From Agarophyton chilense (taxonomy: Eukaryota > Rhodophyta > Florideophyceae > Gracilariales > Gracilariaceae), in NCBI GenBank assembly GCA_030374765.1, contig JARGXX010000068.1, positions 1,116,001 through 1,180,000 on the forward strand: a stretch of 64,000 nucleotides of DNA, read 5' to 3'. Both the position numbers and the translations under genes were made by a program. A model generated the notes under the pieces. That model was given only the letters and a program-made list of their open reading frames with translations. It did not search any database and was not told the origin of the DNA. Shown in pieces: positions 1-64,000 of the stretch; position 1 is the first letter of the stretch, and each line of letters opens with the position of its first letter.

Positions 1-941
1 ATTTTAACTCCAGCTCCAATTAAAATTGGGGCCAACAGAACCTCACAATTTCGTAGGTATTCAAGAACCCTTTCCCCGAGCTCGTTCACATTCTTAATAC
101 ACTTCGCGAGGTTGCATTGCACGAGAAGACCATCTGCCTCAGTGGACACTTGCCGAGACAGAAGGGATTGTATAGACCATGAAGCATTAGACATGATTTC
201 TAACATTCCTCGTCTTCTTTTCAATGTCGTCAAGGTTTCGTTAGAGAAATTTGTCTCTGGAATGCGAGATTCAACCCACGGAAGAAGAATATCACCATGC
301 CATTGCAATACATTTCTCGTTAAGAATTTCCACAATGTCCTAAACCAAAGCGTTGCTAGTTTGACATCATGAAACGTCAATTTCTGCTTTAAGAATACCA
401 TACTCCTGTGCATTTCGTACATGTCATTAAGCTCGAAACGAATTGCATTGTTTGTAATTGTAAAGACATCCAAACACCATGAGTTAGGCTCTCCAAACGT
501 TGAAAAGCATATTTGTGGAGCCTCGGATGCCCATTCTGACAGGCTTTTGTACAAGGGATTCCGTTCACAAGTTGAATCCCAGATATTGATTTCCTGAAGC
601 TTCTTCTGGTTCATATTGTTGTAGAACTTCATGGTTAGGGTTAGTCGTTCAAACTGTTCTGCTTGTTGGAAAATAGTATTCAGCAATATTGACCGAGCGT
701 CCTTCTGAATCAACCGCGTGCGAGGCCCAAAAGGCGTGGTGAGAAGAAGAAAGAAGAGAGACAACGTAACTTGCTGAGTCAAAGTTGGGTGGAAGCCTAT
801 GTGTATCGAGCACGAAGTCTGTGGTACATCTGCCTGAAAAATGAAAGATTGCACGACAATAATCAATAATCCTACCCTGCGATGAATGCGTAACGACAAG
901 CTAAACGAGCATCCATTGTTTGCACAAACGGTAAAACGTTG
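1..941 (-). CDS. Partial unrecognised protein, continues past left edge
   Basis: Seen: reading leftwards, one minus-strand frame stays open from about 941 to the window edge, roughly 310 codons, with no stop. It has no usable ATG at its upstream end. The translation has ordinary composition; legible stretches include LTLTMKFYNNMNQKKLQEI, FRTLWKFLTRNVLQWHGDI and NLAKCIKNVNELGERVLEYL, so it is probably coding. A 42-nt GT-AG interval (834-875, ending ttttcag) lies at its 5' end, but I cannot fit it in frame with the next upstream open frame (872-1111), so the 5' structure is unresolved. Inference: the helical pattern around FRTLWKFLTRNVLQWHGDILL resembles a hemerythrin HHE-like helix pair whose usual His/Glu ligands are mostly absent; this is a weak match. 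It shows no retroelement motif and may be a host gene with its 3' end outside the window. Confidence 0.5.
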
Positions 942-1111
942 TTAAGTACAACGTAATTTTTGTCTATCGCCATTGGTTCCAATTGGAGAAACATTTTTTT
1001 CAGATCTCTCTCTAACAAACAAGCATCACGCTTCTCTTGTTTAGTGCAAACCTTGGAGAAAAAGAATATTTTATTCTGCTTAAGGCGCACGTAACACTCC
1101 GACTTGTACAA
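872..1111 (-). other. Small open frame, possible upstream exon
   Basis: Seen: a 79-codon minus-strand frame whose first codon is TTG, with a stop just upstream, so any real start is one of its internal ATGs. It ends in ACRYAFIAG just before the possible donor gtagga at 875. Position and strand make it a candidate first exon for the frame at 1-941, but the obvious intron does not join the two in phase. No homology recognised. Confidence 0.2.
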
Positions 1112-1175
1112 GCGCTAAGCATATCAGACCTACTGAGCAACATCGGAGTCGACGCGTGCTTTTTCTGGGCACTAA

Positions 1176-1226
1176 ACTTGGGTACCTTTTGTTTCTTCGT
1201 GGAAGAAACAAAAGGTACTCAAGGTT
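1176..1226. repeat. Near-perfect short hairpin
   Basis: Seen: inverted arms of about 23 bases (ggtaccttttgtttcttc against gaagaaacaaaaggtact) flank a 3-base loop, gtg, with one mismatch and one small indel near the outer end. The repeat is isolated and not inside a recognised gene. It could be a transcript 3'-end hairpin or a product of replication template switching. Confidence 0.8.
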
Positions 1227-1640
1227 AGCAACAATACGGAAGCGCTTCGTCCTGGGATTTGTAGTAAATGGTTTGAGGATGAGTGATCTTTAATGAGTGG
1301 CAATGAAAGACAAGCGGACCGGAACATAGAACAAGAGAACGTTTATAGTAACAAACAGACAGGAACTCGGGAACGGGGTGTCTCTGCTCTTCGTGAGCAG
1401 AGGCTCAGACGGGTGCAAGATGTAGCTTGTAAGTGGGACAAAACCACTGCACAATTCGAGGCAGACACGCAACCAAGCGAGCATGCCTAATCGATAAATC
1501 ACGAAGAAGGACTCACAGCCATCATAGTATAGTAGGCGATAACAACATAGGAAGCGATATCGTCCATCACAGAATTCGATACTAGTAAACACAGGATTTA
1601 GTTCAAGTGGCGATATCATACAAAGTAGCCAGAGTTTATA
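1227..1640. other. Non-coding stretch, possible copia 3' end
   Basis: No gene recognised. It lies just beyond the RNase H end of the minus-strand copia fossil, where its 3' untranslated part and LTR would be expected. I cannot define LTR ends because no second copy is in the window. A small hairpin (ctctgctc / gagcagag) lies near 1381-1401. Confidence 0.3.
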
Positions 1641-2686
1641 CTATTTTCAATTAGAGAAATGAAACATAGGGTGCGAGCAGAAATGTAGAAAAACCCCGTT
1701 GTCCAGTCGACTGATCAGAGACGCGTATCTCAGATGATGAATTGTCGATGAGAATAGAGCCGAGGTAGAGCAAAAGCTCTAAGGCGTTGCAAAGAGAGCT
1801 ATCAGGCTTTGTCAGGGGATCAGCCAAGTTAAGTGTTCCTGATATCCAAATCATTCGTGACACATTGTGCGTCTCGAATTTATAACGGATGACGCTTACA
1901 TCGGCACGAATCGACCGATCCGTAGCGTTACGACATATGAATAGTGTGTCAAAAAGGTCTTCAGAGTCGACGACAATCAGTAGAATCCCTTTTAATTCCA
2001 GAAGATTGCGAAATGAGTTAGCTAGTACTTTGCCTTCGTCAATGGCTTCGCATGCAGTCCGTATCTCTTCAGATCCAATAGATTTCACAGGCCTACGTGA
2101 CTTTTGTTAACACCAGAACACAGGGTGGAAAACAGAATTTTCTTCAAATTTTCCAAGCAGAAGTCCGGTCACGAAGCCAAGTTGATCGTAGTCGACTGTG
2201 CGGTTAGCATCCGCAAAAACAAGTACGGGCATATCATTTGAACCTTTCGGAGGACATCGGTAGATAGAGCATGTCCCTCTTTTCTTCAGGTTTCGCAGCA
2301 CATTAAATTGCGTCAAAATATCACTCACCTTCACATGAGAGCCTTTTTGTTGAAGCAAACTGGACGCTGTACCGCAGAAGGGAGATGCGGCAATTCCTAT
2401 CCATTCTATAGGGCTGTTGATAGAGCGGAACGTAGCGAGTTCGAAAGCATTCAAAGGTTTATCGAACTGTCTACGGTCGTTGAAGTCGATAGGAAACGCC
2501 TCCAGCCTTTTCAGTTTGTTGTCTCCGCGCACCGTGACAGAAAAATCTTCGTCCTGTGTAACAGTTAGACCGGAGAACTGAAAAGTGCCAGGCCCGAAAA
2601 CAATAATTCCGAGCTAATAGTCACGTTGTGTCTGCCGAATAACATCTTCAATATCAGGACGGGGAGCTGAAAACAGAACATCATCG
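1641..2686 (-). mobile_element. Ty1/copia fossil, 3' piece (RT end and RNase H)
   Basis: Minus-strand copia-type polymerase remains. The piece near 2107-2532 has the late RT/connection region (IEWIGIAASPFCGTASSLLQ), and the piece near 1651-2088 is the RNase H end, with the family-typical NLADPLTKP close to its terminus. Style and motifs resemble the GalEa-like lineage of Ty1/copia. The element is broken, with several breaks, and is the oldest host layer here: E1 is inserted into it at 2686/2687, and its upstream part resumes at 12,665. Confidence 0.75.
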
Positions 2687-3608
2687 TGTGGAGCAAAAAC
2701 CGGCGACGAGAAGTGCTCTCAAGGTGTTCGAAGCCTTGCTCCCTGGGGGAGGCAGACTCAGAGACAGAGCCCTCCGTTCCACCCGTAGTGTGGGGTGTAA
2801 CTCCCACGGGGGATTCCGGCAGTACCGACGGAGGTGAGGGGTAGAAACCGTTGGATCGGGAATGGGTATGGGTATCCCAAAGAATGGGGGAAAATCCGGC
2901 GAAGAGGAAAAACGGGGCGAGGGTCGGGCACTAACAGGCACCGGACCCGAGAACCAGAAAATGGGCGAAACAACAAAAGAAACCCAATACAGGAGCGAAA
3001 ACCTGTCCTCGAAAGGAAACACAAAAAGCACGAAACAAATAAGCAGAACCCCCACGGGGTATCGTGCACGCAGGTCGTCTGAGCGGTCCCAAGGAAGTGG
3101 TTGCACGGAACCCAAACGTGGGCACTCTCCAAGTGGAGTCGTGTCCCTACGCAGGCGTTGCTAACCAGAGCCCGTTCCGGGTTGTAAGGCCGAAACGATG
3201 GCGACGAAGAACCTCTAAAGGTATCGAAGACCAACCTTGGTTCCCATTTACTCTGAGCTCGGACTGTCAGATCTCGTCTCCCCAAGTAGGGCCCACTAAC
3301 TAAACTCTACTGATTACCGTGGTGCACACCTGCTCAGGGCCATACACGTGGAGATCCCACTGTCAGGGCCCAAAAGTCCAACGTTCTAACAAATATCCGA
3401 AAATCGGTGCCGAAATTAAGCTACGTGTATCACGGGGCCAATCCTACCATGCGCCATCCGAATCTTCCCTTCATAGGCGAACTCTAACCAGAAAACCGTG
3501 CCACCTCAGCACACCTTAGAGGGGATCATAGTCATAACCCTCGGAGGGTTCAACCCTCATTCTATGAGTTGCATCTTCAAGTATCCCCTAACTGGGCGTT
3601 GCTCTACA
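2687..3608 (-). repeat. E1 3' LTR
   Basis: 922-bp LTR, about 98.6% identical by eye to the copy at 11743-12664. Open frames inside it (for example around 2758-3285) recur in the other LTR only because the LTRs are copies; I do not treat them as genes. Confidence 0.95.
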
Positions 3609-3622
3609 TCTCCCCCTCCTTA
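3609..3622 (-). other. E1 polypurine tract
   Basis: On the element's sense strand a short G/A run (aaggaggggga) directly abuts the 3' LTR, the usual site of plus-strand priming in LTR elements. Confidence 0.7.
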
Positions 3623-3689
3623 AGACAAGGAAGAACATTCCGAGCCGCGGGTGTCTCGCTTTCGAGTCACTATATATACTTCTCTCCCA

Positions 3690-5546
3690 ATGGGGTCCTT
3701 CACCACTTCTGAGAATCGCCACAAAACCGGCACATCGGTACAACTTTCTTCTACTCCTCCGACTTTCGGCGATAAGCAACTTCTCGCAACAGCAGTCTCA
3801 ACCAGCCCTCTCAAGGGAATGAACCCATACGTCATCAACTTACTCTCGGGGCCGTCGGCCTCCGCGCCGGCGGACAACGAAGCTCCCCAGCAGGGTGGAT
3901 ATCTCTCCGGTCTTGAGGCGGCTCCGTCAGGTACCGAACCTTCCGCCTCGGCGAGCAACCGATATCCTCAGGAGGATTTGGACATTAACGCGGTGGTGTG
4001 GAACTCCGCTCATGCGATGCCCTTGGTGGCAAACTCCAGAGGTTGGATCTCAAACGAATCCTTTCGAAGGTGGAGTCCCCTTACCGATCCGGTGATATAT
4101 TCCCGTGCTCCGTGGTTCCATCCGACAGCGGTTCGCGACGATGAGCTCATCGACTCCTACGTGGAGCACGGCTTATTGCCGGGTGGCCTACCTGTCGAGG
4201 TTGTACGTTCTCCCGATTGGAGGGCGCGGGTAGCCATAGAGCCTCAGTATCTATACCGCGGTCGCGGGGAGTCCCTGGACAAGGCACGCGCAGCGATGGC
4301 GGCTCTGGCCTACCAGCGATTGGAGAGGTCACGCTTTGACCATCTGGTTCCCCCGGAGTACGGCTTCGATGTCGCCTATTACCGCACGTACGGTGAGGTC
4401 TCCTACGGGGATAACCTGGCAGCCTTTCCCGAAGCCGAGTTCCGCGGACCGGGTTTTCCTCTCCGAGAAGATATGCTCCAATGGAGTCGTCCCATCCTTC
4501 GGGCTGAATTCAGGTACCTCCAACGGCAGTTTACCCAGTATGGGTTCGATCGACGCGTGCGCTTCGAGCGCCGCTCGCGCTCCCGTTTCGGGTTCCTTGT
4601 CCCGTATCCTCACGTGGAACTGGAGCGTATCCGTAACACGGCGAAGGTTGGGCGATTCGTGCCCCTTCCAGCTTGGTGGAGTAAGGTCGAGGTCCCCCGA
4701 GGGTGCTTTGCTGAACTGCCCCCGTGCATCTACTATATCGGGTCTTGTTTGATGCACGACCCGAACTCGGGATACTGGGCCCTCGTTGCAGCCGAGTGGG
4801 CAGCCCGCGTAGCAACGCACCTCCTCTGGGATGCTCATGGCCATTTCCGTATCTGGTATATTCCTCCGATGCTACGGACCATCATGCGTCAGATCGACCT
4901 TGTCCCAGCGTTGGGTTCGGTCAGCAACGTGCAGGACCTGTATCCAATCTTGGCCGTGATCGACAACACCCAATGGGATCGAGTTCCAGTGGAAAATCAG
5001 CCCGCAGGGGAAGGATCCGCGCGAGACAAGTCTCCTGGCCGGTACGATCCGGGCTCCGGTAACTGGGTCTATTACAATCCCTTCGAAGGGGTTCGCATCA
5101 GCGCGGCGCAAGCACGGGCGCTGATGGACTCGCCTCGACCGATGCCGGTGGGACACCCAACGGGGTTCATTTATACCGACGATTACGAGTACGAGCCTCC
5201 AGTAGACCTGGACGATCCAGCGTTGGATAACGACACGCCAGCTCCTAGTGGAGTACTCCCTGTGGAACCATCTGCACCCTTCCAACCAGTGGGAACGACC
5301 TCAGCTGCGGCGGCGAATGCATCCGGTGGCGATTCATCTGCTCCCCCCGGGTGGGGTGTGGACACCCTTGCGCAGGCGCCGGTTGCCACTCCGCAAGCGG
5401 ATAGTGTGCGACAAGGCCTCGTGAACGCGGGCATTCCGATTCCCCCGGGTATGACGGATGTGAGCCAGATGTTGGCTTTCGCCTCGGCGTACCATCAGGG
5501 TCAGAATCCCAACGGTGGGGCGGGTCCCTCCTCGGGCTTTCCGTAG
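3690..5546 (+). CDS. E1 antisense ORF, conserved protein of unknown function
   Basis: A 618-codon frame on the strand opposite gag-pol, starting just inside the 3' LTR and running convergently towards the end of pol. The open frame begins at a GTG (3651); I chose the first ATG, at 3690. A TATATATA run lies just upstream (about 3671). Legible blocks are PRGCFAELPPCIYYIGS, DPNSGYWALV and HLLWDAHGHFRIWYIPP. Matching blocks recur in E2/E3 (PRGCPVELPPAISYIGS, DPFSGYWTVF, FLLWDAYDTFRVWYMSP) and more distantly in E4. The C-terminal third is low complexity, rich in Pro, Ala, Gly and Ser. I see no signal peptide, clear membrane segment or known domain. Antisense extra ORFs are known in some plant gypsy elements (Grande), but I do not recognise this family. 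Conservation across lineages suggests function (inference). Confidence 0.85.
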   Translation: MGSFTTSENRHKTGTSVQLSSTPPTFGDKQLLATAVSTSPLKGMNPYVINLLSGPSASAPADNEAPQQGGYLSGLEAAPSGTEPSASASNRYPQEDLDINAVVWNSAHAMPLVANSRGWISNESFRRWSPLTDPVIYSRAPWFHPTAVRDDELIDSYVEHGLLPGGLPVEVVRSPDWRARVAIEPQYLYRGRGESLDKARAAMAALAYQRLERSRFDHLVPPEYGFDVAYYRTYGEVSYGDNLAAFPEAEFRGPGFPLREDMLQWSRPILRAEFRYLQRQFTQYGFDRRVRFERRSRSRFGFLVPYPHVELERIRNTAKVGRFVPLPAWWSKVEVPRGCFAELPPCIYYIGSCLMHDPNSGYWALVAAEWAARVATHLLWDAHGHFRIWYIPPMLRTIMRQIDLVPALGSVSNVQDLYPILAVIDNTQWDRVPVENQPAGEGSARDKSPGRYDPGSGNWVYYNPFEGVRISAAQARALMDSPRPMPVGHPTGFIYTDDYEYEPPVDLDDPALDNDTPAPSGVLPVEPSAPFQPVGTTSAAAANASGGDSSAPPGWGVDTLAQAPVATPQADSVRQGLVNAGIPIPPGMTDVSQMLAFASAYHQGQNPNGGAGPSSGFP

Positions 5547-6789
5547 TTCCGCCTTCGGGCAATTGTAGAGTCCATAGCTTGGCGACAATAGTAAACTTCT
5601 GATATTTGCATAACTTTTTTTCTTCTTCCTCCCTAGGATCTTAACTTCTACTTCATCTTCTTCATTCCTTCTTAGGATCTTCTTCATCTTCGTCTTCATC
5701 TTCTTCCCTTCCTAGGGTCCAATCTTCTTCTTAATCTTCTTCTCCACTTCGTGGGTCTTCTTTTCCTTTTTTTATCATAAACTGTCCCGATAACTGGTGC
5801 TGTGTTCCCCGGTTAACGGCGCTAGGCCGAGGGCCAGTAAACATTCCCTCTCAATACATGTTCTTCGGGATACTCTCCTCAATTCCTCTTCAGAGGTCCA
5901 ACATCTTCCTCACTTCGAGGTCCCATCCACACCAATTCCCGTGGTGGCTTACCCGACTTGGGCACGATCCAGATTTGGAGGCAAGGTTACCCGAGCGCAT
6001 CGGTGATAGGATAAAACCTTAGACCTCGGAAGGTGCTCAATGGGTTCCACTGTATCCTCATCAGGCGAGAATCCGTACCATCGGACTTGGTAGCGAACTT
6101 CTCCCTTGGGGGGTGTAGATGTGACGCACGATGCAATCGATAACGAATTCCTGCGGGTACACTTTTCCCTGTTCGGGCTTCTCTTCCATCTTGGAACGCT
6201 CTAGTTCTCTTGAGAGTGTCAACGTAGGGTCTAGACACACCCCGGTGGGTTCTTTTCCGTGTTGCGAGCGGGTCTCAGCACTTCGTCCAAACGGCGCCGA
6301 GTGGCCTGTGGGCTACGTTGTAGCTTCCGTCTACGGAGTCAAAACGGCCCACTTTTGAGTTTTTCTTAAAGCTGAGGTCTTCCCGATAACAACGGTGTTC
6401 TTAGATTCCGTGACGGTTGAGAAACCGCGACGCGGTAGCGTCTCCAATCTCAGGGAAGTGAGGCTTCAACGTCAACCCGAGCTACGGGGACGAAGGTTGC
6501 TCTTGTGCAACGCGCCGTGCGACGGAGGCGGTTTGCGCGACGGTTGGTCGTCAGAGCCTTTTGATTGGCTCGGTGAGGCGATTTGCGCGACGGTTGGTCG
6601 TCAGAGCCTTTTGATTGGCTCGGTGCCATTCGACGTGTGCCAGATAAATGCGCGGGTGCCGGTTGCCGCTCCGCAAGCGGATGTGAGGTGGCGCTTTCGA
6701 CACGCGCTAGCACTCTCCTGAGCTGTCCCGGACGGGTCTCACTCATTTCTTTCCCATTCCTGAGGGTTCCAGTGTCTCCATAAGAGTTC
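5547..6789. other. E1 stretch between antisense ORF and pol, with CT-rich tract
   Basis: No gene recognised in these 1.2 kb. A pyrimidine-rich run of cttctt/cttcat units fills about 5610-5765, so the element's sense strand is GA-rich there. E2 and E3 carry a similar GA-rich tract at the equivalent place. A short block near 6657-6683 (ggttgccgctccgcaagcgg) resembles a block near 5385-5401 within the antisense ORF. Confidence 0.6.
6529..6630. repeat. 51-bp tandem repeat, two copies
   Basis: The block containing gcgcgacggttggtcgtc and ttttgattggctcggtg is present twice in tandem with a 51-base period, nearly unchanged. It lies in the non-coding stretch of E1. Confidence 0.85.
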
Positions 6790-8799
6790 CTATTCCCATT
6801 CCATAACGGAGAGCCATATTTGGTCAACCTCGTCGTCGAGATCTTCCCCGTGCGGGTCCGCTGACACAGCTCGTTCCCGAGAAAGCGGGGTTTGAGTGTG
6901 CGACACCTCAGTATCTCGTCCGCGGCGGCGGGTGATCGTCGGCTCTGTAGGCGTTTCCGCTGTGGTTCCCAAGCGGGACAGTGCATCAGCCTGAGTGTTC
7001 AGCTTCCCTTTCTTGTACAGGATCTCAAAGTCGAATTCCGACAGTCGGAGACGCCAGCGCATAAGGCGGCCCGAGGGTTCGGAGATCTCCAGGAGCCAAC
7101 GCAAGCATGCGTGGTCCGTATGGACTTTGAAACGAGTACCCATCAGATAGGGGCGAAGTGTAGCTAAGGCCCACTCACCGGCTAAACATTCCTTCTTGGA
7201 GACCGAGTAGTTCCTTTCATGGACATTCAGGGAACGTGACCAGTACCCAATAGGGTGACGTTCACCATCCTCAGAGGATTGGAACAGTGCACACCCTACT
7301 TGGTTTGCACTAGCATCGGTGTCCACTTCGTGAGGGAGCCCAGGATTGGGTAGAGCCAAGATTGGCGGTGATGTTACGGCATTCACCAGTGCCGTGAAGG
7401 CAGACGCTTCCGCGTCGCCAAAAGGTTCCAGTTCAACTGGTTGTCCCTTCGTCAGGAGCCTGTTGAGGGGGGTGGCAATATCCGCAAAGTTCGGGACGAA
7501 TCGGCGATACACGTTACACAGACCTAAGAAGGATCGCAACTCCGTTTGAGTTTTCGGGTTTTTTGCTTCCTTCAAGGATTTCACTCGTACTTCATCGATT
7601 GAAAGCTGTCCGGGACGGATGATATGACCCAGATACTTAACCGAATCGGTGAAAAACTCGCACTTCTTGAGTTTCAAGGTGATTCCCGCGTCGCGGAGTA
7701 TCTTCATTACGTCCCTGATGTGTTCGAGGTGGTCATCCAGGTTGTTGGAGAAAACAATAATGTTGTCTAAATACACTAGACACGTCCTCCACTTGAAGGG
7801 AGCCAACAGAATGTCTATCGCCCGTTGAAAAGTTGCGGGGGCATTTGTCAACCCCAAAGGCATCCTCCGGAATCGGAAAAGTCCTTGATGACACACGAAA
7901 GCCGTTTTGTCTCGATCTTCCTCTCTAATAGGGACTTGCCAATAGCCCGAATTGGCGTCGAGGGTAGAGAAAACAGTAGCGCTCCCAAGGGAGTCGATGT
8001 ATTCGTCCATCCGAGGGATTGGGTACACATCCTTAATTGGTACCTCGTTCAGGCGTCTGTAATCGATGCAGAAACGCCACGATCCATCCGGTTTCGGAAC
8101 TAACACCACTGGTGAGGCCCAAGCGGACTGGGCGGGTTCAATTACGCCCGCTTTAAGCATCTTCTCCACCTGAGATTTCTCCTCTTCCCGAGCTTTCGGT
8201 CCAGCCCTGTAAGGGTGTTGGTCAATAGGCCGAGTGTTCGGTAACAAGTCGATGCGGTGTTCTGTAATCCCAATAGTTCCAAGGGAACCATCCCACATGG
8301 GGGTAAATTCACGAAGCATGTGCCTCAGCTTCTCCCGATGAGATGCGGGTACATGGTTGAGATCCCATTTCTCCAATTCCTGAACAGGATCCGTCTGGTC
8401 TGCTCCTGTGATAGGGGCCGTAACCTTCTGAGGTTTAAAGTGTTCAGTGTGTGGAGCTGCAGTCGTATGCTCACCGTCTTCCGCGATTTCGGCAGTGTCC
8501 TCTCCCTCCTTAGGGTCCGCCACACCAAGGACCTCTGCGATAGAGATCTTTGTAGGTACGACCGCATGCGGGTGTGGAAGAACAGAACCCAGGATCTGGT
8601 GTTTGACCAAATGCTGCGTTGTCTTTCCAAAGTTGGCTACCAAAACCTTGAAAGGTTTATCCGGTTCCACGGAGACAACTCCATTCGCAAGGGCGAGTTG
8701 ACGCCGCGTATACAGAGACGGGTTTGGTTGTACCACATGCACACCAATTTTCTTGGTAACAACTGTGACCCAAACCTGGGTTTCTGGCGGGCTAGCCAC
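6790..8799 (-). CDS. E1 reverse transcriptase-RNase H
   Basis: Ty3/gypsy polymerase frame of about 669 codons. In order it has a pre-RT linker, the RT palm (FCIDYRRLNEVPIKDVYPIP, LDANSGYWQVPIREED, MPLGLTNAPATFQRAIDIL), the connection (LGHIIRPGQ) and RNase H (VDTDASANQVGCALF, SVSKKECLAGEWALATLRPY, TDHACLRWLL), ending with the typical NTQADALSRL. It would copy the element RNA into DNA in cytoplasmic particles. The first codon at 8799 is GTG and the frame opens upstream of it, so it is probably expressed as part of a Gag-Pol product rather than from its own start. Confidence 0.9.
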   Translation of the reverse strand: MASPPETQVWVTVVTKKIGVHVVQPNPSLYTRRQLALANGVVSVEPDKPFKVLVANFGKTTQHLVKHQILGSVLPHPHAVVPTKISIAEVLGVADPKEGEDTAEIAEDGEHTTAAPHTEHFKPQKVTAPITGADQTDPVQELEKWDLNHVPASHREKLRHMLREFTPMWDGSLGTIGITEHRIDLLPNTRPIDQHPYRAGPKAREEEKSQVEKMLKAGVIEPAQSAWASPVVLVPKPDGSWRFCIDYRRLNEVPIKDVYPIPRMDEYIDSLGSATVFSTLDANSGYWQVPIREEDRDKTAFVCHQGLFRFRRMPLGLTNAPATFQRAIDILLAPFKWRTCLVYLDNIIVFSNNLDDHLEHIRDVMKILRDAGITLKLKKCEFFTDSVKYLGHIIRPGQLSIDEVRVKSLKEAKNPKTQTELRSFLGLCNVYRRFVPNFADIATPLNRLLTKGQPVELEPFGDAEASAFTALVNAVTSPPILALPNPGLPHEVDTDASANQVGCALFQSSEDGERHPIGYWSRSLNVHERNYSVSKKECLAGEWALATLRPYLMGTRFKVHTDHACLRWLLEISEPSGRLMRWRLRLSEFDFEILYKKGKLNTQADALSRLGTTAETPTEPTITRRRGRDTEVSHTQTPLSRERAVSADPHGEDLDDEVDQIWLSVMEWE

Positions 8800-8813
8800 T
8801 GACTTCGCAACCT

Positions 8814-9482
8814 TTACCGTGTAGACACCGGGTCCTTCTTCACAGATTCCTGCGCGACAGGTAAAGGAACGCGTGTTCGCGCTGCTCCATGTAAGGGTTT
8901 ACGAACGATTGGGATCGTAGACCCGTCTTCGAGTTCCACAGTTCTATTCCGAGGACGGATGGCTTCCACGAAGCGGTCGCAAAAGTCACAACCCAGTATG
9001 ACTGGTGCTGCAAGTGACTTGCATACAATAAACTCTCGCTGAACGAGATAGGAGCCTAACCTCACCATGAGAGAAATTGTACCCAGTGTCCGTAGCGGGT
9101 TGTTGTTCGCATCGGCGATATCCAAACGTGGACCGGGACGAACTTGAACCCGGAGCAGCGGGGGTAACAATTCAACATGAATTAAGTTAGGAGCGGCTCC
9201 TGTATCCAGGACAGATATTTGACGAACCATAAACTGGTTGGACAGGCCGAAGTCGGCGAATACTTTATAATTCCGCTTGGCCATTACCATAACTCGATCC
9301 GGAATACGGAGATTACGGGACCGTATCCACGGGCGACGGAGGACACTAAAGTATCCCGAGTTAACGTCGGTGTCAGCCGTTCTCCTTGAAAGGATAGTCA
9401 CAGCCGGGGAGCGAAGCTGGAGCGCCTCGGGCGTCTTCAACTCCGGCTTAGAAGACGCCCCTCCCGCAGGGGAGAATCCCAA
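8814..9482 (-). CDS. E1 aspartic protease region
   Basis: A 222-codon frame directly after gag. The retropepsin active-site motif is seen as VLDTGAAPNLIHVELL, with the downstream VILGCDFCDRFVEAIRPRNR block shared with E2/E3. It cuts the Gag and Gag-Pol polyproteins. It has no ATG at its open start and is presumably made by read-through or frameshift from gag, as is usual in this family. Confidence 0.85.
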   Translation of the reverse strand: MGFSPAGGASSKPELKTPEALQLRSPAVTILSRRTADTDVNSGYFSVLRRPWIRSRNLRIPDRVMVMAKRNYKVFADFGLSNQFMVRQISVLDTGAAPNLIHVELLPPLLRVQVRPGPRLDIADANNNPLRTLGTISLMVRLGSYLVQREFIVCKSLAAPVILGCDFCDRFVEAIRPRNRTVELEDGSTIPIVRKPLHGAARTRVPLPVAQESVKKDPVSTR

Positions 9483-9484
9483 GT

Positions 9485-11515
9485 TTAGTTTTTCGAAGCG
9501 GACCCCACCGAATTCGGTGTAGCTGCCGCGAAGGGGACCGGTTGTTCCCCGTTCGCGGGTACAAGTTCTGTATCCCTGTCAGCAAGGTGAACTCGGAGTA
9601 TCCTTTGTTCCTCATAGGACCTACTCGGGACTCGAGCTTTCTCCTCAGGGGTCAGAGCATCGTACTGAGCGATAATTCGTGAACCCTCCCGCAGGGGAAA
9701 TGTGCAGTCTGGTGCTTTGTGACCACGGAGGTAACACAAATAGCAAATCAGCTCTGCCGGGTTCGGTTGTGGACGTGAATCCACGCGACGTGGTGCTGTA
9801 TCCCTCCATCCGGGGCGAGAGAATCGAGCAGCGATATTCGCAAAAGGTAGCGATGCGGCTGGCACCCTCCGTCCGTGGGTATAGAGCGCAGGGTCTTCAT
9901 CCGTAGTCGTAGCGGATGTCGACGGCAACTCAGACGTACCCATAGATTCGGGGTTACTTCCCATGAAGTGAATGTTATCATTGACCCCCACAGGGGCCGG
10001 GCCTCCTGCGAGTGACAAAGACGAGTTACCTCCATCGGCGAGGAGTGCACTTGTCGGCCGACTCTTTCGGTTCTGCCGGGCACGGAGAGTATCCCCCTCA
10101 GCCTGGGCGTACTGAACAAATTCCAAGTAGGTCAGCTTGTGCTTCTCTTCCCGATGTCGGGCAACCAATGCCCTTATCGAGGGGTCCAAACCATCCACAA
10201 ACATGGAGCATCTCTCGTAGGCGGGGAATACATTCCCGCATCGGTGAAACGCTTTATTCAAGCGAGTTGAATACACCGTTTCGGTTTCCATCGGCTTCTG
10301 CCGCGTATCCCTTAATGCAAGGATTGCTTCCTGAATCGCATTTCCAGTAGCATATGACCTCAAGAGGTACTGCACCGCTTCGGGCCAGCACGTGACTCCC
10401 CCTTCCGAGGCTCGGGATGATCCACGGACGGAGTTGAACTGGTCTTCAGCCATCCCCTTTAAGAAATAGGGTAATGCAAGATACGATTGCGCTTCACTCA
10501 TACCGAGGATGTCAGCCTCCTGGACGAAACTCGCAACGAAATCGAGCACCAGAATTGGGTCTGTTCCTGTGAACTCCCTCTTCTGTAGGGTGATGCTCAG
10601 CCTTTTGATGTAGTCCTTGACCTTACCCGTTCCGCGGGATGTTCGATCTCCCGAAGGGTTATCCAACAGGTAATAGCGGTACGATAGCAGCTTCCGATAG
10701 AGAGGATTCGTCGGCTTCAGCTCCCTTAATCCAAGGTGTTTCCTACCCTTATTCCGGGTACGGATTGCCCCTTGAGAGGTGTAAGTAGCCTTGGACCGAG
10801 TCGCCCGGGATGACCGGCGTCCATCTTCACTATCCGAAGATTCGGAGGACGAACTCGATGACGAGCGATTGGGATCGGAATCAGATAAATCCTCTTGGAG
10901 GTGAACCCTCTTCTTGGACTTGCGGCGGTCCCGTTTAGCGGAGCGGTGTTCTTCGTCTTCCGAAACGTCGGGTTTATCCTTCGAGGCTTCTGTGTCTCCG
11001 TCCATACGGATAATGGCCTCGAGGGTGTCCAGCCGAGCTCGGAAGCGTTCCGCTTGCACGCGGTGTTTCTCCACGAGGCTCCGGTACTCCTGGATAAAGA
11101 CCCCAGGGGTACCAAAGCTTTCCAAAAGGGAGTTCACATCCCTCCTCAGGGTACGAAGGTCATCGGCGACTCCCCGCACCTGGGCGTCTTCCACCTTGCG
11201 GCGGAGGGTAGTAACCTCCTGAAGGACCTCGAAGTGAGCCGCGTTGGCGATATCGATTCGAGTCTCCAGGCGCTGTAATTCAGGGTCGGCCCGACTTTGG
11301 GGTGCTGCTGAGGGGGTCTCCACCACTGGAGCTGGGCCCACAGCCACGACCTCTCGAGGACCTGAAACCAATGAGGGTGCTCTCCGAGTGTCCGGATCGA
11401 TACCGGAATCGTTCCAATCTTCGAGAATTGAGCTCATCGACCTAGGCGGGGCCGGGGGCACTGAATCCGCTTGACGGTTCGATCCAGTCCTGGAACCACG
11501 GGTATTCGGCGACAT
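9485..11515 (-). CDS. E1 gag (capsid-nucleocapsid)
   Basis: 676 codons from a true ATG (MSPNTRGSRTGSN). The N-terminal third is a likely coiled coil (LQEVTTLRRKVEDAQVRGVA and around), followed by a Ser/Asp/Glu-rich linker, the capsid region (SYLALPYFLKGMAEDQFNSV, FVDGLDPSIRALVARHREE) and a C-terminal CCHC zinc knuckle (CYLCYLRGHKAPDC). The E2/E3 gag has the same order. It forms the particle and binds element RNA. It lies right after the primer-binding site. Confidence 0.92.
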   Translation of the reverse strand: MSPNTRGSRTGSNRQADSVPPAPPRSMSSILEDWNDSGIDPDTRRAPSLVSGPREVVAVGPAPVVETPSAAPQSRADPELQRLETRIDIANAAHFEVLQEVTTLRRKVEDAQVRGVADDLRTLRRDVNSLLESFGTPGVFIQEYRSLVEKHRVQAERFRARLDTLEAIIRMDGDTEASKDKPDVSEDEEHRSAKRDRRKSKKRVHLQEDLSDSDPNRSSSSSSSESSDSEDGRRSSRATRSKATYTSQGAIRTRNKGRKHLGLRELKPTNPLYRKLLSYRYYLLDNPSGDRTSRGTGKVKDYIKRLSITLQKREFTGTDPILVLDFVASFVQEADILGMSEAQSYLALPYFLKGMAEDQFNSVRGSSRASEGGVTCWPEAVQYLLRSYATGNAIQEAILALRDTRQKPMETETVYSTRLNKAFHRCGNVFPAYERCSMFVDGLDPSIRALVARHREEKHKLTYLEFVQYAQAEGDTLRARQNRKSRPTSALLADGGNSSLSLAGGPAPVGVNDNIHFMGSNPESMGTSELPSTSATTTDEDPALYTHGRRVPAASLPFANIAARFSRPGWRDTAPRRVDSRPQPNPAELICYLCYLRGHKAPDCTFPLREGSRIIAQYDALTPEEKARVPSRSYEEQRILRVHLADRDTELVPANGEQPVPFAAATPNSVGSASKN

Positions 11516-11722
11516 GCTGCAGACACGACACCGACGATTCGGGGTAACGATGAAATTCGATCACGAGATTCCCGGAGAACGGATGACCTAACACAAAACA
11601 AAAATAAAAACCAATTCCACCCTTTCCAAAGGAAACCACTACAACAAATCTTCACGACGGTGCTTCCTCTTCCAAGAGATATTCCAACACATGGATGACC
11701 AACCCAAAAGTCCGAGAACGGA

Positions 11723-11740
11723 TTCTAAGTCGGGAGACCA
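11723..11740 (-). other. E1 primer-binding site
   Basis: Sense-strand tggtctcccgacttagaa lies two bases inside the 5' LTR. It begins TGG, complementary to a tRNA CCA end; the length fits acceptor stem, discriminator and T-stem. The same 18-mer, with at most one or two changes, occurs in E2-E5. The tRNA is not identified. Confidence 0.8.
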
Positions 11741-11742
11741 CT

Positions 11743-12664
11743 TGTGGAGCAAAACCCGGCGACGGGAAGTGCTCTAAAGGTGTTCGAAGCCTTGCTCCCT
11801 GTGGGAGGCAGACTCAGAGACAGAGCCCTCCGTTCCACCCGTAGTGTGGGGTGTAACTCTCACGGGGGATTCCGGCAGTACCGACGGAGGTGAGGGGTAG
11901 AAACCGTTGGATCGGGAATGGGTATGGGTATCCCAAAGAATGGGGGAAAATCCGGCGAAGAGGAAAAACGGGGCGAGGGTTGGGCACTAACAGGCACCGG
12001 ACCCCAGAACCAGAAAATGGGCGAAACAACAAAAGAAACCCAATACAGGGGCGAAAACCTGTCCTCGAAAGGAAACACAAAAAGCACGCAACAAGTAAGC
12101 AGAACCCCCACGGGGTATCGTGCACGCAGGTCGTCTGAGCGGTCCCAAGGAAGTGGTTGCACGGAACCCAAACGTGGGCACTCTCCAAGTGGAGTCGTAT
12201 CCCTACGCAGGCGTTGCTAACCAGAGCCCGTTCCGGGTTGTAAGGCCGAAACGATGGCGACGAAGAACCTCTAAAGGTATCGAAGACCAACCTTGGTTCC
12301 CATTTACTCTGAGCTCGGACTGTCAGATCTCGTCTCCCCAAGTAGGGCCCACTAACTAAACTCTACTGATTACCGTGGTGCACACCTGCTCAGGGCCATA
12401 CACGTGGAGATCCCACTGTCAGGGCCCAAAAGTCCAACGTTCTAACAAATATCCGAAAATCGGTGCCGAAATTAAGCCACGTGTATCACGGGGCCAATCC
12501 TACCATGCGCCATCTGAATCTTCCCTTCATAGGCGAACTCTAACCAGAAAACCGTGCCACCTCAGCACACCTTAGAGGGGATCATAGTCATAACCCTCGG
12601 AGGGTTCAACCCTCATTCTATGAGTTGCATCTTCAAGTATCCCCTAACTGGGCGTTGCTCTACA
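11743..12664 (-). repeat. E1 5' LTR
   Basis: 922-bp LTR, TGTGG to CTACA on the plus strand, followed at once by the target duplication catcg. Confidence 0.95.
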
Positions 12665-13438
12665 CATCGACAACCTTGATTGCGACACAAGTTAGATTTC
12701 CATCAGTAGGTCGGTAGAAAAGCGGGGGAACCCACACGAGCTGCTTGAAGTCAATTGAGCGCAACAATTTGTCGCTAAGCTGTTTCCATTTGGCACTGGC
12801 ATTGACAAGACCATCTGTAGCGGTAAGAACCAACCAAGGAAAACAGTGAAGCGTAGCACACTCACGTGAGGGGATCATGTAGACATCACGGGTAGCGTCA
12901 CCAGTTTGGAGGAAAGTGCTCTTGAAGTCGATCTTGGCGAGCACCCAGTGATGAATTGTGGCAATCGAGAACAGTATACGGATACCAACAGGTGGGCATG
13001 TGGCAGAATCAGTCTTCAGACCATGTTTATGCTTTTCTTCGTCAACGTGAGGAGCAATTCGGGCCTTCAGGACCATGGAAGAGTCATCGCTCTTCCTGAT
13101 CTTGTAAAACACGTGACTACGTATATTTTTTGCCTCTACGGGAACTTAGGGCAGTGGGACTTCTCTGACGGTCTTTTCGAAATCAAGATCTTCTTTGCAG
13201 TATGCATTCTCAGTAACAAAGTGGGGCATACCATCTGACTGGTGTAGTATGAATTCTTTGGATCCTAGAACATCGTAGAAATCTGCTATAGTCTTCTGGT
13301 CAGTTCGAACAAGATCGTGGCCAGGTGACAGCTGTACTTCCGAAGCGGAGACATGGGAAGCAGTGCGGGGAGCTACAGACGTCTCGCGTTCAGGGCTTAG
13401 AAAGGACGCAAAGAAAATAACGGTCGGTGTAGAATCAT
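12665..13438 (-). mobile_element. Ty1/copia fossil, 5' piece (linker and RT start)
   Basis: Minus-strand continuation of the fossil at 1641-2686. The copia RT start is readable near 12,660-13,112 (LKTDSATCPPVGIRILFSIA, then AKIDFKSTFLQTGDATRDVY), typical of the GalEa-like clade. The stretch to 13,438 is the less conserved region before RT. It ends at the E2 insertion; about 14 bases of possible copia continuation (24,627-24,640) lie beyond E2, after which the copy is lost at a rearrangement junction. Broken, several breaks. Confidence 0.75.
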
Positions 13439-14154
13439 TGTAGTATTCTACTACGTCGGGGAATCCAATAGGTTGGTTTTTCGCGAAGTCGCGGTTGGAA
13501 CTCATAAGTGAGTGTCATCATCAGCATTGTTATATGAAGCGGCATCTCTCATAGGATGCCTAGAGGCAGAATGTCTTAGTGGAACACGTGGCGTCATGGG
13601 TCGAGTGGCTTACCACGGCGCGCGCATAGTTGCGACCCTTCCTAGTGGAATGCCAAATTGGCAACGGCGCATGTAGAGGCGATCCACGTGAAGGTCTTTA
13701 CTACCCTTTGTAGCTAGACTTCTATTAGGGACCATACCCATACAGTGGTTTGGCTAAGGGGCTGACCACTGGGTATTATTTACATATTTATTTGGGCACT
13801 CACCGGGGTACACAGTATATAGTGGACCAGAGGTGAGCGCCGACTCCAAGTAAAGGAGACAACATGGGCATCATGACTATTCTGTTCCTCGCTTAGGATT
13901 CCTTAACCGGAGATCCGGACAAGCTATAATTGATAGTCAGCCCCGAACTACTTCACGAGCCGTGTCGTACCTACGTTCCATCAACGTTTTACAGTTGCAC
14001 TGTTCACACTCGCTGGCGAGTAGTGGCCTTACACCCCACTTCCCGCTCGCTGGTGTTGTAGCTCTACCACCCCTTTTCCTTCGCCGCAAGCGACCCATCG
14101 CCAGTCCGGACGCTGTTGCAGGTGTCTGATCTCTCCGTTAGAGCGGATACTACA
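13439..14154 (+). repeat. E2 5' LTR
   Basis: 716-bp LTR. It contains a TATA-like cagtatatagtg near 13815, a plausible core promoter for the element. It matches the 3' LTR with about 6% difference. Confidence 0.93.
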
Positions 14155-14156
14155 AG

Positions 14157-14174
14157 TGTTCTCCCGACTTAGAA
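14157..14174 (+). other. E2 primer-binding site
   Basis: An 18-mer two bases after the LTR, the same site as in E1 with a small difference at its start. Confidence 0.75.
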
Positions 14175-14369
14175 CTACTGTGGTCAGCTGCATTGAACAA
14201 TTCGTTCCTGGAACATGGAATCTATATCGATACTTGGAAGAAGTGGAATCACTACAGTTATTGTTTATCGAACCACCTCCGGCCATTGCGGAATTCATCG
14301 TGGTTGAACACGTGGTCGAGAAGTCGAAGACACCATTTGGTTCGCACCTTGACTCAGGTTTGGTCTAGG

Positions 14370-16550
14370 ATGCCGAAGACCCGAAGCCAGTCGAGTACTG
14401 GTCGCCGCGGTCCTGCGGCACCACCCCCGAAACCGAGGCTCGCCTCATCTGTTGAAGCCGGAGAGCGGCTGTATCGTCAAGCGATGTCGCGCTCACGCTT
14501 GGTGAATGATGAACGAGATCTCTCGGATGTACCGGCCCCTGTGGTAGCGGCAGTCGCGCCCACCACAGAAGCCGTAGTTGACTCTGAGGTCGTAGGATCT
14601 CAAGGAGAAGATGATTTGCGCAGGGAATTGCGTCGTCTCAAGTCTGAGTCAAGCGCTTCGCGTGTGCACATGGTTGCGTTGGAATCGAAGATCGCTGCTC
14701 TTATCGCTGATGTCGAACAATTACGCAGTGCGCATGAAGCACTCGTTCGTCAAGACGATGGGAAGCAGGTCTCTGCATCAGTGAAAACACTACGTGAGGA
14801 TTTGAACCATCTACTGGAGAGGTACGGGAATACGCCCGATGCGCTACCCGGCTTAACCGTGGATGTAGAGGAAGTCCTCACTCGAGTTAACCCTCGTTTA
14901 GAACGCCTGGAGGCGGCAGTTCATGCGCAGGCTGCTGCTACACCAGTCGTGCTGGAAGATGAAGGAGCTCCTTTGAAGGAAGCTCGTTCGAAGAAGTCGA
15001 AGTCACGACGTAAGAAGCAGAAGTCCGCACGTGATTCGAGTGATGAATCGTCAAGTACGGAGGGTTTCAGTTCCAGTACTGATGATTCTGATTATTCAGA
15101 TACGTCAGATGACGACGACAGTGATGATGGTCATCGAAGGGCGTGATCTCGGAAGAAGAACACGTCTTCGTGGTTAATGAGAAAAAAAGGCTCACCTTAC
15201 AGAGGATTGAAGGTGCTCCCGTGCACTAATCCGCTTTATCGGAGGGTCCTGAATTACAGGTACTACCCTCTGAAGGTGAAGAGTAAGAAGCGTTCAGGAC
15301 GCGAAACCGCGAAGGTGAACGATCACATCAAACGATTGACGATCGGCCTTGATGATTTAGCATTTGATGGGAAAACCCCCATTCTCGTTATCGAGTTTCT
15401 CACTCGATTCGTTGCCGAAGCACACACTCTGGAGATGAGTGAACCACAGGCATTTGTGTCTTTACCACACTTCCTGAAGGGTTTTGCTTTAGAGCAATAT
15501 CGTTCCGTATGCAGATCATTGACAGCCGATGAAGGCGGCGTTACCTCATGGCCAGAGGCGGTGCAATGTTTGCTGCGCAGTTACGCGACATCAAACGCGA
15601 TACGTCAGGAGACCCTGGACCTAAGTGATGTGACCCAAAAGCCTGAGGAGGGCGAAGCTGAGCACAGCTCAAGGCTTAACAAAGCTTTAGTCCGCTGTGG
15701 AAACCTCGACTTGACGGAGGACAAGATTACCTTGTACATCGACGGGCTGGACCCGAGCATCAAGTCGTTGGTAGCTCGATATCGAGAGAAGCACGGAAGA
15801 GTCTCCTTTTTGGAGTTAGTTCAGTTTGCAAAAGCTGAAGGCGACGCGGCCAGAGCGCGTGCTAGCCCCCGTCGTTCAGTGGCTTTTGGAACCTCAATGG
15901 GTAAGGAGAAGATCTACGCCAGAGTTAATCAGCGCAGCAAACTGCTACATCTGGAATCTCCAGTTGACTCGCGTGATTCGTCGTTGGAACCCAAGGGAGT
16001 GACTTGCATGAGGAGGCGGTCCATTTAATGGAATATGCGGACTCTTCTGTACCTACAGTGGATCTCCCACACTCGGAGTCTCAGGACGAGGAAGCTCTAA
16101 TGGCTATGGAGGGCCGTCGCCCTATGTACCGTCCCTACACGGTGCCTCCACGAGGAGGTTTCAAGAACGGGAAACCTGGATGGGTGGATACTCGCACGGC
16201 ATACCGTTTACAACCTATGTTGACCAACCGTTGTGACGGTTTGATATGTTATTCATGTTAAGGAAAACACCATTTGAGTTCAGAATGCACGCTTCCTGCA
16301 AAAGATCTGAGTCGTATCATGACGAATTATGAAGCACTCTCAGAAAAGGAAAGGAGCTGCGTACCGGCGGGCATGCATTTGAAAGCCAAAAGTTGGTTTT
16401 CTCAGACACCAATGCGCCGGACGGACAAGCCGGTTGCTCAGAATGCTGAAGTATTACAATCCTGAACCCCATTAGGAAGAGGCGCCTTTGAGGCGAATAA
16501 GCCGGTGCAACCGGAAAACTAAGTGAGGGAGCCCCTCGGGGGTCGGCAAT
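14370..16550 (+). pseudogene. E2 gag remains
   Basis: Gag with the same order as E1: an N-terminal coiled coil (MVALESKIAALIADVEQLRS), basic and Ser/Asp-rich linker, capsid region (FVSLPHFLKGFALEQYRSV, YIDGLDPSIKSLVARYREK) and a nucleocapsid region near 16,245. About 40% like E1 gag and about 95% like E3 gag by eye. Part of a fossil; broken. Confidence 0.85.
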
Positions 16551-16563
16551 AGTCGATCCCGTA

Positions 16564-19060
16564 GTGCTGACCAGGGAGAGCTCGCCTCCCTGCTCCCGCG
16601 CTTGGAAGCCCAAGACTCTCTTGAGGCCTCCCAAATTTCCGCCGTACGAAATCAATCCGCCGGACGGAAAGCGAGTACAGTTTGAATGTGAGTTACATCG
16701 TCCTTGGAGACGTTATACTTGTCCGTCAAAAGGGGAATGTTACCTCATGGTAATGTCTAAAAGAAACAATAAGGTCTATGCCAACCTCGGCTCTGACAGA
16801 AATCTGTTATCTCGTCGATTGACTATCCTGGACACAGGTGCTGGTCCGAACTTTATACGGGAATCGGAGCTCGCTCCTGCTGACTTAGAACGTATTCGAT
16901 ACGGTCCATTACCGGACATCCGGGATGCCAACAAAAATGCTGTGAAGACACTGGGAACAGTTCAACTCGTGGTGCGTTTGGGACGCTTTGTAGTCCTAGT
17001 CGACTTCATCTTCTGTAAGACGTTAGCTGCACCAGTGGTACTGGAATGTGATTATTGCGACAAGTTTGTGGAAGCCATTCGCCCGCGAAGAAAACTAGTG
17101 GAACTAGATGATGGATCAATGGTACCAATTGTTCGCAAGCCATTGCGTCGTTGCTCTGAAGCACCTCCATTTCCACCATCTATGGAATACGGGAAATCCC
17201 GAGGACGTGTCTCGCCGAGGATTCGAGTAGCAAAGAGTGCCATGCTGAAGGCGCAAACCCAAACTTGGGTTCAAGTAAGAACAGAACGACACGGACTCGT
17301 GGTGATTCAACCGAATACTCGGATGTACGAATCCCGTGGATTTCTATTCGCTAACAGCATTGTTCAGGTTGATCCTGGTAGCCCCTTTTGGATACTAGTG
17401 AGTAAATTCACCGATAACGATTATCAGATACCGAAGAATCAGGTTGTTGCAACAGCTTTGACTCATCCCACAGTGGTGGTCCCTACTCATATTTATACAG
17501 CAGAAGTATTGGGATTAACCCATGTCGGTGACACAGACGAAGAACTGCAAGCTCCGTCTGGAGATCAATAGCAAACGGCAAAAGATCCAGAGAGACTGGT
17601 CGATGAGCTAGACTTAGCACATGTGTCGGAACACTACAGAGCGAAGATCAGGTCTATGCGGAAGAAGTATACATCCATGTGGAGTGGAAAACTAGGAGAG
17701 ATCTCCGCTACGGAACACCACATTGATTTGGTCCCAGGGTCACGACCCATCTCCCAACCACCCTACAGAGCGGGACCGCGAACTCGCCAAATCGAGGAGG
17801 AGAATGTCAGCAAAATGCTGGAAGAAGAAGTAATCGGAGCAGCTTAATCTGCTTGGGCCTCACCAGTGGTGCTGGTTCCAAAACCTGATGGTTCTTTACG
17901 ATTCTGTATCGATTATCGAAAACTGAAAGCAATTACAATTCGAGATACTTACCCGTTGCCTCGAATGGACGAATGTATTGACAGGTTAGGAGAAGCGAAC
18001 GTGTTCACCACGTAGGATGCCAACTCTGGCTATTGGCAGGTGCCTGTAGCGGAAGAAGACCAAGATAAAACCGCATTTGCGTGACACGCCCGTCTCTACC
18101 GTTTCAAAAGGATGCCCTTTGGCTTAACGAATGCACCGGCTCATTTCCAGCATACTCTGGACATCTTGCTCTCAAGATACAAGTGGAAGACTTGTTTAGT
18201 CTATTTAGACGATGTGATCATCTTTTCCCAGGATGTGGAAAGCCATTTACGGCATGTCGAGAAGATCCTCGAAGCACTACAGAGCGCAGGTATCACCTTA
18301 AAGTTCAAGAAATGCGAATGGTTCGCTGGCACCGTCCGGTACTTAGGACATGTGATCAAGGCGGGACAGCTTGCCATGCAAGAGGCACAAACAGTTGCTC
18401 TCCGCGAAGTACAACCTCCGTCGACACAGAATCAATTGCGTTCTTTCCTCGGCTTCTGCAACGTCTACCAATGATTCGTGCCGCGATACTCGCATATAGC
18501 GGCACCACTCAACGCAAAGCTGCGTAAAGGACAACCAGTATAGCCGGAACAATTCAGACAAGCTGAAGTGGAAGCGTTCGACACGCTGAAGACAAAGATT
18601 ATTACAGTCCCAGTCTTGGCACTGCCCATCCCCAACCTGCCATACTCAGTGGATACCGAATCTAGCGAGTACCAAGTAGGGTGTGCCCTTTTTCAAACAC
18701 ACCCTGATGGTGAACGCAAACCCATTGGTTACTGGTCAAGATCGCTGAACGCAGCTGAGAAGAAGTATTCCGTTTCAGAAAAGGAATACTTTGCAGTCGT
18801 TTGGGCTCTAACCACATTGCGAACGTATCTCCAAGGAGAACGTTTTACCATCAACACGGATCATTCGTCTTTACGATGGTTACTGTCCAATATAGACTCG
18901 TCTGGTCATCTCACACGATGGCGCTTACGCCTTTCTGAATTCGATTTCGAAGTGAAGTATAAGAAGGGATTGGCCAATGTCCAAGCTGACGCGCTATCGC
19001 GACTCAAAACACTGGGCGAAACCCAAGGCGAAATCGATGAAGAGATACCTTGCTTCTAAA
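16564..19060 (+). pseudogene. E2 protease, RT and RNase H remains
   Basis: Protease with LDTGAGPNFIRESEL near 16,830, followed by RT with MPFGLTNAPAHFQHTLDIL and YLDDVIIFSQ near 18,200, and RNase H with QVGCALFQTHPDGERKPIGY and TDHSSLRWLL up to about 18,890. Order and motifs are standard for Ty3/gypsy. Part of a fossil; broken. Confidence 0.88.
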
Positions 19061-19099
19061 TTGAGACCCATTCACCATCTTTTGAAGAAGAGGAACAAG

Positions 19100-20918
19100 A
19101 GACCTTGATAATTATTCGGATGCAGACCCGTTCCTTGCATTAGCAGACACTGACCCTTCAGTTCAACTCGAGCGAATCTCGTGCACTGAGCTCCTCAATG
19201 AGCAACACGCCGATACGTTTTGTGCGTCAATACGCTCTCGTCTTAACGGGGGGGAGGAGCTCCCCTTTTCACTCGATTCACGAGGAATACTGTTAAGACA
19301 TGTCGAAAAGCATGATCAAACCGTGATTCCACACGTCTTGAAGAGTCGAGTACTCCACCTGGCACACTACAGCAGGCTGTCTGGTCATCCAGGAGGAACG
19401 AAGTTGTTCATGACTCTAAGAAGAGATTTTTATTGGCCTACTTCGGCAATGGACTGCCATGCTACAGTGAGGTTGTGTACAACATGTGCGAAGAATCGCG
19501 TGAAGCTTTACAGGAAGCGGAAACCGATGACGTTATTCCAGGCGAAAGCGCCTTTACAATACGTCAGTATCGACATCCTAGGCGAATTTATTCGCTCAAG
19601 GCGAGGTTATCGCTACCCATTGGTAATCACCGACCGCTTCTCGAAGCTAGTGCGGACTTTGCCGCTGAAGCGGATAACCGCAACCGTAATCGCACAAACG
19701 TTTATCAAACACTGGGTATTTATATACGGACCACCAGAAGTTCTGTTATCAGATAATGGGAAGCAGTTCGTTGCGAAGTTCTTTCAGAATGTTTGCCGCA
19801 TTATGGGCATCCGAAACGTGTTTTCCACGACCTATCATCCGCAATGCAACGGTCAGGTGGTGCGTTTCAACCGCACGCTGATAGCATCATTACGAAACTA
19901 CATCGCGGACCACCCGAAAGAATGGGACATGTTTACAGATACTCTGTGCTGCGCGTACAATACGCAAGTGCATACCTCTATAAAGACGGCACCGTCCGAC
20001 CTCGTGCTCTCACGTAACCCTCCGGCTTTACCGGTTGCGCTCGACGAAGAGACAGAATTGGACGCGCCGACCCCGGCTAAGTACCATCTGAAATGGAGGA
20101 ATGACCTGAAGGCAAGAGCGGAAGAAGCCGCTAAAGAGTTATCGAAAACGCAAGCTCGGTATAAGCGAAACTATGACGCCAGAAGGCGAAGAGGAAATCC
20201 GGCAATCCGAGTAGAAGGTCACGTCTTCGTGCGAATCGAAAGACCTGACAAACAGGAAGAATCGCGTCATAAGTTGTTACCGGTAGCGGCTGGACCCATC
20301 AAAGTGGTGGACCTTGATGAAGACACAGTGGTCATCAAGACAGGTGAGGACGTTGAACGTTTATCGCGCGATCACGTTGAAGTCGCGCCTGACCCGCAAG
20401 TGGAAGTCCAGGTATCTGGTAGAACTAAGGAGGTAAGTACGACGGAACGTCAAGGCAAAAGCCCAAGTGACTCTGGGGAGAGTGAACCGCCACCAATGGC
20501 TCGAGCGGAGGAGAAAGCTCCTGATCTCCCACCGCTGGCGGTTGCGTACGCCAATCACGGACAGCTTCCGAAATATCGGGATATGCCCCGTGGCACGCAC
20601 ACACCAGTAAGTACAGAAATGGAACCTGAGAGCAGGAAAGATGTTTTGGAATTTGGCCCCAAGGACTTGGAAATGAGTGCACGCGAACACGCGCCGTTGC
20701 TGCTTCAGGCTGAACCGTCAGGTGAAGCGCCACTCGCTGTTCCGCCGATATCGTCTCCCATCCCTCGTGATCAGGAAGAAGAAGAAGTATCGCCCCCTGT
20801 CGTGGTGCGAGCACCATCGTCCTCCCAACAGCGGTCAGAATCGGATAAACCGGAGGAAATTCATCCACGAATGGTATTGAGAAGTAGCAAGAAGTACGCT
20901 TCTATGGGACCTGGATAA
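19100..20918 (+). pseudogene. E2 integrase region
   Basis: Integrase with the N-terminal zinc-binding HHCC module (HYSRLSGHPGGTKLFMTL then CTTCAKNR) and the catalytic core (YVSIDILGEF, LLSDNGKQFVAKFF, TTYHPQCNGQVVRFNRTLI), then a long Pro/Glu-rich tail ending near 20,918. It inserts element DNA into the chromosome. This part lies in the near-identical inverted arm shared with E3. Member of a broken element. Confidence 0.88.
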
Positions 20919-20954
20919 CAGGATAGCTCTTTATCTGATAAAGGTTCTCAAGGA

Positions 20955-21371
20955 ATGAGTACACTGCCCCTGCGGGCAGAACGACAGTTAGTCGACGAGC
21001 GAACGCTTAGCGACGCGGAGACTGCTAACACAGAGACGCTTGGGTCAGCCCTAAGGCATTTCAAACCTGTTAACAGGAGTCTCGCGCCAACAGCGAAAGC
21101 ATTGGGAAACGCCCAGAAATATGTTATGGATCGCATATGTGAGCATGGCGAGCATGAAAACACCAGAGAATTACTGTATCGAGTCCGTTGGTACGGTTTT
21201 CCTCCGGAAGCGGATACGTGGGAACCTATAGCTCATAACCCCCGTTTTCAGCTCGTGCGATATCATCGACGCATGCGATTACCACTCCCCAGGGAGATCG
21301 ACGCCTCGATAGTCGGGCTCATGGGCACATCCCATTTCAAAGTATGGGCTACAAAGGTAGTAAAAACTTGA
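20955..21371 (+). pseudogene. E2 chromodomain-bearing frame
   Basis: 138-codon open frame after the integrase. It carries a chromodomain-like fold signature: YVMDRICEHGEHENTRELLY, then VRWYGFPPEADTWEP, with the aromatic residues used by chromodomains to hold methyl-lysine. Chromoviruses use this module at the integrase C-terminus to target chromatin. E4 carries the same module. Belongs to a broken element. Confidence 0.85.
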
Positions 21372-21540
21372 AAGGCGAGAAGAAAACAAGAAATCATGAA
21401 GAGGAGACGTGAAGACACGCAAGCAAAGGACATTTACTGATTATCACCTATGACAAACTCGAGAAGCGAGAAGAAGAAGTTAAGAACTCGAGAAGCGAGA
21501 AGAGATGAAGACTAGAAGATAAGAAGGGAACGTGAAGACA
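21372..21540 (+). repeat. GA-rich tract in E2
   Basis: Purine-rich run built of gagaagcgagaagaag-like units between the chromodomain frame and the end of the antisense ORF. The equivalent tract in E1 is CT-rich on the plus strand because E1 is reversed. Placed where two convergent transcripts would meet. Confidence 0.7.
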
Positions 21541-21693
21541 TGAAGTCACCGGAGTTTTATTGGTATCAAGATATCACCGCAAGGTGTTGACTAGGAGTCT
21601 TTTCTGGGATCATCAAAGAGACGTGCGATCACGCAGGTTCGCAAGAGGCTGTGCGCGACCATCCTCAACTTGGTCCACGGGAAAGCCCGCATC

Positions 21694-23741
21694 TCAGAGG
21701 AACTGCCTCAGCAGATCCAAGCCTGGATCTTCGACCGGCACTGCACTCGGTTGCTGGGTAAACCCATGAAAGAACTCTTGAGCAACTCCCGCCGCCGCGG
21801 ATTGATCGACGGAAGTCGCTACGCCTGCCAGCTCTGGCTCGTCCTCGTAACCGAGTTCAGACTCAGCTCCCGGCGCTTCCTCATACGGTTCCTCTCCGTT
21901 CTCGGATGGAATAGCATCGTACACGTATCCAGTAAGCTGGTTCGGTGGCATGTCACGCGGGTTCTCCCGAAGAAAGCGAGCCTGCTCGGAGGTGATCAAC
22001 TGGGGCGTCCAGGGGTCGTACCAAACGAAATCTCGAGCACTTGCTGTTCGTCCAGGAGAATGGTCGTGGTATCTTGCACGAGTTCCGCCAGCGGATTGAT
22101 CAGCGGGCACTCCAGACCAGTCGACACTGTCGATTACATCCACAAGATGGAGGAAGTCGGCATGGTTCGCACGGGATCCCAGGACAAGGGAAAGATCGAG
22201 TTCTCTCGCATACTTTCGCGCTGTGGGCGACATGTACCAAACTCTAAAGGTATCATAAGCATCCCACAGGAGAAAGACGGCCATCTTGGCGATAAATTCA
22301 GTATAAAACACCGTCCAATATCCCGAGAACGGGTCGTTAACCAACGCAGACCCAATGTAGGAGATCGCCGGTGGGAGCTCCACAGGGCAACCACGAGGAA
22401 TCTCGATCGCCGCCCAATGCTCCGGAATACCGATGTAGCGCCCGAAGCGCGAGTTCCGCCGGATGCAGTAAATCTCGATCATTTGATACGGCACCAAATA
22501 GCCCAAACGTGATCGAGTATGACGTTCCCAACGTAAATAGTCCCAATAGGGAATGTCACGCTTTCGAAGGAAGCAGAACTCCGCACGGAGAAGAGGTTGC
22601 TGAAAGCAGAGAGCTGCATCACGCACACCGCGCACATCGCGCCAACCGCTAACATCGACTTCAACGAGTGTCTCGATATACGAGTAACATTGACCGTTGG
22701 TACGGGCTTTCCACGTATCTAGTTCCCAGCCCTACGGGAGGAGAACTGTACTGATGAATCGAGGAAGACGCTGGTAAATCAGCTTAGTGAACCGCGTACG
22801 GGCTTCGGACAAGGTTTCCGTTAAATATCGCGCAATGGCGTTGTCTGGCAAAGCAATATGGCTCACCCAGTCGTCGCTATAAATCGCCTGTTCCGGAATA
22901 CCGTCGGGGAAGTACCCGCCGTGTACATACTGTTGTATCAACTCGTCATCGCGGATAGCAACTGGATCAAACCAGGACGCTTGCGCGAAAAGTTCAACGT
23001 TGTCGAGAGGATCTCGTCCATAGAAATCCGCAGCGTCCGGGTAGCTCCGCCGAGCACGACGAGAAGGAGCTCGAATCACTCCCGCAGAGGCAACGTAAGC
23101 CGCGTTCGGCATCGGAGCCACAGTTGGCTGAGGTAACGGTACCGACCGGAATCCGGTGTACGGTGTGGGGAACGAACGGTATGGACCGAGTTCAGCAGTA
23201 TGCTGGGACGCATAACCAGCAGTGTTGGCTTAGTGAACCGCGTACGGGCTTCGGACAAGGTTTCCGTTAAATATCGCGCAATGGCGTTGTCTGGCAAAGC
23301 AATATGGCTCACTCAGTCGTCGCTATAAATCGCCTGTTCCGGAATACCGTCGGGGAAGTACCCGCCGTGTACATACTGTTGTATCAACTCGTCATCGCGG
23401 ATAGCAACTGGATCAAACCAGGACGCTTGCGCGAAAAGTTCAACGTTGTCGAGAGGATCTCGTCCATAGAAATCCGCAGCGTCCGGGTAGCTCCGCCGAG
23501 CACGACGAGAAGGAGCTCGAATCACTCCCGCAGAGGCAACGTAAGCCGCGTTCGGCATCGGAGCCACAGTTGGCTGAGGTAACGGTACCGACCGGAATCC
23601 GGTGTACGGTGTGGGGAACGAACGGTATGGACCGAGTTCAGCAGTATGCTGGGACGCATAACCAGCAGTGTTGGACGGAGCCCCGGAAGGCACATCCTCA
23701 GAGGAGGGCTGCAACGGGTTGGACCTGGCGTTCGGATCCAT
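21694..23741 (-). pseudogene. E2 antisense ORF
   Basis: Counterpart of the E1 antisense frame, on the strand opposite gag-pol, beginning at ATG 23741 (MDPNARSNPLQPSSEDVPSG). Blocks shared with E1 include RDDELIQQYVHGGYFPDGIP against RDDELIDSYVEHGLLPGGLP, PRGCPVELPPAISYIGS and FLLWDAYDTFRVWYMSP. The C-terminus is acidic and low complexity. It carries an internal tandem duplication, listed separately. No known domain recognised. Member of a broken element. Confidence 0.8.
22782..23673. repeat. 446-bp tandem duplication in E2
   Basis: 22782-23227 and 23228-23673 are two copies in tandem, nearly identical (I see one difference, near 22,866 against 23,312). It is much younger than the element itself. 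Confidence 0.93.
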
Positions 23742-23898
23742 CGCGAGAGATCGAGCTGAAGAGCGGTGAGGAACAAAATGCTGTTGAGTACTGTAAGAGT
23801 TCTTCGGGCGGCGAGGAATTCGTGATGAAGATGACTACCTGGAACACCGGTCCGACTGCGTATAAACGCTTCTTGCGTCCCCCATGGTTCGCGCTTAA

Positions 23899-23910
23899 CG
23901 AGGGGGGGTG
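23899..23910 (+). other. E2 polypurine tract
   Basis: The run cgagggggggtg directly before the 3' LTR, the expected plus-strand primer site. Confidence 0.7.
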
Positions 23911-24626
23911 TGTAGTATTCTAATATGTCGGGGAATCCGATAGGTTGGTTTTTCGCGAAGTCGCAGTTGGAACTCATAAGTGAGTGTCATCATCAGCATT
24001 GTTATATGAAGCGGCATCCGGCATAGGATGCCTAGAGGCAGAATGTCTTAGTGGAACACGTGGCGTCATGGGTCGAGTGGCTTACCACGGCACGCGCATA
24101 GTTGCGACCCTCCCTAGGGGAATTCCATATTGGCAACGGCGCATGTAGTGGCGATCCACGTGGAGGGCTTTACTACCCTTTGTAGCTAGACTTCCATTAG
24201 GGACCATAAACATACAGTGGTTTGGCTAAGGGGCTGACCACTGGGTATTATTTATATATTTATTTGGGCACTCACCCTGATACACAGTATATAGTATACC
24301 AGAGGTGAGCGCCGACTCCAAGTAAAGGAGACAACATGGGCATCATGACTATTCTGGTCCTCGCTTGGGATTCCTTAACCGGAGATCCGGACGAGCTATA
24401 ATAAATAGTCAGCCCCCAATCAGTTCACGAGCCGTCTAGTACCTACGTTCCATCAACGTTTTACAGTTGCACTGTTCACCCTGGCTGGCGAGTATTGGCC
24501 TTACACCCCACTTCCAGCTCGCTGGTGTTGTAGCTCTACCACCCCTTTTCCTTCGCCGCAAGCGACCCATCGCCAGTCCGAACGCTGTTGCAGGTGTCCG
24601 CTCTCTCCGTTAGAGCGGATACTACA
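23911..24626 (+). repeat. E2 3' LTR
   Basis: 716-bp LTR with TATA-like sequence near 24,287, followed by the target duplication atcat. Confidence 0.93.
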
Positions 24627-24638
24627 ATCATTAGCACC

Positions 24639-25969
24639 TCTATGGACGAGATCCTCTCGACAACGTTGAACTTTTCGCGCAAGCGTCCTGGTTTGATCCA
24701 GTTGCTATCCGCGATGACGAGTTGATACAACAGTATGTACACGGCGGGTACTTCCCCGACGGTATTCCGGAACAGGCGATTTATAGCGACGACTGGGTGA
24801 GCCATATTGCTTTGCCAGACAACGCCATTGCGCGATATTTAACGGAAACCTTGTCCGAAGCCCGTACGCGGTTCACTAAGCTGATTTACCAGCGTCTTCC
24901 TCGATTCATCAGTACAGTTCTCCTCCCGTAGGGCTGGGAACTAGATACGTGGAAAGCCCGTACCAACGGTCAATGTTACTCGTATATCGAGACACTCGTT
25001 GAAGTCGATGTTAGCGGTTGGCGCGATGTGCGCGGTGTGCGTGATGCAGCTCTCTGCTTTCAGCAACCTCTTCTCCGTGCGGAGTTCTGCTTCCTTCGAA
25101 AGCGTGACATTCCCTATTGGGACTATTTACGTTGGGAACGTCATACTCGATCACGTTTGGGCTATTTGGTGCCGTATCAAATGATCGAGATTTACTGCAT
25201 CCGGCGGAACTCGCGCTTCGGGCGCTACATCGGTATTCCGGAGCATTGGGCGGCGATCGAGATTCCTCGTGGTTGCCCTGTGGAGCTCCCACCGGCGATC
25301 TCCTACATTGGGTCTGCGTTGGTTAACGACCCGTTCTCGGGATATTGGACGGTGTTTTATACTGAATTTATCGCCAAGATGGCCGTCTTTCTCCTGTGGG
25401 ATGCTTATGATACCTTTAGAGTTTGGTACATGTCGCCCACAGCGCGAAAGTATGCGAGAGAACTCGATCTTTCCCTTGTCCTGGGATCCCGTGCGAACCA
25501 TGCCGACTTCCTCCATCTTGTGGATGTAATCGACAGTGTCGACTGGTCTGGAGTGCCCGCTGATCAATCCGCTGGCGGAACTCGTGCAAGATACCACGAC
25601 CATTCTCCTGGACGAACAGCAAGTGCTCGAGATTTCGTTTGGTACGACCCCTGGACGCCCCAGTTGATCACCTCCGAGCAGGCTCGCTTTCTTCGGGAGA
25701 ACCCGCGTGACATGCCACCAAACCAGCTTACTGGATACGTGTACGATGCTATTCCATCCGAGAACGGAGAGGAACCGTATGAGGAAGCGCCGGGAGCTGA
25801 GTCTGAACTCGGTTACGAGGACGAGCCAGAGCTGGCAGGCGTAGCGACTTCCGTCGATCAATCCGCGGCGGCGGGAGTTGCTCAAGAGTTCTTTCATGGG
25901 TTTACCCAGCAACCGAGTGCAGTGCCGGTCGAAGATCCAGGCTTGGATCTGCTGAGGCAGTTCCTCTGA
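24639..25969 (+). pseudogene. E3 antisense ORF, partial
   Basis: Same protein as the E2 antisense frame and identical over its last 313 codons (25028-25969), again opposite to gag-pol. It begins at the arm junction, so its N-terminal part is not present. Confidence 0.8.
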
Positions 25970-28542
25970 GATGCGGGCTTTCCCGTGGACCAAGTTGAGG
26001 ATGGTCGCGCACAGCCTCTTGCGAACCTGCGTGATCGCACGTCTCTTTGATGATCCCAGAAAAGACTCCTAGTCAACACCTTGCGGTGATATCTTGATAC
26101 CAATAAAACTCCGGTGACTTCATGTCTTCACGTTCCCTTCTTATCTTCTAGTCTTCATCTCTTCTCGCTTCTCGAGTTCTTAACTTCTTCTTCTCGCTTC
26201 TCGAGTTTGTCATAGGTGATAATCAGTAAATGTCCTTTGCTTGCGTGTCTTCACGTCTCCTCTTCATGATTTCTTGTTTTCTTCTCGCCTTTCAAGTTTT
26301 TACTACCTTTGTAGCCCATACTTTGAAATGGGATGTGCCCATGAGCCCGACTATCGAGGCGTCGATCTCCCTGGGGAGTGGTAATCGCATGCGTCGATGA
26401 TATCGCACGAGCTGAAAACGGGGGTTATGAGCTATAGGTTCCCACGTATCCGCTTCCGGAGGAAAACCGTACCAACGGACTCGATACAGTAATTCTCTGG
26501 TGTTTTCATGCTCGCCATGCTCACATATGCGATCCATAACATATTTCTGGGCGTTTCCCAATGCTTTCGCTGTTGGCGCGAGACTCCTGTTAACAGGTTT
26601 GAAATGCCTTAGGGCTGACCCAAGCGTCTCTGTGTTAGCAGTCTCCGCGTCGCTAAGCGTTCGCTCGTCGACTAACTGTCGTTCTGCCCGCAGGGGCAGT
26701 GTACTCATTCCTTGAGAACCTTTCTCAGATAAAGAGCTATCCTGTTATCCAGGTCCCATAGAAGCGTACTTCTTGCTACTTCTCAATACCATTCGTGGAT
26801 GAATTTCCTCCGGTTTATCCGATTCTGACCGCTGTTGGGAGGACGATGGTGCTCGCACCACGACAGGGGGCGATACTTCTTCTTCTTCCTGATCACGAGG
26901 GATGGGAGACGATATCGGCGGAACAGCGAGTGGCGCTTCACCTGACGGTTCAGCCTGAAGCAACAACGGCGCGTGTTCGCGTGCACTCATTTCCAAGTCC
27001 TTGGGGCCAAATTCCAAAACATCTTTCCTGCTCTCAGGTTCCATTTCTGTACTTACTGGTGTGTGCGTGCCACGGGGCATATCCCGATATTTCGGAAGCT
27101 GTCCGTGATTGGCGTACGCAACCGCCAGCGGTGGGAGATCAGGAGCTTTCTCCTCCGCTCGAGCCATTGGTGGCGGTTCACTCTCCCCAGAGTCACTTGG
27201 GCTTTTGCCTTGACGTTCCGTCGTACTTACCTCCTTAGTTCTACCAGATACCTGGACTTCCACTTGCGGGTCAGGCGCGACTTCAACGTGATCGCGCGAT
27301 AAACGTTCAACGTCCTCACCTGTCTTGATGACCACTGTGTCTTCATCAAGGTCCACCACTTTGATGGGTCCAGCCGCTACCGGTAACAACTTATGACGCG
27401 ATTCTTCCTGTTTGTCAGGTCTTTCGATTCGCACGAAGACGTGACCTTCTACTCGGATTGCCGGATTTCCTCTTCGCCTTCTGGCGTCATAGTTTCGCTT
27501 ATACCGAGCTTGCGTTTTCGATAACTCTTTAGCGGCTTCTTCCGCTCTTGCCTTCAGGTCATTCCTCCATTTCAGATGGTACTTAGCCGGGGTCGGCGCG
27601 TCCAATTCTGTCTCTTCGTCGAGCGCAACCGGTAAAGCCGGAGGGTTACGTGAGAGCACGAGGTCGGACGGTGCCGTCTTTATAGAGGTATGCACTTGCG
27701 TATTGTACGCGCAGCACAGAGTATCTGTAAACATGTCCCATTCTTTCGGGTGGTCCGCGATGTAGTTTCGTAATGATGCTATCAGCGTGCGGTTGAAACG
27801 CACCACCTGACCGTTGCATTGCGGATGATAGGTCGTGGAAAACACGTTTCGGATGCCCATAATGCGGCAAACATTCTGAAAGAACTTCGCAACGAACTGC
27901 TTCCCATTATCTGATAACAGAACTTCTGGTGGTCCGTATATAAATACCCAGTGTTTGATAAACGTTTGTGCGATTACGGTTGCGGTTATCCGCTTCAGCG
28001 GCAAAGTCCGCACTAGCTTCGAGAAGCGGTCGGTGATTACCAATGGGTAGCGATAACCTCGCCTTGAGCGAATAAATTCGCCTAGGATGTCGATACTGAC
28101 GTATTGTAAAGGCGCTTTCGCCTGGAATAACGTCATCGGTTTCCGCTTCCTGTAAAGCTTCACGCGATTCTTCGCACATGTTGTACACAACCTCACTGTA
28201 TCATGGCAGTCCATTGCCGAAGTAGGCCAATAAAAATCTCTTCTTAGAGTCATGAACAACTTCGTTCCTCCTGGATGACCAGACAGCCTGCTGTAGTGTG
28301 CCAGGTGGAGTACTCGACTCTTCAAGACGTGTGGAATCACGGTTTGATCATGCTTTTCGACATGTCTTAATAGTATTCCTCGTGAATCGAGTGAAAAGGG
28401 GAGCTCCTCCCCCCCGTTAAGACGAGAGCGTATTGACGCACAAAACGTATCGGCGTGTTGCTCATTGAGGAGCTCAGTGCACGAGATTCGCTCGAGTTGA
28501 ACTGAAGGGTCAGTGTCTGCTAATGCAAGGAACGGGTCTGCA
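24639..28542. repeat. Right arm of near-identical inverted repeat
   Basis: Mirror of 19121-23024. The match stops abruptly at 24,639, where 9-14 bases of possible copia flank begin, with two bases shared at the junction. Confidence 0.9.
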
Positions 28543-28620
28543 TCCGAATAATCATCAAGGTTCTCTTGTTCCTCTTCTTCAAAAGATGGTGAATGGGTCT
28601 CCATGTAGAAGCAAGGTATC
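26292..28620 (-). pseudogene. E3 integrase and chromodomain
   Basis: Integrase (HPGGTKLFMTLRRDFYWPTS, LLSDNGKQFVAKFF) and a separate chromodomain frame (26292-26708), nearly letter-for-letter the same as in E2. Both lie mostly within the homogenised arm. Fossil element. Confidence 0.85.
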
Positions 28621-31100
28621 TCTTCATCGATTTCGCCTTGGGTTTCGCCCAGTGTTTTGAGTCGCGATAGCGCGTCAGCTTGGACATTGGCCAATCCCTT
28701 CTTATACCTTACTTCGAAATCGAATTCAGAAAGGCGTAAGCGCCATCGTGTGAGATGACCAGACGAGTTTGTAGTGGACAGTAACCATCGTAAAGACGAA
28801 TGATCCGTGTTGATGGTAAAACGTTCTCCTTGGAGATATGTTCGCAATGTGGTTAGAGCCCAAACGACTGCAAGGTATTCCTTTTCTGAAACTGAATACT
28901 TCTTCTAAGCTGCGTTCAGCGATCTTGACCAGTAACCAATAGGTTTGCGTTCACCATCAGGGTGTGTTTGAAAAAGGGCACACCCTACTTGGTACTCGCT
29001 AGATTAGGTATCCACTGAGTACGGCAGGTTGGGGATGGGCAGCGCCAAGACTGGGGCTGTAATAATCTTTGTCTACAGCGTGTCGAACGCTTCCGCTTCA
29101 GCTTGTCTGAATTGTTCCAGCTGTACTGGTTGGCCTTTACGCAGCTTTGCGTTGAGCGGTGCCACCATATGCTAGTATTGCGGCAGGAATAGTCGGTAGA
29201 AGTTGCACAAGCCGAGGAAAGAACGCAATTGGTTCTGTGTCGACGGAGGTTGTACTTCGCGGAGAGCAACTGTTTGTGCCTCTTGAATGGCAAGCTGTCT
29301 CGGTTTGATCACATGTCCTAAGTACCGGACGGTGCCAGCGAATCATTCGCGTTTCTTGAACTTTAAGGTGATACCTGCGCTCTGTAGTGCGTTGAGGATC
29401 TCCTCGACATGCCGTAAATGGCTTTCCACATCCTGGGAAAAGATGATCACATCGTCCAAATAGACTAAACAAGTCTTCCACTTGTATGTTGAGAGCAAAA
29501 TGTCCAGAGTACGCTGGAAAGTACCCGGTGAATTCGATAAGCCAAAAGGCATCCTTGTCAAACGGTAGAGACGGGCGTGACACGCAAATGCGGTTTTGTC
29601 TTGGTCTTCTTCCGCTACAGGCACTTGCCAATAGCCAGAGTTGGCGTCCAACGTGGTGAACACGTTTGCTTCTCCTAAGCTGTCAATACATTCGTCCATT
29701 CGAGGCAACGGGTATGTATCTCGAATTGTAACTGCGTTCAGTTTTCGATAATCGATACAGAATCGTAAAGAACCATCAGGTTTTGGAACCAGCACCACAA
29801 GTGAGGCCCAAGCAGATTGAGCTGCTTCGAGTACTCCTTCTTCCAGCATTTTGCTGACATTCTCTTGCTCGATTTGGCTAGTTCGCGGTCCCGCTCTGTA
29901 GGGTGGTTGGGAGATGGGTCGTGACCCTGGGACCAAATCAATGTGGTGTTCCGTAGCGGATATCTCTCCTAGTTTTCCACTCCACATGGATGTATACTTC
30001 TTCCGCATAGACCTTATCTTCGTTCTGTAGTGTTCCTACACATGTATTAAGTCTAGCTCATCGATCAGGCTCTCTGGATCTTTTGCCGTTTGCTATTGAT
30101 CTCCAGACGGAGCTTGCAGTTCTTCGTCTGTGTCACCGACATGGGTTAATCCCAATTCTTCTGCGGTAGAAATATGAGTAGGGACCACCACTGTGGGATG
30201 AGGCAAAGCTGTTGCAACAACCTGATTCTTCGGTATCTGATAATCGTTATCGGTGAAGATACTCACTATTATCTAAAAGGGGCTACCAGGACCAACCTGA
30301 GCAATGCCGTTAGCGAATAGCAAATAACGGGATTCGTACATCAGAGTATTCGGTGGAATTACCACGAGTCCGTGTCGTTCTTTTCTTACTTGAACCCAAG
30401 TTTGGGTTTGCGCCTTCAGCATGGCACTCTTCGCTACTCGAATCCTCGGCGAGACACGTCCTCGGGATTTCCCGTATTCCATAGATGGTGGAAGTGGAGG
30501 TGCTTCAGAGCAACGACGCATTGGCTTGCGAACAATTGGTACCATTGATCCATCATCTAGTTCCACTAGTTTTCTTTGCGGGCGAATGGCTTCCACAAAC
30601 TTGTCGCAATAATCACATTCCAGTACCACTGGTGCAGCTAACGTCTTACAGAAGATGAAGTCCACTAGGACTACAAAGCGTCCCAAACGCACCACGAGTT
30701 GAACTGTTCCCAGTGCCTTCACAGCATTTTTGTTGGCATCCCGGATGTCCAGTAATGGACCGTATCGAATAAGTTCTAAGTCAGCAGGAGCGAGCTCCAA
30801 TTCTCGTATAAAGTTCGAACCAGCACCTGTGTCCAGGATAGTCAATCGACGAGATAACAGATTCCTGTCAGAGCCGATGTCGGCATAGACCTTATTGTTT
30901 CTTTTAGACATTACCATGAGGTAACTTTCCCGTTTTGACGGACAAGTATAACGTCTCCAGGGACGATGTAACTCACATTCAAACTGTACTCGCTTTCCGT
31001 CCGGCGGATTGATTCCGTACGGCGGAAATTTGGGAGGCCTCAAGAGAATCTTGGTCTTCCAAGCGCGGGAGCAGGGAGGGGAGCTCTCCCTGGTCAGCAC
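28620..31100 (-). pseudogene. E3 protease, RT and RNase H remains
   Basis: Protease (LDTGAGSNFIRELELAP near 30,810), RT (CIDYRKLNAVTIRDTYPLPR, LDANSGYWQVPVAEED, YLDDVIIFSQ near 29,450) and RNase H. About 95% like E2. Part of a fossil; broken. Confidence 0.85.
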
Positions 31101-31141
31101 TACGGGATCGACTTGTGCCGACCCCCTAGGGGCTCCCTCAC

Positions 31142-33379
31142 TTAGTTTTCCGGTTGCACCGGCTGCTTCTCCTCAAAGGCGCCTCTTCCTACCGGGATTC
31201 CGGGTTGTAACACTTCAGCATTCTGAGCGACCGGCTTGTCTGTCCGGCGCATTGGTGTCTGAGAAAACCAACTTTTGGCTTTCAAATGCATGCCCGCCGG
31301 TACGCAGCTCCTTTCCTTTTCTGAGAGTGCTTCATAATTCGTCATGATACGACTCAGATCTTTTGCAGGAAGCGTGCATTCTGCACTCAAATGGTGTTTT
31401 CCATAACATGAATAACATATCAAACCGTCACGACGGTTGGTCAACATAGATTGTGAACGGTATGCCGTGCGAGTATCAACCCATCCGGGTTTCCCGTTCT
31501 TAAAACCTCCTCGTGGAGGCACCCTGTAGGGGGGGTACATAGGGCGACGGCCCTCCATAGCCATTAGGGCTTCCTCGTCTTGAGACTCCGAGTGTGGGAG
31601 ATCCACTGTAGGTACAGAAGAGTCAGAATAATTCATTAAATGGACCGCCTCCGCATGCGGGTCACTCCCTATGGGTGCCAATGACGAATCACGCGAGTCA
31701 ACAGGAGATTGCAGATGTAGCAGGTTGCTGCGCTGATTAACTCTGGCGTAGATCTTCTCCTTACCCATTGAGGTTCCAAAAGCCCCTGAACGACGGGGGC
31801 TACCACGCGCTCTGGCCGCGTCTCCTTCAGCTTTCGCAAACTGAACTAAATCCAAAAAGGAGACTCTTCCATGGTTCTCTCGATATTGAGCTACCAACGA
31901 CTTGATGGTCGGGTCCAGCCCGTCGATGTACAAAATAATCTTGTCCTCCGTCGAGTGGACGTTTCCACAGCAGACTGAAGCTTTGGTAAGCCTTGAGCTG
32001 TACTCAGCTTCGCCCTCCTCAGGCTTCTGAGTCACATCCCTTAGGTCCAGGATCGCCTGACTTATGGCGTTTGAAGTCGCGTAACTGCGCAGCAAATACT
32101 GCACTGCCTCTGGCCATGAGGTAACGCCGCCTTCATCGGCTGTCAATGATCCGCATACGGAACGATATTGCTCTAAAGCAAAACCCTTCAGGAAGTGTGG
32201 TAAAGACACAAATGCCTGTGGTTCACTCATCTCTAGAGTATGTGCTTCGGCAACGAATCGAGTGAGAAACTCGATAACGAGAATGGGGGTTTTCCCATCA
32301 AATGCTAAATCATTAAGGCCGATCTTCAATCGTTTGATGTGATCGTTCACCTTCGCGGTTTCGCGTCCTGAACGCTTCTTGCTCTTCACCCTCAGACGGT
32401 AGTACCTGTAATTCAGTATCTTACGATAAAGCGGATTCGTGCACGGGAGCACCTTCAATCCTCTGTAAGGTGAGCCTTTTTTTCTCATTAACAACGAAGA
32501 CGTGTTCTTCTTCCGAGATCGGGCCCTTCAATGACCATCATCACTGTCGTCGTCATCTGACGTATCTGAATCATCAGAATCATCAGTACTGGAACTGAAA
32601 ACCTCCTTACTTGACGATTCATCACTCGAATCACGTGCGGACTTCCGCTTCTTACGTAGTGACTTCGACTTCTTCGAACGAGCTTCCTTCAAATGAGCTC
32701 CTTCCTCTTCCAGCACGACTGGTTTAGCAGCAGTCTGCGCATGAACTGCCGCCTCCAGGCGTTCTAAACGAGGGTTAAATCGAGTGAGGACTTCCTCTAC
32801 ATCCACGGTTAAGCCGGGTAGCGCATCGGGCGTATTCCCATACCTCTCTAGTAGATGGTTCAATTCCTCACGTAGTGTTTTCACTGATGCAGAGACCTGC
32901 TTCCCATCGTCTTGACGAACGAGTGCTTGATGCGCACTGCGTAATTGTTCGACATCAGCGATAAGAGCAGCGATCTGCGATTCCAACGCAACCATGCGCA
33001 CAAGCGAAGCGCCTGACTCAGACTTGAGACGACGCACTTCCGTGCGCAAATCATCCTCTTCTTGAGGTCCAACGACCTCACGGTCAACTACGGCTTCTGT
33101 GGTGGGCGCGACTGCCGCTACAACAGGGGCCGGTACATCCGAGAGATCTCGTTCATCATTCACCAAGCGTGAGGGCGACATCGCTTGACGATACAGCCGC
33201 TCTCCGGCTTCAACAGATGAGGCGAGCCTCGGTTTCGGGGGTGGTCGCGCAGGACTGGGGCGACCAGTACTCGACTGGCTTCGGGTCTTCTGCATCCCAG
33301 ACCAAACCTGAGCCCAGGTGCGAACCAAATGGTGTCTTCGACTTCTCGACCACGTGTTCAACCACGATGAATTCCGCAA
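31142..33379 (-). pseudogene. E3 gag remains
   Basis: Gag with coiled coil, acidic Ser/Asp-rich linker, capsid region (FVSLPHFLKGFALEQYRSV) and a clear CCHC knuckle near 31,390 (CYSCYGKHHLSAEC). Start proposed near the methionine of MQKTRSQSSTGR at about 33,295, matching MPKTRSQSSTGR in E2. Part of a fossil; broken. Confidence 0.82.
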
Positions 33380-33490
33380 TTGCCGGAGGTGGTTAGATAA
33401 ACAATAACTGTAGTGATTCCACTTCTTCGAAGTATTGATAACGATTCCACGTTCCGGGAACGAATTGTTCAGTGGAGCTGACCACAGTTG

Positions 33491-33508
33491 TTCTAAGTCG
33501 GGAGACCA
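33491..33508 (-). other. E3 primer-binding site
   Basis: Sense strand tggtctcccgacttagaa, identical to E1, two bases from the LTR. Confidence 0.8.
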
Positions 33509-33510
33509 CT

Positions 33511-34177
33511 TGTAGTATCCGCTCTAACGGAGAGAGCACACACCTGCGACAGCGTTCGGACTGGCGATGGGTCGCTTGCGGCGAAGGAAAAGGGGTGGTA
33601 GAGCTACAACACCAGCGAGCTGGAAGTGGTATGTAAGGCCACTACTCGCCAGCGAGGGTGAACAGTGCAACTGTAAAACGTTGATGGAACGTAGGTACGA
33701 GACGGCTCGTGAAGTGGTTAGGGGCTGAATATCTATTATAGCTCGTCCGGATCTCCGGTTAAGGAATCCTAAGCGAGGAACAGAATACTCATGATGCCCA
33801 TGTTTTCTCCTTTACTTGGAGTCGGCGCTCACCTCTGGTACACTATATACTGTGTACCAGGGTGAGTGCCCAAATAAATATATAAATAATACCCAGTGGT
33901 CAGCCACTTAGCCAAACCACTGTATTTGTATGGTCCCTAATGGACGTCTAGCTACAAAGGGTAGTAAAACCTGCCACGTGGATCGCCACTACATGCGCCG
34001 TTGCAAGCCAGTCCACTCGTGATACCACGTGTGCCACTAATGTACCCTTCCTCCTGGCATTCTACGCGGTGTGCCGTTTCATATCACAAGTTTGATGACA
34101 TCACTCACTTATGAGTTCCAATCGCGACTTCGCGAAAAACCAACCCATCGGATTCTTCGACATAGTAGAATACTACA
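33511..34177 (-). repeat. E3 5' LTR
   Basis: 667-bp LTR related to the E2 LTRs, starting and ending TGTAG/CTACA, with a TATA-like cagtatatagtg in the element's sense. It is directly next to E4 LTR sequence. Confidence 0.9.
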
Positions 34178-34258
34178 CGACGCGTAGACTTGTCACCTGC
34201 AAGATCCTTCAGGGCCCGGCGGCTTACAGTGCTCAACCGCTATCATCCCTCCTTCACA
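34178..34258 (-). repeat. E4 3' LTR, partial
   Basis: 81 bases matching the start of the E4 5' LTR (tgtgaaggag on the sense strand); a sense-strand purine run ggagagagata abuts it at 34,259 onward as polypurine tract. The rest lies beyond the E3 insertion and is not in the window. Confidence 0.8.
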
Positions 34259-34669
34259 TATCTCTCTCCTTAGGATTCGGCCGTCACGGCGAAGTCCAGA
34301 TGCTTTCGAAACTGCTCCAGGGGACGCGTGCACTGCATTGCTCCCGGTACCATTGGGTGCGGTAGTACGTCGCGTCCTCACCACCTGCGGGGATGCAGGG
34401 ATGCGTGAGCCGACCATTGGCGTCGAAGGGCAATTAATTTGCCTAAGGATTGAAACTGTCACGCGCCGTGAGCGCTGGCCATAGATGCATCGCCGGCGTA
34501 TATCTCGCGTTGCGTTGCCGAGACGCTCCATTGGGTTCTTCTCTCGTCTCCGTTCTTCCCTTGGCGACCCTCCGCGCTTGGTCCACCGTGTTTCACGCCT
34601 GTCAGTCCGTTCGAGACAACTCCGTTACTTCGTCTTTTCCTCGTGGTACCTTTCCATTGGTTGCGCGCA

Positions 34670-36655
34670 ATGACGAAATCACCTTATAAGCCCGCCGGAT
34701 ACGCCACACTTCCTTCAGACTATGTCGCCTCCACCGGCTCTCCCATCTATTTCCCGGCGGGCCACCCTGGGACCAGCGGTACCATGACCACAAGCAACCC
34801 AGTGGGGAGCTCCTCGGGATACTAAGTGGCCTACGAGCGTCCGGGGGACCGCTATGGCCATACCATCGGAAGAAACACCCGGGAAGTGCGTCCTGCCGTC
34901 CTGCCGTCCTCAGTGGAATAATACCAAAGGTTTTTACACGTGTATCTCGACGCCCGAAGGTTTGCAAAGATACCCGACTTCCGGAGGGGCAGCAAGGACG
35001 CGCGCAGCGTCTCGTGGTATAACCGATGGTTGCATCGTCCTTTGGATCCGCACACGGCGACGCGATGTCGCACACTCGCCCAAGTGAACATGCCGTACGT
35101 CCGCTGCGAGGAAGAAGCGGACTACCAGTTTAGGGTGAACAAACTCCTTTCGGACCTATACACAGACTTCATCACACCTCATGTGCGCTTTCCTCCGGCT
35201 GGTCACAACCTCTTGGCGCTTATATGCTTTCGGCCACCGTACGACCACTTACTCTGGATGTCCAAGCGGGTCTATTGGAACGAGATACACGAGCCCGATG
35301 GTCGTCTGCGTCAATCCTTGGGGTTCCTTTTTTGTTGGCACCAAGTGGAGTTCCACGACATGAGCGCCGACAAAGGCATTCCGTTTTACCTTTCCCTGCC
35401 CCATCAGAATGAGAACCAATGGGCCGTGTATTGGCTTGCCTCGCCGCTCCTTCTGGTTCCCACGCCGTCCGTGGTGGCATACCACTCGTCCCAACTCATG
35501 GGCGCTGACCATGACCGAAGGTCCTGGCTGTCCTGGCAGGTGCTCTTCGTCGAGTTCTGCGTGATGTTCCTTATGGCCTTTCTGGATACCGCGAAATACG
35601 GAATCCGGAGTAATGTATGTTCGGGGGATTGGAGGGTGTAGTATGATGAGAACATACCCGGTCCTCGAGGTCACCTAATCCCACTCCCGGACATCATGAT
35701 TCGTTTTCTCATGAACCAGGGCATACAAAACATCGTCCGTGGGACTCAGCTCGACGTCGAGGAGACGGAGGCCCTTTTGGATAATGTCCTACAGGTGGAG
35801 AGGGCCAAGACGCCCGGGTGCTTTTGGTATGTTTGGGATACCGACTCATTCACGCCGATTCCGCTGCGTCTGCAGGGTCAGGACGACGCCCGTGCCTATC
35901 CCGCCAAGCCCTTGAAGAATCCACCATCGGACATTCCGAGGGGTCATGTGCCCGACTATTATCCGAAGGCCATTGGTTTCGATCCTCTTTGCTTTGAGCC
36001 TGATGTGGAAGCCGCGCCGTTAGTTACTGCTGGCATGTCCGACGGAGAATTCTTTGGTGAAGATCCCTTCGTCTTACCCGTGGAGGGCGTTCATCATCCG
36101 GTTGAGTCCGCCGTTGTATTAGCGACCGGTCCTCCTCCTTCAACTCCTCCGGGTGCTGCTCCTCAGGATGAGCACTCGTATGAACCACCAATCGCCCAAG
36201 TGCCTATTTCTCCTGGCGAGCTTACAGTCGAAACCGAAAGTCCTGTAGACGAGGCACTTGCTCAGACGTCCACAGGGGGCGTCGACATCGCTCCGTCCTC
36301 TCCGTTGATCCACTTTCCTGCTTCAGTCATGGCTGCCGCCGCGGAACTCCGTCATGTCTGCCGTACCGTTGGTATGACGTCCTCGATGGACATTGCGACA
36401 GTCCTAAGGGAAGCATGCACCTGGGCGCGTCGCTCCACTCGGTACGCCGTGGTTGTCCAACAGGGTCAGGACCTGAAGACTGCCATGGTCAATATCATGC
36501 AGCAGAATGCGCAGGCGATGTCCCAGAGGGTTACTGCCGACTTGGATGCCCGATATGGTCTCAATTTGAGTGACCGGGAGGTTTCCGATGGTGACAATAG
36601 CTCGTCAGGAGAATCCCAGCCGAAGAAGCGTGCTCGGCTCGCTGGGGACGGTTAG
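34670..36655 (+). pseudogene. E4 antisense ORF
   Basis: Plus-strand frames opposite gag-pol, the same place as in E1 and E2. The region around YWLASPLLLVPTPSVVAYHS and LFVEFCVMFLMAFLDTAKYG lines up by eye with the ELPP...YIGS...LLWDA blocks of E1/E2, but only distantly. It ends with a basic cluster, QPKKRARL, like a nuclear localisation signal (inference). The last 319 codons (35696-36655) are open. Member of a broken element. Confidence 0.7.
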
Positions 36656-36923
36656 GGTGGTCCAGTTGGGTCCTCGGGTTACCCTAATCCCGGTTTCGCT
36701 CATGTAGGTTCCAATGAGGACGACGGAGTTACTCCTGCGCCGCGCCAGTGAGTCCTGCTGGTGTTAGAAGCGCTTTGGCGAACCTTGAAATCATACCCAG
36801 GGCTGTTCAGCCTCTCTTAGTGGTCGAATAAAATAATTCTTGTGCTTTCCCAAGGTCGTTCTTGTATCTCCAATGTGCGTGCCCCGGGACTGCCTCCCAT
36901 CTTGAGAGCGTCCTGGGTCTTCC

Positions 36924-38913
36924 TCAGGTGTTTCCGAAGGACTGACTTTGTTCCCTGATGCGGGAGCTACGACGAACCGTCGTGCTCTGGCGAACCGTCG
37001 TGTCGGGAGGCGGTTTGAGAGGCGGTTTGGGAGGCGGTTTGGGATTATTCGGACCAATTGTTGCCCCCTCCTGATGGCCGCGCTCCGAATGGCGGATTCT
37101 GCGCCAATAGCGGGCGGTAAATTTAGCAGGAATGGTTTGAGGCTCTAGCCAAGTATCTTCCTCAGGTGTGTAGCCAAACCAACGGACGCGATAGCACGTA
37201 GTTCCATCTTCTCCCATACCGGCGGAGATGATGCTCTCAATCACATATTCTGGTTGGTGTTCATCCTCCGAAAGGAGAGTGTGGTCCAGAGGGGTGAATC
37301 CATCGGAATCGGTTGGGAGCGATGGAGCATAGTAGTTGGCATTGATCATCGTGTCTCTGGGGCTAGTCGAGTCCTCTGGAAGTGCCTTAGGGAGTGCGGA
37401 GAATTGAGTGTCGACCTGAGGTCGTGGTGCTGCCGTTGAGCCAGAGGGCTGGGACGTTCGTGGTCCGGAGGAACTAGGAGCTGGTGTCACGCGGTCAATA
37501 GACGCAGTGTCCTGTAGGCCGTCAGTGAGTAAAGTGATGGTGTGATAATTGGTCGTAAGGACTTTGTATGGTTCCGTAGAGCGGGGTACGAGCTTCTGCG
37601 TAGTGTCCTCGAAATCCTCACTGTCCTTTGGTGGCCGGTCCGGGTAAACCAGATCTCCTTTCCCAGAGGTCGGTGCGTTCCAAACGGCTTTGTAGAAATT
37701 GCACTTTTAGCGCCGTTGGGCTTTGGATAGTACAGTTCTGGCCGATTGGAGAATGCGGTCAATGCGTTGGCGCGAGTAGCGCTTTGCCTGGGTCGGAGTC
37801 ATTCCTTCGCTTATTTCATGGGGTATGATCGATTCCTGAAGGTCAACAGCTATCAACAGCGGCGCTCTCTTTAGCGTTAAGTCGAAAGGCGTTTTCCCTG
37901 TGGAAGCGTGCACCTGCGTGTTGTAGGCATAAACCAATGGCTCAACGTATTCGTCCCAGTCGAATTGGGGCTCCGAAACGTAGGGCGCCAATCGGTCCAG
38001 AAGGGTGCGGTTGAAGCGTTTGGCTTGGCCATTGGTTTGCGGGTCGTACGCCGTGGTGGTCACATGTTTGATACCTAAGGTAGCACAGACATGCGAGAAG
38101 AATTTGGATACAAACTGGATGCCGTTATCCGTAAGGAGGTAGACTGGCATGCCATATGGATATACCAAGTGAGACAAGAAGGCCGTGGCGACATCTGTGG
38201 CTGTTGTATTCTCTAGGGGTAGAGCTCGGGTAAGTTTGGTAAACCTATCGATTACTACCACGACAAACCGTTTCCCATGGGAGGACTTAGGCAAAGGCCC
38301 AAGTATATCCATTGCGACAAATTCCATCGGGCCTGCGGCGGGGGAGAGGATCAGTTTGGCCTGATCGTTTGGCGCGAGACCCTCGCATCTGTGCGCACGA
38401 TGCACAGTTCCGTGCGGTATGCCATAGGTCCTGCGCCATTAGTGGCCAGTAGAAGAACTTCCTTAAGGTCTGGTACATTCGTCGGCCTCCAGGATGACCA
38501 TCCAAGCGGGTGAAATGGGCGAGGTAAAGGAATCGCGCCCTTAGCGAAGTTGGCATTACCCGTTGGAGCGCGCCATCCAGCGGTGAGCGGCGACTTAGTA
38601 GTCCATCTCGGTCATAGTCGAACAGGTGTCCTGGGGTTCCTACCAATTGGGCTGTTTTCTTGCAGTACTCGTCTTGGACCTGCGCCTGTAGGAGTTCCGC
38701 AATAGCTATCGGGAGCAGTTCTTTTTCCTCCGAGGCTATCGCGTTAACCTGAGGTGGTGCCGAATTGGGAGGTACTGTTTCCCAGTTCAATAGGTATAAT
38801 TCGTTCTTCTTTACCTCAGGATCCTCCGATTGCACCTTACCCATAAGGTCATTGGTTTCCGTGTAGTCCTGAGGTCCATCATCTGTAAAGGGGGTGGGAA
38901 TTAGGTCGTCCAA
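36924..38913 (-). pseudogene. E4 integrase and chromodomain remains
   Basis: Integrase (HFTRLDGHPGGRRMYQTL, FVAMDILGPLPKSSHGKRFV, LLTDNGIQFVSKFFSHVCA) and a C-terminal chromodomain (YVIESIISAG, then YRVRWFGYTPEEDTWLEPQT near 37,150-37,250). The tail ends in a Pro/Lys repeat encoded by short ggcggttt(g/t)-type repeats near 37,005-37,045. Part of a fossil. Confidence 0.85.
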
Positions 38914-38964
38914 TGGGGGGTCATCAGTTCTGTCGGTGATGAATCGCGACAGGGCATCTGCTGC

Positions 38965-41154
38965 CTAGTGCTTGATGCCTGGCATATAGGTTATCTCGTA
39001 GTCATATTCTGACAGCTTGAGGCGCCACCTAGCGAGGCGCCTCGATGCATCGGTCATATTGAGTAGCCAGTGGAGTGAGTCATGGTCTGTCGCAATGGTA
39101 AATCTTGTTACCTTGAGGTACGGACGGATTGTCGCTACGGACCATACGATGGCTAGACATTCCTTCTCGGTCGTACTGTAGTTACGCTCCGCGCTGGTGA
39201 GCATTCTGCTCCAGTATCCAATAGGTTGGTAGTCCTTCGATGACTCCTGTTCCTGTAGCCGTGCACAACCCACTTGGACATCAGAGGCATCTGTGTCCAG
39301 GACGAAAGGCCTATTGGGCTTTGGTAAGGCCAATATGGGTGGGTTCAGCAATTTGTCCTTTGGGGTCTGAAATGCTTTGTACTGGTCGTCCGTAAGGGCT
39401 TCGAACTCTGAAGGTGTTCACTTCCTTAGCATCGCGTTTAAAGGGGCTGAGATCTTGGAAAACCCTTAGACGAACCGTCGGTAAACGTTGCACAAGCCCA
39501 CGAAGGATCGAAGTTCCGTGTGGGTCCTAGGAGGCTTAGCCTGGCGAATCGTATTGGTTGTCCGTGTGGCCACCTTTAGCTTTCCTGGGAGGACGACGTG
39601 ACCGAGATAGTCCTCTGAGGCCTGGAATAAAGCGCATTTGGGGAGTTTCAGTGATACTCCAGCGTCCTGTAGGATTCTTAGCACCTTCTTCACGTGGCGA
39701 AAGTGTTCTTTTACGGTCTGTGAGAAGATTATAACGTCATCCAAATAGACCAAGGCGAACTTTCATTTGACTTTGGACAGTATAATGTCCATTACCCGTT
39801 GGAACGTGGCTGGTGCATTCTTCAAACCACAGGGAATGCGAGTAAATCTAAACAGACCTTCATGGGAGGTAAAGGTTGTGAACGCTCTCCCGTCTTGGGC
39901 CAAAGGAATTTGCCAATATCCGGAGTTAGCGTCCAGTGTGGTAAATACGACAGCTTCTCCTAAGGAATCCAGACAGTCGTCCATGCGGGGTATCGGGTAT
40001 GATTCCCTCTCGATTTCTGCGTTCAGCTTCCTGTAGTCGACACAGAACCTGACGGAGCCATCTTTCTTCGCCACAAGGACAAGGGGGATTGCCCATTCGG
40101 ATTGGTTTGGAGGCGCCGGCTGTATGACTTGAGCTTTGCGCATCTTTTCCATCTGGTCGGAGACAATTTCCCTACCTCTAAGGCCTGTACGGTACAGGTG
40201 CTGGAACTGTGGTCTAGCACCATCCTGAAGGTCAGTGCGGTGTGTAGTGGCTCTGATTGTGCCCAATCCACCTGACCACATGGCCTGGTATTCCCTGAGG
40301 AGATCAAGTACCTGGGGCCTTTAGGATTCAAATTCTTCGCCGATGGCGACCGTCCTCTCCCAAGAGTCGAGGTCCTCGTGGGGAGTTGGCGTCGCAAGAT
40401 TATCCATTTGGGTCTTTATAATGGCCATGGGCGCGCGTAGAGATATACTGATCACTGTACCTTTAGGTAGCCGCATTGGTTTATCTCGGAAGTTGCTGAT
40501 TGTGACGAAGAAGGACCTGTTGAGGTGGATGTCCATTACTCCATTGGCCATCAAGGTAAGGTGCTTCAGAACCATTTTCGGGTGGTTCTGAATCGTTACG
40601 AGACCTGAGAACTGGGAATGGACCGATACAGCGATATGGGTCATCGGCGGTATCGTTATGGCCTTTTACAGGCGAACCTTATTGGACTTCGTGTTTTCGG
40701 AGACAACCGCCGGTTTGCGGTTAGCTCCTGGCCCTAGAGTTGAACCAGTTATGGAGGTGGAAGGTGCGCGGTAAAACGCGACTTTCCTAAGGCCTGGATA
40801 AATCTTAATGTAACGGTCGATAAAGGAGGTCCCCAGGATTGCTTCTGCGCCTAAATTAGGACATAGGAGGAATCACGTGCGGACTTTGAATTGTCCTGCC
40901 TGCAGGTAAAGTGGTACTATCCCTTTGATGTCCATTGGTCTACGTGATGCATCAGTAATCCTTGAGTTCTTCTTTGCCTGAACGAAATTCTGCCAACCCA
41001 GTGGGAGCAGCTTAGGATGGATCAAGTTAGGACAAGCGCCTGTGTCCAATACAGCTGTGGTCACTCGAGCGTTGTTTGAACGAAGTTCTACGGTTATTCG
41101 AACGTTATAGTTCTCTTTCCTGAGGATACACACGGGGTCGTCACTTTGTTCCAA
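38965..41154 (-). pseudogene. E4 protease, RT and RNase H remains
   Basis: Protease with AVLDTGACPNLIHPKLLPLG near 41,030; RT with CVDYRKLNAEIERESYPIPR, LDANSGYWQIPLAQDG and VYLDDVIIFSQ near 39,740; RNase H with DTDASDVQVGCARL and TDHDSLHWLL near 39,080-39,310. Part of a fossil; broken. Confidence 0.85.
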
Positions 41155-41282
41155 TTGTAATTCATCCTGAGTGGTCCATTATAGGTGGTTCGTATGGGAA
41201 GGTGAAGAGCTCTTTGGCTCATGACCGTCCAATTGGTTGAGGCATGGGCTTAAAGAGGGAGGATTTACCTCGAGTCGTCCCT

Positions 41283-43515
41283 CTAGGAGTTTTCCGATAG
41301 GGTTCCCGTTTCTTCCTGAGGATAGGGTTCTTCCATCCGGTCGTCCGTAGGATCTACAATGGCGTGGACCTGTGGGGCTTTGATCGGATTATCTGGAGGC
41401 GTGGCATAGCGTGAGCTTCCAGGGGTCCCTGTGGTTCGTTGCTGTGCCCTGTTATAGATTCCTTCGGGTCTCCGCACCCGGTCATTCTCTTCCCTTAGGG
41501 CTAGGAGGGTTTTACGTGCGCTCTGAGGCAGATACCTCGTACAGTAACAAGGTTGGGTCACTGACAGAGAGAGGAAGCAGGCCCTTGGGGAGCGAACAAA
41601 AACGTCCTTTGCGGGGCGGAAAGGGAGAATACTTAGGTGTGGGTGGTCCAGTGGTCCCTGTAGTTCCCTGGGAGGTGTATGATGGGGGCCCGGACGGAGG
41701 AGCACTGAAATTGACGGCGAGGACGTCTCCCAAATCGGCGTAATGAAGTGAAGCATCCATGTCCGACTCCGTGGAGCTAACCAAATGGGCTTGGTTGGGT
41801 TTACGCAATAGAGTTGCATGTCCTCTGGTTATATCATCGGTGCGCCTGGAGGTCCTGTAGGGTTGCCCAAAACCCTCGGCGTAGGTAACGAGCCTTTGGA
41901 AGGAGTATTGCGGGTTTTCCGTGTGTTAATTGCGCACATGTATCCGAATGGCAGGCAGTAATCCCGTGATGAAGTGACGTTTCAGCCGTCCTTCGGAGAA
42001 CATGTTTCCACATCGGTAAGCCCTCTTCCATAGGTCGTCTGCAAAAGCCGATTCAGTCATGTTGGAGCTCTGCCTAAAGGATATTACTTCCTGGTGGGCA
42101 TCCATAATAACGTCATACATAGCGTAAGTTTCCAAAATGTAATGAACAACTTGCGCGTATGACCTGAGGAGCTCATGGATTTGAGCGTCCACGAGGTCAG
42201 TTGTGCCAGATATCTTCGAAACCACTCGGTCACGCGCCTGTCCTGTAAGGGAGAATTGGAAAAGGTACAGAGCGGCGCCCTCGTGGACACCGTTCTGATC
42301 GCAGGCCGTACGGAACAAACTGAGAAACCTAATGATACCAAAGCGATCGGAACCCGAGAACTTGTTCATAATGGTTAGTTGCATCCGTTTGGCCCATTTG
42401 GCGACTCTGCGAGCGACCGAACCAGAATATTTCGCAGACCTGTCGGCCAGCCGGTAATTTCGGTAGTATATAACCTTAAGGAAAAGTTCGTTTGTGGTTT
42501 TCAGTGGTCTGAGGCCTCGAACGGCAGCCTCATCCAATTCCGAGTCGGTCGTTTCGGTTGAGGCCGATTCGGAATCACTCGTGTCCGAACGGTCGCTTCT
42601 ATTGCTTCTTCTGTTGTTCTTTCTCCTACGGTTGCTTCTTTTCTTCTTTACAGCGGAGTAGGGACCTAAAGGATCGATCTCTCTATCAGATCGGATGGAG
42701 CCCTGAGGTCGCTGTACCTCGTATAATCCGTCGGGTGGGGCCAGCGGTCTCTCTTCTAGACGCGGAGCTTCTCTTCTGCTCCCACATTGGCCCACCATGG
42801 GGTTTTCCTGATGGTATTCCCGGGGAGGGGCGGATAGTTCCGCCGCTCCTGGGAATTGGGTAGGGGGTTGCCATATGGAGACCGGATGGTTAATTTGTGG
42901 TGAGGTGGTCCTAGGGACCAAATTGGCTGCCTGGCGGGTGACGGCTCCTTGAACGGCCTGTAGGATGGAGTCTATGAATGAGTCAGACTCCAATACCTTA
43001 GGGACGATTCGCGCGATGAGGTAATCCGCATGGTCATCGATCGCCGTAGCGAATCGCAGGTCCATAATCGAATCCACGTGGCTTGAGCAGATCTCACGAA
43101 GACGGGGCCAGAGAAGGTCGGCAAGACCTGCGGGCAGGTTTTCTCGAACTCCTTCGGTCTGGGGGGTTTCTCCTTGAGGTGTTCCGGGCCTAGAGGTGAC
43201 CCTGGTGAGGCGTTCTCGTAAACGAACTGCCAACGTGGGTTCTCGGCGAGTCCTTTCAGGGTTATCCAGTGGGGTCAGTACTTCTTGCAGCTGGCTCCTT
43301 GTGCTCCTGCGGTTGCTAGCGGTATCAACCTGAGGGTCAGGAGACATCGCCGGCGTTGTAGTCGCACTTCGTCCTGCCGTAGGAGTCCTATGGTCGGGTC
43401 GGTTGGGTGTGTTTCCTGCATCTATAATGGCGGTTGCTTCTGTACTTCTGGTCCGTTGGGGAATTAAACCAAAGGTTAGAATCCGGATAATTCTTAGTTC
43501 CAGTGGTCCGTTCAA
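41283..43515 (-). pseudogene. E4 gag remains
   Basis: Gag-like frame from about 43,515, with an Arg/Ser-rich stretch (KKKRSNRRRKNNRRSNRSDR) before the capsid region (FLSLFRTACDQNGVHEGAAL, HFITGLLPAIRIHVRN). Homologous to the E5 gag. I do not see a clear zinc knuckle. Part of a fossil. Confidence 0.75.
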
Positions 43516-43528
43516 TTATTCCAAAGTT

Positions 43529-43546
43529 TTCTAAGTCAGGAGACCA
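43529..43546 (-). other. E4 primer-binding site
   Basis: Sense strand tggtctcctgacttagaa, one change from the E1/E3 site, three bases from the LTR. Confidence 0.75.
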
Positions 43547-43549
43547 AAA

Positions 43550-43993
43550 CGTAACGCTATGACGGGTTAAGTCAGCGTACGGGTCTCGACCGGTGGTAGC
43601 GCGGTAGAGCGGGTCCTAAGGTTCGAATCCTTGACGGCCGCACTACGAGAGTACTTGGTGCAATGGGCTGGCGTTTACTGCGTGGTCCTACAGGTTGGAG
43701 CTACGGAAATGATGGCTTGAACACCAAAGGGTGAAACTAATATACCAAAGGGGGTTATTTAGTATCCTATCGTTGCCTACCGTATTCTAAGTGAGAAGCG
43801 TCACTCGAGCCAAGTAAATAGTACTGGCGAGGCGCTGAGATCTCCCTGGAACTGTAGTGTTATTTTACAATAATTAAATTAAATTCATAATCTACATGAG
43901 TCCACCTGAGATCGACCCGTACACGTGTCACCTGCAAGATCCTTCAGGGCCCGACGGCTTACCGGTCTGAACCGGTATTATCGCTCCTTCACA
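43550..43993 (-). repeat. E4 5' LTR
   Basis: 444-bp LTR starting tgtgaaggag on the sense strand and related to the E5 LTRs. It contains the tRNA-like block listed next. Confidence 0.85.
43590..43642 (+). other. tRNA-like block in E4 LTR (antisense)
   Basis: The sequence ggtagcgcggtagagcggg resembles a tRNA D-arm/A box. It is followed by ctaaggttcgaatccttgac, a T-arm with a perfect pol III B box (ggttcgaatcc) and TTCGAAT loop. There is no room for an anticodon arm, so it is not a functional tRNA. It lies antisense to the element and is also present in both E5 LTRs. Confidence 0.6.
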
Positions 43994-44790
43994 TCTTTGA
44001 AAAAACTAATAGCTCAGAATGAAAAACAAATAACTCAGAATCCAGGGACTTGTAATGGTCCAAAGCTAGTCTAGAGTATGGAGAAAACAGTAGTCGAGGC
44101 CACCTAGAGCAAGGTTTTCAAGTGTACGAAAGAGTATGGTGGAGGTAGGCCAAACAGCATGCGTGGTAGTCGGGCAGCGTTCGTGGCGCAATGCGTCACA
44201 GCGCGAGTTTTGCGCCGATTAGATAAGTTTCGTATGAGGCTGGCTTTCATATTATTGATATTTGCCGCAAAGTACGGAAGCGTGATGGCTGGTTGTGATG
44301 GTTGCGGCTACTTTATTTGTTATTCGCATGACATCAATGTCTTCTACCAGTGTCGTATGATTTATTATTGTTGGGCGGTGATTGAGTTTAAGATGTAGTA
44401 GAAAGCTTTTCTGTTTTTATGGTATATATTGAATTTGAAATGCACGTTGAATCGAATGATTGAAAACCATCGAAGTCGATAAAGGGCATTCATTAGCTAT
44501 TCTTGGTACTGCACTCGGTAACGAGATATTATGAGAAGAGTAAATCATGAAAAGGTTGAAAATTAATATAAATCCAGTAGCCCTGTACAACTCTACCCTT
44601 CTACGGTGTGACCAACAAATAATTAGTTCGTTTTTTTTAGAATAATTATCTTGTGGCACAGCACAGTGTAGACATTACAGTACAGAAGCACGTTTGTCTC
44701 CTGGCACAAAAAAGGACGCTTGTCCCGGGGTGAAGAAAGCAGAGGCCAACTACCAACCACATGAACACCATCTTGGTGTTCGCTAAAAAT
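43994..44790. other. Unassigned DNA between E4 and E5
   Basis: About 800 bp, more A/T-rich than the elements, flanked by the 5' LTR of E4 and of E5. The longest frame (79 codons, 44159-44398) has no recognisable homology. Possibly the host sequence into which both elements inserted. Confidence 0.5.
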
Positions 44791-45236
44791 TGTGAAGGAG
44801 CAACGATAACAGTTGAGCCCTGTAAGCCGCCGGAGCTTGAAGTATCTTACAGACGCCACGTGCCGCGGTCGACCTCAGGTGGACATATTTAGATATTTAT
44901 TCTATCTTAATTAGTGTAATAGATTAGCCTTACAATTTCAGGGAGATCCCAAGGCCTGGCCATTGGTATTTACTTGGCTCGAGTGACGCTTCTCCGTTAG
45001 AGTAAGGTAGGCACCGTTAGGATACTAAATTACCCCCTTTGGTACATTAGTTTCACAAATTGGTCTTGAGGCCATCGTTTCCGTAGCTCCGACCTGTATA
45101 ACTACGCAGTAAACGCCAGCCCATTGCACCAAGTACTCTGGGAGTGCCGCCGTCAAGGATACGAATCTTAGGACCCGCTCTACCACGCTACCTCAGGATG
45201 AGACCAGTACGCTGACCCACCAGACATTGCGTTACA
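44791..45236 (+). repeat. E5 5' LTR
   Basis: 446-bp LTR, tgtgaaggag to gttaca. Confidence 0.9.
45147..45196 (-). other. tRNA-like block in E5 5' LTR
   Basis: Minus-strand counterpart of 43590-43642, with a decayed B box (gattcgtatcc) and a tagcg-tggtagagcggg A-box-like part. Confidence 0.45.
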
Positions 45237-45239
45237 ATG

Positions 45240-45257
45240 TGGTCTCGCGACTTAGAA
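45240..45257 (+). other. E5 primer-binding site
   Basis: tggtctcgcgacttagaa, three bases after the LTR, one change from the E1/E3 site. Confidence 0.75.
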
Positions 45258-45339
45258 TCCCTTGGGAATAAATAAACGGACCACTGGAACGAAAGATTAT
45301 CCGGATTCTAACCTTTGGTTTAATTTCCCAAAGGACGAG

Positions 45340-47530
45340 AAGTACAGAAGCAACCGCCATTTTGGATGCAGGAAATACACCCACCCCACCAGACCATAGG
45401 CCTCCTACGGCAGGACCAGTTGCCACTTCAACGCCGACGATGTGGCCTGAACCCCAGGTTGATAGTATCAGCGACTGCAGTAGCACAAGAAGCCAACCGC
45501 AAGGAGTACTGACTCCCCTGTACGACCCTGAAAGGACTCGCTGAGAACCCACAGTAGCAGCGCGTTTACGAGAACGCCTCACTCGGTCCACCTCCAGGCC
45601 AGGAACACTCTAAGGAGAACCCCGAAAGCTAGAAAGAATTAGAGATAATATTCCAGTAGGGCTTGCCGACCTTCTCTGGCCCAGTCTCCGTTAGCTCTGC
45701 TCAGCCTATGTGGATTCCATTGTCAACTTGAGACTCGCTACGGTGATCACTGACCATACGGGTCACGTCATTACGCGATTCGTCCCCAAGGTCATGGACT
45801 CGAAGCTATTATTAGACTCCCTCCTTCAGGCCGTTCAAGGAGCAGTCACCAGCCCATCTATCAACGCGGTCCCTAGGAGCACTTCACAAGTCAACCATCC
45901 GGCTTCCATATGGCAACCCCCTACCGAAACCCCAGGAGTGGAGGTGTTACCCGCCCCTCGCCGGAAACACCATCAGGAAAATTCAGTGGAAGGACAATCT
46001 AGGATCAGAAGAGAGGCTCCGCGTCTAGAAGAGAGACAGATTGCCCTACCCAAAGAACAATATGAGGTACAGCGACCTCAGGGCTCCATCGGATCTGATA
46101 GAGAGATCGATCCTTTAGGTCCCTATTCCGCTGGAAAGAAGAGAAGTACACGCAGGAGAAAGAAGAACAGAAGAAGTAAAAGAAGAGAACATTTGGACAC
46201 GAGTGATTCCGAATCGGCCTCGACCGAAACGACTGACTCGGAATTGAATGAGGCTCACGTTCGAGGGCTCAGACCACTGACAAGGACAAAAGAACTTTTC
46301 CTTAAGGTTCTGGACTACCGGAATTACCGGCTGGCCGACAGGTCCCCGAGATATTCTGGTTCGGTGGCTTGCAGAATCGGCAAATGGGCCAAACGGATGC
46401 AACTAACCATTATGAACGAGTTCTCGGGTTCCGATCCCTTTGGTGTCACTAGGTTTCTCAGTTTGTTCCGTACGGCCTGCGATCAGAACGGTGTCCATGA
46501 GGGCGCCGCACTTTACCTTTTCCAATTCTTCCTTACAGGACAGGCGCGTGACCGAGTGGTTTCGAAGATATCTGGCACAATTGACCTCGTGGACGCTCAA
46601 GACCGTAAGCTCCTCAGGTCATACGCTCAGGTTGTTTATAACCTCTTGGAAACTTACGCCACGTATGACGTTATAATGGATGCCCAACAGGAAGTAATAT
46701 CCTTCAGGCAGAGCTCCAACGTGACCGAATCCGCTTTCGCAGACGACCTATGGAAGAGGGCTTACCGATGTGGAAATGTATTCTCCGAAGAACGGCTGAA
46801 ACGTCACTTCATCACGGGATTACTGCCTGCCATTCGGACACATGTCCGCAATTACTAAACGGAAAACCCACAATAATCCTTCCGAAGGCTCCTTACTTAT
46901 ACCGAGAGCTATGGAAAAACCTACAGGAGTACCAGGCAAAATGTTGACATATCAAGAGAACACGCAACTCTATTGTGTAAACCGCCCCAAGCCCATTTGG
47001 TTAGCTCCACGGAATCAGACATGGATTCATCACTCCATTATGCCGACTCGGAAGATGTCCTGGCCGTTAATTTCAGTGCTCCTCCGTCTGGGCCCCCATC
47101 ATATACCTCCCAGGGAACTACAGCGACCATTGGCCCAACCCCACGCAAGTATTCACCCTTTCCGCCCCGAAAGGACGTTTTTGTTCGCTGCCCGAGGGCT
47201 TGCTTCCTCAGCCTTTCAATGGTCCAGCCTTGTGACTGCACGAGGTATCTGCCTGGTAACGCACGCAAAACCCTCCTAGCCTTACGGGAAGAAAGTTACC
47301 GGGTGCGGCGATCCGAAGGAATTTTTAACAGGGCACAACAACGAAGCACAGGGATCCCTGGAAGCTCACGCTATGCCATGTCTCCGGTTACTCCGATCAA
47401 AGCCCCACGGACTTAGGCCATTGTAGACCCTACGGACGACCCAGAAGAGAAATCTTATCCTCAGGAAAAACGGAAACCCCATCGGAAAACTCTTAGAGGG
47501 ACGATGCGAGGCAAATCCTCCCTCTTGAAC
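45340..47530 (+). pseudogene. E5 gag remains
   Basis: Gag related to E4, with an Arg/Ser-rich linker and capsid region (FLSLFRTACDQNGVHEGAAL, HFITGLLPAIRTHVRNY). The longest open stretch is 45710-46858. Part of a fossil; broken. Confidence 0.75.
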
Positions 47531-47546
47531 CCCCTGCCTCAACCTA

Positions 47547-49834
47547 TTGGGCGGTCATAAGCCAAGGAGCTCCTCACCTCCCAACACAAACCACCCTCAA
47601 TGGGCCGATCAGGATGAACCAGAATTGAAACACAGTAATGACCAAGTCTGTATCTTCAGGAAAGAGAATTATAAAGTTCGAGAAACCGTGGGACTTAGTT
47701 CCAACAACTCTCGAATAACCAAAGCCGTACTGGACACAGGCGCTGGTCCCAATTTGGTCTATCCTAAGCTACTCCCACTTGGTTGACAAGATTTCATTCA
47801 GGCAAGGAAGACCCCCAGGATTACCGATGCAATACATGGACCTAATTTGGGGGCTCAGGTAATCCTAGGGACCTCCTTTAGCGATGGATACATTAAGTCT
47901 ATTTATCCAGGCCTTCGGAAAGTCAAATTCTATCGCGCTCCTTCCATCTCCATAGCTGGTTGCGCCCCAGAGCCAGAAGCTAACCAAAAACGTGTGGTTT
48001 TCTCCGAAAACACGGAGTCCAATAAGGTTCGCTTGTCGAAGGAAATAGTATGGCCATCGACAAGCGAACGTGTTTTTGGAGATAATCGCTCGATTTGGGT
48101 AATGGGGGGTATCGTAAGTAGCGATAAACCCGATAACCCAAATCAATGTATCGGTCCATTCCCAGTCCTCAGGTCTCGTGACGATTCAGAACCACCCAAA
48201 AACGATTCAGAAGCACCTTACCTTAATGGCCAATGTAGTTCTCGACATCTGCCCCAACATGCCCTTTTTGGTCAAAATCAGCAACTTCAAAGATAATCCC
48301 ATATGGCTACCTGACGGTACAGTGATTGCCATCACTCTACATGCGCCCGTGGCAATCATAGAAGCCCAATTGTATGACCTTTCCGCGCCAACTACCGACG
48401 AGGACGTCAACTCTTGGGAGGTGACAGTCGCTATCGGAGCGGAATTCGAATCCTATAGGCCCCAGGTACTTGATCTTTTCAGGGAATACCAGACCATATG
48501 GTCAGGTAGATTGGAAAAAATGAAAGACACTACACACCGCATTGGCCTTCAGGATGATGCTAGACCACAGTTCCAGCACCCGTACCGTAAAGACTTGAGG
48601 GGTAGGGAGATTGTCGCCGACCAAGTAGACAAAATGCGCAATGCTCACGGCAGAGAGCCGGCGCCTCCTAACCAATCAGAATGGGCAAGTCCCCTTATCC
48701 TCGTGGCGAAGAAGGAAGGCTCCGCCAGGTTCTGTGTCGACTACAGGAAGCTACTGAACGCAGTATCCAAGAGGGACTCATACCCAAAATACTCCCCACG
48801 GATGACTGTCTAGATTCCCAAGGCGAAGCTGGTGTATTTACCACGCTGGACGCTAACTCCGGATATTGGCTAATTCCTTTGGCCGATGATGCGAGAGCGC
48901 TGACAACATTCCCCACCCATGAAGGTCTGTTCAGATTTACTACTATTCGCTTGGGTTTCAACAATGTGCCAGCAACCTTCCAACAGATATTGGACATCAT
49001 ATTGTCCGGACTCGAATGGAAGATCGCCTTGGTCTATTTGGATGACGTAATAATCTTGTCACGGACCGTAAAGGAACACCTTCGCCACGTGAGGAAGGTG
49101 CTAACAATCCTACAGGACGCTGGAGTAACACTGGAACTCTGCAAATGCGCCTTCTTCCAAGCCTCGGTGGACTATTTCGGTTACGTAATCCTCCCGGAAA
49201 AGCTAGAGGTAGCCACACGGAACTACGATCCTTCATAGGCTTGTGCATTGTTTACCGACGGTTCGTCCAAGGGTTTGCTAAAATCTCGGCCCCACTCAAC
49301 GCAATGCTGAAGAAGGGAACAACTTTGGAGTTTGAGGCCCTTACCGACAACAAGCACGAGAAATTTCAGACCCTAAAGAGGAAATTGCTGAACCCAGCTA
49401 TATTGGCTTTATCAAAACCCAATGGGACTTTTGTCCTGGACACAAGTGTCTCTGATGTCCAAGTGGGATGTGCACTGCTACAGGAACGGGATTCACCGAA
49501 GGACTATCAACCTGTTGGATACTGGAGCAGAACGCTCACCAGCGCAGAGCGCAACTACAGTACCACCAAAAAGGAATGGCTAGCCATCGTATGGTCCGTA
49601 CTGATCCTCCGTCCGTACCTCGAGGGAACTAGGTTTACCATTAGGACAGACCACGATTCACTCCGCTGGTTACTCAATATGACCGATGCATCAAGTCGCC
49701 TCCGTCGGTGGCGCCTAAGGCCGTCAGAATATGACTACGATATAACCTATTGTCCAGGCAGTAGGACCAGGCAGCAGATGCCTTCTCGCCAATCATTACC
49801 GACGGAACTGACGACACTCCATTGGATGACCTAA
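47547..49834 (+). pseudogene. E5 protease, RT and RNase H remains
   Basis: Protease AVLDTGAGPNLVYPKLLPLG near 47,730; RT with LDANSGYWLIPLADDARALT and VYLDDVIILSR near 49,035; RNase H with VLDTSVSDVQVGCALL and TDHDSLRWLLNMTDASS near 49,650. Part of a fossil; broken. Confidence 0.85.
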
Positions 49835-49879
49835 TTCTTACCACGTTTACAGACGATGGACCTCAGTACTATACGGAAA

Positions 49880-51600
49880 CGGATGACGTTAGGGGTAAGG
49901 TCGAAGACGAGTACTGCAAAGAAACAGCACAATTGGTAGAAAAACCCTCGATGCCTATTCGATTATGACCAATTCGGACTACTTTGTCGCCGCTCATCGC
50001 TGTAGGGCGCACTCCAACGGGTAATAATAAGTCCACTAAGGGCGCGATTCCTATACCTCGCCCATTTCCCTCGCTTGGTTGGTCACCCTGGAGGCCGTCA
50101 AACATACCAAACCCTAAGGAAGTTCTTCTACTGACCACTAATGGCGCAGGACCTACGGCATACCGCATGGAACTTTACATCTTGCGTTCAAATCCGAGGG
50201 TCTCGCGCCAACCATCAGGCCAAATGGAAACTCTTTCTCGCCGCAGGCCCGATGGAATTTGTGGCAATGGATATAATTGGGCCTTTGCGTAAGTCGTCCA
50301 ATGGGAAAAGGTTTGTCTTGGTAATAACCGATAGGTTTACCAAACTTACCCGAGCCCTACCCCTAGGGAAGACAACAGCCACAGATGTCGCCACGGCCTT
50401 CTTGTCTCACTTGGTATATTCCTATGGCATGCCAGTCTACCTCCTTACGGATAACGGAAGTCAGTTTGTATCCAAATTCTTCTCACACGTTTGTGCTACC
50501 TTAGGTATCAAACATGTGACCAATACGACGTACCACCCGCAAACCAATGGGCAAGCCGAACGCTCTGACCGCACCCTTCTGGACTGATCGGCACACTACG
50601 TATCGGAGCACCAATTGAACTGGGACGCTTACGTTGAGCCATTGGCATTATGCCTACAACGCGGAAGTGCACGCTTCCATGGGGACAACACATTTCGATT
50701 TAAGGCTAACGAGATCGCCACCGCCGATGGCGGTTAACCTTCAGGAGTCCATTACTCCCCAGGACGTAACCGAAGGAATGACTCCTACCCAGGCGAAGCG
50801 CTACTCGCCCCGACGCATCGACCGCATTATCAAATCGACTAGAGCTGTACTGACCAAAGCCCAACGGCGTTACAAGGTGAATTTTGACAAGGCCGTCTGT
50901 AACACACCTACCTTTGGGAAAGGAGAATTCTTTCACCTGGACCGGCCGCCAACGGACAATGATGAACTCGAGAACACTACGCAGAAGCTCTAACCTCGCT
51001 CTGCGGGACCATACAAAGTCCTTAAGGCCAATCAACACATCATTACGTTACTAATTGACGGCCTACGGGAAACAGCATCTATCGATCGGTTGACACAAGC
51101 CCCCAGCTCTCCCAAATCACCAAAGTCCCATTCCTCTGGCCCAACGAAATCAAAACGACCTCAGGTCGGCGCTCAAGTCCCCACACACCCTATGACAGTT
51201 CTCGCGGACCTGAATAGCCCCATGGACCCGATGATCAATGCCAATGACGATGAACAATCTCTTACAACCGAATCAGATGGATTCGCCCCTCTGGACCACA
51301 ATCCCCTCCCGGAGAACGAACACCAACCGGATACGTGCTTGAGCGCATCATCTCCCCTGGTCAGGGAGAAGATAGAATTATGCGCTATCACGTCCGTTGG
51401 TTTGGCTAAACCAATGAGGAAGACAATTGACAAGAGCTTCAAACCATTCCGGCTAAATTTATCGCCGGTTATTGGCACCAAATCGGCAGAACGGAGCGCA
51501 GTCTTCAGAAGGGGGTAACTATTGTCCCAAAAATACCAAAATGCCTCCCAAACCGCCTCCCGATAAGACGGTTCCCCGTAACTCCCGCATCAGGGAACGA
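49880..51600 (+). pseudogene. E5 integrase and tail remains
   Basis: Integrase core with EFVAMDIIGPLRKSSNGKRF, LLTDNGSQFVSKFFSHVCAT and TYHPQTNGQAE near 50,250-50,560, followed by a decayed tail in the place of the E4 chromodomain. Part of a fossil; broken. Confidence 0.8.
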
Positions 51601-51800
51601 CGTCAGTCTTCAGGCAAAATCTGAGGAAGACTTGAGACACTCTCAAGGTTGGATGCCGTCCTGGGGCACGCACGTTTGAGGAATACAGAAAGCAAATTTG
51701 GAAAAGCACAAGCATTACTTTGTTAGACTAATTAGCAGAAGCCTAACAGCCCTTGCAATGAAATGAACGTTCGCAAAAACGCTTTGAACATCAACACGCC

Positions 51801-53800
51801 TCACTGAGGCGGCGCAGGAGTAACTCCATCGTCCATATTGGAACCTTCTGGAGCAAAACCGGGACTAGGGTCACCCAAAGAGCCCACTGTACCAACTGGA
51901 CCGGCCCCAGCGAGCTGAGCACGATTCTTCGAGAGAGATTCACCTGAGGAACTATTGTCACTACCAAAAGCCTCCTGGTCGCACAAATTTACACCATACC
52001 GAGCATTTAAATTGGCAGTAACCCTCTGGGGCATCACTTGTGCATTCTGCTGCAGGGGATTGACCTTATCGGCCTCCTGATCCTGACCCTGTTGGACATC
52101 CACGACAAAGCGCGCCAAGCGACGCTCCCAGGAGCAGGGTTCCCTCAGGACTGTCGCAATTTCCATGGAGGCAGTAATACCAACGGTACGGCAGACACGA
52201 CAAAGATCTGCGGCTGCAGCCGTGAACGATGCGAAAAAATGCGGCAACGGGGAGAACGGAGAGATCTCGTGGACCCCAGTGGACGTCTGAGCCAGCGCAT
52301 CACCCACAGAAATTTTTTCTTCAACAGTAACCTCGCCAGAAGGGATATCCACTTAGGCGATGGCCGGCTCGTATGAGAGTTCATCCTAAGGAGCACCGCC
52401 CGGAGGAGCTGGAGGAGAGAAAGTGGTCGGTAACACAACAGGGGACTCTACCAGAGGATTGAGGCCCTCTACGGGCAGGACGAAGGGATCTTTCCCGAAG
52501 GATTGTCCATCGGAGACACCAATTGGAACCAACAGCGTTGCTTCCACATCAGGCTCGAAGCACAGGAGATCGAAACCAATGGTCTTCGGGTAATAGTCAG
52601 GCACATGACGCCTCGGAATATCCAACGGTTGATTCCTGAAAGGCTTGGCGGGATAGGCACGAGCGTCGTGCCGACCCTTCGGATGCAGCGGAATCTGCGT
52701 GAACGATTCGGTATCGTGGTCATACCAAAGGAACTCGAAAGTCCTGCCCCAATCGTCCTGTAGGACATGATCCAAAAGGGCCTTGGCCTCCTCAACGTCG
52801 AATTGGGTCCAACGAACGATGTTCTGGATGCCCAGGTACCTTAGGAAACGGATCATCATGTCCGGAAGTGGGATTAGACGACCTCGAGGACAGGGTCTGT
52901 TTTCGTCGTACCACATTCTCCAATCATCCGAAAGGACATTACCACGGACTTCGTACTTCGCGGTATCTAGGAAGGCCATAAAGGATATCACGCCGAGCTC
53001 AACGAAGAGTACCTGCGAGGACTGCCAAGACCTTCGGTCATTGTCGTCATCCATGAGTTGGGACGAATCAGACGCCACCACGGACGGCGTGGGGACCAAA
53101 AGGAGCGGCGAGACACGCCATTAAATGGACCATTGGTTCTCATCCACGCGGGGCAGTGAAAAATATATCGGAGGACCTTTGTCCTCACTCATGTCATGAA
53201 ACTCAACCTATTGCTAGCAGAAGAAGAACTCCAGGGATTGACGTTAAAGACCATCGGGCTTGTTCTTCTCGTTCCAATAGACCCTAGTGGACATCCAAAG
53301 GAGGCGGTCATACGGCGGTCGGAAGCACATGAGTGCCAAAAGGTTGTGACCCGCCAGAGGAAATCTGCCATGAGGCGAGATGAAGTCCACGTAGAGGTCT
53401 GAAAGGAGTTTGTTCACCCTGAACTGGAACTTGGCTTCCTCCTCGCATCAGACGTACGGCATGTCCGCTTGGATGGGGGTGCGATAGTGCGTCGCCGAAC
53501 GCGGAACCACAAAACAATGCAACCACCGGATGTACCACGAGACGCTGCGCGCGTTCTTACTGCCCCTCTGCGAATCGGGTATCTTGGCAAATCTTCGTGC
53601 GCCGAGATACATATGGCAGATTCTCTGGTATTCGTCCACAGAGGACGGAAGAATGGCATGGCGCACCGCCCGCGGATTCCGTCCGATGGTATCGTCATAG
53701 CGGTCCGCGGGATGTTCATAGGCCACTTGGTATCCCGAGGAGCTCCCCGCTCGGTTGATCGAAGCCATGGTGCCGCTGCCCACAGGTTAGTCCGTCGTTA
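51801..53800 (-). pseudogene. E5 antisense ORF
   Basis: Minus-strand frames opposite gag-pol, homologous to the E4 antisense frame: VPTPSVVASDSSQLMDDDND, LFVELGVISFMAFLDTAKYE, and a C-terminal part with SSSGESLSKNRAQLAGAG. The N-terminal end is approximate. Member of a broken element. Confidence 0.7.
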
Positions 53801-54320
53801 AATGGATAGGAAAACCGACGGAAGCGACAAAGTCCGGAGGGAGAATAGGGTATCCCACGGACATATAAAGAGGGTTCAGCATCGCGCGCAACCAATGGTA
53901 AAGGACAACGAGGGGAAGAGGAGATGATGGAATTGACCCAAGCAGACTGAAGGACGTAAACCACGGTGGACGAAGCGCGGAGGGTCGCCAAAGGAAAAGC
54001 AGAGACTAAGGAAGGCCCCAATGACCGTCAGGGGAGACTAACCCAATGGAACATCTCCCCGACGCGGCACGAGGGATACGCCGGCGATGCACCCATGGCC
54101 AGCGCTCACGGCGCGCTTGAGTTTCAGTCCTTAGGCAAATTAGTTACCACCCCGGTGCCAATGATCAGCGCATGCTGCCTGGTACCCCCCCCGGGTGATG
54201 GTGACGCGACGTCGCGTCACGTCCCATGGTACTGGGAGCATCGAAGTGTTCACGTCCCCTGGGTTAATCATGAGGCCATCTGGACTTCACCGTGATGGCC
54301 AAATCTTAAGGACGGAGATA
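53801..54320. other. E5 leader between antisense ORF and 3' LTR
   Basis: No separate gene recognised. It holds the presumed upstream region of the antisense frame and, at 54308-54320, the remains of the polypurine tract (aaggacggagata). Confidence 0.5.
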
Positions 54321-54767
54321 TTTGAAGGAGAAACGATAATGGTTGAGCTTTGTAAGCCGCCGGAGCGTGAGGGATCTTACAGACGCTACGTGGACTGGCC
54401 GCTCTCAGCTAGACTCATTTAGATTATTAATTTATTTTAATTATTGTAATGGAATAGCATTACAGCACCAGGGAGATTCCAGCACCTCGCCATTACTATT
54501 TATTTGGCTCTAGTGACGCTTCTCCCTTAGAGTAAGGTCGGCACCGTTAGGATACTAAAAAAAACCCCTTTGGTACATTTGTTCCACCAATTGGTCTTCA
54601 AGCCATCGTTTCCGTAGCTCCAACCAGTAGGACTACGCAGTAAACGCCAGCCCAATGCACTGAGTACCCTGGGAGTGCCGCCGTCAAGAATTCGAACCTT
54701 AGGACCCGCTCTACCACGCTACCACCGGTCGAGACCCGTACGCTGACCCACCAGTCATTGCGTTACA
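54321..54767 (+). repeat. E5 3' LTR
   Basis: 447-bp LTR matching 44791-45236 with about 13% difference, ending gcgttaca. Confidence 0.9.
54678..54735 (-). other. tRNA-like block in E5 3' LTR
   Basis: Third copy of the block: ggttcgaattc B-box-like T-arm and tggtagcgtggtagagcggg on the minus strand. Confidence 0.5.
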
Positions 54768-54772
54768 GAAAT

Positions 54773-55430
54773 CCTAAAGTCGCTATCGAGTAAAGAGAAC
54801 CCATATCGTATGTACTAACTTCATCTAAGCTAGAGCTCTTGTTCCGAGGGTACCCTCTATTTTGCGCTGTTAACTGCTTCTTTGTTGTGTGTTGTTTTTG
54901 TTGTTTTTGTTGTTCTGTTACGAGTGTGGAAGGGTTTTCGAACCGACTTCGTGTGTCACGCGAAAGGTTGGATACCTGGTATCCAACCTTTCGCGTGTAC
55001 ATGTGGATGGACAACCGATGCAGGTTTCGTAAATACTTAATTCATTGTGGGAATAAAGTAGGCTTTTCAGAAGGGCCTGAGCCCCGCTTCATCTAAATAC
55101 CCTGGCTCGGCCGCTACCTTGGGCAGTAAAAGGTAAGCACGCCTAGCCTTTTGCCTTCGACGTCTGTGCAGATCAGCGGCTATCCCGAACGGTTGGACTA
55201 CAGGTTTCTAAGCCATTCCTCCCCTCCGCTGGTTCCTGACCGTGCCTGATGGCAGCGATTGCCCATTATACCTACGACTAACCGGTGCTTTCGTGCGTAC
55301 GCATGGTATGCTTACACACGGCGCTTATCCACCTGGCACAATCCTGCTCTTAGGAACCATCTCACACCAGGATCCCCCCACGAAATTGTAAGGACGACCT
55401 CTGCCTGCAACTTTCCTTCAATAGTCTCTG
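54773..55430. other. Stretch right of E5, no gene recognised
   Basis: Contains a G/T-rich run (ttgttgtgtgttgtttttg, about 54890-54915), a perfect hairpin (54957-54997), and further right GC-richer sequence that may be the decayed 3' end of E6. Confidence 0.45.
54957..54997. repeat. Perfect short hairpin
   Basis: Two perfectly complementary 19-base arms (cacgcgaaaggttggatac and gtatccaacctttcgcgtg) around a 3-base loop, ctg. Same geometry as the hairpin at 1176-1226, with unrelated sequence. Confidence 0.95.
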
Positions 55431-57850
55431 TCTTTGGGGAAAGTCTGGTCATGCGGGCCAGGTAGTCCGCCACCCCATTTAATATCCCCGGGCGATACTG
55501 GATCTAGAAGTCGTATTCAACCATCAAGTCCATCACTCGGGCCAACTGCCCATGGCCATTTTTCTTCTTAAGCGCGTACAGCAGGGCCTGGTGATCTGCC
55601 AGCATAGTGAAAAGAAGATCAGAGAGAAGATACAATCTGAACTTCTTCAAAGCGAACACCACTGCGAGGGCTTCTCATTTACTCGTAGAGTACGCCTGAT
55701 TATGCATCGGTTTCCAATATGAATGGACCATCAAAGTCAGATAAAGCCAGTACGGGAGGCATCATAAGATTATCCTTTAGGTGCTCAAATGCAATCTGCA
55801 TATACTTCGTCCATTCAAACAATTTTCTTGTCGGAGGTGGTAGCGTGCAACACCAACGAGCTCCTTGCGCAGTTCTTGATAAAGCGGCGATAATGTCCAG
55901 CCGACCAAAGCAAATTCCTTAAGTACATGACGTATTTAGACACGGAAGCATAAAAACTGTCCTTTATCTTGTCTGTATCCGCCTAAATTTTGTCAAAATT
56001 AATAAAATGTCCCAATAGCTCTATATCTGGTTGTGCAAAACTGCACTTGGTGTTCTTAACCTTCAAATTGGCTTTGTTCAAACGCTGCCTTACAATAACG
56101 GACTTGTTCTTCGGTCGAGTTTGAGAAGATAACCAGATCATCCACATAGACCATTGCGAATGGCAGGTCTTGTAAGACTCTATTCATCATTCTCTGGAAC
56201 GTCGAGGGGGCATTCATCAATCCAAACGGCATCACTTTGATCTTTTTCTTTCCATAGCAGCATGTAACAGTGGTCCTCTTCTGATAAGTTTGCGCCATGC
56301 AGACTTGCTTTTACCGGTTGTACAAGCCCAGAGTTGTGAATATCTGCGATAGTACTAGGTCGTCGACGATCTCTTCGATCTTCGGTAACGGCCACTCGGT
56401 TGGATTCCTCACGCACTTTAACTAACAGTAATCAACACAGAGTTGTTGCCTACCGTTCTTTTTTGTATCTATGACTATTGGAAAGGACCAAGCTGAGCTT
56501 GAAGGCGTAATTACTCCAGCTACAAGTAGTTCGTCAACTTCTTTACGCACTATGACGTTGTTCCTTGGGGGCATCCTGCGCACTTTGGAATGATTCGAAG
56601 TGTAGTCTATTAACTCAAAGGAGTGCACGAGCGAAACTTCAGCCGGCTGTATGTCACTAATATCTCAAACGGTAATGTTGGTCTTTTTCAAGGCATTCGT
56701 CAGGTTCTCTTGTGCTTCCCAATAAATTTTTTTCATCTTCGACACCAAAAGAGCTGAATTCTAACCCTCTTTCTCAACATCGGACAATTCAACGTGGCGA
56801 CTAAAGGCCTTTCACTTCACTTCATACGGCTTCTTGTTCAATAAAGCCCATACTAAGTCTGGTTCACCAGATTTATCCCCGGAGCTGGAGAGGGATGACG
56901 ATGACGGCTTAACAGACCTCATAAGGTCGGATTCGTTAGAAGATTTGAAGCCCTCGCTATCTGTGTGGGCGCCATTGATAACAAATAATTCGTTTTAGAA
57001 TGGTTACAGAACCTCTTCATCTCCGACTGGAATAGTACCTTGCTAGAGACTAAAATCTAGTCGCGTCTGCAATGCATCCAGCGTCGGGCTACGAACAAAG
57101 ACATCACACAGAGTATTCTGGACATCAAGTAATTACGAGTAGATGCTTATCGCGCCAATGGAGACTGGTACATCTTTGACACAGCCTAGCACCTGTGCGG
57201 CAGACTCATCGGCATCAGAAGCCTTCTTTGAGGTGGCCAGAGGCGACAAAGTCAAATGTTCACATAGCTCCAGCGATATTAGATTCAGAACAGCTCCGGT
57301 GTCGAGAAAGACATAAGTTACCATTCCATAAAACTTCATCGACACTACTTTCAAACAATGAGGGAGGCTAGAGGCTCCAAAGAAAAATACATGGCTCCTA
57401 GGCACACTTCCAAGCAAAAGTAACTTAAGGAGCTTCTTACTCTGTTCAGCATCGCCACGGGGTAGCTGCCTAAAGGTAAACCTGCACGATTCGGCAGTCA
57501 GTTCGGCTACCGAATCATACTTCCCGCCGTGCTTCTGAACGCCTTGGGACGGTTTTGTTACCTTACGTGACTTCTTAGGCTTACAACTAGATTTTCGTCT
57601 TGCAGCCGCTTGAGGTTCGCCGTGATTCGTGTTCACCAGAACGTCAATATCTTTGAAATGTTTGCAAGGTTGCTTTAAAAAGACTTGGTATTTCGCTTTC
57701 CTCTTCGCTTCAGCCGCGAAATCAACAAAAATAGACTCTACCACAACTGAACCATTATTACTGAAGGAAAATGCCCTTCCAGGGGGTTTCTTCGCAGGAC
57801 ATAGAAGTTTCGCTCGCTTGACGAATAGCTTGGGCTCTGACAAGCTATAC
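55430..57850 (-). mobile_element. E6: decayed Ty3/gypsy fossil
   Basis: Minus-strand remains of a gypsy lineage unlike E1-E5. Protease in 57133-57843 (YVFLDTGAVLNLISLELCEH), RT near 56422-56628 (AWSFPIVIDTKKNGRQQLCV) and 56056-56298 (VMPFGLMNAPSTFQRMMNRV, MVYVDDLVIFSNSTEEQ), and RNase H end near 55440-55560 (IQYRPGILNGVADYLARM). No LTRs found. Broken, with many breaks; very old. Confidence 0.82.
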
Positions 57851-60124
57851 CGCTATTGAGTGCTGACGGCCGGTTAGGACCGGAAGTGCACACTGGTGGA
57901 AGACGTGGACTGCACGGATGCCGACGCTCGAGTGCGAGGCGTGCCACACGTGGCCTGGGTTGCACCTAATGGTTAGTATTATTTCGTAATTTTTAGTATT
58001 TATTTAGCAACGCTATCGCTATTTAGTGTCTATTTTTCGGGCGCGCGCCCACTGTCAGGGGCCGCGCGCCACACTACTTAGGAGATTGAGCACTGCTCCC
58101 CAGTAAAGACCCTCTTGGGAGATACCAAGGAGGGAGTCTTCGCTCTGAAATCTTCGCCTTCGGCGCTTCTTCACCGCATACTGCGTGGGCGCCCGTCGCA
58201 CGTTAGTTCATCCACCCCTCTGTACACCAGAGTGCTACCACCACCGTGGATTCATATTTAATCGCCGACACTTGTCGTAGTCTCGCCCTTGTATAAGGTT
58301 TCGCCCCAGTTTTCTTTTTGTTCCTCTTTTTAACTCTTGTGAGTAGCCGCACCACTCACCTCGCTCGTCCACCTCATAAAAGTGTTTACTCGCTCCTTTT
58401 TCGACAATCGCCGTGGTACCGCTCCGCATAGGAATTTTCACACCCCAGACTGTGCCGGGCTCACCTAAACACTCTAGGTATATCTCTCTGGATTGGCCTT
58501 AATCTTACACACGACTCGGTCATGCCTCTCCAGATTGGCTCTGTTTTTGTGCTCCGCTGGGACGCGTCTCCTTCGCCTGAGGCGGGTCTGTCAAGAGGGA
58601 AAGATTCCGAACATCTTCTTGGAGTCTCCGCTCCAAGCGTTGTCCTAAAATTAAAATCAGCATCTGATATGGGTTTCATCTCTTCTTGCGACTGTCACTT
58701 CGCTCCATTGATCCCAACGGAGTGTTAGACACTTTTTATATGTTTAAACCAGCAACCAGGCTGTGAATGGCCGGTATTACAGCAACTAGAACAATTCATG
58801 TTACGACGCAGATTCCGAGTATAGCATTTTTCACCTTGTGCCGTTTTATTAGAATAATTACAAGTTCAGTCCCTCTCTGCGGTTTCTGGGGTTCCACTGT
58901 CAAACGTTTTTGTCACCATAAGGTAAATTTTGAAAACTTCTTTCGCTAACTAATAGACCTGACGTTGTAGCTGCTGAATAGTTTCAAAATGCGCATCTGA
59001 TGTTAAATTTTTTTTCACACCTAGTGCTGATGAAAATGAGGAAGCAGATTTAGAAAAGTAAGTCTTTCGACCACTTTTATACTCTAAAGAGGCGTTTTTC
59101 AGCGACTAATAGTCAAAAGGCGCCCTGTACATTTCAAAATAAACCATGTATAAAATAAAGACTACTGCACTTCTAAGATAACCAAAAAGGCGGTATCGTG
59201 AAATCTAACTGGGTTGTAAGTCGCGTTTAACTGGGAAAAAGAAGAGAACAGATTAGCAAGTTTAAGTGGCCAGAGAATGCATCGTAGACATATTATGGTG
59301 TCTGGCTCTTCTGATCTAAATCTGCCTTAATCTGCTTTGCTTACAGTATTGTAATTCATTAATTTCTTGGTCAACAAACCTGAATACGCAAATATCTCAT
59401 AATAGAAGTCCAAGGCAGATCTCTTAAAGTGACAGAAAAGCTCTACGGCCTTTTTTCGTTCGTCTTTTTGTGTATAAAGACATTTTTGTACGCAAAGAAG
59501 AACGCTCGACCTTAGCTCTTTCGGAATCGTTGAACATAACGCGAGTAGTATTAGCTTCGGACCTCTTCGTATTTGAAGACTTTGGGTGCGATACCATGAA
59601 AGGCTTGTCCCGGGCAAGCGTACCATTCTGTTTACTTTTTGTTGTTCTTTTCTTTTGTTCCTTTTCCCTCCCCCAAATTCTACCGCTCGAAGGAAGGATT
59701 TAATATTTCAGCTTGCGAGGTCCGTCCGCGCCACACGTGGACACAGCCCCATACAGAGGCCGACAAAAAGTATAGACAAAGGTTTGTGATCGGCAAAACA
59801 ACCAAAATCAGTAACTGAGGTGAAAACTGTGAGAGTATCCAATGCCACTCAGATAACAGAGGACAGATCTGAAGTACTACATATTTAGAAAACACAATGA
59901 AATACAGTTTGGTTGTGCAGGCGTCGTGAAAAAGAGGAAGTGGTGGGGTTCTGCAGCAGATTTATGGCAGCCTGGCAGTTGTAAATACCCACTAGCTGGT
60001 CTTTCGTGGAGACTAATTCCGCAGATCTTTCTTAGAATAACATGATACAAACGCTGAGCATGCATATATTAGCATGAATCGCATGTGATTAAGGTAATAT
60101 ACTTGTCCAAGATGCTACCGACAA
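57851..60124. other. No gene recognised; includes GIGYF downstream region
   Basis: 57,860-58,740 is GC-richer, with a gggcgcgcgccc palindrome near 58,040, and could be E6 leader or LTR remains; I cannot show it. 58,740-60,124 is A/T-rich, with only short frames lacking recognisable homology. The part next to 60,124 is downstream of the minus-strand GIGYF gene and should hold its 3' UTR. Confidence 0.5.
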
Positions 60125-63100
60125 CTATTTCATCTCTGGAGTCTCTATAGTTCCCTGCATGATTCTTGAACTCGAGCTTGTTGAAGTAAATCCAAGAACG
60201 AGACTCGGATCAACTCGAGCAGTTCTCTGTCGACGACCCTTCCTGCGACCTGTAGTGCCTCCACTGCCAGAGTCAGAAACCATACTTGGTTTTTCGAATT
60301 CCAGACGACGAATAAATTCATCGGCAAATGACCGCGCTTTATCAGTTGCCCCGAGATTCTGAACGACAGTGTCCCTAATTTCCGAAGGGGATTTGATAGT
60401 GACGAGGTACTCCACTAGAGTCGTGTCTTGATTTGGATTTCCGGTTAGTTCCTGCAAGTTATCCGTGCACCATTTCGCAAACTCAGTACTTATTCGTCCA
60501 CCTATCACAACTTCTGAATCTCCATCCCGTCTATCACTTTTTGAGGTCTTTGACGGGGACGGAGTACGACGAGCGAGGGACGAGTTGGACTGGCTCGCAG
60601 GCTGTCTATTAACACGGGGCCCTGCGGGAAGGTGTTGAGCCTGTCCTTGAGAATATTGTGGATTGGGCTTCTGCATCCTGTGCCCTACGGAAGCAGAGTG
60701 ATTCCCACTGTTTACCGAATCCCAGAACGAGGTCTCGTCATCCATTTTACGGCTCGTAACGGTAGTCGGTTGGCGACTTGGAGGCTTCGTGCTCGCAACT
60801 AAACTAGCCCAACCTGTTTTGGCACTCAGCGCTGGAGCATTGTTCACAGGCGCAGGCTCGCGAGCTAGAGATGCATTTCTTCTTCGCTGTTCTTCCTCAT
60901 ATTTCATTTGTTCCCTTAAACTCATGGTTCTTTGTTTTGATGGATCTCCCGCTCCGCCCCATGGCTGCATTACTTTCCAACGAGCTGATGCGGCTCGCAC
61001 GTCATCTTTCTCTTCTTGAACATTTGGCACCTTATCGTTCGCTTTGCTTCGAAGCTCTTCTTGTCTCTGAATTTCTCTCAGGCTCAAGCCGTTTGCCGCC
61101 CCTTGCGGAGAGGCTTTGCTCCACGGAGCGATTGTAGCTGTAGCTTCAGAATTCCTTTCTGGTTTTGAAACTTCAGCCGTTGGTTGGTGAACATGATCAC
61201 TCGCCTCTGAAGAGGCAGCCTTTGGAATATCGTCCTCTATTTCAACTTTCGGTGGAGTTTGAGAAGGCACATGAACCGTAAGCCCATTATGATTTCTTTG
61301 TTCAACCTTGTTTATATTCGTGTTAAGCTTGACATCAGGGAGACCAGTTGGAGCATTCCGGGGCATCATGGAACCGGTTCCGGTTGACTTTGACTTTCGG
61401 TTTACTCGTTCCCAGTCTTGTGCATCGCTCTGGACCGTGGGATCATAGGACTCGGGCAGTCCCCGTTGCAAGGGGGGGCGATTCTGATGACTTTGGTCTC
61501 CTGACATAGTTGAGACATGATCATCAACAGGACGGCCTCCATCTGGTCTCTTGATGTTAAATGCTGGCTCGGGAATACTTGAATTTAGTTGTCCCGTGGA
61601 AATAGATTGGTTCGGAGATGGGGTTCCATTCTGACCACTGGTCAAGTTATTCTCTGTAACAAAGGTCTCTGTCGGAAGCTGTGGCGCCTGTGATTGAAAT
61701 TCTCTTTGATGCTGCTGCTCTTGAGCAAAGCGAAGCAATTCAGCGTGTACTGATCCAGCCAAAGCTTTAATACCTTCGGCTGACAATGCATGTTGTTTCG
61801 CAAGAGCTTCCGCTTGGGCGGCAACCGTAAAGAACTGCTGATGATCTGGATCTCCGACACCTACAGCTGCGGCGGCAGCCCTTGCGGTTTGAGCTGTTTG
61901 TGTGCATTCAACATGCGCGCGGCAATCCAATTCGAATTGATGCTGGAGTTGGGTTAGTTGATGTTGAAGTAGCCACCCCTTGTCCCGGGGAGCAGCATGC
62001 AGCTGAGGATTGGTTTGTGGCGGGGGCTGCGTTCGTGCGAGTGCGCTCGCGCGCCGTGATGCAGCTATATGAACCTGCAGTTGTTGTTGAACCTGGATTT
62101 TTCGGAGCTGCTGAGCTTGAGCAGCCTGGACGGCCTGGGCAGCTTGAGCCTGGGCAGCTTGAGCCTGGGCAGCTTGAGCCTGGGCAGCTTGAGCCTGGGC
62201 AGCTTGAGCTTGGGCAGCTTGAGCTTGGGCAGCTTGAGCTTGAGCTTGAGCCTGAGCCTGAGCCTGGGCCTGAGCCTGGGCCTGGGCCTGGGCCTGGGCC
62301 TGGGCTTGAGCCTGTCTTGCACGCTCCATCACATGATAGTCTGCCGAGGCTCGCATACCCGGGTCCTGAAGTACGCCAAACTCCTGAGCAGCGCTAACTG
62401 TAGCAAGCCGATTGTGTACAGGGAGCTGGGTAGAAAGGGCGTGGTTGATTTCGTGAAGAGAGTCGTGTCTATGCGATACTGGGGTCGAATCTGGAGCAGC
62501 ACTAAAACGTAGCCAGGATGGGAGCTCTTGATCGTTGTTAGAAATGTGCGTCGGATTGAGATCTGATGATGCAGAGGGGCTTGGTCGAGCACATGATGCA
62601 TGAGCTATCGCTGGATCAATAGCCATAAGATCTTGTTCAGTTGTCGTTTGATTGACAGGAGCCGTTCTCGGATGTCCATTCTGCTGTTGCTGATGCACAC
62701 CGCCCAAAATACTACTCCATGAAGATGATGGTACCGCCGCCTCACTTACTCTTCCAGTTTCTACGGATTCTATAGATAAAGATGACATCGGAGGTCTTAT
62801 ATTGGCAGAACTTGCAATGTTTCCACTCATTATTGCCCGGGAAATCTCCGGCAAAACACTGCTGGATGGCGGCTCTTTAAATGCAGCATTTCCAGTTGGC
62901 AGCTTGGACGGTTTGTCTTCGTCATCCGCTAGCCCTTGTCCCATAAACGAAGCGAGTCGACTCTGCTTAGGAGGGGGTGATTCCGGTCCCAGGCGTCCAA
63001 CTGTCTTCGGCAGGATCGGGGGTTTGGTGGCTGCTGGCACAGGAATTGCTGAAGCAGACCCACCTGGTGCATCAATCCTTTTCTCGTTTGTCGCACTAAG

Positions 63101-64000
63101 CTTGATTCCAGATACCACTACGTTTTCTTCAGATTTTTCTGGCAACTTATCAATTGACTTCGCAGGAGCCTTCTCGAGTGGTCCATTGAGAACATGATGA
63201 CCATTCACCTTCTTCTCTCTAGTATTGTCAGAATCAAAGAATGACTTCTCATTTCGGGGCCCCGCCTTTTCCGATGCTGTATTCGCCTTTTCCTGTGCTT
63301 TTTTGTGATTCTGAAGACGCATCATTTCGACCTCCTCAGCTAATTCTTCCATACTGCGACCTGCACGGCGACCTCGATCTTCACGAGAAGACCGGCTGGA
63401 TGAGGACGCCGTGTTGTTATTTTTGCCTTCTTTCTTTGATGGAGCCATTTCCTTCACAAAACCAGGCGGCGGAGCAGTAACGGAGGCTTCTTCTTTTCGC
63501 AAGCCAAATGCAACCGCCAAAGCTTTAAATCCATGCTCCCTATTCTTGCTGACGGGAAGTTCCTCATCATAATACCCAGCTTTGTGCCATTCCATGATTT
63601 GCGACGCAGTGAATGGTCCTTGACTAACGTTCTGCGGGTCTTTGTAGAACCACAGTTTGCGCTGGTCAGACATAACCTCGTATTGATTCCTGTGAGCGCT
63701 CTCTGCAGTGAATGTACGCGACTCGCGGTCTTGGTGCAAGGAAGTAGAAGACGAGGCAGGATCTCGGCTAGAACCTTTGGTTAATGCGCTCAAGTCCCGA
63801 GTATTTGTCGGCTTTAACGTGTCTTTGTTGTTGCGACTGAACAGCCCACCATCGCGAGAGAAACCAGAACGTGTACTTGTTGAAGTTCCTGAGAAATCTG
63901 ACGACCGACGAGGCTGACTTCCACGCTCTGCCACACCTCCGGGCGCAGTGCTCGGCAGATCATCGTTCGAAGAAGCAGGATACTTGGCGCCTCCTGAGGC
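60125..64000 (-). CDS. GIGYF-like GYF-domain protein, 5' end beyond window
   Basis: At least 1,291 codons, no intron visible. The frame is open to the window edge; the codon at 63,934 is GTG, not ATG, and the 22 codons upstream of it read as ordinary protein, so the real start lies beyond 64,000. Seen: a GYF domain at about 63,505-63,670 (KLWFYKDPQNVSQGPF, IMEWHKAGYY), then APPPGF; a charged helical stretch (MEELAEEVEMMRLQNHKKAQ); a Gln/Ala repeat; SLREIQRQEEL and SLREQMKYEEEQRRR segments; FWDSVNSG; and a C-terminal helical module (EFAKWCTDNLQELTG, LVEYLVTIKSPSEIRDTVV) ending VDPSLVLGFTS...GTIETPEMK. Known: GIGYF/Smy2 proteins bind Pro-rich ligands through GYF and repress translation with 4EHP; the animal GIGYF2 C-terminus has the same ADPSLLGF...GEIET pattern. 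Inference: cytoplasmic mRNA-repression adaptor. The 4EHP-binding site, usually N-terminal, would lie outside the window. Confidence 0.88.
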   Translation of the reverse strand, partial: ASGGAKYPASSNDDLPSTAPGGVAERGSQPRRSSDFSGTSTSTRSGFSRDGGLFSRNNKDTLKPTNTRDLSALTKGSSRDPASSSTSLHQDRESRTFTAESAHRNQYEVMSDQRKLWFYKDPQNVSQGPFTASQIMEWHKAGYYDEELPVSKNREHGFKALAVAFGLRKEEASVTAPPPGFVKEMAPSKKEGKNNNTASSSSRSSREDRGRRAGRSMEELAEEVEMMRLQNHKKAQEKANTASEKAGPRNEKSFFDSDNTREKKVNGHHVLNGPLEKAPAKSIDKLPEKSEENVVVSGIKLSATNEKRIDAPGGSASAIPVPAATKPPILPKTVGRLGPESPPPKQSRLASFMGQGLADDEDKPSKLPTGNAAFKEPPSSSVLPEISRAIMSGNIASSANIRPPMSSLSIESVETGRVSEAAVPSSSWSSILGGVHQQQQNGHPRTAPVNQTTTEQDLMAIDPAIAHASCARPSPSASSDLNPTHISNNDQELPSWLRFSAAPDSTPVSHRHDSLHEINHALSTQLPVHNRLATVSAAQEFGVLQDPGMRASADYHVMERARQAQAQAQAQAQAQAQAQAQAQAQAQAQAAQAQAAQAQAAQAQAAQAQAAQAQAAQAQAAQAVQAAQAQQLRKIQVQQQLQVHIAASRRASALARTQPPPQTNPQLHAAPRDKGWLLQHQLTQLQHQFELDCRAHVECTQTAQTARAAAAAVGVGDPDHQQFFTVAAQAEALAKQHALSAEGIKALAGSVHAELLRFAQEQQHQREFQSQAPQLPTETFVTENNLTSGQNGTPSPNQSISTGQLNSSIPEPAFNIKRPDGGRPVDDHVSTMSGDQSHQNRPPLQRGLPESYDPTVQSDAQDWERVNRKSKSTGTGSMMPRNAPTGLPDVKLNTNINKVEQRNHNGLTVHVPSQTPPKVEIEDDIPKAASSEASDHVHQPTAEVSKPERNSEATATIAPWSKASPQGAANGLSLREIQRQEELRSKANDKVPNVQEEKDDVRAASARWKVMQPWGGAGDPSKQRTMSLREQMKYEEEQRRRNASLAREPAPVNNAPALSAKTGWASLVASTKPPSRQPTTVTSRKMDDETSFWDSVNSGNHSASVGHRMQKPNPQYSQGQAQHLPAGPRVNRQPASQSNSSLARRTPSPSKTSKSDRRDGDSEVVIGGRISTEFAKWCTDNLQELTGNPNQDTTLVEYLVTIKSPSEIRDTVVQNLGATDKARSFADEFIRRLEFEKPSMVSDSGSGGTTGRRKGRRQRTARVDPSLVLGFTSTSSSSRIMQGTIETPEMK
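62137..62315. repeat. Coding minisatellite (15-bp then 6-bp units) in GIGYF-like gene
   Basis: Seven 15-base units gggcagcttgagcct (62137-62241), the last three with ctt endings, then 6-base gagcct/gggcct units to about 62,315. It encodes the Ala-Gln run AQAAQ/QAQAQ. All unit lengths are multiples of three, so length change keeps the frame. Likely length-variable between individuals. Confidence 0.9.

Follow-up and report, generated by a model that had tools for sequence, protein, structure and literature searches.

Antisense frames in the Ty3/gypsy elements of the locus

We analyzed a 64,000-nt stretch of the Agarophyton chilense genome (contig JARGXX010000068.1, positions 1,116,001–1,180,000; assembly GCA_030374765.1), hereafter referred to as the window. 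Searches of the organism's own genome were run on the same assembly, which comprises 79.8 Mb in 135 contigs. The window carries five Ty3/gypsy elements, E1 to E5, which fall into three groups (E1, E2/E3 and E4/E5). E1 lies on the minus strand and is bounded by a 3′ LTR at 2687–3608 and a 5′ LTR at 11743–12664, which form a direct repeat with 98.6% identity over 922 nt. Its gag frame (9485–11560, −) was assigned from its position and from its identity to the gag of E3 (42%) and E4 (28%), and yielded no match in the Pfam scan. The frame encoding reverse transcriptase (RT) and RNase H is located at 6790–8898 (−; PF00078, 4e-37; PF17917, 8.4e-32), and a chromodomain remnant at 6014–6098 (−) was recognized only by eye in the translation. 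Between pol and the 3′ LTR, on the strand opposite to gag-pol, a plus-strand frame of 640 codons is open from stop to stop (3624–5546). It contains in-frame ATG codons at 3690 and 3819, and the ORF from the first ATG (3690–5546, +) encodes a 618-aa protein. A probable polypurine tract, read from the letters, adjoins the 3′ LTR (3609–3624, −), and a TATA-like motif, TATATATA (3671–3678, +), is a candidate antisense promoter for the E1 frame only. At the other end of the element, a frame that by eye resembles a Ty1/copia reverse transcriptase (12660–13145, −) adjoins the 5′ LTR.

The E1 copy in the window lacks an integrase core. Of the seven other E1 loci, six (L002, L003, L004, L005, L007 and L008) match the window between the LTR edge (2682–2687) and 6959 and no further, some of them piecewise, and the alignment of the seventh (L006) reaches 6092 (hits over 150 nt). 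Past the position equivalent to 6959, locus L073, which adjoins L007, carries a 423-codon integrase frame. The window's copy looks non-autonomous despite its open accessory frame.

E2 lies on the plus strand and contains an integrase frame (19086–20918, +; PF00665, 3.6e-13; PF17921, 3.2e-13) followed by a chromodomain frame (20919–21371, +; PF00385, 6.1e-7). Its antisense ORF appears in the list of open frames as three minus-strand pieces, C-terminal (21694–22731, 345 codons), middle (22732–23229) and N-terminal (23313–23834), and spans a 446-bp tandem duplication (22782–23228 and 23228–23674, 99.8% identity). The C-terminal piece of the E3 antisense ORF (24932–25969, +) belongs to an inverted near-copy of E2. 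The 3,923-nt arms of the two elements (19102–23024 and 24639–28561) were listed as 100% complementary, and the outer arms were 94–95% complementary; this difference suggests that the inner arms were recently converted or duplicated, or that the assembly is at fault. In E4, the antisense ORF occupies two consecutive plus-strand frames (34922–35641 and 35642–36655; together 34922–36655), and the end of pol (36924–37706, −) carries a chromodomain whose score lies just above the cut-off (PF00385, 1.1e-5; 25.7 bits versus 25.1). E5 contains antisense ORF pieces at 51801–52352 and 52386–53120 (−; 51801–53120 overall, from the list of open frames), and is 73% identical to locus L041 over 52389–53117. 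Two types that are broken in the window are intact elsewhere in the genome: uninterrupted 608-aa frames starting with ATG were found at two E2-type loci (L019 and L029), and the E4-type frame at L041 spans 748 codons from stop to stop, or 691 from a GTG. The antisense frame thus measures 600–750 codons across the three Ty3/gypsy groups.

The first-pass annotation had placed a long frame opposite gag-pol, between the end of pol and the 3′ LTR, in E1, E2/E3 and E4/E5. This layout was recovered with both LTRs in E1 and E2 and from the order of frames in E3 to E5, and recurs in the pairs of pol and antisense frames described below. Three groups of carriers stand. Because E3 is an inverted near-copy of E2, the two are not independent and were counted as a single observation; E4 and E5 belong to one group but are distinct copies. 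The chromovirus order of RT, RNase H and integrase with a C-terminal chromodomain was seen in E2 as the integrase, the chromodomain and an RNase H piece resembling that of E1. The corresponding feature of E4 is its family-tested chromodomain, and those of E1 are RT/RNase H, the integrase of the other copy (L073) and the chromodomain recognized by eye. Elsewhere in the window, a minus-strand frame at 57133–57852 ends in the aspartic-protease-like motif FLDTGA (by eye) and is perhaps another retroelement, and a short self-similar repeat at 62112–62314 has low-complexity frames on both strands.

Copies of the frame and constraint on its codons

Genome searches scored at least 70 E1-type, at least 117 E2-type and at least 119 E4-type places, the last with the second E4 frame (35642–36655) as the query; two genome listings pooled gave at least 103 distinct E1-type places. 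Among the best-scoring copies, 39 of 70 E1-type antisense places were stop-free, as were 44 of 64 RT/RNase H places (Fisher p 0.15), indicating that open copies are about as common for the antisense frame as for pol. An antisense frame was among the matches listed, with centres within 8 kb, for at least 28 of the 64 E1-type pol places. It lay on the 3′ side of pol in all 28 pairs and on the opposite strand in 27. The lone same-strand pair (G000:C7:693172–699982) may represent two adjoining elements. When the region 3609–6790 was simulated 3,000 times with the same dinucleotide make-up, the longest open run in the three plus frames was 405 codons, versus 640 in the real E1 frame.

Selection on the frame was analyzed, with the window copies included, over 630 codons in 16 E1 copies, over the C-terminal 344 codons in 30 E2 copies and over the C-terminal 337 codons in 20 E4 copies. 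The best-scoring copies were used throughout for E2 and E4 and for the first eight of E1; the other eight E1 copies were picked from stop-free matches. Median pairwise dN/dS in the antisense frame was 0.52 (E1), 0.57 (E2) and 0.49 (E4), the lowest of the six frames in each group. These values, which are not near 1, are signs of the purifying selection that had been proposed from the persistence of the frame. Choosing copies by their protein similarity pushes dN/dS downward; the private E4 variants described below, which lie near 1 under the same picking, suggest that the bias is small there. Four of the other frames gave 0.85–1.21, and one reverse frame gave 0.55 (E1), 0.64 (E2) and 0.57 (E4). 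When mutations were re-dealt among sites of the same trinucleotide context, using 60 random pairs per group, the corrected values were 0.70, 0.77 and 0.68 for the antisense frame and 0.71, 0.82 and 0.78 for the low reverse frame (E1, E2 and E4, respectively), so that in E1 the two were level. Third codon positions of this reverse frame fall on the same bases as those of the antisense frame, and it contains a median of 21, 16 and 13 stops in the three groups; we therefore consider its low dN/dS to be an echo.

Variants shared by at least two copies were then compared with private ones. In E4, shared variants gave 0.60, a value as low as which was obtained in 0 of 500 shuffles, and private variants gave 1.02, which reads as selection while the element was spreading and neutrality once it was inserted. 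E2 showed the same direction, though not firmly (shared, 0.68, 39 of 500 shuffles as low; private, 0.87). E1 does not bear out this contrast. Across its 16 copies, shared variants gave 0.64 (25 of 500) and private ones 0.78 (14 of 500), but in the eight copies that had not been picked for openness the direction was reversed (shared, 1.13 from 22 variants; private, 0.67). Depletion of stop-creating private variants was not clear (279 of 500 shuffles as low in E2 and 113 of 500 in E4). Pairwise stop-creating ratios relative to synonymous changes were 0.14 (E1), 0.35 (E2) and 0.50 (E4); the pairs are not independent, and the E1 ratio is biased because half of that set was picked to be stop-free.

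Along the E1 frame, raw pN/pS was 0.23–0.36 in four of 11 blocks (codons 120–180, 240–300, 300–360 and 540–630), 0.53–0.61 in three, 0.76–1.01 in three, and 3.42 over the 12 codons preceding the first ATG. Successive blocks from codon 120 to 480 gave 0.36, 0.53, 0.27, 0.23, 0.53 and 0.83. The strongest evidence for constraint is the homology over long divergence, described below, together with the shared variants of E4. The case rests mainly on these two observations, and the antisense frame is almost certainly a real, selected gene.

The antisense protein family

The E1 and E2 proteins share 36% identity over 469 aa (E=4e-85). The alignment contains the blocks PRGC..ELPP..YIGS, D..SGYW and LLWDA..FR.WY, which the first-pass annotation had picked out by reading the two proteins. 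Its further suggestion that E4/E5 encode remote homologues was borne out weakly. A BLASTP comparison of E2 with E4 gave E=4e-4 over 205 aa, and a profile–profile comparison matched E4 with E=7.8e-5 and a probability of 61.6% over 172 columns, with the blocks in the same order; BLASTP of E1 against E4 alone was not significant (E=0.23). From these alignments, E4 is probably a remote member of the family.

Homologues were present beyond the locus, not only at the genomic places counted above but also outside this genome. When 5.8 billion proteins were searched with the E1 query, four relatives were returned, P0001–P0004 (35–48% identity); the search scored the best 7,998 candidates only, and distant relatives may therefore have been missed. 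One of the four, P0002, is BWQ96_10156 of Gracilariopsis chorda, which matches 76% of the E1 protein at 42% identity (E=9e-108) and is annotated only as hypothetical. The E4 query returned three matches (P0005–P0007), all from A. chilense. P0005, whose record comes from another assembly, is encoded at C135:902946–904199 of the present one with 100% identity across its 418 residues. Between groups, identities were 53–63% for RT, 42–52% for integrase and 28–42% for gag, and a broken E5 RT fragment was 45% identical to that of E3. In the comparison of the E1 with the E2 group, the accessory protein was 36% identical, gag 42%, integrase 52% and RT 63%, indicating that the accessory protein evolves faster than pol and at a rate near that of gag.

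As the initial reading had anticipated, we recognized no known domain in the protein. No family exceeded the cut-off in Pfam scans (E≤1; E≤10 for seven alignment members), and PHROG and PDB-sequence searches gave no meaningful match. The AlphaFold2 model of E1, built from seven sequences, had a mean pLDDT of 54 and a pTM of 0.48. Residues 111–210, 321–440, 451–490 and 571–600 were modelled as mostly helical with pLDDT of 63–88 (63–85 at 111–210; 67–88 at 321–440 and 451–490). Values were 35–68 at 211–320 and below 50 for the N-terminal 110 residues and residues 491–570. The stretch conserved in the alignment, approximately residues 140–492 (4107–5165, +), is predicted to be mostly helical. A fold search of this model against PDB and BFVD found no match, at a model quality too low to establish a new fold.

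Proposed role and relation to known antisense genes

Position, orientation, large copy number, homology across groups and outside the genome, and in-frame protein constraint are established for the antisense gene. We tentatively propose, at close to an even chance, that it encodes a regulatory accessory protein, expressed from its own LTR-proximal promoter, in red-algal Ty3/gypsy elements with a chromodomain. An antisense gene is untranslatable from the genomic RNA and therefore needs a transcript of its own, which suits a product whose time or level of expression differs from that of Gag-Pol. Such an antisense transcript is likely to exist; it would be made separately from the genomic RNA, with its promoter at the 3′ LTR or a short way inward of it. 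Candidate starts lie 81 nt (ATG 3690) or 210 nt (ATG 3819) from the 3′ LTR in E1, and 26 or 170 nt from it in E2. The second E1 start, MNPYVINLLSGPS (MNP..), resembles the start of P0001, MNPNHNLSGNPSF, and the E2 start, MDPNAGSNP, and follows the TATATATA box by 148 nt. The TATA motif was present at 7 of 8 E1 loci. The assumed start was located at 28 of 30 E2 loci, one of which had the motif, and at 7 of 20 E4 loci, none of which had it. The layout leads us to expect a promoter near the LTR, but a candidate motif is available for E1 only.

The product would comprise a mostly helical conserved stretch of approximately 350 residues between disordered tails, and would act in trans, most likely in the nucleus, favouring expression or spread of the element. 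Candidate modes are control of transcription or RNA, or protection from silencing; an enzyme of reverse transcription is not among them. We favour a protein that acts in trans, probably in the nucleus, as a regulator or against silencing, because gene23 of Grande, described below, is the nearest precedent with data. Resting on this analogy, a nuclear or regulatory role is possible, somewhat short of an even chance, and we favour it over a role in the particle. A PKKRAR-like basic motif occurs near the E4 C-terminus in 9 of 20 copies; the search pattern did not find this NLS-like motif in the other 11 E4 copies, E1, two E2 proteins or P0001–P0007.

Among the alternatives, the one that survives best, though we regard it as unlikely, is a component of the particle or nucleoprotein, made from the antisense mRNA and acting alongside Gag to assemble the particle, to chaperone RNA or to bring the integration complex into the nucleus. 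Its divergence is of the same order as that of gag, and helical stretches with disordered tails in the model would suit such a protein. However, profile–profile comparison gave no sign of a gag duplicate (E=0.86), the Pfam scans produced no match over the cut-off, and the antisense placement would keep the gene off the genomic RNA, which would be unusual for a structural protein.

We consider it improbable that the frame is a captured host gene or nested element, carried as cargo that the retrotransposon does not need. Antisense cargo would at first look alike, and a single-copy host homologue could exist, as only the best candidates were scored. Yet three pol groups with RT identities of 53–63% carry the gene at the same position and with the same orientation, among the best-scoring copies its frame is intact at a frequency similar to that of RT/RNase H, and the only inverted repeat in 3500–5800 is one 12-nt palindrome. 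Nor do we give much more weight, and if anything slightly less, to the view that the antisense RNA itself matters, for instance as self-limiting dsRNA, with the frame being secondary. LTR elements can have antisense transcripts that act as RNA, a point raised for plant antisense ORFs in the part of PMC7264820 available to us, but the constraint tracks codon positions here, and protein similarity is kept at 35–48% identity to the outside homologues.

An envelope-like or cell-to-cell movement protein is very improbable. The position matches that of env in retroviruses, and 19-residue stretches of moderate hydrophobicity occur in E4-type proteins (L041, 1.82; P0005, 1.68; P0006, 1.78; P0007, 2.08) and in P0004 (2.15); a value of approximately 1.6 is often taken for a membrane helix. 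The gene nevertheless runs opposite to the sense orientation of env, and no membrane-like segment was found in E1, two E2 proteins or P0001–P0003 (maxima, 1.03–1.39). Finally, a chance open frame or a by-product of sense-strand constraint is contradicted and scarcely credible: one reverse frame is also low, its corrected E1 value being just 0.01 above that of the antisense frame, but it shares third codon positions with the latter and is full of stops, the 640 codons exceed the simulated maximum, and the outside homologues are read in the antisense frame.

If a red-algal chromovirus lineage evolved such a gene independently of the flowering-plant lineage, a possibility taken up below, antisense placement by the 3′ LTR would itself be the selected design, one that gives the element a second transcription unit apart from the genomic RNA, whose protein protects or switches the element, e.g., as an anti-silencing factor. 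According to the text available of PMC7264820, what antisense accessory genes do in LTR retrotransposons is not settled even for plant elements. Another, apparently distinct protein family at this position in a remote phylum would mean that what looked peculiar to plants may be a general strategy, and many natural copies are on hand for evolutionary tests. The question also bears on the growth of red-seaweed genomes: a published assembly of Gracilaria chilensis (another name of A. chilense), as summarized in the available part of PMC10388701, comprises 76 Mb in 138 contigs, with 66.2% repeats, and RNA-seq was produced for its annotation.

The first-pass annotation had considered the family undescribed. 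This appears to hold for the protein family but not for the arrangement, since an antisense ORF between pol and the 3′ LTR is a described class that includes Grande, RIRE2, Retand, PvRetro13 and Boty. Among the titles and abstract openings listed from the open-access literature on red-algal gypsy elements and chromoviruses, transposable elements of Gracilaria and Gracilariopsis, algal antisense ORFs and accessory genes of seaweed elements, none described the family; the words “gypsy” and “antisense” are absent from the main text of two Gracilaria papers, PMC10388701 among them. As described in the available text of PMC7264820, maize Grande gene23 is antisense, has its own promoter and encodes a nuclear protein. 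The algal gene resembles Grande gene23 and the RIRE2 aORF-3R in being an antisense ORF between pol and the 3′ LTR, present in many copies, with conservation near that of other element proteins (near gag, and faster-evolving than pol). It differs in its red-algal host and in the chromodomain of E2 and E4. The TRP28 ORF of Retand (Transposase_28, PF04195), which occurs in 97% of recently active Retand clusters according to the part of PMC11963269 available, has the same place and orientation. In contrast to Retand, which is described as a non-chromovirus plant lineage, the algal elements carry a chromodomain after the integrase (E2) or at the end of pol (E4), and the scanned antisense proteins gave no PF04195 match (E≤1; E≤10 for seven alignment members). 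That a red-algal chromovirus lineage evolved an antisense gene with an unrelated protein, independently of the flowering-plant Retand/Tat lineage, is a suggestion we regard as rather doubtful. Likeness also extends, from descriptions, to Boty of Botrytis and to HTLV, in which an antisense gene likewise lies by the 3′ LTR; in HTLV, whose APH-2 is also antisense, the antisense promoter sits in the 3′ LTR itself, as stated in the available text of PMC7264820.
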